NCBI GenBank assembly: GCA_017450705.1
Contig: JAFSTC010000104.1
Location: forward strand, 1-33,892
Direction: 5' to 3'
Length of the DNA stretch: 33,892 nucleotides
Source of the DNA: Lentisphaeria bacterium
GTDB lineage: Bacteria; Verrucomicrobiota; Lentisphaeria; Victivallales; Victivallaceae
The position numbers were made by a program, and so were the translations under genes. Each line of letters opens with the position of its first letter. The stretch's first letter is position 1. This document shows positions 1 to 33,892 of this stretch, piece by piece. Below the pieces are notes generated by a model that saw only the letters and a list, made by a program, of their open reading frames with translations, did not search any database and was not told where the DNA came from.

Positions 1-6
1 AAAAAA

Positions 7-155
7 GCGTTTCCCCGCAGCACTCAATCCGAGGAACACGCCAATGCCCTGAAGAATCATGCAAACAGGGAAACGCCGCAACGCTCACGCGCAGCAGCAG
101 TTCCCATTAAGCTCTGATTCTTCAACTTCAACTTGGCGTGTTTTCGGATTGAATC
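7..155. other. Structured intergenic stretch with interleaved inverted repeats
   Basis: Two inverted repeats interleave. Positions 7-15 (GCGTTTCCC) are complementary to 68-76. A longer imperfect arm at 24-59 is complementary to 115-152, with the blocks TCAATCCG/CGGATTGA, AACACGCCAA/TTGGCGTGTT and TGAAGAATCA/TGATTCTTCA. Because 68-76 lies in the loop of the larger hairpin, the two helices would form a pseudoknot-like arrangement if both formed in RNA. A further small hairpin follows at about 163-181. No gene is apparent in 1-382; the short plus-strand frame at 206-589 overlaps the kinase gene and looks like a shadow. The stretch could be a transcript end, an ncRNA or an element remnant; the sequence does not decide. 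Confidence 0.4.
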
Positions 156-382
156 AGCTTAATAAAACCGCTTCGATTTTATGAAAAGCTCTTGTTCAGA
201 CTTGTTTGAAACCTCCTTCGTTCAAAACGCAAGATGTTGTCAATATAACGCCTGACCGAAACTTTTGCAAATCGAAAACGGTCTCCCCTTGCATGATTTC
301 AGGAAACATCGGCATGTTCCATTCAGAATATCCGCATGAAATGAGAGAATTCCTCATCCGTAAGCGAAAAAAAAGGAAATTT

Positions 383-1513
383 TTATTCTCCGGACAGTTT
401 TTGCGACAGCCGGAGGCGTTCTTTCAGCAGTCCTTCAAGGACGGACAGCTGCATTTCATTGGGGTATTGCCTTGCGTTTTTCGTAATAAGCGGGATCCGG
501 GCGTCCAATTCGCCCAATCGGGCAAGAGAATCATCAAGAGGAACCGGTTTTGCTGCCGATTTATAGCGTTCCGCCGCTTTTGCCCGTAATTCTGTCGGTG
601 GTTCCGGGTAACGCCGCAACAATGCCTCCAAACGCTGTTCGAAGGTCTGTTCCTGGTGAACTGCGGAAGAGGTATGTCTTTGCTTTTCCAACATCGACCA
701 TCCTGCAAAAAGGACTGCGGCAGTCAAAATAAGCATCAAAACTGCAATCAGATACCTCATGCCATGCCTGGGAATCTTTTTCTCCCGGGAAAGTATGTCA
801 TGGAACTGCTCCAGAGATATGCGTCCCTCACATGCCGCCCGGCTGGCGGAAATCGAGGTGCGGGCTTCCAGAGGGAGACCTTTCGGCAAACGAGGAAAGT
901 CCGAAGGCTGAAGCCCGGTCAAGGCACAATATGTTACCATTCCGAGCGCGTAAATATCGCTTGTTTCATCAGCCGGACGTTTCCCCTGAAGCACCTCGGC
1001 GGGCATAAATGCGGGAGTCCCGATCAACGTGGCGTGTCCAGCTTCGGCAGTCAGCCCGATGTCCCCGAGAACCGGTATGCCGCGAATGAAAAAGATATTC
1101 TCCGGCTTGATGTCCCGATGGATCAGCCCTGCCTGATGCAGTGAGGCAATACCGTCAGCCAAGCTCAAAATGATCTCTTTCAGTTCAGATGGTTGGATGC
1201 GGGATTCCATTCTTCGAGCCAGCGTATCGGGTTCATAACAGTCCGGATTCCGGCTGTCTGCCGCATCCATGGTGTAGTAGAGCGAACCGTCAGGCGTCCG
1301 GTCGATGTGATGGATCTGAATCAGGTTGGGATGACGGCATTCCCGATAACGGATCAACCCGTCCAGTTCACGCTGCTGCTGTTTCCCATGCAGGAGTTTC
1401 AGTGCGACTTGCTGATGTGTCAAAGTGTTTCCCGCAAGATAGACAGTCCCGTAGGCTCCCTTGCCGCACTCGGAAAGCAGTTGATAAATGCCGATGACAC
1501 GAGGTTCAGACAT
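383..1513 (-). CDS. Ser/Thr protein kinase with C-terminal transmembrane anchor
   Basis: A 376-residue Hanks-type (bacterial STPK) kinase expected to phosphorylate Ser/Thr on partner proteins at the inner membrane face. Visible motifs are the Gly-rich loop GKGAYG (17-22), VALK with the ATP-binding Lys at 39, the catalytic loop HRDIKPEN (132-139), and a DIG in place of DFG at 151-153. The activation segment has GTPAFM followed by PAE (171-173), a variant of APE. A single hydrophobic helix at about 252-273 follows the catalytic domain, then a Glu/Arg-rich tail of about 100 residues with no recognised sensor domain. The start overlaps the end of the upstream sigma factor gene by 8 bp, so the two are translationally coupled. 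In PVC bacteria such ECF-kinase pairs are common, and the kinase probably controls the sigma factor. The DIG and PAE variants are odd, but the key Lys, Asp and Asp are present, so it is probably active. Confidence 0.92.
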   Translation of the reverse strand: MSEPRVIGIYQLLSECGKGAYGTVYLAGNTLTHQQVALKLLHGKQQQRELDGLIRYRECRHPNLIQIHHIDRTPDGSLYYTMDAADSRNPDCYEPDTLARRMESRIQPSELKEIILSLADGIASLHQAGLIHRDIKPENIFFIRGIPVLGDIGLTAEAGHATLIGTPAFMPAEVLQGKRPADETSDIYALGMVTYCALTGLQPSDFPRLPKGLPLEARTSISASRAACEGRISLEQFHDILSREKKIPRHGMRYLIAVLMLILTAAVLFAGWSMLEKQRHTSSAVHQEQTFEQRLEALLRRYPEPPTELRAKAAERYKSAAKPVPLDDSLARLGELDARIPLITKNARQYPNEMQLSVLEGLLKERLRLSQKLSGE

Positions 1514-2108
1514 GAAGATCCAGCTCCCCGTCCTGACGATTCAGGTCCGCAATGATCTTCCTCAAATGTTCTTCACAGCGCTGTCTTGCCAGATACACAT
1601 AGGCGGGTTTGACCTGAAGCAGCTTCGAAATCCGTTCAACAGATTCTCCCTGTATCGCGAAAAGCTCGAAGATCTGATAGGTCTTCGCCTCCACCTTGGT
1701 TTTCAGCTCGGATTGTGCCTGCTGCAACAGAAAATTGCGCCATTTCTCCAACAGCAGACGATCCAGCAGTTCATCCGGTGAATTTTCATCCGGACGATCT
1801 TCGAGCGTTACTTCCCCCGCCGGACGGCGTTTCCTCAGCAGATCATAGATGCAGCCCTTTATGATTCTGTTGAAGTACGTCCGGAAACGGGCAAGCGAGG
1901 CGTCATATTGAAATCCCTCATCCACGCGATGCGAGAACCGGATCATCGTATTTTGGACCAGTTCCTCGCATTCATCCGGAGTCAATCCCTTGAATACGCC
2001 AATATCCCTGATGACTGGCTGATAAGCACGGAAAAACGCTGTCCACGCACTTTCATCGTTCGCAGACAGTTGTTTCAGCAAAGTTGTCCGAGTAGTGGGG
2101 AACCTCAT
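1506..2108 (-). CDS. ECF-type RNA polymerase sigma factor
   Basis: A 200-residue sigma-70 family factor of the extracytoplasmic-function type, which directs RNA polymerase to an alternative promoter set. Region 2 is recognisable at about 20-95, with an acidic ECEELVQNT segment, aromatic/basic residues and FRTYFNRIIKGCIYDLLRK. Region 4 is the C-terminal helix-turn-helix at about 145-190, with a helix around VERISKLLQVKPAYVYLARQ. A linker of about 50 residues rich in Asp/Glu/Pro separates them. The start ATG is preceded by GAGGTGA at good spacing. It is the first gene of a two-gene operon with the membrane kinase, which suggests the kinase phosphorylates it or a regulator of it. No anti-sigma gene is visible, consistent with kinase-based control. 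The promoter at 2138-2166 looks housekeeping-type rather than autoregulated. Confidence 0.9.
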   Translation of the reverse strand: MRFPTTRTTLLKQLSANDESAWTAFFRAYQPVIRDIGVFKGLTPDECEELVQNTMIRFSHRVDEGFQYDASLARFRTYFNRIIKGCIYDLLRKRRPAGEVTLEDRPDENSPDELLDRLLLEKWRNFLLQQAQSELKTKVEAKTYQIFELFAIQGESVERISKLLQVKPAYVYLARQRCEEHLRKIIADLNRQDGELDLHV

Positions 2109-2137
2109 AGATAATTTTCACCTCGCACAAACACCTA

Positions 2138-2166
2138 AATTTACAGCGTCAGCTTCAATTTTTCAA
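2138..2166 (-). promoter_or_regulatory. Promoter of the sigma-kinase operon
   Basis: On the minus strand TTGAAA (2161-2166) and TAAATT (2138-2143) are separated by 17 bp, about 30 bp upstream of the sigma factor start. The leader would be short and ends in a good ribosome binding site. Confidence 0.55.
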
Positions 2167-2311
2167 GCTGCGAACAGGAAATCATGCAAAGAGTTGCCAG
2201 ATTTTGCCAAAACCGCTGTCGATGTTTTGACATGCTGTATTTTTTCCCTGTCTGAATTAGTTGCCATATATATGGTGACATTTTTTGATCGTAATGCAGT
2301 CATAATATAGG

Positions 2312-2366
2312 AATGCAATCTGCATTGATCGGATAGGTTTTGTCAACGGTCCTCATGCAGATCGCA
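2312..2366. promoter_or_regulatory. Operator-like palindromes in the divergent intergenic region
   Basis: The 2109-2423 region separates divergent genes. It holds the palindrome AATGCA-ATC-TGCATT (2312-2326). A second site at 2355-2365 (ATGCAGATCGC) is the inverted counterpart of 2315-2325 with one mismatch. Such paired, 40-bp-spaced half sites suggest a DNA-binding protein. I could not read a convincing -35/-10 pair for the 2424 gene here, although TTGATC near 2286 and an AT-rich TATAGG near 2305 are candidates. Confidence 0.35.
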
Positions 2367-2423
2367 TCAATTTTCAGTCAGGTAAATTGGTAATGCCTAA
2401 ACAATAAGAAAGAGAGAGAAAAC

Positions 2424-3044
2424 ATGAAAAGAACAACCACAAAAAGCACCTTTCACGATCACCCGATTATGACAGATGAAGTGAGAGGATTGTCATGCGA
2501 TGTTAAGATCCTCAATGAAATCGAAAGACAGTTCCAATATGCCGAGGACAGCAAAAGCAAGTCCTATTTTATGAGATTCGATGCAAAATTACCCAAATGC
2601 TGTACTCATACCGACAATGAATTATTCAGGAAATTCCAGTCCGCATTCATGAAGAACCGATCCCGTCATGGATTGAAACCGCAATATGTAGCAGTCAGGG
2701 AACAATCCAGAGAGAAGCATCAGCACTACCATATCGCACTCTGGCTTGACGGGCAGAAGACCCGGAGCATCCACGATCACATCCAAACAGCGGAACGGTT
2801 ATGGGACCGAACTCTGGGGTTGCCGGAAAGAGAGAATGGATACGGTCTGATCGATGACTGCACCGTAAGCAGAAACGGGGAACGCCAGATCAACGGCGTC
2901 ATGCTTCGAAAGGACGATCCGAACTATGCGGACAAGAGGAACGACTGTTTCAGGAGAGCCAGCTATCTTGCAAAGACAAACACCAAGGGCAAGGCTCCAA
3001 GGGGACAACGGGAACTTTTCTCTTCCAGAATCCCCAAGAAATGA
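2424..3044 (+). CDS. YagK/YfjJ-type (inovirus Gp2-like) protein with HxHxH motif
   Basis: A 206-residue protein resembling the YagK/YfjJ C-terminal domain family (inovirus Gp2-like), carried by satellite phages and integrated islands and suspected to be replication related. The signature region HQHYHIALWLDG (about 99-110) places His residues at alternate positions on a strand, like the metal-binding motif of HUH nucleases. Upstream is a segment MKNRSRHGLKPQYVAVRE and downstream a basic tail. I did not identify a catalytic Tyr with confidence, although Tyr residues occur near 187. The ribosome binding site is weak (AGAGAGAG). The gene sits with an AbiE pair and a tyrosine integrase in one direction of an element, supporting a mobile origin. 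Its stop codon is the first codon of the promoter repeat driving abiEi. It could be a replication initiator or a phage-derived accessory protein. Confidence 0.72.
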   Translation: MKRTTTKSTFHDHPIMTDEVRGLSCDVKILNEIERQFQYAEDSKSKSYFMRFDAKLPKCCTHTDNELFRKFQSAFMKNRSRHGLKPQYVAVREQSREKHQHYHIALWLDGQKTRSIHDHIQTAERLWDRTLGLPERENGYGLIDDCTVSRNGERQINGVMLRKDDPNYADKRNDCFRRASYLAKTNTKGKAPRGQRELFSSRIPKK

Positions 3045-3082
3045 CTTGACATTTTGCGATTTTATGATAAATTATATGCAGA
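3042..3082 (+). promoter_or_regulatory. AbiE promoter, left copy of a 41-bp direct repeat
   Basis: This segment starts at the TGA stop of the preceding gene. It carries TTGACA (3046-3051), a 16-bp spacer and TAAATT (3068-3073), then ATGCAGAA. A closely related segment occurs at 4849-4889, again beginning at a stop codon. AbiEi proteins usually repress their own promoter, so this is the likely operator region. Confidence 0.65.
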
Positions 3083-3092
3083 ACGAGGGAAA

Positions 3093-3899
3093 ATGAGAAA
3101 AGCGTTGAATCAACGGCAGGAGAACTTTCTGGCAACTCATCAGGTTTTCAATACCGATGAGTGGGAGCATTGCTGCGCGCTTTCCGGTCATCGCAGCCGC
3201 AATCAGCTTGCCAAGCTCTCCCGAAGCAATCGGATACGGAAAATACGCAATCGGCTGTATTCTGTCGTCCCCTTGGGTGTTACGGGTAATTTTACCCCTC
3301 CTGCGATACTGACCGCGGCGAAGCTGACTCCCGATGCGGTTCTGGGCTACCGTTCCGCGCTGGCGTTCTACGGTATGTCCCGCAATGTCCACAGCAGTCA
3401 TACCTTCCTGACCCGGCATCGTATCAAGCCCTGCCGGGTAAACGAGATATCCTTTCAGCCGTGTTCATATCCGCAGACCTTGCAGGAGCAGCCGGATTTC
3501 GCCGTGGAAACGCACTCCGTCTGGAACACGCCTGTCCAAGTCGTTTCCAAGGAACGGCTGCTGGTCGACACGCTGGACCGATTGGAACTTTCCGGAGGAT
3601 GGGAGGAAATCGTCAACGCCTTTGCCGGGGAGGACGCCTTGGATTGGAAAAAAGTGATCCGCTACGTGAAGTTGCTGGCTCATCCTGCGGCAACGGCCCG
3701 TCTGGGGTTCATGCTGGAACAGTACAAGGAAACGATGCGGGTTCCTGACAGTGTGTTGGCGAGTCTGGAGAAACTGATCCCGGAAACACCGGAATATTTT
3801 TTCCGGTCACGGCGCAAAGGCAGATTCGTCAAGCGCTGGAATCTCTATGTCCCTGATGAGATATTGAAAGCGGATGGAGGACTTGATGGTGAATTTTGA
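3093..3899 (+). CDS. abiEi: AbiEi-type antitoxin (type IV toxin-antitoxin)
   Basis: The antitoxin/transcriptional repressor of the AbiE system, 268 residues from the chosen start. The ATG at 3093 is used because GAGGGA precedes it, while the earlier in-frame ATG at 3054 falls inside the promoter. The N-terminal part (about 15-60) forms the winged helix typical of the family (HRSRNQLAKLSRSNRIRKIRN followed by a YSVVPLG strand). The middle contains the AbiEi signature around GYRSALAFYGMS, a THTFLTRH-like strand segment and VVSKERLLVDTLDRLELSGGW. Length matches family members. It ends 14 bp inside abiEii, so the pair is coupled. Family knowledge says the antitoxin represses the operon and neutralises the toxin without tight protein contact. 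Placement inside an integrated element fits a role in maintenance or phage defence. Confidence 0.85.
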   Translation: MRKALNQRQENFLATHQVFNTDEWEHCCALSGHRSRNQLAKLSRSNRIRKIRNRLYSVVPLGVTGNFTPPAILTAAKLTPDAVLGYRSALAFYGMSRNVHSSHTFLTRHRIKPCRVNEISFQPCSYPQTLQEQPDFAVETHSVWNTPVQVVSKERLLVDTLDRLELSGGWEEIVNAFAGEDALDWKKVIRYVKLLAHPAATARLGFMLEQYKETMRVPDSVLASLEKLIPETPEYFFRSRRKGRFVKRWNLYVPDEILKADGGLDGEF

Positions 3900-4851
3900 C
3901 GAAACGGCGATCAACGCAGTACATCAGGAGACCGGATTCGACCAGTTTTATATCGAGAAAGTCCTGCGTCTGCTGGCGATATTGAAGACCTTTTTCTCGC
4001 ATCCCGTTCTGAAGGACAAGTATGTGCTGAAAGGCGGAACGGCATTGAACCTGTTCTACTTCGATCTGCCGCGGCTTTCCGTGGACATCGATCTGAACTA
4101 CTTGGGCCTCGATCGGGAAAGCATGCTGAAGGAACGCGGTGAACATGAAGAGATCCTGCGGGGCATTCTGACTGAAGCCGGGTATGAATTGAAGCGGGTC
4201 CCCGAGGAACATGCAGGCGGAAAATGGCGCCTGAGATATGAAAGTTTCGCCGGGATCACCCAGAATATCGAATTGGACATCAATTATATGCACAGGGTTG
4301 CTCTGATGCCGGTACGCCGCCGAACCTCTTTCCCTCTGGGCGCTTTTTCGGTCAGTGACATTCCCGTGTCGGACATTCATGAACTGGCCGCGGGGAAACT
4401 CTGCGCACTCATCGCCCGATGCAAGCCGCGTGATCTCTTCGATGCCTGCCGTCTTCTGAATGACGGTGATCTGGATGCGGCGACTCTGCGCCGGTGCTTC
4501 ATCGTGTATGCCGCGTTCAACAAAATGGATTTTTCGACCGTAACGGGCTTGGGAGAACTGCCGTTCACCGCCCAGCAGTTCCGGCAGGAACTCATGGAGA
4601 CACTCTCCGGAGAGGAGAAAAAGGCTTCGCCTGAAGAATATCTCGAGCACCTGCTGGCTTCCTGCCGGGAAAGAATAGGCGCGGTACTGCCTTTTTCGGA
4701 AGCGGAACGCACGTTCTTGGACGCGGTCAACCATCGGGGAGAGATCAAGCCCGAACTCCTGAGCGATTCGGAAGAGTGGTGTCGGTGTGTCGCTTCTCAT
4801 CCGATGCTTCAGTGGAAGGTCCTGAATGTCCGGAAGCATTTCGGACTGTGA
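3886..4851 (+). CDS. abiEii: AbiEii-type nucleotidyltransferase toxin
   Basis: The toxin of the AbiE pair, 321 residues, a DNA polymerase beta-like nucleotidyltransferase that in studied relatives modifies tRNA ends. Visible motifs are VLKGGTALNL (about 47-56, motif I), VDID with the metal-binding Asp pair at 67 and 69, a conserved Lys in AAGKLCAL, and the KPRDLFD motif around 175-181 that is diagnostic of AbiEii/AbiGii. The start at 3886 is preferred over the ATG at 3874, because GGAGG at 3876-3880 sits 5 bp upstream of it. It overlaps abiEi by 14 bp. All catalytic residues appear present, so the toxin is probably functional. Its stop codon begins a second copy of the operon's promoter repeat, which points at no gene. 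Confidence 0.9.
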   Translation: MVNFDETAINAVHQETGFDQFYIEKVLRLLAILKTFFSHPVLKDKYVLKGGTALNLFYFDLPRLSVDIDLNYLGLDRESMLKERGEHEEILRGILTEAGYELKRVPEEHAGGKWRLRYESFAGITQNIELDINYMHRVALMPVRRRTSFPLGAFSVSDIPVSDIHELAAGKLCALIARCKPRDLFDACRLLNDGDLDAATLRRCFIVYAAFNKMDFSTVTGLGELPFTAQQFRQELMETLSGEEKKASPEEYLEHLLASCRERIGAVLPFSEAERTFLDAVNHRGEIKPELLSDSEEWCRCVASHPMLQWKVLNVRKHFGL

Positions 4852-4889
4852 CTTGACATTTTTCGTCTTTTTGATAGATTTATGCAGAA
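4849..4889 (+). repeat. Right copy of the AbiE-flanking promoter repeat
   Basis: Begins at the TGA of abiEii and repeats the 3042-3082 segment with a few substitutions: TTGACA (4853-4858), 16-bp spacer, TAGATT (4875-4880), then ATGCAGAA. It reads toward the 3' end of the convergent integrase gene and has no gene of its own downstream. Confidence 0.6.
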
Positions 4890-4912
4890 AACAACCCTTT
4901 TTCCCAGAGAGG

Positions 4913-6223
4913 TTACAGTGTCTCCAAAAAAGCGCTGATTTTCTCCAATTTCCGAGCGGGCATGACTTCGATTTTGCGCAGCAGCTGCCGCCGCAGGTCT
5001 TCATCGGTACTGCCGATGGCTTTCACCTCGCTCTTCCCGATGAAATCAGGTAACTTGGAAAGGTATTTTTCCTTGGCTTCGCGGTCGGCATGGGCTTGGT
5101 AGTGCTTGGTCATCTCCGGGCTCATGTGCCCGAGAATGGATTGCACCACAGGGAGGGGAATCTGGTAACAGCCCGCCAGATAGGCGAAGGTGTGCCGCAG
5201 CGAGTGGACATCCTTGACACTGGTCGCGCGCCCCCGTCCGCGCCCCAGTTTGGTGGTCGTGATCCCCAGGCTCTCCAAAAATGTCTTGACCCGGTACGAA
5301 ATGCCGCTGGAATTCTTCTCGTACATCGCCGCGTGTTCAGGGAGTATGAACTCCTGCCCGCCTGAGACTGCCTTCTGTTCGTTCAGAAATGCCGCCAGCG
5401 GAGGCAGTATCGGGATCTCCAATGCCGCGCCGGTCTTGCGGCGCTTGCGGACGATCCATCGCCCATCCCGGATCTCGTCCCAGCGCAATGTGCAGATATC
5501 CCCCTCCGACAATCCGGTGCAGATGCCGATGACGAACAGCGGACGCACAAATGGCGTCAGGTTTTCGCCGATCAGCTTCAGCTCGGCGGGCGTGAAGGCG
5601 TCGCGGCTCTCGGAGTCGTTGTCCATCATATCGAAGTCGAAGGGATTATAGAGGATGCCCGCATCCTCCTGCAACTTGGCAAAGACAGATTTGAGGGTCT
5701 TGTGGAAAGCGTTGACGGTGCGTCCGGATAACTGCGTCTGCGCGTCGTAGCTGTGCGACACCGCCTTGCCCTGATAGTCACGCTGAAAAGTGACGATGCG
5801 GACATACCGCCCCTTCTCGCGCAGTTGGCGGATGTAGGCTTCGGCGTGGCTGCGGGTCACGCGATCCAAATGTTCGACATCCGGGCAGGTATCCGCCATG
5901 AAGGCCGCGAAATCGTTCCATTGACTGCGGTTGATCCGCTGTTGCTGCTCGCTCGGCTGTTTGCGGCGCGGCTTGGACATGTAGAGATCGAACGCTCCGG
6001 CGATGGTGATCTTGTCTCCCCCCGTCAGCTCCCGCTTGAAATTCTCGACCAGCGCACCGACACTTCTCTGGGCCGACGCCTCTTTGGCAGTATCGCGGAG
6101 ACGCTTTTCGTATGCAAGAGCCTCCGCTTTGGTCGTACAGCCTTCGCACACGCCCCAGTAGCGCTTGCCGCTTTGCTGAAAATCGTAATGATAGTCGTTT
6201 GACCCGCGTTTCCGGACGCTCAT
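4913..6223 (-). CDS. int: Tyrosine recombinase / phage-type integrase (Arg I replaced by Ser)
   Basis: A site-specific integrase of 436 residues from the ATG at 6223, chosen because AGGAGGTGA sits just upstream; the ATG at 6241 lacks a site. The order is an N-terminal arm-binding region with CxxC-like cysteines (about 26-29), a SAM-like core-binding domain (about 75-185), and a catalytic domain (about 208-400). Catalytic residues seen are the beta-strand Lys in RKTG (263), HSLRH (His340, Arg343), GH (His366) and the nucleophile Tyr375 in MTKHY. The place where the first catalytic Arg is expected reads TGLSEGD, with Ser239 instead of Arg. The gene lies 117 bp from an orphan tRNA-Pro 3' half, as expected for a tRNA-targeting integrase. 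Either a divergent subfamily substitutes for Arg I, or the enzyme is impaired. Confidence 0.93.
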   Translation of the reverse strand: MSVRKRGSNDYHYDFQQSGKRYWGVCEGCTTKAEALAYEKRLRDTAKEASAQRSVGALVENFKRELTGGDKITIAGAFDLYMSKPRRKQPSEQQQRINRSQWNDFAAFMADTCPDVEHLDRVTRSHAEAYIRQLREKGRYVRIVTFQRDYQGKAVSHSYDAQTQLSGRTVNAFHKTLKSVFAKLQEDAGILYNPFDFDMMDNDSESRDAFTPAELKLIGENLTPFVRPLFVIGICTGLSEGDICTLRWDEIRDGRWIVRKRRKTGAALEIPILPPLAAFLNEQKAVSGGQEFILPEHAAMYEKNSSGISYRVKTFLESLGITTTKLGRGRGRATSVKDVHSLRHTFAYLAGCYQIPLPVVQSILGHMSPEMTKHYQAHADREAKEKYLSKLPDFIGKSEVKAIGSTDEDLRRQLLRKIEVMPARKLEKISAFLETL

Positions 6224-6247
6224 CCGAGTCACCTCCTGCATGTTGCT

Positions 6248-6276
6248 AAAATAACATCAAAGTTGCTCGAATGCAA
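6248..6276 (-). promoter_or_regulatory. Integrase promoter with flanking GTTGCT repeats
   Basis: On the minus strand TTGCAT (6271-6276) and TATTTT (6248-6253) are 17 bp apart. GTTGCT occurs in direct orientation at 6242-6247 and 6262-6267, exactly 20 bp apart and bracketing the -10, which could be a regulator site. Confidence 0.5.
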
Positions 6277-6283
6277 GTCAAAA

Positions 6284-6302
6284 TCCCGACATTTTCCCGA
6301 CA
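6284..6302 (+). repeat. Tandem TCCCGACA boxes, possible integrase arm sites
   Basis: TCCCGACA occurs at 6284-6291 and 6295-6302, one helical turn apart, between the integrase gene and the attachment site. The tRNA end at 6381-6389 reads TCCCGACCA, nearly the same word. Arm-type or accessory binding sites for the recombinase are a reasonable guess. Confidence 0.35.
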
Positions 6303-6339
6303 AAATGGGTAAAAAAGGCATTTTTCGTGCTTAAGAGCT

Positions 6340-6389
6340 ATTGACTGGGGGTCAAAAGGTCGAGAGTTCGAATCTCTCTATCCCGACCA
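6340..6389 (+). other. Orphan 3' half of tRNA-Pro(GGG), probable attachment site
   Basis: The segment folds as the 3' half of a tRNA. The anticodon arm is ATTGA / loop CTGGGGG / TCAAA, anticodon GGG, with the outer pair mismatched. It is followed by variable loop AGGTC, T arm GAGAG-TTCGAAT-CTCTC, acceptor 3' strand TATCCCG, discriminator A and encoded CCA (6387-6389). No D arm and no 5' acceptor strand CGGGATA occur upstream, so it is not a functional gene here. With an integrase next to it, this is best read as the orphan (attR-like) side of an insertion into tRNA-Pro. The intact tRNA would then lie to the left, outside this window. Confidence 0.78.
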
Positions 6390-6591
6390 TTTTTTTTGCC
6401 CTTTTTCGGAAACATCGCCTCAAAATCTCTCTCGCAAAACAGCGGTGTCGGCGCTGCAAATTTCATTTGCCGCCGCCCCGCTTTTTTGCTTTCGCGCTTC
6501 CCAAGCGCGCTTCGCCCTGTCGGGCTGAGAGATTTTGTGAAGCAGTTGCCGCGCGGTCATGCCGCACGGCTCTTCGTCGCTCCGCTCCTCG

Positions 6592-6613
6592 TCGAATCTC
6601 TCTGTTACGACCA
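6592..6613 (+). repeat. Second, shorter tRNA 3'-end remnant
   Basis: TCGAATCTCTC followed by TGTTACG and ACCA repeats the end of the tRNA fragment at 6368-6389 with a different acceptor strand. Both copies are followed by a T-run and GCCC. It may be an older integration scar. The rest of 6390-6750 has no gene; short frames there read as recurrent intergenic junk. It contains hairpins, including GAAGCC/GGCTTC at 6642-6657. Confidence 0.5.
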
Positions 6614-6642
6614 TGTTTTTGCCCGGAAGGGCAAAAAACATG
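6612..6642. terminator. Bidirectional terminator-like hairpin
   Basis: CATGTTTTTGCCC, loop GGAA, then GGGC, an A-run and CATG. The stem is flanked by T-run and A-run on the two strands, so it could terminate in either direction. Confidence 0.5.
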
Positions 6643-6752
6643 AAGCCGTCAGGCTTCGCTTCATGCCGCGTCAGGGTCCCTGGTTTTAATCTTTCATCTC
6701 TCTCCCTCCTCCTTTTGTCCCTCCGCGGAGGAAGAAAGGGAAAAGGTCGAAG

Positions 6753-6781
6753 TTTACTTTTGAAGGGGGATTTGTTATTTT
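6753..6781 (+). promoter_or_regulatory. Promoter of the first small-membrane/MBL module
   Basis: TTTACT (6753-6758), 17-bp spacer, TATTTT (6776-6781). The block GAAGTTTACTTT ... TTGTTATTTTCC is shared with the promoter at 23034-23061, upstream of the paralogous module. Confidence 0.6.
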
Positions 6782-6826
6782 CCCTCTGCCCCCCACTGTA
6801 ACCATTTAACAAAAAAGGGAGATGAA

Positions 6827-7012
6827 ATGAACAAATTCATCGGAGCGCTCACGCTGGCGGGCGTGGGAGTGTATCTCTGGAGCAAAAATCCTCAGGCAAC
6901 ACCGCTGATCCTCGGTCTTCTGACCATCGGAGGCGTCGTTCTGGGCATCTTGGTCTTCCTCGCGCTGGTGTGCTGCGGATTCCAGATGCTGCGTCTTTTC
7001 TTCAAAATATGA
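6827..7012 (+). CDS. Small two-TM membrane protein
   Basis: A 61-residue hydrophobic protein with two predicted membrane helices, at about 5-20 and 26-50, separated by a short polar turn (SKNPQ). The start is supported by GGGAG five bases upstream and by a promoter 45 bp before it. I recognise no family. It is the first gene of a three-gene unit with another tiny membrane protein (16 bp downstream) and a degenerate MBL-fold gene. The related unit at 23034-23799 retains the promoter, the ribosome binding site and the first codons of this gene but not its reading frame, so it was once part of both copies. A membrane-active toxin-like or small scaffold role is possible but undemonstrated. Confidence 0.7.
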   Translation: MNKFIGALTLAGVGVYLWSKNPQATPLILGLLTIGGVVLGILVFLALVCCGFQMLRLFFKI

Positions 7013-7028
7013 CGAAAGGAAGACTGCC

Positions 7029-7205
7029 ATGGTTCTCTTCGTTGTTGCCTGTGCGGCACTCGGCCTTTTGTGCGTCTGCGCAAATCTGCTGGGAGTCATC
7101 GGGAACATCGTTGTCGCCGCGCTGAAATACGCCGTTAGGCCGGTGGTGATATTCATGTTGATCATGTTCGCTGTCTACTGTATGAGCAGATTAGGAGGTG
7201 TCTGA
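7029..7205 (+). CDS. Second small two-TM membrane protein
   Basis: A 58-residue frame beginning MVLFVVACAALGLLCVCANL, with two hydrophobic helices (about 2-33 and 39-52), four cysteines, and a basic stretch KYAVRP between them. A GAAAGGAAG site lies just before the ATG. Its stop precedes the ATG of the MBL-like gene by one base, and its last codons (TTAGGAGGTGTC) contain that gene's ribosome binding site, so the two are coupled. It has no recognised family. It resembles gene one of the unit in size and topology but not in sequence. A short remnant of its end may survive ahead of the paralogous gene at 23224. Confidence 0.65.
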   Translation: MVLFVVACAALGLLCVCANLLGVIGNIVVAALKYAVRPVVIFMLIMFAVYCMSRLGGV

Positions 7206-7206
7206 A

Positions 7207-7771
7207 ATGAGCATCTCAACGAATCCGTTCGGCGGAGTGCTGGTCACTGGCGCCAACGGGAGTTTCGCCGTTAACGGCGGCGGTTCGCCGGAGGAGATGG
7301 AAAAGGCCTGTTTGCGGCCGGGACATCCGTTGACCGCACTGATCCTGACTTCGGAACATCTTGTCCGGTCGCGGAACGCCGCGCTCTTCGCGCAGAAGCA
7401 TCATATCCCGATCCCGGCGAGTTTCATCACACAGTGCAAAATGAGGCTTCAAAAACTGCCGCTGATCGCCGACCGAGGCGAATCTGTACGGGGGGAAGAT
7501 CGGTCTCCATCACATCTGTTACGACGCCGTCGATCCGTTTTTTCCGACCATTGAAGACGATGAAAAGATCGGCATCGTGATCGACGGAGAACTGGACAGG
7601 GAAAGCGCGGAAAATCTGATGGACTGCCGCCGGATCCTGCTGTGCGGCGGGGCAAAACCGCAGGATGCCGTGCCGTCCGCTCTCCGCCGCAGACGTCTTG
7701 CCGTCCATAACACTCCGGAAGAACTGAAAGAGCTGTTCCGGAATTACGGAGGCGAGATCGTCAGGAGATGA
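7207..7771 (+). pseudogene. Frameshifted degenerate MBL-fold (YycJ-like) protein
   Basis: The first frame starts at 7207 behind AGGAGGTG and matches the intact paralog at 23224 (FGGVLV, GSFAVNGGGS, LTALILTSEHL, ALFAQKHHIPI). It leaves that frame after the G6 tract at 7490-7495. The rest continues in the +1 frame (KIGLHHICYDAVDP ... LMDCRRILLCGGAK ... YGGEIVRR) to the stop at 7771. Removing one G from the tract restores a single frame of 187 residues, against 191 in the paralog. The only other net difference in length is then 12 bp, or four codons. So the break is one extra G in a homopolymer: a mutation, slippage or phase variation, or a sequencing error. As in the paralog, the HxHxDH metal motif is replaced by SEHLVR, so even the restored protein is probably not a hydrolase. 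Confidence 0.75.
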
Positions 7772-7790
7772 TATTTTTCAGTATGTTCGT

Positions 7791-7818
7791 TTGAATTTCT
7801 TTCGGGCCGTGCTATTTT
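7791..7818 (+). promoter_or_regulatory. Promoter of the 7850 gene
   Basis: TTGAAT (7791-7796), 16-bp spacer ending in CGTGC, TATTTT (7813-7818). The TG one base before the -10 makes it an extended -10. It resembles the promoter at 23862 that follows the paralogous module. Confidence 0.55.
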
Positions 7819-7849
7819 AGTCCGCAGCCGGAAAAACAGGGATGTGAAA

Positions 7850-9178
7850 ATGACGTTTGAAGGGAGAAAAAACGTGTACACCATCATCGATCCCACCACC
7901 AACGAAGTCATCGCAAACGACACGTCGTACACCAGGATGTACTATCAAGTCATGCGCACTCTCTGCACCGAGGACAACCTCGGGAAGCGTCTGAGCATCT
8001 TCAAAAACCGCACTGCGGATGATCCCGGTGAGCTTGTTTATGAACTTATCTCGGTGCAAGATGCAACCGGACGCATCCACCTCAACAACTCGGTCGCCCT
8101 GGAGCGTATCCGGCAGCGTCATGAGGAACGCCTGCGAAGGGTTGCGGAGACAGGTGCGGCCAGGCGGGGAAACGCACCCGGGAACGAAGGTCCAAGGCCG
8201 TCTGTCCCAAGGGCGGATGATGCGAAAACGAAATTCAAAGAAATGATCGCCCAAGCTCTGAATCGGCAGATCACCCATGCCGAAAATCCATTCTGGATTA
8301 AGGATACGCCTTGGAAAGAACCTGAGTATCAGGAAGGTACATATATCCTTCGGGACGATTATGAAGTCGTAAGCCCCTACATCGGAGAGGGGGAATTGAG
8401 TATTCGAAAGAATGTTTTGCCCCAACCGTACATCGGCAATCCGGAGGCCCGCGTCTGGCTCCTCCCTCGGAACCCCTCTTACAGCGAAATGGATGTTTAC
8501 GACATGGTCAGTTGCGGTTACGAAGACAAAGTGGCGGTTTTAAGATCGATCCTCGGACATGATCCTTCCGACGGGGAATTCCGACAATTGCAAGAGCTGT
8601 TCATGCGCGATGACAAAACAGATTTGGAGAAACGCGGGGAGCTGATGAAAAAACAGTTGTCTTTTGCATCAACTGATTTTTATGTGCTGGCTCCTGAATT
8701 CCATACTATCAAGAAAGAGGTCAACAAGTTCAGGCGCAGAGTACCCCCTTGTTCAGGGTCCTTCGAATGGTGGAATCATTATTTCCTGTCATGTGAAAAA
8801 TCCATCTGCAGGCTGTCGGGAAACGATCCGGAAAACGAGGAAAAACGCCGGAAAATCCTGGAGAAGTTTTTTGTCTTGGAGTCGTTCCCGTACCATTCCG
8901 AAAAATTTGACAAAAGCCTGAATTTTTACCAAGAGGCAGTGTCTAAAGTCAAGCATTACCCCTTTTGGAAAAAAATGATAGAATACGCTCTCCAAGAGGA
9001 TAAAATTCTGCTTTGCCGGGGAAAAGACATCGCAGGCAGGGTGAGCGAAATCGCCCGGAAAATCGGAAAAGGGGATGCCGACAACAATCAGATTTTTGTC
9101 AGTACATCCTCAGGCAGTTTTTACGTGTCGACCGGCAACTTCATTTCCTATGCGGCAGCGAAATCAAAAAATGATTAA
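7850..9178 (+). CDS. Uncharacterised protein with UDG-like C-terminal domain
   Basis: 442 residues from the ATG at 7850, with AGGGA 7 bp upstream; a GTG at 7844 is the alternative. The N-terminal 80 residues form a separate small domain of unknown type. A charged Arg/Pro-rich linker (about 85-125) follows. The C-terminal part carries the signature of a family of uncharacterised proteins that I associate by motif with the uracil-DNA glycosylase superfamily: PQPYIGNPEARVWLLPRNPSYSE (about 191-213), a WW pair (308-309), FFVLESFPYHSEKF (340-353) and a late strand with an Arg-Gly (LLCRGKD). In that family the NPG/NPS turn and FPYHS correspond to the ligand pocket. No enzymatic activity is established. 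It stands alone behind its own promoter. Low-GC codons are commoner than in its neighbours, so it may be acquired. Confidence 0.55.
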   Translation: MTFEGRKNVYTIIDPTTNEVIANDTSYTRMYYQVMRTLCTEDNLGKRLSIFKNRTADDPGELVYELISVQDATGRIHLNNSVALERIRQRHEERLRRVAETGAARRGNAPGNEGPRPSVPRADDAKTKFKEMIAQALNRQITHAENPFWIKDTPWKEPEYQEGTYILRDDYEVVSPYIGEGELSIRKNVLPQPYIGNPEARVWLLPRNPSYSEMDVYDMVSCGYEDKVAVLRSILGHDPSDGEFRQLQELFMRDDKTDLEKRGELMKKQLSFASTDFYVLAPEFHTIKKEVNKFRRRVPPCSGSFEWWNHYFLSCEKSICRLSGNDPENEEKRRKILEKFFVLESFPYHSEKFDKSLNFYQEAVSKVKHYPFWKKMIEYALQEDKILLCRGKDIAGRVSEIARKIGKGDADNNQIFVSTSSGSFYVSTGNFISYAAAKSKND

Positions 9179-9311
9179 GGCGCGTCGAGGGGGAATTTTC
9201 AAGTCAAGATCACCGGGGAAACGAGAGAAAACTAACAAAGTTTCTTTTCCGCCGGGAAATCCCGCATGTTCCCGGCGAAGGCAAAACTTCATTTGATTTC
9301 GGCGAACAACA

Positions 9312-9354
9312 CAAAAAAGGACTGCTGCCCGCCCCCGCCGGGGGCTTGCAGCAG
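9312..9354 (-). terminator. Terminator of the alcohol dehydrogenase gene
   Basis: Read on the minus strand, CTGCTGC ... GCAGCAG (9348-9354 with 9322-9328) encloses a GC-rich inner stem GCCCCC/GGGGGC (9331-9345) and is followed by TTTTTTG. It lies 24 bp past the stop codon. The short gap 9179-9311 shows nothing else. Confidence 0.75.
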
Positions 9355-9377
9355 CCGCGGTTCGATTTCGGGAACGG

Positions 9378-10436
9378 TCAGTCGACGTAGACCACCGGCT
9401 TGATGAGATCCGGCGCTTTGGAGCGCATCATCAGCAGCGCTTCCTCGAGATGTTCGAAGCCGTGATATTTGTGCGTCAGCAGCAGTCCCGGATCGATCCT
9501 GCCCGCGGTGACCATCGCCGCGAGTTTTTCGCTGCGGAGCCGTCCTCCGGGCATCAGGCCGCAGTGGATGAATTTGTGGCTCATGCCGCAGCCCCACTCC
9601 AGCCGGGGGATCTTCACGAAATCGCCGCTTCCCAGGTAGTTCACCGCGCCGACGATCCCGCCCGGCTTGAGCATGCGGACCGCCTGCTCGAAGGTGTCGA
9701 CCGTGCCGCCCGCGATACAGACCTTGTCCACGCCCCTGCCGGAGGTGAGGTCCAAAATCTGATCGGCGATGTCGCCGTCCTTGTAGCTCACGAAGGCGCT
9801 CGCCCCGTAGGCGGTCGCGACCTCTTTGCACTTGGCGCGGGTACCGACGGCGATGATCCTCGCCGCGCCGCGCAGCGCACAGCCGGCCACTGCCATCAGA
9901 CCCACCGGACCGATGCCGATCACCGCCACGTCGTCGCCGTACTGGATGTCGGCCAGTTCCGCCGCGTGGAATCCGGTCGGCATCATGTCGCAGACCATCG
10001 CGCCGACGCCGGGATCCATGCCCTCGGGCAGCAGCGCAAGGTTGGCGTCGGCTTCGTTGACGTGGAAATATTCGGCGAACACGCCGTCCTTGAAGTTGGA
10101 GAATTTCCAGCCCGCGAGCATGCCGGTCGAATGCATGGCAAAGCCGCGCTGGGAGTTGATGTCGCCCCAGTCGGGCGTGATGGCCGAGACGATCACCCGG
10201 TCGCCCGGTTTGAACTCCCTGACCAGCGAACCGACCTCATCAACGATCCCGCAGGCCTCGTGGCCGAGGATCATGTCGGTGCGTTCGCCGAGCGCGCCCT
10301 CCCAGACGGTATGAACGTCCGAGGTGCACGGTGCGAGTGCGATGGGGCGGACGATCGCATCGAGCGGACCGCAGGCGGGCCGGGCCTTCTCGATCCAGCC
10401 GGTCTTCCCGATGCCGAGCATTGCAAATCCCTTCAT
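9378..10436 (-). CDS. Zinc-dependent secondary alcohol dehydrogenase (NADP-type)
   Basis: 352 residues, a medium-chain zinc dehydrogenase closely resembling clostridial NADP-dependent isopropanol dehydrogenases from the first residues (MKGFAMLGIGKTGWIEK) to the end. It interconverts secondary alcohols and ketones. Visible features are the catalytic zinc ligands Cys in APCTSDVHT (about 37) and HE in ILGHEA (about 59-60), a Rossmann motif GIGPVGLMA (about 174-182), and GTRAK in the cofactor specificity loop. That loop parallels the GSR of NADP-binding relatives. The structural-zinc cysteine loop is absent, as in that family. The start is supported by CAGGAGGAAGAG upstream; an upstream in-frame extension has no site. 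It is a single gene with a promoter at 10506-10534 and a strong terminator. A fermentative redox role is likely. Confidence 0.93.
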   Translation of the reverse strand: MKGFAMLGIGKTGWIEKARPACGPLDAIVRPIALAPCTSDVHTVWEGALGERTDMILGHEACGIVDEVGSLVREFKPGDRVIVSAITPDWGDINSQRGFAMHSTGMLAGWKFSNFKDGVFAEYFHVNEADANLALLPEGMDPGVGAMVCDMMPTGFHAAELADIQYGDDVAVIGIGPVGLMAVAGCALRGAARIIAVGTRAKCKEVATAYGASAFVSYKDGDIADQILDLTSGRGVDKVCIAGGTVDTFEQAVRMLKPGGIVGAVNYLGSGDFVKIPRLEWGCGMSHKFIHCGLMPGGRLRSEKLAAMVTAGRIDPGLLLTHKYHGFEHLEEALLMMRSKAPDLIKPVVYVD

Positions 10437-10505
10437 TTCTCTTCCTCCTGTAAAGGGGCCGTGATTGAAAATCCTGTTCGGACTGTCGCTATGGATCATT
10501 GATAT

Positions 10506-10534
10506 AGCATAACGGCTCCGGCGGAAAAAATCAA
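10506..10534 (-). promoter_or_regulatory. Promoter of the alcohol dehydrogenase gene
   Basis: On the minus strand TTGATT (10529-10534), 17-bp spacer, TATGCT (10506-10511), about 70 bp before the start codon. Confidence 0.6.
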
Positions 10535-10615
10535 GTCGTTTCCGGCGATTCGGGAGGATTTTTTTCGCGCCCTTTGCCGCCCGGCGACGGCAAAAGGCGG
10601 GAGAAGTCCCCGAAA

Positions 10616-11047
10616 TCAGAGGTGCACGACCTCTAATTGCGGAAAATGGGCCTTGAAATGCTCCGCCAAAAGTCTGCGGTGACACATTTCCGCGGTCGGC
10701 TCCGCGCAGAGGAGAGCGCAATTTTCCAAGTCCTCCGCTTTCACATTTCTGATGATTTTTCTTGAATCGATCATTCTGTTGAACTCAACGACATACTGAC
10801 TCCAAGAAAATTTCCCCTCCTTGCAACCGTCAAGCAGCCACGGCTCGGGGGCCCAATCCATCTTGTGCTCATAACCGATACCGATCAAACTCAAAAGGAA
10901 GGGAAGATCCCTCTTGTGCGTGTAAAAGCAGCAGCTGTTCGCATTCTTCAAACGAACGTCAGGGACCTTGCGGACGTCGTTCTTTTTCAGAATGTTGAAG
11001 AGTTCCTCCGCGGAATTTTTGCTGCAGCCAATGGTGAAAAGCTTCAT
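10616..11047 (-). CDS. DUF488 family protein
   Basis: A 143-residue member of the DUF488 family, function unknown. It has the family hallmarks: an N-terminal strand MKLFTIGCSKNSAEELFNIL, the segment VPDVRLKN with the conserved Asp-Val-Arg (about 29-31), and near the end LLCAEPTAEMCHRRLLAEHF, the C-x-E ... CHR signature (about 112-131). The alternating Cys, Glu, Cys, His and Arg suggest a binding or catalytic pocket. It is a single gene. A weak promoter (TGACGC/TATAGA, minus strand 11104-11132) precedes it. A second DUF488 gene at 20560 is clearly divergent and longer, and both have a GCGTATA element at the presumed -10. Sequence context gives no function. Confidence 0.85.
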   Translation of the reverse strand: MKLFTIGCSKNSAEELFNILKKNDVRKVPDVRLKNANSCCFYTHKRDLPFLLSLIGIGYEHKMDWAPEPWLLDGCKEGKFSWSQYVVEFNRMIDSRKIIRNVKAEDLENCALLCAEPTAEMCHRRLLAEHFKAHFPQLEVVHL

Positions 11048-11189
11048 ATCCCCATCCCTTTTTTTTGTTTTTTTTCCGGCTTCCCTGCCGGCTTGTGCAA
11101 AAGTCTATACGCGTGAAAAAATTTTTGCGTCATCCCCCGACGGTCGCCGGTGCCCCGCCGCCCCGGAGGCGAAAAAATCGGCGTTCTGC

Positions 11190-11217
11190 TTGAAAAAAGG
11201 CGCTTCCGGTGTATGTT
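11190..11217 (+). promoter_or_regulatory. hisG promoter
   Basis: TTGAAA (11190-11195), 16-bp spacer ending in GGTG, TATGTT (11212-11217), 38 bp before the hisG start. Confidence 0.6.
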
Positions 11218-11254
11218 ATTGCCGTGCCATTTGCGAGCGAAAGGATATTGCTTT

Positions 11255-12127
11255 ATGGAAAAACTCATGCTGGGGATCCCCAAGGGAAGTCTGGAAGAGG
11301 CCACCGTGGACCTTTTTGCCAAGGCCGGGTTCAAGATTCAGATCAGTTCCCGGTCCTACTATCCCACCATCGACGATCCGGAGATCGAATGCCTGCTGAT
11401 CCGGGCGCAGGAGATGTCCCGTTACGTCGAAGAGGGCATCATCGACTGCGGTCTCACCGGATACGACTGGATCCGCGAGAACGGTTCCGACGTTTACGAG
11501 GCCGCCGAGCTGGTCTACGGCAAGGTGGGGACCTCGCCCCTGCGCTGGGTGCTGGCCGTGCCCAACGACTCCCCCATCCAGTGCGCCAAGGACCTTGAGG
11601 GCAAGCGCATCGCCACCGAGGCCGTGGGCATGACCCACCGCTACCTCGAAGCCAACGGCGTCAAGGCCCATGTGGAGTTCTCCTGGGGTGCCACCGAGGT
11701 GAAGCCGCCGCGGCTGGCCGACGCCATCGTCGAGATCACGGAAACGGGGTCCTCCCTCCGGGCCAACAACCTGCGGATCGTGGACACGCTGTGCATCTCC
11801 ACCACCCGCTTCATCGCCAACCACGATGCCATGAAGTCCGAGTTCAAGCGGCACAAGATCGAGAACCTGGCCATGCTCCTCAAGGGCGTCATGCTGGCCA
11901 AGGGCAAGTGCGGCCTCATGCTCAACGCCCGCAAGGCGGATCTCGAGGCCATTCTGAAATTGCTTCCCGCGCTGGAAAAGCCGACGGTCTCGCCCCTGTC
12001 GGATCCCGAATGGGTGGCGGTGAACACCATCGTCTCCGAAGTCGCGGGCAGAGAGCTCATTCCCGAACTCAAACGCGCCGGAGCCTGCGGCATCGTCGAG
12101 TTCCCCCTCAACAAGATCATCGAGTAA
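11255..12127 (+). CDS. hisG: ATP phosphoribosyltransferase, long form
   Basis: 290 residues. Catalyses the first step of histidine synthesis, joining ATP and PRPP. The catalytic domains run from [11 protein letters not shown] (about 5-15) through GLTGYDW and the PRPP-binding stretch around [15 protein letters not shown] (about 162-176). The C-terminal extension (about 215-290) is the ACT-like regulatory domain of the long, hexameric form that does not need HisZ and is usually feedback-inhibited by histidine. AAAGGA precedes the ATG. hisI follows after 21 bp, so the first and a middle step of the pathway are cotranscribed here, while the remaining his genes are elsewhere. No attenuator or His-rich leader peptide is seen in the 35-bp leader. 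Confidence 0.95.
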
Positions 12128-12148
12128 CGCTCTTTCGAGGAAAAGAAA

Positions 12149-12538
12149 ATGCTGAAACTGGATTTTGCCAAGTGCGGCGGCCTCATCCCCGCCATCGCCC
12201 AGGACTGGAAGACCAACGAAGTGCTCATGCTGGCCTACATCAACGAAGAGGCTTGGAACGAGACCCTCAAAACCGGCCACGGGGTCTATTTCTCCCGCTC
12301 CCGTCAGAAACTCTGGCACAAGGGCGAAAGCTCCGGCAACGTGCAGATCGTCCACGAGATCCTCGTGGACTGCGACGAGGATACGGTGGTCTTCAAAGTC
12401 GAGCAGATCGGCGGCGCCGCCTGCCACACGGGCCACGCCAGCTGTTTCTTCCGCCGCCTCAACGCCGACGGCTCCGTGACCGAACTGGGCGAAAAACTCT
12501 TCGATCCCGAAAAAGTTTACGGTCCCGGGCACAAATGA
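12149..12538 (+). CDS. hisI: Phosphoribosyl-AMP cyclohydrolase
   Basis: 129 residues, a stand-alone HisI that opens the purine ring of phosphoribosyl-AMP in histidine synthesis. The motifs [11 protein letters not shown] (about 26-36), [18 protein letters not shown] (about 48-65), and the zinc-binding VDCDEDTV plus [13 protein letters not shown] (about 91-103) are all present. There is no HisE (phosphoribosyl-ATP pyrophosphatase) domain, so that activity must be encoded elsewhere. It has a GAGGAAAAG ribosome binding site and lies 21 bp after hisG. A terminator follows directly. Confidence 0.95.
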
Positions 12539-12568
12539 TCCGCCGCGGCTGAACGGGCGGAGTTTTTT
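12539..12568 (+). terminator. Terminator of hisG-hisI
   Basis: TCCGCC (12539-12544) pairs with GGCGGA (12556-12561), followed by GTTTTTT. It begins immediately after the hisI stop. Confidence 0.75.
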
Positions 12569-12642
12569 GCATTGTTCCAGCACGGGGCGGCGTGCGAAAC
12601 CGCCCCCGAAATGCATCGCTTTTTTTGAAAAGGGATGGGGGC

Positions 12643-12698
12643 CCGGGGGAAGGGGAAAACTTTTTTTCACGCGAAAAATAGTTTTCCCCTTCCTCCGG
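12643..12698. repeat. Long hairpin upstream of nadE
   Basis: Arms of 19 bp (12643-12661 and 12680-12698) are complementary except for one G-T position. The inner 13 bp (GAAGGGGAAAACT/AGTTTTCCCCTTC) are perfect. The 18-nt loop carries a T-run and an A-run. It lies 34 bp before the nadE start and after the his terminator. It could be a leader structure of nadE, a second terminator, or a small mobile palindrome. Confidence 0.65.
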
Positions 12699-12731
12699 AA
12701 CGGCCGTCCCTGCCGCAAAAGGAGGAGAAGG

Positions 12732-14627
12732 ATGTTCGGTTTTTACAGGGTCGCCGCCGTCGTGCCGCAGTTGCGGGTCGCGGATGTCGGGTTCAACACG
12801 GAGCGGATCGTGGAATTGATCCGGAGGGGTGTCGAAAAGGGTTCTTCCGTCATTCTTTTTCCCGAACTGTGCCTCACGGGATACACCTGCGGGGATCTGT
12901 TTTTCCAGTCGTCCCTTCTCGACCGGAGCGAGGCGGCTTTGGGGAAGATCGCGGCGGCCTGCGCGGGGACGGAGACCGTCGTCGCCGTCGGCGCGCCGGT
13001 CCGTTTCAGGGGGCGGGTCTTCAATGCCGCGGTGGTGCTGCAGAACGGCGCCATTCGGGGGATCGTCCCCAAGGTCACGCTGCCGAATTACCGGGAGTTT
13101 TACGAGAAGCGCCACTTTTCCAGCGGCTGGAACATTTCGGGCTGCTGCGTCGACCTTGCCGGGGCCGCCGCTGTTCCCTTCGGACCGGATCTGCTTTTCG
13201 CTGCCAACGGCGAGCTTGTCATCGGCGTCGAACTTTGCGAGGACCTGTGGAGCGTCATTCCGCCCAGCAGCCGTCAGGCGCTGGCCGGGGCGACGCTGCT
13301 GCTCAGTTTGTCGGCCAGCAATGAACTGGTGGGCAAGGCGGACTACCGCCGCGGTCTCGTGGCGCAGCAGAGCGCGCGGTGCGTCGCCGCCTACGCCTAC
13401 GCCTCGGCGGGGTGCGGGGAGTCGACCACCGACACGGTTTACGGCGGCCACTGTCTGATCGCGGAGAACGGTTCCATTCTGCTGGATTCTCCCCGGTTCG
13501 ACGAGGAGAGCCGTCTCTATTGCGCCGACGTCGATCTTGCCCGGATCACGGGGACGCGCTATGCGGAGTCCTCCTTCCGGGACGATGCGGAAAAGACCTC
13601 TCCGTCCTTCCGGACGGTCGCCCTGGAGCCCGTCGCGGGACCGGAGGAGCCGGAGCGGATCTATTCCCGCCATCCCTTCGTTCCCGGGGAGGCGTCGGAG
13701 AAGGAGAGCCGCTGTGAGGAGATCATCTCCATCCAGGCCTGCGGACTGGCCCGGCGTCTGCGGCACACCGGCTGCCGCAGCGCGGTCATCGGCGTTTCGG
13801 GGGGACTGGACTCCACGCTGGCTCTGCTGGTGACCGTGAAAGCCATGGCTCTTGCGGGAAAATCGCCCGCCGACGTCGCGGCCGTCACCATGCCCGGTTT
13901 CGGCACGACGCCGCGGACGCTTGGAAACGCCCGCAGGCTCTGCCGGGAGCTGGGGGTCACGCTGCTCGAGATCGACATCACGGAGGCCTGCATGGAGCAT
14001 TTCCGCGCCATCGGTCACGATCCCGAAAAGCGCGATGTGGTCTACGAGAACGCCCAGGCCCGGGAGCGGACCCAGATCCTGATGGACGTGGCCAACCAGA
14101 GGGAGGGGATCGTGGTCGGCACGGGGGATCTCTCCGAGATCGCCATGGGCTACTGCACGTACAATGCCGATCACATGTCCATGTACGCGGTGAACAGCGG
14201 GGTGCCCAAGACGCTGGTGCGTCATCTGATCGCGTGGCTGAGCGACCGTTATTCCCCCGCCGTCAAGGAGATACTCGACGACATCTCCCGCACGCCCGTG
14301 AGTCCCGAACTTCTCCCGGCCGCGGCGGACGGCTCCATCACACAGAGGACGGAGGAGATCCTGGCGCCCTACGAGATCCTCGATTTCTTTTTGTACCATT
14401 TCGTGAAGTACGGGGCCCCGCCCGAGAAACTGCTGTTTCTGGCCTCCCGGACCTTCGGGGAATACCCGGAGGAGGATCTGGAAAAGTTTCTGAGGAAGTT
14501 CCTGCGGCGTTTCTTCAGTCAGCAGTTCAAGCGCAGCTGCATGCCGGACGGGCCCAAGGTCGGCGGCATCAGCCTCTCCCCGCGGGCGGACTGGCGGATG
14601 CCCTCCGACTGCGGCCCATGGGTGTGA
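12732..14627 (+). CDS. nadE: Glutamine-dependent NAD+ synthetase
   Basis: 631 residues. Makes NAD+ from nicotinate adenine dinucleotide with glutamine as nitrogen donor and ATP. The N-terminal nitrilase-like amidase domain (1 to about 290) has the triad Glu45 (FPELCLTGYTCGDL), Lys114 (VPKVTLPNYREFYEKRHF) and Cys169 (GVELCEDLW). The C-terminal synthetase domain carries the P-loop GVSGGLDST (354-362), the GTGDLSEIAMG motif and YAVNSGVPKTLV. Length is as usual for the two-domain form. AAAGGAGGAGAAGG precedes the ATG. The leader holds a strong 19-bp hairpin just upstream, with no readable promoter between it and the gene. It is relevant to the ADP-ribose and TIR genes further right, which consume or process NAD derivatives, although it is a housekeeping enzyme in its own right. 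Confidence 0.95.
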   Translation: MFGFYRVAAVVPQLRVADVGFNTERIVELIRRGVEKGSSVILFPELCLTGYTCGDLFFQSSLLDRSEAALGKIAAACAGTETVVAVGAPVRFRGRVFNAAVVLQNGAIRGIVPKVTLPNYREFYEKRHFSSGWNISGCCVDLAGAAAVPFGPDLLFAANGELVIGVELCEDLWSVIPPSSRQALAGATLLLSLSASNELVGKADYRRGLVAQQSARCVAAYAYASAGCGESTTDTVYGGHCLIAENGSILLDSPRFDEESRLYCADVDLARITGTRYAESSFRDDAEKTSPSFRTVALEPVAGPEEPERIYSRHPFVPGEASEKESRCEEIISIQACGLARRLRHTGCRSAVIGVSGGLDSTLALLVTVKAMALAGKSPADVAAVTMPGFGTTPRTLGNARRLCRELGVTLLEIDITEACMEHFRAIGHDPEKRDVVYENAQARERTQILMDVANQREGIVVGTGDLSEIAMGYCTYNADHMSMYAVNSGVPKTLVRHLIAWLSDRYSPAVKEILDDISRTPVSPELLPAAADGSITQRTEEILAPYEILDFFLYHFVKYGAPPEKLLFLASRTFGEYPEEDLEKFLRKFLRRFFSQQFKRSCMPDGPKVGGISLSPRADWRMPSDCGPWV

Positions 14628-14661
14628 TACGGGGAGAATTTTTTTTCGAAAATTTTTTCAG

Positions 14662-14695
14662 ACTGACGTCATTTGTCAGTTTCCCGGCGTATATT
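14662..14695 (+). promoter_or_regulatory. Possible promoter with operator-like inverted repeat
   Basis: ACTGAC (14662-14667) and GTCAGT (14675-14680) form an inverted repeat 10 bp ahead of TATATT (14690-14695), upstream of the 14726 gene. No good -35 sits at normal spacing, which would fit an activator-dependent promoter. Confidence 0.35.
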
Positions 14696-14725
14696 GGGGG
14701 AAAAACAGGTCACCGGGAGGAAAAA

Positions 14726-14947
14726 ATGGGATTGCTCGATTTTCTGATGATGGTCCTCGTGGGGGGCGCCCTGACGGATCGGAGGGAACGCTTCGGAGAG
14801 ACCGACCCCGCCGATGACGGCGAGGCCTTTTTCGACGACGGGTACGACGATTACGTTGGCGACGGGCTGGACGGAACGGACGATTGCGTGGGCGATGGAT
14901 TGGACGGTTCGTACGATGACGATTACGACGATTACGATGACGAGTGA
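14726..14947 (+). CDS. Small acidic protein with hydrophobic N-terminus
   Basis: 73 residues. The first 16 are hydrophobic (MGLLDFLMMVLVGGAL), then RRERF, then an extremely acidic tail made of Asp, Gly and Tyr with two imperfect copies of VGDGLDGT/S. No family is recognised. The N-terminus could be a membrane anchor or an amphipathic helix. The tail might bind divalent cations, or be an artefact of a simple GAC/GAT-rich sequence. GGGAGG upstream supports translation. The end overlaps the start of the secreted hydrolase by 11 bp, so the two are probably coupled. The strong codon repetition (GACGATTACGAC) suggests repeat slippage in its origin. Confidence 0.55.
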   Translation: MGLLDFLMMVLVGGALTDRRERFGETDPADDGEAFFDDGYDDYVGDGLDGTDDCVGDGLDGSYDDDYDDYDDE

Positions 14948-15932
14948 CAGGCGTATTTTGAAGACCGTTTTCGCGTTTTTTCTGACCGTCTGCGCGGTCC
15001 TGCCGGCGGTCTGCGCGGAGTGCTTTTCTCTGGACGCCGGAGCGTCGAAGAAAATATTTTACTTTTCCGAACACGCCGTCGAAGCGGGGAGTCGAAATGT
15101 CGAATATGCTGTCGTCTGGATCCACGGCAACCGGGGCGGCTCGCAGGATCCGGCGGTCCTCCTCAGGCGGCGGCTGGCCGCCCTGCCGGACGGGAGAAAA
15201 GTCCTTTGCATCGCGCCCGCTTTCAACACGACTCCGGCGTTGAAAAATCCCGCCATGAAGGCGGCGGCCCTGCTGTGGGACAAGGAGAACTGGCGGGGCG
15301 GCGGCGCTTCCTCCAACGGAGAAGGGATCAGCTCCTTTGCCGTCGTCGATCTGTTGTGCCGTCAGCTGGCCGACGGGAAAAAATATCCCCGGCTGCGGCA
15401 CATATTGATCGCCGGTTTCTCCGCGGGAGGGCAGTTCGTCGGCCGTTACGCCGCCGTGGGCCGTTTGCCGGAAAGGGAGGGCATCCGTTACGCCTTTGCC
15501 GTCGGAGCGCCGTCCTCTTATCTTTACATCGACGGACGGCGGTTTTGCAAGGGGCGCTTTCAGGTCCCCGGCAAACCCGTAAAAAATTTCAACCGCTGGC
15601 GGAAGGGACTGGAGGATCCGCCGGCGTACGCGAAAGACATTACCCGGGAACAGATTTTGAAAAATCTCTCTTCCCGGTACACCCTGTATCTGTGCGGCGA
15701 CCGCGACACCGGCGGGAAGGACCTCGACACCTCGCCCGCCGCCATGCTGCAGGGGGAAAACCGCTATGACCGCTTCACGGTCTTCCGGCAATACACGGCG
15801 CTGTTTCCCGCGTGGCGGGCGCAAACTTGTTTCGTGACGGTGCCCGGCTTCGGTCATGACAAGGACCGTGTCATGTTTTCATCGCCGGAGTTTCTCGGCC
15901 TGATTTTCGGAAAGCGCCCGCCCCGGCCCTGA
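14937..15932 (+). CDS. Secreted alpha/beta hydrolase
   Basis: 331 residues from the ATG at 14937; a much longer in-frame start at 14814 would merely translate the preceding gene in another frame. Residues 1-24 form a signal peptide (RRILKTVFAFFLTVCAVLPAVCA), with cleavage likely before ECFS. The mature part has an oxyanion strand VVWIHGNRGG and a nucleophile elbow GFSAGGQ (Ser near 163). A plausible acid is in CGDRDTGGKD (about 253-262) and a catalytic His in PGFGHDKD (about 303-310). This is the layout of secreted esterases and depolymerase-like hydrolases; the substrate is unknown. The gene overlaps the acidic small protein. A possible lipobox is not present, because the Cys falls one residue after Ala-Glu. 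Confidence 0.8.
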   Translation: MTSDRRILKTVFAFFLTVCAVLPAVCAECFSLDAGASKKIFYFSEHAVEAGSRNVEYAVVWIHGNRGGSQDPAVLLRRRLAALPDGRKVLCIAPAFNTTPALKNPAMKAAALLWDKENWRGGGASSNGEGISSFAVVDLLCRQLADGKKYPRLRHILIAGFSAGGQFVGRYAAVGRLPEREGIRYAFAVGAPSSYLYIDGRRFCKGRFQVPGKPVKNFNRWRKGLEDPPAYAKDITREQILKNLSSRYTLYLCGDRDTGGKDLDTSPAAMLQGENRYDRFTVFRQYTALFPAWRAQTCFVTVPGFGHDKDRVMFSSPEFLGLIFGKRPPRP

Positions 15933-16021
15933 CCGCCGGGCTGGAAGGGAAAGTCGCGGAAAAATCTTCGCGGGGCGATCATGTCATGTTCCCGCAACAT
16001 AAAATCGGGGAGGCAAAGGCC

Positions 16022-16438
16022 ATGAATATTCTCTTTTTTGCAGTTCTTTTCATCATCGCCCGCGTCATAGATGCGTGGATACGGGGGCATCGGTACAAGC
16101 AGAAGCTCGAGCGGGAAGCCCGGGAGGTCGAAGAGAAATGCGCAGGGAAGCCTGCGGAGGAACAAATCAGGATCCGCCGGGCGTACCTTGCAAAACTTGA
16201 GGCGGAAGTGCGCCGTTTGCGGGGTTCAGGAGAGCCTCAAAAGCGGCGGGCGGTCGAACCGGGCGAGTCCCTGTCGGCCGGCACGAAAGCGGCACTGCTC
16301 GTTGCAGGCGGCATCGCCGCGGCGCACGTGTCGGACAGTTCTGCCGGAGGGGAGGGGGGCACGTCGGGCGCCGCCGGTCTGTCTGCCGGCTGCGACTGCT
16401 GCGACGGGGGCGGAGACTGCGGCTGCGACTGCGGGTAG
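16022..16438 (+). CDS. Membrane-anchored coiled-coil protein with Cys/Gly-rich tail
   Basis: 138 residues, function unknown. It has an N-terminal membrane helix (MNILFFAVLFIIARVIDAW), a charged helical segment rich in Glu/Arg/Lys (about 22-70) likely to form a coiled coil, and a second hydrophobic stretch (AALLVAGGIAAAH, about 88-100). It ends with CDCCDGGGDCGCDCG at the extreme C-terminus: eight or so cysteines alternating with Asp and Gly. Such a tail could bind metal, anchor an iron-sulfur cluster or be cross-linked. The start at 16022 is chosen over 15986 because GGGGAGGCAAAGG precedes it. It is a single gene, convergent with the broken nucleotidyltransferase on the other strand. Similar Cys-Gly tails occur in small phage-shock-like or TerY-like neighbours, but I see no homology that proves a link. 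Confidence 0.65.
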   Translation: MNILFFAVLFIIARVIDAWIRGHRYKQKLEREAREVEEKCAGKPAEEQIRIRRAYLAKLEAEVRRLRGSGEPQKRRAVEPGESLSAGTKAALLVAGGIAAAHVSDSSAGGEGGTSGAAGLSAGCDCCDGGGDCGCDCG

Positions 16439-16468
16439 TTGCGGTCCTCGGCGGAGCTCCGCCTCGAT

Positions 16469-16911
16469 TCAAGCTTGAAAAAGCTGCTTTTTGATTTTCA
16501 AAAGCAGGATGTCGTCGGCGTCCTTGTCGCGGGCAACGGCCAGTTTCGAACTCAGAAGGTCGTCCAGACAAAGGAAGGAACGCCTCTGAAGTCGCGGGTG
16601 ACGGCCCGCTTTTCCTCCTCGGAGAACTTGGCAAGTCCCGGCGGCGACAGATGGAATTGGACGATCCCGGCAGAGGTTTGGAACGTCTGCACAAAGCCGT
16701 CTCCGGTTCGAAGATCCAGCGGCTCGACCTCCATGTCGAGTTCGCCGGCCAAAGCGGAGTTGAGTCTGGAGAAGTTGTCCGGATCCTGCGGTGGAATGAA
16801 GAGATCCCAATCCAGCGTGAAACGGGGCATCCCCTCCTGAAGCATCGCCTGTCCGCCGACAACGACATAACGGACCTGTGAATCGTTGAGTTTCTTCAGG
16901 AGTCTTTCCAT
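16469..16911 (-). pseudogene. Frameshifted nucleotidyltransferase-like protein
   Basis: From the ATG at 16911 the frame reads MERLLKKLNDSQVRYVVVGG then QAM ... PRFTLDWDLFI, a minimal nucleotidyltransferase motif (GGxAM ... DxD) of the type seen in MNT-like/DUF6036-like proteins. Near 16579 the frame ends prematurely (RDFRGVPS then stop at 16552). A second frame carries a natural continuation, FLCLDDLLSSKLAVARDKDADD then ILLLKIKKQL, to the stop at 16469. One missing base in a Pro codon would join them. The upstream 62-residue gene overlaps by 16 bp, as in two-gene toxin-antitoxin-like pairs. The damage could be real decay or a sequencing error. Confidence 0.7.
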
Positions 16912-17084
16912 TTGCCCCCTCCCTGCGCCGCGATCTCGCACAGATACGCGCGTTTCCAGGCGTTCATTTCGTCATAGCTGCGGAAGGATTTTTTTGAGAA
17001 CTTTGGCAGATCGGTCGGGACCGGGAAATCCATCCTGGGCGGATGGGCCAGCCACAGCCGTATCTTCTGTTCGCGGATATCCAT
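16896..17084 (-). CDS. Small partner protein of the nucleotidyltransferase
   Basis: 62 residues starting MDIREQKIRLWLAHPPRMDF, with an excellent site GTCAGGAGGAAGAG before the ATG. No family is recognised. It is basic and rich in aromatic residues, with a helical C-terminal half (SYDEMNAWKRAYLCEIAAQ). It overlaps the start of the nucleotidyltransferase gene by 16 bp, so translation is coupled. Pairs of a small protein and a minimal nucleotidyltransferase often act as toxin-antitoxin or conflict modules, and that is the main reason to suspect such a role. A TTATATT -10-like element (minus strand, near 17140) is present without a clear -35. Confidence 0.6.
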   Translation of the reverse strand: MDIREQKIRLWLAHPPRMDFPVPTDLPKFSKKSFRSYDEMNAWKRAYLCEIAAQGGGKWKDS

Positions 17085-17235
17085 GTCTCTTCCTCCTGAC
17101 GCGGGACGGCCCCTTCGCAATTTGCGGTCCCCGCCGCCTAATATAACAGCCCTTCCGGCCAAAGGCGAATCATTTTCGTTTTTCCGGGCTCCGTTTCCCG
17201 CGCGGGGGCGGCGGTTCTGGGCACCGGCCGGGCCG

Positions 17236-17895
17236 TTATTTCGGGAGATCGGCCGGGCGGTCCTGTTCGGCCCAGGGATACTTGGCCCGGTCTTCGGCCG
17301 TGATCTTGCGGATGACCCGGGCGGGATTCCCGGCGGCGAGGGTGTTCGCCGGGATGTCGCGGATGACTACCGAGCCCGCCGCGATGACCGCGTTGTCGCC
17401 GATGGTCACGCCGCCGATGATCGTCACCGATCCGCCGATCCAGACGTTGTTGCCAACGGTCACGGGGAACGCGTATTCCCAGCCGTCGATGCGGTCCTGA
17501 ACATCCAGCGGGTGTCCGGCGGCGAGGATGGACACGTTGGGCGCGATCCAGACGTTGTCTCCGAAACGGCAGGAATTGCCGTCCAGCACGATGAAATTGT
17601 AATTGGCGAAGAAATTCTCGCCGACCTCGATGCGGAAGCCGTAATCGCATTTGAAGGGGGGAAGAATGTTGCATTTTTTGCCGATCTTCCCGAAGATCCG
17701 GGCAAGAAAATCCCGCCGTTCCCGCACCTGGGAAGGACGGAATTGATTGTATTCCCAGATCGCATCCTGGATTTTGAAGCGGTACTCCGCCATCTCCGTT
17801 GTTCTGTTGGGGTTGTAAAGAAGCCCCGCTTCGGCTTTTTCCTGTTCGGTCATGCCGCCCGGCACGGGTTTGCAGAGGATGGGATGTTCTTTCAT
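17236..17895 (-). CDS. Sugar O-acetyltransferase (maltose/galactoside type)
   Basis: 219 residues, a left-handed beta-helix acetyltransferase of the Maa/LacA family that moves acetyl from acetyl-CoA to sugar hydroxyls. The N-terminal helical part includes the family cap (PGGMTEQEKAEAGLLYNPN, about 12-30). The hexapeptide repeats run from about 70 to 195, with the catalytic His128 in AAGHPLD and the closing VVIRDIPANTLAAGNPARVIR. Length is typical. GGAGATAAGG precedes the start. It is a single gene with promoter TTGCAA/TACATT. A detoxifying or sugar-modification role is usual for the family; no transporter or glycosidase is beside it. Confidence 0.93.
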   Translation of the reverse strand: MKEHPILCKPVPGGMTEQEKAEAGLLYNPNRTTEMAEYRFKIQDAIWEYNQFRPSQVRERRDFLARIFGKIGKKCNILPPFKCDYGFRIEVGENFFANYNFIVLDGNSCRFGDNVWIAPNVSILAAGHPLDVQDRIDGWEYAFPVTVGNNVWIGGSVTIIGGVTIGDNAVIAAGSVVIRDIPANTLAAGNPARVIRKITAEDRAKYPWAEQDRPADLPK

Positions 17896-17932
17896 GTTTC
17901 CTTATCTCCTTCGGTTTTTGCGGCGCCATCCA

Positions 17933-17960
17933 AATGTAGCACGGGAAATCGGGATTGCAA
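17933..17960 (-). promoter_or_regulatory. Promoter of the acetyltransferase gene
   Basis: On the minus strand TTGCAA (17955-17960), 16-bp spacer ending CGTGC, TACATT (17933-17938). It is an extended -10 of the same style as 7813 and 23884. Confidence 0.6.
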
Positions 17961-18018
17961 GCGAAACGGCCGCCGGCATCGCAAGTTGCGGTCCGGAAAT
18001 CCCGTCATGTTGGATCGA

Positions 18019-18074
18019 TTTGACATTTTTTGCCTGTTTTTGACATTTCAAAACGGGGAAAACCGTGGTATACT
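18019..18074 (+). promoter_or_regulatory. Promoter of the TIM-barrel operon with direct repeats
   Basis: TTCAAA (18047-18052), 16-bp spacer ending CGTGG, TATACT (18069-18074). Two exact copies of TTTGACATTT lie at 18019-18028 and 18039-18048, spaced 20 bp, and the second abuts the -35. Two same-face sites next to a -35 suggest activator or repressor binding. Confidence 0.5.
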
Positions 18075-18117
18075 ATCCCGCAGCAGGACCCGAAAACCCC
18101 GAAAAATGAGGAAAAAC

Positions 18118-19116
18118 ATGTCGGATTTGCAGAATGCCCGGGCGCGGCTCTTCGAACGGAGCTGCAAACTTCACAAGACCCTGCGGGTCGAGCTGGGCGA
18201 GACCGCTTCCCCCGGTTACCGGGAGCGGTGCGCGCTGGAGGATCCCGAACGCAAACCCCTCTCCGAGGAGTACTGGAAACAACTTTTTCCCGAATATGCC
18301 GCCTTTGCCGAGGCCGTCCGGCAGGAGCTGGCCGCGAAGCCCGCCTTCGACCGGGGACGGCCCGTCACTTCCGACGATCTCTGGCTCTGGGGCGGTCCCA
18401 CCCCCGAGTGGGGCGGTTCGCTCCTGCCGGACACCCTCCTGCGGACGGCGAAATACTTCAACGCCGTCAACGGCGTCTACGTCTACGGCCCCACCTCCCG
18501 GGAGATGATCTCCCGCCACGGGGGGATGAAGAAACTTCTTGCCATGGTCACCACCACCTGCCGCGCCCCCGGGCAGCAGCCCGAAAGCGACGTCGAATGC
18601 GCCGAAAAGCTCAGCCGCCTCTCGCTGGAATTCCCCTGTGTCGCGGGCGGCATGATGGACGACATGACGGCGGCGTCCGACGCCGTCACCCCCGAAAAGA
18701 TCCGGCAGGTCTCTTCCGTGAGCGCCGCGCTCAAAAAACACAACCCGGCGCTGGAACTCTTCGGCGTGGTCTACCGCCACGAACTGGGGAAAAAGGACTA
18801 TTCCGGGATCCTGCCTTACATCGACGGCGTCAATCTCTGGCACTGGTATCAGGAGGAACTCCTCGACCTCGAAGAGAACGTGTCGCTCTGCCGGACGATC
18901 TTCCCCGGCAAGAAGATCCTCATGGGGCTCTTCCTCCACGATTACGGCACGTCCGACGCCGGGACCCTGCCGGAACTGCTGCTCTACCAGCTTCAGGGCG
19001 CCCGGTCCCTGCTGGCGCGGGGGGAGATCTCGGGTCTGGTCATCCTCGGCGACCGGGAGATCCTCAAGTGGCCCGAACAGGCCGCCGCCGTCAAGGGCTT
19101 CCTCGAAGCCAGATAA
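18118..19116 (+). CDS. TIM-barrel-like protein of unknown function
   Basis: 332 residues. The pattern of alternating strands and helices resembles a (beta/alpha)8 barrel, with strand-like segments TTTCRAPG, LFGVVYRHEL, GVNLWHWYQEEL, KILMGLFLHDYG and GLVILGD carrying acidic and His residues at their ends. Those residues (Glu/Asp/His at the strand ends) are candidates for a carbohydrate pocket. I could not assign a named family. The ATG at 18118 has GAGG upstream; an ATG at 18106 is less likely. The downstream oxidoreductase gene starts 27 bp after its stop and no terminator intervenes, so they form an operon. By context it may act on the same sugar or sugar derivative, in a scavenging pathway. 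Confidence 0.6.
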   Translation: MSDLQNARARLFERSCKLHKTLRVELGETASPGYRERCALEDPERKPLSEEYWKQLFPEYAAFAEAVRQELAAKPAFDRGRPVTSDDLWLWGGPTPEWGGSLLPDTLLRTAKYFNAVNGVYVYGPTSREMISRHGGMKKLLAMVTTTCRAPGQQPESDVECAEKLSRLSLEFPCVAGGMMDDMTAASDAVTPEKIRQVSSVSAALKKHNPALELFGVVYRHELGKKDYSGILPYIDGVNLWHWYQEELLDLEENVSLCRTIFPGKKILMGLFLHDYGTSDAGTLPELLLYQLQGARSLLARGEISGLVILGDREILKWPEQAAAVKGFLEAR

Positions 19117-19143
19117 AACTTTTTCAACAGGGAGAAAAACATC

Positions 19144-20490
19144 ATGAACGGCAAAAAACACTACGTGCACGTGGGAACGGGACAGCGTTCCTGGATGTAT
19201 CTCACCGCCCTGGCGGGCAAACATGCCGACGCGGGACTCCTCTGCGCCCTCTGCGACACCAATGGCCGCCGCATGGACTACTGGAACAGCTATCTGGGGA
19301 AAAATTACCAGTACGGCCCCGTCCCGACCTACCGGGCCGCCGACTTCGACCGCATGATCGCCGAGCAGAAGCCCGACACGGTCATCGTCACTTCCATCGA
19401 CCGGACCCATCACAAGTACATCTGCCGGGCCATGGAGCTGGGATGCGACGTCATCACCGAGAAACCCATGACCGTCGACGCCGAAAAGTGCCAGCAGATC
19501 GTCGATACGCAGAAACGCACCGGCCGCAAGGTGACCGTGGCCTTCAACTACCGCTACGCCCCCCGGAACACCAAGGTCAAGGAGATCATCCGCAGCGGCC
19601 TCGTCGGCACCGTCACCAGCGTGCACTTCGACTGGTCGCTGAGCACGGACCACGGCGCGGACTATTTCCGCCGCTGGCACCGGGACAAACTCAACAGCGG
19701 CGGACTGCTCGTCCACAAGTCCACCCACCACTTCGATCTGGTCAACTGGTGGCTGGACAGCGAACCCGAAACGGTCTTCGCCATGGGCGCGCTCCGCTTC
19801 TACGGCCGGGCCAACGCGGAGTCCCGGGGCATCGACTACCGCTGTTACCGCACCCGGAACGTCCCCGCCGCGGCGCAGGATCCCTTCCGCTACGTCGGAC
19901 CGCAGGACCCCCACTGGAAGGAGGTCTACGACAGCATCTATTTCGGCTCCGAAGAGGAGGACAACTACTTCCGCGACCTGAACGTCTTCGGCGACGGCAT
20001 CAGCATCGAGGACAACATGGGGGTCATGGTCCGCTACAAAAACAAGGCCGTCCTGACCTACTCGCTCAACGCCCACGCCCCGTGGGAGGGCTACCGGGTG
20101 ACCTTCAACGGCACGAAGGGGCGGCTCGAAGTCAACGCCGTGGAGGTCTCTGCCTACAAGGACGTGACCACGCAGGCTTTTCATCCCGTGGACTTCCCCG
20201 GCGCGCGGCCTTTGGAGAAGGAGCGCGGCGAGCTGGTCCCGGAGATCCTCTTCCAGCCCCACTGGGGCAAGCCCTGGATCATCGACTATCCCGAAGTGGC
20301 GGCCGACGCCGACCACGGCGGCGGCGACGAACTGATTTTGCGGCATCTTTTCCGCGGCGTGGAGTCCGACCCCCTGGGGCTGGCCGCCGACAACATCGAC
20401 GGCGCGAGATCCATTCTCGTGGGCATCGCGGGGAACGAGTCCATGCGCACCGGTCTGCCCGTCCGCATCGATTCTCTCGTAAAGTTCTGA
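19144..20490 (+). CDS. Gfo/Idh/MocA family oxidoreductase
   Basis: 448 residues, longer than typical by about 90. Such enzymes oxidise or reduce sugar-type substrates with NAD(P). The N-terminal Rossmann fold reads YVHVGTGQRSW (about 6-16), with GTG plus an Arg in place of the second Gly. The dinucleotide region continues to the diagnostic EKP at ITEKPMTV (about 103-105). The C-terminal substrate domain contains GGLLVHKSTHHFDLVNWW (about 196-213), with a His-Asp pair. Long insertions follow, including segments rich in aromatic residues. The GGGAG site lies 12 bases before the ATG. Second gene of the operon with the TIM-barrel protein. PVC bacteria of the gut carry many such genes. The substrate is unknown. 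Confidence 0.88.
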   Translation: MNGKKHYVHVGTGQRSWMYLTALAGKHADAGLLCALCDTNGRRMDYWNSYLGKNYQYGPVPTYRAADFDRMIAEQKPDTVIVTSIDRTHHKYICRAMELGCDVITEKPMTVDAEKCQQIVDTQKRTGRKVTVAFNYRYAPRNTKVKEIIRSGLVGTVTSVHFDWSLSTDHGADYFRRWHRDKLNSGGLLVHKSTHHFDLVNWWLDSEPETVFAMGALRFYGRANAESRGIDYRCYRTRNVPAAAQDPFRYVGPQDPHWKEVYDSIYFGSEEEDNYFRDLNVFGDGISIEDNMGVMVRYKNKAVLTYSLNAHAPWEGYRVTFNGTKGRLEVNAVEVSAYKDVTTQAFHPVDFPGARPLEKERGELVPEILFQPHWGKPWIIDYPEVAADADHGGGDELILRHLFRGVESDPLGLAADNIDGARSILVGIAGNESMRTGLPVRIDSLVKF

Positions 20491-20559
20491 TTTCCGCGGC
20501 CCGCATCGGAAAAACGGCGGCCGGGGGAGCGTCTCCGCCCCCCCGCGCCCCGGGCGGCT

Positions 20560-21117
20560 TCAGGGGGTCTGAAGCTGCCGGATGAAGGTGCGGGTGTCTT
20601 CCAAAACCGCGCGCGGCACGGCGTTTTTCTCGTTGCCGTAACGGTCATACGCCAAGCCAAGGTGTCTGACCGCGATCTGCGGGAACTTCAAACGGAAATA
20701 CTCCGCGATCAGCAGTCTGTGACAGTTGTAAAGCGCTTGCTCCGCGCAGAGGATCGCCACGCCGTCAAGTTGCGAGGGATCCTCAATCTTGTTCAGCGCG
20801 GAAACGATTTCAGGCGTGAAGTAGGCACGCGCATAGGTGAGCAGATCCCAATTTTGGTCATTGCACGCGGAAAAGACCTCCCTTTGGGGAGCAAGGTCAA
20901 GACGCCAAACGAACTTGATATTTTCGTGTCCGCAGCCCCACGTCATGATCGCGGTGTCAAAGAAACTGCCGCACTGTCCGTTGGGGGAACGGCGGACATC
21001 CCAAATCTCCTTCACCCCCTCCTTGTGCATGAGGGGAAAGAATTTTTCGGGGTGGGAGCCGTTCCACAGCTTGCCGTTGTTGCCGCCGTTTTTGCTCACA
21101 GTGAAAAGATTGACCAT
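20560..21117 (-). CDS. DUF488 family protein, longer paralog
   Basis: 185 residues from the ATG at 21117, chosen for the AAAAAAGGAG site upstream; the longer in-frame start at 21240 reaches into the next gene's end. DUF488 features include the N-terminal strand MVNLFTVSKN, EIWDVRRSPN with Asp-Val-Arg (about 39-43), and VAILCAEQALYNCHRLLIAEYF, the C-x-E ... CHR signature (about 127-148). It is a distant paralog of the 10616 gene. A basic Tyr/Arg tail extends the C-terminus. A perfect inverted repeat CTTCAG/CTGAAG overlaps the stop codon (20558-20574). The gene before it on the minus strand is the ADP-ribosylglycohydrolase, separated by 75 bp and a TATATA element. Confidence 0.8.
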   Translation of the reverse strand: MVNLFTVSKNGGNNGKLWNGSHPEKFFPLMHKEGVKEIWDVRRSPNGQCGSFFDTAIMTWGCGHENIKFVWRLDLAPQREVFSACNDQNWDLLTYARAYFTPEIVSALNKIEDPSQLDGVAILCAEQALYNCHRLLIAEYFRLKFPQIAVRHLGLAYDRYGNEKNAVPRAVLEDTRTFIRQLQTP

Positions 21118-21191
21118 GGTGATTTCTCCTTTTTTTTGGGGGGTGTTTTTCGGGGTGTCCAACCTATATACGCTTTTCCCGCGCTTTTTTT

Positions 21192-22010
21192 TCACCGGGT
21201 CCCGAAAAACGAAGCGGAGAATTCCCGGCAGATCTCCCACATATCCGCCGGGAGCCTCTCATCGATCGCGGAAATCATCTCCCGCGGCATTTCCCCGTAG
21301 AAGGCCAGAGCGATCCCCCCGGTGACGGCCGCGATGGTGTCGCTGTCTCCGCCGACGGATACGGCATTTCTCACGGCGTCCTCGTAATCGGCCGATTCCA
21401 GAAAGGCGAGCAGGGCGACGGGCAGGGTTCCCGGGCAGGAGACGTCGAAGGCGTAGTCCGGCCTGATGTCGTCCAGCGTCCGGGAGGAGAGGTCATAGCC
21501 GAACAGCGACTCCATCTTCTCCTTTATCCGTCCCTTGTCCGCCCCCGTGTTCGCGAGGTGGACGGCCAGCGCGGCGGCCTGCGCGCCTTTGATCCCTTCC
21601 GGGTGGTTGTGGGTCACTTCGGCGGAGGCTTTCGCCAGCTTCAGGACCTCGTCCTCGCTCTTCGCGAAAAATCCGACGGGACTGACCCGCATGGCGGAGC
21701 CGTTGCCCCAGCTGTTGTAGGGCCGGGGGACCGGATCGTCCAGCCAGCGCCGGAACGAGCCGCCGTATCCCGCGTTGGGGTAAAGATTTCCCCATTTGCG
21801 GTATGATGCGCCGAAGTCCAGATGATGGAGCAGGGCATCGGCGGTCGCAACGGTCATCACCGAATCGTCCGTGAACCTGGACCGGAAGGAAAACAGGGGA
21901 AAATCCTTTGTTTTGACGTTGTGCCGTTCATAGCAGGAACCGACGATGTCGCCGCCGATCGCCCCGTACAACGGACAAACCGCCGGTTTCCGAAAATTTT
22001 CCGTGCCCAT
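21192..22010 (-). CDS. ADP-ribosylglycohydrolase family protein (DraG-like)
   Basis: 272 residues. The family removes ADP-ribose from proteins, DNA or small molecules using a binuclear Mg centre. The metal ligands are visible: GAIGGDIVG (about 17-24), FTDDSVMT with Thr47-Asp48-Asp49, and GGDSDTIAA (220-228) with Asp222 and Asp224, giving a complete site. The start has AGAGGG upstream. It is a single gene with promoter TTGCAT/TATATT. In the neighbourhood of TIR and NAD genes it could clear ADP-ribose products, but the family has many physiological roles. Confidence 0.92.
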   Translation of the reverse strand: MGTENFRKPAVCPLYGAIGGDIVGSCYERHNVKTKDFPLFSFRSRFTDDSVMTVATADALLHHLDFGASYRKWGNLYPNAGYGGSFRRWLDDPVPRPYNSWGNGSAMRVSPVGFFAKSEDEVLKLAKASAEVTHNHPEGIKGAQAAALAVHLANTGADKGRIKEKMESLFGYDLSSRTLDDIRPDYAFDVSCPGTLPVALLAFLESADYEDAVRNAVSVGGDSDTIAAVTGGIALAFYGEMPREMISAIDERLPADMWEICREFSASFFGTR

Positions 22011-22058
22011 CTGCGTTTCCCTCTCATTTCCCGCCTGTGTCCGAAGACGTCCGCCGAC

Positions 22059-22086
22059 AATATAGACGGTTTTGACGATTATGCAA
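22059..22086 (-). promoter_or_regulatory. Promoter of the ADP-ribosylglycohydrolase gene
   Basis: On the minus strand TTGCAT (22081-22086), 16-bp spacer, TATATT (22059-22064). Confidence 0.6.
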
Positions 22087-22169
22087 GCTCGGGTTTCCCG
22101 TTTTCCGGCCGCCGGGACCGGCGGGAAAAGTCCCGGCGGCGAAAAAAAACGATATTTTTCGTTTCGGAC

Positions 22170-22197
22170 TTTACTTTGCGGCGGATCCTGTTACTTT
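22170..22197 (+). promoter_or_regulatory. Promoter of the 22222 gene
   Basis: TTTACT (22170-22175), 16-bp spacer, TACTTT (22192-22197). The block TTTACTTT-CGGCGG-TGTTAnTTT is shared with 23034-23061. Confidence 0.55.
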
Positions 22198-22221
22198 ATC
22201 AACACAACAAGTGAGGATACC

Positions 22222-22935
22222 ATGAAGATCCGACCGATCGAAGACCGGAGACGCCGGGAATATCTGATGCGCCTCCTCGGGGGGAAACCCTTCGAAGAGG
22301 CGTGCCGCCTGTACGTTTTGAAAACGCGTTCCCCGCAGTATCTCGCCGTCCAGCCCCTCGAACGGGACGAATATGTCGACGGCCGGCATGAGCATTATTT
22401 TCAACGGGCCGTGAAGCATTTTCCCGCCGACGATCCCGCGGGAAAACACTGCTGTTCCCGCGAAGAACTGATATCGGAAGCCGCCCGGACAACGGGACTG
22501 CCGGAGGAGGAGGCCGCGGTCCTGCTCGACCGGCTTTTCGCTTTCCAGCCGGAACTGACTTTCTGCGAGCGGGGGGCTCTCTGCAAAATGAGCTCCGTTC
22601 CCGGATTTGCCTGTAGCGGCGCGGCGAGGGCGGCGATCCCGTACGGCGTGCTGGCGCGGGAGCTCCCGGAGGAGTGGTATATTTCTCTCCAGATCCCGGA
22701 GCCGGTCATCGAAAAGATGGTCTGGGGGTGCAGAAAAACCGGCAGTCCTGAAGGGTATCCCTGCAGCCGCCGTTTTGCGGAGCGTCTCCTGCGGCTGTAC
22801 AAACGCCGGCGGGGCGAGTTCATCCGGGAATATTCCTTCGAGACCTTGAAATTTTTCTGGCTGGAGTACGGCAGCATGAAGTTCCCGCGGCGCGACGTGG
22901 AACGGGTCGTCGGCCGGATCCTCGCCGCGGCCTGA
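22222..22935 (+). CDS. Uncharacterised basic protein
   Basis: 237 residues, no family recognised. It is rich in Arg and Glu. A central segment has several Cys (about 78-79, 115, 121, 130) around HCCSREELI and GALCKMSSVPGFACSG, possibly a metal-binding arrangement. The C-terminal helices (RRFAERLLRLYKRRRGEF) are strongly basic and might contact nucleic acid. The ATG at 22222 follows GTGAGGATACC. Its promoter belongs to the same TTTACT group as the two MBL modules, the second of which follows within 100 bp, so the genes may be co-regulated. It has no obvious signal peptide or membrane helix. Confidence 0.6.
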   Translation: MKIRPIEDRRRREYLMRLLGGKPFEEACRLYVLKTRSPQYLAVQPLERDEYVDGRHEHYFQRAVKHFPADDPAGKHCCSREELISEAARTTGLPEEEAAVLLDRLFAFQPELTFCERGALCKMSSVPGFACSGAARAAIPYGVLARELPEEWYISLQIPEPVIEKMVWGCRKTGSPEGYPCSRRFAERLLRLYKRRRGEFIREYSFETLKFFWLEYGSMKFPRRDVERVVGRILAAA

Positions 22936-23033
22936 GTCCCCGCGGCCGTCCGGGCCCGGCGGAAAGCGGTCCCGTGCCCGGTGCATTCTGCGTGACGACA
23001 TGCCGGGACGGAAAGGCAAACCGGGAAAAGAAG

Positions 23034-23061
23034 TTTACTTTCCGGCGGTTTTTGTTATTTT
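23034..23061 (+). promoter_or_regulatory. Promoter of the second MBL module
   Basis: TTTACT (23034-23039), 16-bp spacer, TATTTT (23056-23061). It is paralogous to 6753-6781, with GAAGTTTACTTT and TTGTTATTTTCC conserved on either side of a diverged spacer. Confidence 0.6.
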
Positions 23062-23110
23062 CCTCCCGCGGGGGGCATTGGGCCCTCCCGACCCGACACA
23101 GGGAGGTGTC

Positions 23111-23233
23111 ATGAAAGGTTTCGTCGGATCTCACGCGCCGGCGGGCGGTCCCGGAGCTTCCGGGCGTCATCGTCCCGGCGGCCGTGATTTTCGCGGCATC
23201 AGCTGCAGAAGGAGGGCATTGAGATGGAATTGA
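23111..23233 (+). pseudogene. Decayed small-membrane-protein segment
   Basis: Behind a good GGGAGGTG site, the ATG at 23111 opens a 40-residue frame whose first codons (MKGFVGS) mirror MNKFIGA of the 6827 gene. The DNA then diverges by small deletions into a Gly/Arg-rich sequence that is not hydrophobic. In another frame the end (VIVPAAVIFAA) recalls the second helix of the 7029 gene. This suggests that the two small membrane genes once present here collapsed through deletion. The frame overlaps the start of the intact MBL-like gene. Confidence 0.45.
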
Positions 23234-23799
23234 CGGTGAATTCGTTCGGCGGGGTCCTGGTCCGGACGGCAAAAGGCAGTTTTGCGGTCAACGGAGGCGG
23301 TTCTCTGGAAGAAATGGAAAAGGCTTATCTTTCGCCGGAACATCCGCTGACGGCTCTGATCCTGACGTCGGAACACCTCCACCGGTCGCGGAACGCGGCG
23401 CTTTTTGTGCAAAAACATCACATCCCGCTCCTTGCGAGTTTCATCACGCAGTGCCGGATGAGGCTGCGCGACATGCCGCTGCTCTACTGTTTCCCCCCGG
23501 TCGTGGTGGATCTGTACGGCGTGAGGATCGGTCTCCATCACATCCGTTACGATTCCGTCGATCCGGTCTTCCTGACCTTCGATGACGGGGAAAAAAACGG
23601 TGTCGTGACGGACGGGAAACTGGATAAGGACAGTGCGGAAAAACTGATGGACTGCCGCCGGATCCTGCTGTGCAGCGAGGCGAAACTGCATGACGGCATG
23701 CCGCCGGCCCTGCGCCGCAGGATCCTGTCGGTATATAATACGGCGGAGGAACTTGCGGGCTTGTTCCGGGGATACGGCGGCGAGATCATCGGAAAATGA
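23224..23799 (+). CDS. Degenerate MBL-fold (YycJ-like) protein, intact copy
   Basis: 191 residues. The order of motifs parallels YycJ/WalJ-type metallo-beta-lactamase-fold exonucleases: a strand pair FGGVLVRTAKGSFAVNGGGS (8-27), LTALILTSEHLHRSRNAALF (42-61), KHHIPLLASFIT, a late strand around IGLHHIRYDSVDPVF, and GVVTDGKL with Asp130. However, the HxHxDH core is replaced by SEHLHR (49-54): only His51 survives, while the first His is Ser, the Asp is His, and the last His is Arg. Metal-dependent hydrolysis is therefore unlikely, and a binding or regulatory role is more plausible. The fold assignment is from motif spacing only. AAGGAGG precedes the ATG. The 7207 copy is frameshifted. The gene lies behind the TTTACT-type promoter shared by both modules. 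Confidence 0.65.
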   Translation: MELTVNSFGGVLVRTAKGSFAVNGGGSLEEMEKAYLSPEHPLTALILTSEHLHRSRNAALFVQKHHIPLLASFITQCRMRLRDMPLLYCFPPVVVDLYGVRIGLHHIRYDSVDPVFLTFDDGEKNGVVTDGKLDKDSAEKLMDCRRILLCSEAKLHDGMPPALRRRILSVYNTAEELAGLFRGYGGEIIGK

Positions 23800-23861
23800 G
23801 CGGCGTCGCCGGCGGGATCGCCCCGACGGATATTTTTTTCGTTCCGGCGCGCTTCCGGGGT

Positions 23862-23889
23862 TTGACTTTTCTTCGGATCGTGCTATTGT
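23862..23889 (+). promoter_or_regulatory. Promoter of the RCK/RyR protein gene
   Basis: TTGACT (23862-23867), 16-bp spacer ending CGTGC, TATTGT (23884-23889). The leader is about 95 nt and includes an ATG at 23910 opening a 30-residue frame that overlaps the real start, possibly an upstream leader frame. Confidence 0.6.
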
Positions 23890-23985
23890 ATCGGCAGTCC
23901 GGAAAGCCTATGGCCGATCCGGAGCGGGACACCGCCTGTGACGTTTTCGTAAGCTCTGTTTGTTCTTTTCCCGAGGAGACGGATC

Positions 23986-25941
23986 ATGAAAAAATGGTTT
24001 GACAAGTTCATCGCGCAATCATCCCGGGGGCAGATGTGCGCTCTGGCGGCGGCGTTTGCCGTTCTGGCCGTCGCGGGAGGGATCATCGGCCACTTCGTCC
24101 TGGAAGAGGACAACCCGAATTCCGCAAAATTCGGCTTCCGCGGCACCTGGGGGCTGATGCAGTGCGTGGACGGCGGATTCGTGGATGCGACCATTTCCTC
24201 CGACACGAAGATCGCCTCCACGCCCAAAGGCCAGAAGATCTCCGAGAACGCGCCGGTCGCCGTCGTCGTCCTTTCCCTGGGGTTCTGGCTGGGGGGCATG
24301 ATCCTGATATCGTTCTTCACGGGAGCGGCGACGAACTTTCTGGATGTCCGGCGGGAGAAGATCCTCACGGGCAGCGTCGATTATCCCTTCAGCCGGAACT
24401 ATATCCTCATCGTCGGCTGCGATTTTCAGATCCCGAACCTCATCCGGCACCTGTTCAGGGAAAACGCTTCTTCCGAGCCGTCGATCGTCCTTGTGACCGA
24501 TTCGGACGTCGGGCAGATCTACGACGGTCTTCTGCCCGAACTCCTGCCGGCCGAGGCGCACAGGCTGTTCATCATGAGAAAAGACATCACGCTGGACGGC
24601 AGTTATGAAAAGTTCCTGATCACCGGCGCAAGAGAGATATACGTCATCGGCGACGGGAACGCGATCGGGCGCGACGGGAGGACGCTCCAGGCCCTCGATG
24701 CCGTGTCCCGCAAGGTCGCCTGCGAGGTGAAAACCGTTTCGCAGAGTCCCCGGCGCAGACAGATCAAAGTCTATCTTCATATCGAGGACTCCGTGCTCTA
24801 TTCCAATATCAGAGCCGTCAAACTGTCGATGGATGAATTCAAAATGTTCGACCTCGATGTGTTCAACTATTACGAAAGCTGGGCCTGGGAATGCTGGTCG
24901 AACAAAGACTCCACCGACGGCAGGGACGCCTATCTCCCCATCCGTCATGTGAAAGGTACGGAGCGCGCCGAACTTTTCGTGATCGGCGCCAGCCGCATGG
25001 GGCTGGCCATGGTCGATTTCGCCATGCCCCTCATGAATTACGGGGGTGACGGCAAACATTGCAGGATCACTGTTTTCGACCCGGACGGATCGAAGGAGGG
25101 GCTTCTTCCCGACCGGAAAACGCTTGATGCTCTCCCGGAGCTGGAAGTCGTGTTCCGGCAGCTGGAAGGCTGTTCCGAAGAAGCTGACGCCGTCATGCTG
25201 GAAGCCGCGGGCCGGAAAGACACCTCGGTGACGGTCGTCATAGCCGTTCCCGATCCCGGCAGCGCTCTGCGGGTCTACGCCGGTTTCTCCAAACGCCTTT
25301 GCCGGGAGAACATATCCGTCCTCATCTGGCAGGCGGCCGATTCGGAATGCGTCCCCAACAAGTCCTACCTGCGGATGGGCGGCATCGACTCCGTAGCCGA
25401 CAGGAGGATCGTGCGGTATTTCGGCATGACGGACCGTCTGTCCTGGAAGGATCCCGCCCGGTTCGAGTACGGCATGGCGGTCGACTACTATTACAACAGC
25501 TGGTACCCGGACGGCCAGGAACCGCCTCCCGCGTCCCCCGCGGCGACGGCCCCGGACTTCATCGGAAAAGCCAAAGCCATGTGGGATCGGCCTGCGGCTG
25601 AAGCGGAATGGATGAAGATCCCGCGCTGGAAGAAATGGTCCAGCGTCAACTCCGGCGACACCTTCCGCGAGAAGGCGGTCCTGGTTGACGGCGAGCTCGA
25701 TGCCGGGGCCGCGGAGAGGATCCTCAAGGCGGAACATGACCGCTGGTGGACAGAAAGACTGCTCGCAGGCTGGCAGTTCTCCGGAAAAAAGGCCGCGGAC
25801 GGCGGTTCCCATGCCGACAAGGCCAAAATGCTCCACGGGGATATGGTCCCCTTCGAGGAACTTTCGGAAGAGGTCAAGGACAAGGACAAGATCCCCATCG
25901 CCGCAATGGCCGCCTGGGACTTCCTGAAGCAGACCGAGTGA
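23986..25941 (+). CDS. Two-TM RCK/TrkA-N protein with C-terminal RyR domain
   Basis: 651 residues. TM1 is at about 17-37 and TM2 at about 91-113, with a loop between (FRGTWGLMQCVDGGFVD) where a K+ channel would have its filter; there is no canonical TVGYG, so ion selectivity is uncertain. Two Rossmann-like RCK segments follow: NYILIVGCDFQIPNLIRHL (about 138-156) and ELFVIGASRMGLAMVDF (about 328-344), in the style of TrkA-N/CASTOR-like channels. The final about 75 residues form a RyR (ryanodine-receptor repeat) domain: AEHDRWWTERLLAGWQF, then a His/Lys segment, VPFEELSEE and a KDKD. GAGGAGACGG precedes the ATG. RyR domains occur in bacterial proteins of unclear function, some in nucleotide-signalling conflict contexts; the ligand is unknown. 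A gated ion channel or a ligand-sensing membrane effector is the best reading. Confidence 0.8.
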   Translation: MKKWFDKFIAQSSRGQMCALAAAFAVLAVAGGIIGHFVLEEDNPNSAKFGFRGTWGLMQCVDGGFVDATISSDTKIASTPKGQKISENAPVAVVVLSLGFWLGGMILISFFTGAATNFLDVRREKILTGSVDYPFSRNYILIVGCDFQIPNLIRHLFRENASSEPSIVLVTDSDVGQIYDGLLPELLPAEAHRLFIMRKDITLDGSYEKFLITGAREIYVIGDGNAIGRDGRTLQALDAVSRKVACEVKTVSQSPRRRQIKVYLHIEDSVLYSNIRAVKLSMDEFKMFDLDVFNYYESWAWECWSNKDSTDGRDAYLPIRHVKGTERAELFVIGASRMGLAMVDFAMPLMNYGGDGKHCRITVFDPDGSKEGLLPDRKTLDALPELEVVFRQLEGCSEEADAVMLEAAGRKDTSVTVVIAVPDPGSALRVYAGFSKRLCRENISVLIWQAADSECVPNKSYLRMGGIDSVADRRIVRYFGMTDRLSWKDPARFEYGMAVDYYYNSWYPDGQEPPPASPAATAPDFIGKAKAMWDRPAAEAEWMKIPRWKKWSSVNSGDTFREKAVLVDGELDAGAAERILKAEHDRWWTERLLAGWQFSGKKAADGGSHADKAKMLHGDMVPFEELSEEVKDKDKIPIAAMAAWDFLKQTE

Positions 25942-26057
25942 CCGGGGGCCCTGGCCTTCGGACAAACCGGGGATCGGCTCCGTGCGGCAAATGCCCGCGG
26001 CGGCGGTCCCCGGGGACTTCCCCCGTCATTTTGTCCGGACGATACCGGGACATGAAC

Positions 26058-26085
26058 TTGAAAAGCCGCCGAAAGATGCTATAGT
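26058..26085 (+). promoter_or_regulatory. Promoter of the MscS-like gene
   Basis: TTGAAA (26058-26063), 16-bp spacer ending GATGC, TATAGT (26080-26085). The leader is about 115 nt. Confidence 0.6.
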
Positions 26086-26205
26086 AGGGGCCTGTCGGGA
26101 TCCTTGTTTCCCGGCCGGCGTTTTTTCGGGCCTCCGATATGACTCGGAAGCCGGTATCAACAATCAAAGTCCGGCGGTTCTTACCGTCCGGCAGCGGGTC
26201 TGGTT

Positions 26206-27555
26206 ATGGATTTTTCAAAACTGATCGAAGACGATTTTACCGCTGATTTCGCCAAGGATATCATTCAAAAACTTTCGCCTTATCCCTATTTGGCCGATCT
26301 CCTCATCATATTGACTTCCTTCGCGGGCGGCGCGCTGCTTGCTTTTCTGCTGTTTCTGCTGCTGCGGCGCATACTGCACCGTTTTTACCGCCGGCACTGC
26401 GAAATGAACGCGGAGCTTCTGGCTTGCATCCGCCGGATGATCGTCTCTTTCGTAGGGTGTTTGCCGGTGGTGTTCGTCAGTTACAGTATCTGGTGCGACG
26501 GCATGCACGAGTGGGTCGCGGTCCTGATCTGCAAGCCGCTGTGGGGGATCGTGATCGCCCTGCTGACCTTGACCGTGACCTACGGCATCAAAAGCTTCGG
26601 ACTGTGGTACAAGCAGCAGCTCCATGCGGAGCAGCGCCCCATCGACGGTCTGCTCCGGATCGCCGTCAGTTTCGTGTGGGCGGCCGCGATCATTCTTTTC
26701 ATTTCCCTGCTGATCGAGAAAAGTCCGGTCTATCTGCTTTCCGGACTCGGCGCGATCGCGGCGGTCGTGATCCTTCTTCTCCAGCATACGATCCTCTCCT
26801 TCGTCGCCAGCGTTGAGATCAATGTCGACCATCTGGTCGAGATCGGCGACTGGATCGTCATGGAATCCGACGAATTCGAGGATGTCGACGGCATCGTCAC
26901 GGAGATCACGCTGCATACCGTGAAGGTCCGCAACTGGAACAGGACACAGGTCTGTCTGCCGATCTGCTATCTGGTCAACAAACCTTTCGTGAATTATTCC
27001 GCCATGATCAGGGGCGGCGGCCGCCGTATCAAACGGGCCGTTCTCATCGATCAGCGGAGCATCCGCTTTCTGACCCCTGAAGAGATCGAGGTCCTCAAGG
27101 GATTCGACATTTTGAAGGATTATCTCGAAAGCCAGGAAAAGGAGATCGCCCAATACAACGCGGGCCGGTCGCTGTTCAACACCCGGTGTCTGACCAATCT
27201 CGGCGTCTTCCGGATCTATGCGAAACGCTATCTGGAACACCATCCGAAGATCCGCGGCGACTTGACGCTGTTCGTCCGGGAGCTGGCGCCCACCAGCACC
27301 GGGGTGCCGCTGGAGATCTACGGCTTTTCCAACGAGGTGAAATGGGTCCCCTTCGAAGAGATCCAATCGGAGATCATGGAACACCTGCTGGCGGTCATGC
27401 CGAGTTTCCGCCTGCGCGTTTTCCAGGAATGCAGCGACATCTATCAGGAGATCGGCGATCAGATCGACGTCGTCGGCGGCGCGTTCCGCTTCGACCGTCT
27501 GAAGAATCCGGTTTACCCGAACAACGGGAGATATCCGGGCGAACAGGATCAATGA
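26206..27555 (+). CDS. Mechanosensitive channel of the MscS family (YbdG-like)
   Basis: 449 residues. Five or so hydrophobic helices in the first 190 residues end in the pore-lining stretch LSGLGAIAAVVILLLQHTILSFVAS (about 180-204). The MscS beta domain follows (GDWIVMES..., VDGIVTEITLHTVKVRNWNRTQVCLP, about 218-250). The C-terminal part carries GGRRIKRAVLIDQRSIRFL and LTNLGVFRIYAKRYLEHHP, close in style to YbdG of E. coli, which contributes to osmotic protection. A long 5' leader with no good ribosome binding site precedes the ATG (only GGGTCTGG), so the exact start is uncertain. It follows the RyR/RCK gene by 264 bp but has its own promoter. It may respond to membrane tension or to an unknown ligand. 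Confidence 0.9.
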   Translation: MDFSKLIEDDFTADFAKDIIQKLSPYPYLADLLIILTSFAGGALLAFLLFLLLRRILHRFYRRHCEMNAELLACIRRMIVSFVGCLPVVFVSYSIWCDGMHEWVAVLICKPLWGIVIALLTLTVTYGIKSFGLWYKQQLHAEQRPIDGLLRIAVSFVWAAAIILFISLLIEKSPVYLLSGLGAIAAVVILLLQHTILSFVASVEINVDHLVEIGDWIVMESDEFEDVDGIVTEITLHTVKVRNWNRTQVCLPICYLVNKPFVNYSAMIRGGGRRIKRAVLIDQRSIRFLTPEEIEVLKGFDILKDYLESQEKEIAQYNAGRSLFNTRCLTNLGVFRIYAKRYLEHHPKIRGDLTLFVRELAPTSTGVPLEIYGFSNEVKWVPFEEIQSEIMEHLLAVMPSFRLRVFQECSDIYQEIGDQIDVVGGAFRFDRLKNPVYPNNGRYPGEQDQ

Positions 27556-27612
27556 CCCGTCGCCGTGCCGCCGTCGGTCCGGCGGCGCCGGGGATGGCAC
27601 GATCACGGAAAA

Positions 27613-28098
27613 ATGTTTGTCATGCGTTATGTGAAGATCGTCGTCTGCGGGTTGTCGCTGGTGATGCCGGTTGCCGTCTATCTGCTTCTCGATCCGGCGG
27701 TGTGGCTTTCGGCGTATAATCTTTGCTTCGGCGTGATCGGCGCGCTGTTTTTTTTGGATCTGCCGGTCGCGGTCTGTCTGCTCCATTGGCTCCGTCCGCA
27801 GTACTTCCGCCTGAAAAAGAGCGGCTGGTACTCCCCGTTCCCGTGGCTGCTGCTGATGCTGGTGTTCTGGATATATGTCGCGGGCGGAGAGTATCTCGCC
27901 ATCCGGCTCGGCCGCGGTCCGGAGAACGGTTTTTCGGTGTTCTGCGCCTATTGCTTCGGTTGGACGTACATCTGGTTCACGATGATCCCCATCGGTCTGG
28001 TGTACCTTTTGATCCGGGCAGCGGCGCGGCTCGCGTTCAAACAGCGGCCTGTGAAAAACCTGCCCATGTCGGGGACAGAGCCTTTGAACAAAACCTGA
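27613..28098 (+). CDS. Four-TM membrane protein of unknown function
   Basis: 161 residues with four hydrophobic helices (about 6-27, 33-55, 75-95 and 110-135), a Trp/Tyr-rich loop (RLKKSGWYSPFPW) and a basic C-terminal tail. No family is recognised. The start at 27613 is uncertain: only GGAAAA precedes it, and 27622 is another in-frame ATG. It lies 57 bp after the MscS-like gene without an obvious terminator, so it is probably cotranscribed with it and may be an accessory subunit. Confidence 0.6.
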   Translation: MFVMRYVKIVVCGLSLVMPVAVYLLLDPAVWLSAYNLCFGVIGALFFLDLPVAVCLLHWLRPQYFRLKKSGWYSPFPWLLLMLVFWIYVAGGEYLAIRLGRGPENGFSVFCAYCFGWTYIWFTMIPIGLVYLLIRAAARLAFKQRPVKNLPMSGTEPLNKT

Positions 28099-28183
28099 TT
28101 TCAAGTTCAATTCATCCCGGAATCCGTTCCGGAGGTCCTGCCCGCCGGCTGCGGTGAAGCCGGCGCGGGAAGAGATGGCACAG

Positions 28184-28450
28184 TTACGCAAGCAAGCTCT
28201 TCGATTCCTCGAAGATCTTGTGCGAAGTGGTCCCTTCGAATGCTCCTGCCTCGGACAACGCGGCAAACATGGCCGCGTCATCACCGCTCCCGCCGAACTT
28301 GAGCGTGACCGGGGCGATGCCGTTGACCGTGAGGCAGTTCTCTCCGTCCGTGCAGGACCGGGAAAAACTTTCGTCTCCGCGCGATGTGCTTCGGAGGACA
28401 AGTGCGGCTTCGTTCGCCGTTTTCGGGTGCAAAAACGGCGGAGAGTGCAA
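28184..28450 (-). pseudogene. Gene remnant or small unrecognised CDS
   Basis: A minus-strand frame of 88 residues starting at TTG, with natural codon use (CTC, GTC, AAG, GAG) and a sensible composition (VNGIAPVTLKFGGSGDD, then FAALSEAGAFEG). No ribosome binding site is clear. It resembles a C-terminal fragment of a larger protein. The surrounding 28099-28738 holds no other supported gene; the long plus-strand frames there look like shadows. Confidence 0.3.
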
Positions 28451-28496
28451 GTGTCGCTCCCTTCCGGGAGATTTGACCTTTTTTTGCGGTGAATGC
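28437..28496 (+). repeat. Intergenic element, copy 1
   Basis: A segment of about 60 bp with GCGGAGAGTG, TCGCTCCC, GAGATTTGACCTTTTT and AATGCC, matching 33153-33213 over most positions with one gap. It contains CTCCC-TTCC-GGGAG, a small hairpin absent from copy 2. Confidence 0.5.
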
Positions 28497-28738
28497 CCTT
28501 GTCCGGCTTTTGGGATAACAGTGATAACGGTGCTTCAAAAGCATAAAACAGTATTCGTCCGCTGTTTTTCAGGGGGAAAACATCATACGCCGACGGTGAT
28601 ACGTCGAGAGGACGATGATTTTCAAGCGGCGGAGCCGCGCTTTAAAACGCAACACCAACCTTGCCCGCGGAGCGAGAAACCCTCGTCCGCCTCCGCCACG
28701 CCTGCGGCGGGTCAAGTCGTCAGGCGATGAAATGAAGC

Positions 28739-28757
28739 ACGGCTGACGCCGTTTTTT
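28739..28757 (+). terminator. Terminator upstream of the TIR gene
   Basis: ACGGC (28739-28743), loop TGAC, GCCGT (28748-28752) followed by a T-run. It ends whatever transcript runs through the 28099-28738 gap. Confidence 0.65.
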
Positions 28758-28768
28758 CAGGACCCGGC

Positions 28769-28797
28769 TTGTTTTTTTTTTCAGATCGTGATATATT
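28769..28797 (+). promoter_or_regulatory. Promoter of the TIR gene
   Basis: TTGTTT (28769-28774), 17-bp spacer ending CGTGA, TATATT (28792-28797), 33 bp before the start. Confidence 0.55.
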
Positions 28798-28830
28798 AGC
28801 GGCGAATTTTTTTGGGGAAAGGATATTGTC

Positions 28831-30069
28831 ATGCGCCAAAGCGAGTCGATGAGAGAATCCGCTTACGATGTTTTCATAAGCTATTCGTCCAAGAACAAAA
28901 CCGTTGTTGATGCCTTGTGCCATTTCCTGGAAGAAAAAAAGATCCGCTGCTGGATGGCTCCGAGAGATATCCTGCCGGGACAAAACTATGCCGAGGCGAT
29001 AGCGCAGGCTATGAGCAAGGTGAAGATATTCATCCTGGTTTATTCCAATTCTTCCCTGTCCTCGCAATGGGTTCAGAGCGAAACGAATCTGGCTGTGTCG
29101 AAAAAGAAAATAATAATACCGTTCCGGCTCGAGGACTGTTCTTTCGAAGGAACTGCCATGGAGTTATATCTCAACGACCGGCATTGGATCGACGCCATTC
29201 CCGATCCGGCAAAAGCCTTCGGCAATGTGGCGGAAGCGATCTTTTCCTTCCTCCGAATCGTGCCGTCTTCCTTGACAGAAAAGCCCCCGACAGACGGGAA
29301 ACAAGCTTCGGAGGATTCCCGCCCCGCGGAACCGGCAACGGCTTCATCTCCCAACAGAAAAACCGCTCCGGCGTTTGTTGCGGGAAATGCAGATGAAAAC
29401 GAAGCCGAGGCGGAGTCCGTGATCCATTCTTTTTTGGATCATGCCGATGCCGGCGTCGTTGGGCGATTCCTTTCCGCAAAGGGGAAAGCGCGTTTGTTTT
29501 GGATCGCCACGGTGATTTCGTTGATTCTGACTACCGTGTTCATGAGTTGCAATTGTGAGGATCCGGGGGTCGGAGCGTTTCTGTTCTTCCTTCTTTCTCT
29601 CCCGGGCGCAATATTCTTCACGATCAAGGCGTCTTTCTATTCCCGGAAACTGGCATTCCCTTTTGAGATCAAATATGCCGATTTGAAAAGGGCGTACAAA
29701 ATGCGGGGAACCGAGGAGTCCTTGATCGATTCATTTTTGGATCATGCCGATGCCGGCGTCGTCGAGCGGTTTCTTTCCGCAAAGGGGAAAGCACGATCGT
29801 TTGGGATCGCCACAGGTTTTTTTCTGATCCTGTTCATCGTGTTCATGAGCTGCAAATGTGAGGATTTGGGTACTGGGGCGTTTTTGTTCTTCCTTCTCGC
29901 TCTCCCGTGTGCGGTATTCTTCGCGATCAAGGCGTCTTTCCATTCCCGGAAACTGGCATTGCCTTTTGGGATCAAATATGCCGATTTGAAAAATGCGTAT
30001 CGGAAAAGGGCGTGCGAAATGCGGAAAGCAGCAATGAAAAATCGGTCCTGCGACGATCACAACGGGTAA
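28831..30069 (+). CDS. TIR-domain protein with duplicated two-TM unit
   Basis: 412 residues. The TIR domain (about 11-143) has DVFISYSSKN (13-22), RCWMAPRDILPG, FILVYSNSSLSSQW and the putative catalytic Glu84 in WVQSETNLA, as in TIR NADases. A low-complexity linker (about 145-195, Pro/Ser/Glu/Ala) follows. The C-terminal half is a tandem repeat of 101 residues (196-296 and 297-397). Each unit begins with SFLDHADAGVV-RFLSAKGKAR, carries two membrane helices separated by a Cys-containing loop, and ends with KASF-SRKLA-PF-IKYADLK. The DNA of the two units is so alike that the duplication must be recent. GAAAGG precedes the ATG. Bacterial TIR proteins are commonly NAD-consuming defence effectors; a membrane-tethered version might instead signal to or act at the membrane. 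Confidence 0.9.
   Translation: MRQSESMRESAYDVFISYSSKNKTVVDALCHFLEEKKIRCWMAPRDILPGQNYAEAIAQAMSKVKIFILVYSNSSLSSQWVQSETNLAVSKKKIIIPFRLEDCSFEGTAMELYLNDRHWIDAIPDPAKAFGNVAEAIFSFLRIVPSSLTEKPPTDGKQASEDSRPAEPATASSPNRKTAPAFVAGNADENEAEAESVIHSFLDHADAGVVGRFLSAKGKARLFWIATVISLILTTVFMSCNCEDPGVGAFLFFLLSLPGAIFFTIKASFYSRKLAFPFEIKYADLKRAYKMRGTEESLIDSFLDHADAGVVERFLSAKGKARSFGIATGFFLILFIVFMSCKCEDLGTGAFLFFLLALPCAVFFAIKASFHSRKLALPFGIKYADLKNAYRKRACEMRKAAMKNRSCDDHNG
29416..30021 (+). repeat. 303-bp tandem duplication inside the TIR gene
   Basis: The unit 29416-29718 recurs at 29719-30021 with an exact period of 303 bp. Long runs such as TTTTTGGATCATGCCGATGC and TTTCCGCAAAGGGGAAAGC are identical. Differences are scattered and mostly conservative. 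Confidence 0.85.
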
Positions 30070-30167
30070 AACATCCCGCACATCAATCTGACTTGGACCC
30101 GTCTTGCCGACAGTCCACGCCCGAGACCCGATCGGACCGATGCCCCAAAATTCGGCTTTTCTTTCCG

Positions 30168-31340
30168 TCAGTTCTGTTCGTCCTCCAGCATGATCGAACG
30201 GAACTTCTCTATCTCCGCCTGCGTGATGCCGCAATCCTTCAAATAAAGTTCGACACGTTTCTGAAGCGTATCGCCTTTTTCGCCGTATTTCATGATCCCC
30301 TTTTTCAGAGCCTGATATGTTTTCCAGAAATCGCCTTTTCGCTGATACGGATAAAAAGTCCGTTCATAATCGAGTTCGATCTCTTTTTCCGGAACGCCGA
30401 GGACCGCTTCCAGAACGACTGCGAGCGATCCTGTCCGGTCCGCTCCGGCGATGCAGTGGAAATAGACCGGATAGTTCTCCGGATCGCAGAACACGCGGAA
30501 ATTCTTTGCGGTCACGCTTTTGCCCCTGTGACTGAACAAGCCGCCGTAGCTGGGGCTGCTGTGCTGGATGAACTGAACAGTCTTTCCCAGCGGAGAAATT
30601 TTCATGTTCGCAGTCTCTCTGTGCGAACGCAGATCGAGATCGGTGCGGATCTTCACATCTTTCAGAAAATAATCCAGATCCACGAGCATCAGTCTGTTCT
30701 GTCCGGGTATCTCGCCGTCCGTGCTGTTGTAATTCAGCCCCTGTCCCCGGAATACGATATTCTGTTTCACCCGTTTGCCGTCCAGCGTGCGGCTGCCGCC
30801 CAGATCGCGGATATTGCCGACCCGTCCTTTGATGGAGATCCAGCGGGGTGCCAGGTCTTCCGTTCGAAAAGATGAAGCCGCGGACTCCGAAACTTTTTTC
30901 CCCTTCACGTCTTTTTGACCGAAGCTGGAGACTTTCCAATAGTATTTCCGGCCGATCTTGAATTTCGTATCGGAGGGAGACGCGCTGATTTTCGGCTGGT
31001 TTGCGGAATACAGATAAACCGGATCGGAAAAGTCCGGTTTTTCGGAAATCGCGATACGGAACGGTTCTTTTTCTCCCCCGGTGCATTTCCATGAAAAAAC
31101 GACAGGGACCTGGCTCCGCCACACGGAGGCTTTCCTGAAATAGATCTTTTTCGCGTTGGAATCGGCTTCGATCGCAGCCTTTCTCTCTTCCGCGGAAGCA
31201 AATCCCTTGAGTTTTTTCTGATTTTCGGGAAGCAGGGAAACGATGCTTCCCTCTTTGGGACTTTCCAGGATGATTTCCGAAAATGCATCGAAACAGACGG
31301 ATAAAATCACCGCAAAAACGACCTTGTTAAAATGTTTCAT
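30168..31340 (-). CDS. Secreted tyrosine-protein phosphatase (DSP-like)
   Basis: 390 residues. A signal peptide covers about 1-21 (HFNKVVFAVILSVCFDAFS). An N-terminal domain (about 25-165) reads like a beta sandwich (FSWKCTGGEKEPFRIAIS, KYYWKVSSF). The phosphatase domain follows: NIRDLGG (176-182), a general acid near IRTDLDLRS (231-239), and the active-site loop HCIAGADRTG with Cys296 and Arg302. This matches the Tyr phosphatase family 3 layout, with activity on phosphotyrosine or similar esters outside the cytoplasm. The AAGGAGG site before the ATG is excellent. The promoter is at 31392-31420. It is a single gene; the gap after the TIR gene (30070-30167) shows nothing. Confidence 0.9.
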   Translation of the reverse strand: MKHFNKVVFAVILSVCFDAFSEIILESPKEGSIVSLLPENQKKLKGFASAEERKAAIEADSNAKKIYFRKASVWRSQVPVVFSWKCTGGEKEPFRIAISEKPDFSDPVYLYSANQPKISASPSDTKFKIGRKYYWKVSSFGQKDVKGKKVSESAASSFRTEDLAPRWISIKGRVGNIRDLGGSRTLDGKRVKQNIVFRGQGLNYNSTDGEIPGQNRLMLVDLDYFLKDVKIRTDLDLRSHRETANMKISPLGKTVQFIQHSSPSYGGLFSHRGKSVTAKNFRVFCDPENYPVYFHCIAGADRTGSLAVVLEAVLGVPEKEIELDYERTFYPYQRKGDFWKTYQALKKGIMKYGEKGDTLQKRVELYLKDCGITQAEIEKFRSIMLEDEQN

Positions 31341-31391
31341 ATGACCTCCTTCCGGAAACCGGTCCCAAATGTTTCGACTCCGATTTGTCTT

Positions 31392-31420
31392 AACCTATCA
31401 CGCGATCGATTAAAAATCAA
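31392..31420 (-). promoter_or_regulatory. Promoter of the phosphatase gene
   Basis: On the minus strand TTGATT (31415-31420), 17-bp spacer, TAGGTT (31392-31397), about 50 bp before the start. Confidence 0.55.
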
Positions 31421-31612
31421 ATGGCGATCGCATCGAAAATCTTTTTTTCCGGACGATCTTCGGGCTTCTGCGGCAGGAACGTACTTCTCCGGCTTTTTGT
31501 CGGGATCCATATCTTCCGCACGCCTCGAACAGCCGATTTCGCGGGGAGAACCTCTCAACTGCACCGGGCCGTTGCCGGTTGAGGTTGAAAAGCCGCTGCG
31601 CCCGGAACGCCG

Positions 31613-32713
31613 TCACCGCGGCTGCCGGTCGTCAGCGGAAGAACTCCCCGGACGGCTCGCGGAAGTCCCGGTTCTGCTGCGCGAACTCTTCGCTCCGCTG
31701 TCCGACGGACGTTTGACCCGGCTCGGCCGGCTGACCGAGCCGCGGCCCGCCGCCGGGCTGTCGGAAACATTGCCTGTCGGACGATACACGGCGTTGGGAT
31801 CCGGGGTACTGCTCTTGCCGGCCGACGGACTCCCCGCCGAACCGGAACCGCCCGAATGCACCGTCGACTTATAATCACGCGGTTCCAAGCCCGGCGACTC
31901 CGTACCGAAATCCGGCAAACTGGGCGTCGACTTGACTGGTTCCATCTTATATGTCGGTCCGCCCGCCGAACTTGATGAACTCGGCGAACTCGGCGAACTC
32001 GATGACGGCTTCGACTTGACCGGTTCGATCTTGTATGCCGGTCCACCCGACGAACTCGACGAACTCGACGCCGGTTTCGTCACGCTCGTCGGTTTGCTGT
32101 AATCGTAGGGATGCGTCGTCTTGCCCGACGCCGGTTTCGTCACGCTCGTCGGTTTGCTGTAATCGTAGGGATGCGTCGTCTTGCCCGACGCCGGTTTCGT
32201 CACGCTCGCCGGTTTGCCGTAGTCGTAGGGATGCGTCGTCTTGCCCGACGCCGCCTTCGGTTTGCTCGCCGGTTTGCCGTAGTCGTAGGGATGCGTCGTC
32301 TTGCCCGATGCCGCCTTTGGTTTGCTCATCGGTTTGCTGTAATCGTAGGGATGCGCCGTCTTGCCCGACGCCGCCTTCGGTTTGCTCGCCGGTTTTCCGT
32401 AGTCGTAGGGATGCGCCGTCTTGCCCGACGCCGGTTTCGGTTTGCGCATCGGTTTGCCGTAGTCGTAGGGATGCGTCGTCTTGCCCGGCGCCGGTTTCGG
32501 TCCGCGCATCGGTTTGCCGTAATCGTAGGGATGCTTCGGTTTGCCCGTCGGACGCCCGGAAGGGCGCGTGGGCGGCGGAGGAGTCAAGGATTGCTCCACC
32601 GTCGGCGCGACGACCTGATCGAAAAATCCGTTGTCGCCGAAGGCGGCATCCCCCATCTCCGCACAGCCGGACATCAGCAGGACCAGCGGAACCGATACAG
32701 ACCACCAACGCAT
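31613..32713 (-). CDS. Lipoprotein with HPYDY repeats and Ser-rich tail
   Basis: 366 residues. The lipobox LMSGC places the lipidated Cys at 17, after a short positively charged signal. Eight 20-residue repeats follow, with the core HPYDYxKP and variants of ASGKTT (about 60-215). The C-terminal half is Ser/Pro/Gly-rich, with an internal second repeat (GGPxYKxEPVKS twice), and is low complexity to the end. No enzyme motif is seen. It resembles surface-exposed spacer or adhesion lipoproteins of outer-membrane bacteria. GGGGAGG precedes the ATG. The promoter at 32868-32895 implies a leader of about 150 nt. Confidence 0.8.
   Translation of the reverse strand: MRWWSVSVPLVLLMSGCAEMGDAAFGDNGFFDQVVAPTVEQSLTPPPPTRPSGRPTGKPKHPYDYGKPMRGPKPAPGKTTHPYDYGKPMRKPKPASGKTAHPYDYGKPASKPKAASGKTAHPYDYSKPMSKPKAASGKTTHPYDYGKPASKPKAASGKTTHPYDYGKPASVTKPASGKTTHPYDYSKPTSVTKPASGKTTHPYDYSKPTSVTKPASSSSSSSGGPAYKIEPVKSKPSSSSPSSPSSSSSAGGPTYKMEPVKSTPSLPDFGTESPGLEPRDYKSTVHSGGSGSAGSPSAGKSSTPDPNAVYRPTGNVSDSPAAGRGSVSRPSRVKRPSDSGAKSSRSRTGTSASRPGSSSADDRQPR
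32071..32550 (-). repeat. Eight 60-bp tandem repeats in the lipoprotein gene
   Basis: The unit is exactly 60 bp and in frame. GTAGGGATGC recurs at 32106, 32166, 32226, 32286, 32346, 32406, 32466 and 32526. The two units nearest 32100 are almost identical, while those near 32500 have diverged, so growth has been at the 3' end of the gene's repeat. Confidence 0.9.
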
Positions 32714-32867
32714 AGGAAACCTCCCCGAAACAAAAAAACGTATGATCCGGCCGCCTTCGCTGCCGTCCGGCAGAAACGACCGGGACCGATCGTTAAAATC
32801 GACTCCTGTGTGATATGGAAGACGCCTGAAGTCTTCGATCCGAGCGCAGGAGAACCGTCCGTACTCT

Positions 32868-32895
32868 ACTATATCACCGATCAGCTGTTTTTCAA
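32868..32895 (-). promoter_or_regulatory. Promoter of the lipoprotein gene
   Basis: On the minus strand TTGAAA (32890-32895), 16-bp spacer ending GGTGA, TATAGT (32868-32873). Confidence 0.55.
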
Positions 32896-33152
32896 GTTCA
32901 TCTCCCAGACGGTCTCAAGAACGGATGGCGGGCCGCGGCAGAGCCTGTTCTGCAACCGGACAACCGCCGAAAACGGCAGAAAAAGTCAGAATTTCAGGCC
33001 GATTTCAGAATTTCGGGGTGGAAATCTCCCTGATGATCAATTCTGAGTGTGCTTCAGACACACGGCGAAAAAGTTGTAAAACCACTTGTTGCAGCGAGTT
33101 TTATAAAAAATAGAATTTTCGCATCGGGACTTAGATTGGCAAGGGGAAAATC

Positions 33153-33213
33153 TGCGGAAAGTGAGAGTATCGCACCCTCTGAGAGATTTGACCTTTTTCT
33201 ACGTAAAAATGCC
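33153..33213 (+). repeat. Intergenic element, copy 2
   Basis: Matches copy 1 at 28437-28496: GCGGAAAGTG, TATCGCACCC, GAGATTTGACCTTTTT, AATGCC. The surrounding 32896-33402 is AT-rich, contains no convincing gene, and its short frames read as junk. Confidence 0.5.
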
Positions 33214-33402
33214 GAGTTACGACGAAAACAGAACTGAAATCAATTTAAATTCTTGTAAACTGGCGTCTCAGACTTCTCAGAATCGCAGACTTTTGGAAAC
33301 AAAGAAAAGCGCCACTGTTCGTTTCAGTATTCCGGAATCGACTGTTCGGTGAATTTTGCGTGATGTTACTGCAAAACTTAATGGACTTCCGAGATTTTCT
33401 CT

Positions 33403-33892
33403 CTACACCATTCGTTTTTTTCTTCCGACAAAGGTCAGTATGCCGTATCGTTCTTCGGCGTTGAGTCCGGCGCGAAGGCGCAAATACAACTCTATCAAGG
33501 GAAGATCGACAGGTTTCTCACAGGTGATCTGAAATTTCAGAGAGTTTATCGAGGTTTCTATGTAGAAATTGTCACTGCTGATCATATTGCCGAAAATACC
33601 GACAGAACTTGCTTCAAAGAACCAATCGGAGACGATTTTTTCGGATTTTTCAAGAGTCGAAGTGAAATCTGCGGTTTCTCCTTCCGCAAGGTAATGTGTG
33701 CGGGGCTTGAATTTCAAGGTCGCGGATATCGGATTTCCCGGCGTAAAATCTCCGGAACTTGAAACTTTCAGGAAAGTCTGATTCATGGAGTCGCCTTCCC
33801 CGTTTACCGTCTGGATTTCAATGAGAAAACCTTCATACGGGAATTTCAGAGACTGATGATCTATGAACCAGGAATGATTCCGACCGAATTTC
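33403..33892 (-). CDS. Unrecognised protein, 5' end outside the window
   Basis: The frame is open from the right edge of the window without any stop, so it is the C-terminal part (at least 162 residues) of a longer gene. An internal Met near 33786 is not necessarily the start. The visible part alternates strands with Phe, Ser and Thr (ATLKFKPRTHYL, SLKFQITCEKP, and RYGILTFVG near the end), suggesting a beta-rich fold, possibly a phage-like or surface protein. No family is recognised. Its lower GC than most of the window hints at acquired DNA. A short AT-rich tail separates it from the intergenic element to the left. Confidence 0.55.
   Translation of the reverse strand, partial: KFGRNHSWFIDHQSLKFPYEGFLIEIQTVNGEGDSMNQTFLKVSSSGDFTPGNPISATLKFKPRTHYLAEGETADFTSTLEKSEKIVSDWFFEASSVGIFGNMISSDNFYIETSINSLKFQITCEKPVDLPLIELYLRLRAGLNAEERYGILTFVGRKKRMV

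Follow-up and report, generated by a model that had tools for sequence, protein, structure and literature searches.

The analysed window, a 33,892 nt stretch of DNA from a gut bacterium, encodes a TIR protein and, 2.9 kb upstream on the same strand, a 651-aa protein combining two transmembrane helices (2TM), two RCK domains and a C-terminal RyR domain (Table 1). The two probably belong to a TIR-type NAD-nucleotide signalling system with a RyR-sensing channel as effector, the TIR protein of the window being the likely producer of the signal. Groups of this kind, in which a TIR or DUF4062 gene accompanies a RyR-channel gene, are widespread and apparently undescribed.

Ten open reading frames (ORFs) of positions 19144-31340 were scanned with Pfam, and nine of them with PADLOC. 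The initial annotation had described an ADP-ribosylglycohydrolase (ARH) gene, a 2TM/RCK/RyR gene, an MscS gene, a four-TM ORF and a TIR gene with Glu84, all clustered; each was found, with 9.5 kb spanning the TIR, RCK-RyR and ARH genes. The nadE gene placed 6.6 kb from the ARH gene was likewise recovered, as an ORF at 12567-14627 (+) matching PF02540 and PF00795.

Table 1. Positions of the features discussed, in window coordinates
Feature	Position	Strand	Basis
Integrase	4913-6241		ORF within the window
ADP-ribosylglycohydrolase (ARH)	21192..22010	-	PF03747, E 2.7e-39
2TM-RCK1-RCK2-RyR protein, 651 aa, candidate channel-like effector	23986..25941	+	AF2 model, fold matches, RyR homology
TM1 (residues 13-38), pore-helix-like segment (47-61, low confidence), TM2 (89-128)	24022..24369	+	Hydropathy, model
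Tandem RCK (TrkA_N-like) domains, residues ~139-480	24400..25425	+	Fold match of model
RyR (Repeat12-type) domain, residues ~535-643; H584, W587, H617, D634	25588..25914	+	Alignment to RyDEP, fold, PMC13232231
Terminator-like hairpin, 3' of the RCK-RyR gene	26094..26115	+	Consensus match only
MscS-like gene	26206-27555	+	PF00924, E 3.5e-12
Four-TM ORF	27565-28098	+	Hydropathy
Terminator-like hairpin, directly 5' of the TIR gene	28739..28752	+	Consensus match only
TIR protein (TIR residues 14-123), candidate signal producer	28831..30069	+	PF13676, E 3.5e-25
Glu84 codon of the TIR gene (expected catalytic residue)	29080..29082	+	Alignment column

The TIR protein and the body of the channel-like protein

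The C-terminal half of the TIR protein is a duplicated two-TM unit. Its Glu84, which the initial annotation had taken for the catalytic residue, fell in a column where 44 of the 49 TIR domains compared have Glu. PADLOC matched the protein to ThsB (3.4e-9) and gave no ThsA-type match among the nine ORFs near it; nor was a known Thoeris effector (SLOG-SIR2, macro-TM or caspase-like) detected beside it in the ten Pfam-scanned ORFs. The arrangement resembles Thoeris in that a TIR protein carrying the Glu found in NAD-cleaving TIRs lies near a protein joining a nucleotide-binding domain to an effector part. It differs in its sensor/effector, a 2TM-RCK-RyR protein for which, as for four relatives, PADLOC returned no match.

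The AF2 model of the RCK-RyR protein (pLDDT 80.5, pTM 0.80) showed the 2TM plus tandem RCK fold of the GsuK/MthK/CASTOR class. The modelled body matched DMI1/CASTOR, gating ring and channel, with Z 17-18, and GsuK, whose structures have been solved with ADP and with NAD, with Z 12-17. Pfam detected TrkA_N in four of the six RCK-RyR homologues scanned and not in the window protein. GsuK, MthK and CASTOR/DMI1 share with the latter the 2TM unit and/or the two RCK domains; the window protein differs from them in its extra RyR domain and in lacking a K+ filter. The TxGYG selectivity filter was absent from its pore segment, and a loose form of the pattern occurred in only three of 51 homologues, where it appeared spurious by eye. 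Since this filter is missing and the pore segment was modelled at low confidence, ion conduction stays putative.

The GsuK-like fold, the ADP and NAD of the GsuK structures and the ATP analogues bound by animal Repeat12 (according to the titles of the matched structures) would also suit a housekeeping channel for ion homeostasis, tuned by ADP or NAD through its RCK and RyR domains and independent of TIR signalling. Such a role is very improbable, given the absent K+ filter, the recurring TIR, DUF4062 or STAND neighbours (see below) and a patchy distribution, with matches in two of 60 relatives and eight of 387 genomes of the phylum (protein search, own genome counted).

The RyR domain and its predicted ligand pocket

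The Pfam RyR model (PF02026) matched the window protein weakly (E 9.3e-4, 19.8 bits; 22.3 bits in the genome search; curated cut-off 27.4), and scored above that cut-off in five of six RCK-RyR homologues scanned. When solved relatives were searched with the domain alone, 6uhi, a chimera with two copies, was hit at 4.7e-7, and 35tm, 6uag and 3nrt at 0.015-0.022. Foldseek on its own gave nothing under E 0.001 for the domain, the best match (7.3e-3) being an RyR entry. Fold comparison of the domain, whose modelling had been proposed in the initial annotation, returned the fold of RyR3 Repeat12 (AMP-PCP-type entries; Z 8.6, rmsd 3.5, 104 residues aligned) and of a Bacteroides thetaiotaomicron RyR protein (4n05; Z 8.4, rmsd 2.9, 75 aligned); among the matches listed, every one with Z above 2.6 was an RyR.

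PMC13232231, dated 2026, describes RyR domains that bind TIR-made cADPR isomers as a phage counter-defence. There, the phage RyR-domain protein RyDEP (PDB 35TM) cleaves 2'/3'cADPR and evades Thoeris, a cADPR-derived ligand is held by residues including H75, W78, H100 and D117, and six of eight RyDEP homologues bind 2'/3'cADPR. These four contacts correspond to H584, W587, H617 and D634 of the window protein, and are all retained; the comparison covered four contacts, RyDEP Q54 falling outside the aligned part. Among 48 RCK-RyR sequences the first His and the Trp were invariant (48/48 each), the Asp was present in 45 and the second His in 33; 30 had all four, as does the window protein. The window domain thus shares with RyDEP its domain family and these contacts. 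RyDEP differs in its small size, its phage origin and its action, which is to degrade or sequester the signal, while the window RyR domain is the C-terminus of a 651-aa bacterial membrane protein near a TIR gene. Neither the window protein nor its relative L290 had a match among 50,697 phage records.

The catalytic pair of RyDEP, H75/D117, is also kept, as H584/D634, and the domain might therefore degrade the nucleotide instead of sensing it. It would then be a regulator or off switch that, like RyDEP, removes the TIR product by hydrolysis or by acting as a sponge, its RCK/2TM body serving simply to tether or regulate it. In favour of this, a separate small RyR protein is encoded in the gene groups of some relatives (see below), but that protein would suit the role more naturally. 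Further, for the remaining tested RyDEP homologues PMC13232231 reports no cleavage although the residues are conserved, and these are therefore no guide to catalysis. A ligand-gated channel body, as modelled, would also suit a receptor better. We consider this off-switch role unlikely.

TIR genes near RCK-RyR genes across bacteria

In a sample of 48 RCK-RyR genes in fetched neighbourhoods, 18 had a TIR gene no further than 2 kb away and 22 no further than 5 kb, with one more out to 9 kb; when DUF4062 was counted as well, the figures were 22 (2 kb), 26 (5 kb) and 27 (9 kb). For the set of named genomes, a TIR gene was found within 5 kb in 15 of 38 cases, against 0.67 expected. HsdR, used as a control, had a TIR gene within 20 kb in none of 35 places; for RyR, 12 of 27 places had one within 10 kb. 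Across phyla, RCK-RyR genes often directly adjoined TIR genes: partner genes overlapped by 11 bp or were separated by 6-38 bp in L124, L316, L290, L293, L122, L313 and L315, and by 14 bp in L234. The order small RyR / RCK protein / TIR was seen in L124 (from the window's genus), L268 and L131, the last with a weak RyR part in its RCK protein and a TIR gene cut by the contig end. In L121 and L119 the order was TIR / 1624-aa protein / RCK-RyR, the middle protein of L119 being an nSTAND1. The separate RyR protein of some relatives' gene groups (~95-120 aa), not encoded in the window, is a better off-switch candidate than ARH. Counting against the pairing, 22 of the 48 RCK-RyR genes had no TIR or DUF4062 gene within 5 kb; nine of these were alphaproteobacterial, and contig ends truncated only some of the others.

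The partnership of TIR and RyR/RCK proteins proposed in the initial annotation is thus supported at the family level, by the frequent direct neighbours, by the phage RyR domains described as binding or cleaving 2'/3'cADPR (PMC13232231) and by the four retained contacts. Of the co-occurrences that the initial annotation proposed to compare, that of TIR and RyR genes was frequent, and that with ARH was absent, no ARH homologue occurring in 198 RyR-bearing loci.

Pairing in this genome and the bystander genes

On a 55-row tree, genes with a TIR or DUF4062 partner were clustered, with 11 changes of partner state; one of 500 shuffles gave as few. The window protein fell in a starred 11-row clade with the TIR-partnered L315, L234, L264, L268 and L128, but two of its seven relatives of known state there were unpartnered, which counts against pairing. 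So does the genome (G427) of its nearest relative outside the genus (L186; 40%, whole length), where no TIR_2 match was found. A genus relative (74-76%) in G025 lay on a 4.6-kb contig without a TIR gene, the TIR genes of that genome being on other contigs. Another genome of the genus, G005, holds a close TIR relative with no RyR match found there, so that the pairing in this very genome is an inference, weaker than at the family level.

Two genes, the MscS-like/four-TM pair (26206..28098), and predicted terminators separate the RCK-RyR gene from the TIR gene. A crude scan, in which calls are consensus matches only, also placed promoter-like sites upstream of 23986 and of 26206, bearing out the caveat of separate promoters raised in the initial annotation. 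These separate predicted transcription units, the G005 and G427 genomes and the integrase in the window would all fit neighbours brought together by chance or in an island: a stand-alone membrane TIR protein beside an RCK-RyR protein that, although partnered with TIR proteins elsewhere, here works with a different partner or is left without one. This must be taken seriously but is the less probable reading, in view of the strong family-level link and of the rarity of both genes. The whole genome (3.97 Mb) has two TIR_2 matches and a single RyR match, so a TIR gene within 2.9 kb of the latter has a chance of ~0.4% by rough arithmetic.

The ARH translation contains the metal-site motifs TDD and GGDSDT, in agreement with 2cwc and ARH3 and with the metal site described in the initial annotation. 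ARH (proposed as an off switch), the MscS-like gene and the four-TM gene found no support as parts of the system: none of these three, nor DUF488, had a homologue among 204 loci (198 with RyR), and all four were for that reason judged to be bystanders. Good ARH relatives were found in G019, G041, G047 and G059, where the RyR-protein search gave no match. A full circuit with ARH as off switch and nadE as NAD supply is thus hardly credible; proximity is all that speaks for it, and the opposite strand of the ARH gene, its absence from those loci and its relatives in genomes lacking a RyR-protein match speak against it.

In the signalling system preferred here, the RyR domain at the C-terminus of the 651-aa protein would be the receptor for an NAD-derived ADP-ribose nucleotide. 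This would be made by a TIR protein or a TIR-like DUF4062 protein, to which several of the systems add a STAND/NACHT/TPR part, and in the window probably by the TIR protein downstream. As the effector, the RyR channel would alter the membrane, most likely in anti-phage defence; ligand, gating, ion flux and defence role are what we infer from this arrangement. The DUF4062 TIR-like NADases described in PMC13174449 would likewise provide an NAD-cleaving partner beside RyR genes; a text search of the main text of that paper found no mention of RyR or ryanodine.

More tentatively, the system may be a self-contained bacterial counterpart of animal cADPR-RyR signalling, in which a cADPR isomer made by TIR or DUF4062 proteins upon phage infection opens the 2TM-RCK-RyR channel, and a small RyR protein sets the threshold in some groups. 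That protein would do so by sequestering or cleaving the signal. Phage RyDEP would then derive from this bacterial off switch by capture or resemble it by convergence, and the orphan RyR structure from B. thetaiotaomicron (3nrt) would fall into the small-protein class. Animal ryanodine receptors (Repeat12) are likewise channel proteins with the RyR fold and a pocket for adenine nucleotides (PMC13232231). They differ in that the body of the window protein is of the 2TM-RCK type, and the bacterial route by which a TIR-made cADPR isomer would reach RyR is suggested by gene neighbourhood.

The RyR domain on channel-like proteins beside TIR genes in many phyla points to a host side of cADPR chemistry, with a channel as TIR effector. 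It would offer a bacterial test bed for the long-disputed action of cADPR on channel RyR domains and, if true, would suggest immune roots for the animal cADPR-RyR link.

RyR and TIR genes in related genomes

The initial annotation had proposed that a TIR protein, a RyR/RCK protein and an ADP-ribosylglycohydrolase (ARH) could form a signalling set, and had named their co-occurrence within 10 kb in related genomes as a check. Among 387 genomes of the phylum, the RyR profile PF02026 matched 27 places in 22 genomes, and TIR_2 matches lay within 10 kb of 12 of these places (10 of the 22 genomes). HsdR genes, used as a control and found in 18 of 24 genomes (the 22 plus G005 and G025), were within 20 kb of a TIR gene at 0 of 35 places (36 before two rows from one frame were joined).

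Named genomes were scanned, disregarding TIR genes, with a DNA pattern for E-H-x-R-W-x-x-E-x(2)-[FLIMV]-x-G-W, which gave at least 117 loci, 80 of them listed. Whole-genome search was applied to a set of 50, taken from the top of the list of loci with contigs of at least 15 kb; L164 (the same as G128), L200 (from the genome of L191), L219 (negative with the RyR profile) and L220-L226 (beyond the first 50) fell outside it. At the threshold used, PF02026 matched nothing in eight of these genomes, which stand outside the counts; among their loci, L151, L171, L175, L176 and L216 contain a TIR gene and L165, L186 and L201 lack one. Seventy-nine regions, 56 from named genomes and 23 from the phylum, were annotated with our own profiles.

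For the 48 RCK-RyR genes counted, which exclude those of the window and G025, a TIR ORF was present within 500 bp in 11 cases, within 2 kb in 18, within 5 kb in 22 and within 9 kb in 23; counting TIR or DUF4062 (a TIR-like NADase and alternative partner), the figures were 12, 22, 26 and 27. This steep drop with distance favours a partnership of genes over loose membership of the same island. In the named set, 15 of 38 RCK-RyR genes had a TIR gene within 5 kb where 0.67 would be expected (about one TIR gene per Mb), the distances coming from our own profiles and the expectation from whole-genome TIR counts. Part of the misses is technical, as contig ends cut some regions; further, our TIR and DUF4062 profiles overlook diverged forms, an example being the STAND protein beside RCK-RyR on Sinorhizobium plasmids, whose start resembles DUF4062 by eye. 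A TIR or DUF4062 gene also lay within 5 kb of 9 of 14 small RyR proteins and of 19 of 32 other RyR fusions. At the predicted catalytic column, 49 aligned TIR domains (regions plus window) showed Glu in 44, a gap in four and Lys in one. At the family level, a link between TIR and RCK-RyR genes is very probable. A membrane anchor was considered as a hallmark of RyR-partner TIR proteins and discarded, since TM helices were predicted in 14 of 26 partner and 19 of 40 background TIRs.

Several layouts recurred (organism names are those of the pattern-scan loci in the same genomes). The order small RyR, RCK-RyR, TIR on one strand was seen in L124, from the window's own genus, and L268, and also in L131, where the RyR part is weak and the TIR gene is cut by the contig end. 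L128 has TIR, one ORF, small RyR and RCK-RyR; L264 has TIR, RCK-RyR and small RyR. In L260, an RCK-RyR gene with an overlapping second RyR frame precedes TIR and DUF4062 genes; this gene may be frameshifted or duplicated, and the second frame, overlapping it, was not counted as a separate small RyR. In L121 and L119 a gene for a 1624-aa protein (nSTAND1 by Pfam in L119) stands between TIR and RCK-RyR, while L120 has RCK-RyR, TIR-NPHP3-TPR and DUF4062. Simple pairs of TIR and RCK-RyR genes were found in L290 (Ignavibacteriales), L315 (Prolixibacteraceae), L316 (Pseudoalteromonas) and L312 (Vreelandella) and, arranged tail to tail, in L310 (Azoarcus) and L293 (Parvularcula). Carriage by phages or plasmids was considered and discarded: the window RCK-RyR protein had no match in 50,697 phage and 72,556 plasmid records, and the L290 protein had no phage match; the L117 protein matched four plasmids, the L120 protein none.

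Features of the window, of the RCK-RyR protein and of other loci (L)
Feature	Position	Protein or locus	Basis
RCK-RyR gene	23986-25941 (+)	window	ORF translation; RyR weak in Pfam
TIR gene	28831-30069 (+)	window	ORF translation, Pfam
TIR C-terminal half: duplicated internally, each of the two similar units having two predicted TM helices	29430-30020	window	
Phage-integrase-family gene	4913-6241 (-)	window	
ARH, directly followed on the same strand by a DUF488 protein (PF04343; PADLOC candidate PDC-M45)	20560-22010 (-)	window	
TM1	residues 13-38	RCK-RyR protein	AlphaFold2 model
Pore-helix-like segment, low confidence	residues 47-61	RCK-RyR protein	AlphaFold2 model
TM2	residues 89-128	RCK-RyR protein	AlphaFold2 model
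ORFs 3' of G025 channel gene resembling serine-recombinase and RecC fragments	466-1277	L003	by eye
Macro-like domain N-terminal to TIR domain	9066-10547	L143 (G025, window's genus)	by eye
RyR end of channel gene running into second overlapping RyR frame, EHxRW motif in each	4827-6793	L260	
RelA/SpoT + RyR + weak SLOG match	5126-7780	L117	
AAA + RyR	6309-9116	L118	
Similar to L118	8091-10901	L126	by eye
RyR + TPR + cyclase-like part, resembling L125	6189-8525	L123	by eye
Fusion resembled by L123	7919-9907	L125	Pfam
Consecutive NAD-binding (RCK), RyR-domain and DUF4062 proteins; integrase adjoining	7850-11573	L146 (Arcobacter sp. plasmid CP146529.1)	
RCK-RyR (recorded as hypothetical protein) starting at the end of an NB-ARC/TPR gene; N-terminus of NB-ARC/TPR protein DUF4062-like	6374-10953	L144, L145 (Sinorhizobium meliloti conjugative plasmids)	N-terminus by eye
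GHR-type-start protein, SLOG-like, near TIR-less alphaproteobacterial RCK-RyR gene; no Pfam match	11218-12924	L305	by eye
GHR-type-start protein, SLOG-like, near TIR-less alphaproteobacterial RCK-RyR gene	5277-6029	L319	by eye
Stand-alone RyR proteins (about 95-120 aa) near RCK-RyR and/or TIR	8648-8929; 8948-9229; 9927-10214; 8575-8931; 9159-9500	L124; L131; L125; L128; L268	

Several of the RyR fusions in L117, L118, L126 and L123 lie near TIR or DUF4062 genes.

The channel-like protein and its RyR domain

An AlphaFold2 model of the RCK-RyR protein, built from 51 sequences (pLDDT 80.5, pTM 0.80), predicts two RCK domains after TM2, followed by a C-terminal helical domain. For the body of the model, the structural matches are GsuK and the gating rings of DMI1/CASTOR (Z 17-18); by their entry titles, solved GsuK structures include ones with ADP and with NAD. 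A check of the pore segment found the K+ filter to be absent, and the protein is therefore called channel-like rather than a K+ channel. VIA-align matched the C-terminal domain to RyR3 Repeat12 (Z 8.6; entry with azumolene and AMP-PCP) and to a Bacteroides thetaiotaomicron RyR protein (Z 8.4). This comparison, together with sequence, is the basis of the RyR fold assignment; Foldseek against the PDB with the RyR domain alone returned nothing under E 0.001 (best 7.3e-3).

A May 2026 preprint (PMC13232231) gives structure 35TM for RyDEP, a phage RyR-domain defence evasion protein that cleaves 2'/3'cADPR. The structure library ends in April 2026, and 35TM was not among the fold matches listed; aligned with the window RyR domain alone, its chain A (35tm_A) gave E 0.015. 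H584, W587, H617 and D634 of the window domain occupy the places of the four RyDEP contact residues (H75, W78, H100 and D117). Every one of the 48 RCK-RyR proteins has the first His and the Trp; the Asp is present in 45, the second His in 33 and the full set of four in 30. According to the preprint, other homologues gave no cleavage although the residues were conserved, so their presence speaks for binding rather than for catalysis. The RyR domain is probably the receptor of an ADP-ribose nucleotide. All four contact residues were also kept in 11 of 14 RyR proteins shorter than 200 aa, and the small stand-alone forms are a candidate bacterial source of RyDEP-like sponges or hydrolases.

Possible pairing and neighbours in the window

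The window is the complete contig G000:C76 of a 3.97-Mb assembly (97% complete). Every gene named in the initial annotation was found in it. The whole genome has one RyR match and two TIR_2 matches. An MscS-like gene and a 4-TM ORF separate the RCK-RyR and TIR genes, all four on the forward strand. In a simple consensus scan, promoter-like sites lay 5' of the RCK-RyR gene and of the MscS gene, and hairpins resembling terminators lay 3' of the RCK-RyR gene and 5' of the TIR gene, all as consensus matches only; since these sites divide the stretch, three transcription units are likely.

Among 33 other genomes of the genus, which includes Lentisphaeria bacterium RGIG3598 from goat rumen, the same channel was found in G025 only (74-76%), on a 4.6-kb contig without TIR; the TIR genes of G025 are on separate contigs. 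The channel gene of L161 is that of G025:C319. A close relative of the window TIR occurs in G005 (63% in the TIR part); its membrane half differs, and that genome gave no match to RyR. Outside the genus, the closest channel relative is that of L186 (40% over the whole length), from a genome without a TIR_2 match. In a tree carrying long-branch warnings for L124, L120 and others, the window falls within a starred clade of 11, with a TIR gene within 5 kb in five of the seven relatives of known state. Weighing the counter-evidence in the genus against this clade position, the window TIR is somewhat more probably than otherwise the actual partner of the RCK-RyR protein, and the whole statement, a TIR-RyR channel system including the window pairing, is favoured to the same modest degree; these gradings, like those for the family link and the receptor, are judgements.

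The other neighbours were rejected as parts of the system. None of the 204 fetched loci (198 with a RyR match, some overlapping each other, 2.2 Mb in total) held a homologue of ARH, searched by profile, or of MscS, the 4-TM protein, DUF488 and the ORFs at 22222-22935 and 23224-23799, searched by single sequences; the sole neighbour gene with a match was the tyrosine phosphatase, once, in L245. Good ARH relatives occur in G019, G041, G047 and G059, genomes without a match to the RyR protein. The suggestion that ARH is the off switch thus found no support, and the separate small RyR protein, found in relatives and absent here, is a better candidate. DUF488 and ARH may be a pair of their own. The window integrase and the recombinase-like ORFs of G025 suggest mobile surroundings.

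A possible signalling route

Among the literature matches listed, only PMC13232231 joined RyR domains to TIR or Thoeris defence (a 2021 SARM1 review also matched), and a RyR-RCK channel as effector of a TIR system was not found, one relevant preprint standing outside the comparison. PADLOC (2023) recognised neither the window channel nor any of four relatives.

The analogy of Thoeris and RyDEP suggests a route in which infection would be sensed by the TIR protein or by STAND/TPR parts of it, and NAD would be converted by the TIR domain to a cyclic ADP-ribose isomer. A tetrameric RCK channel would bind this isomer through its RyR domains, and the membrane pore would be opened or distorted; the small RyR protein, where encoded, might buffer or clear the signal. 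A TIR-made nucleotide signal with a paired effector is already known from Thoeris, whereas the RyR-RCK channel as that effector is a candidate new feature.
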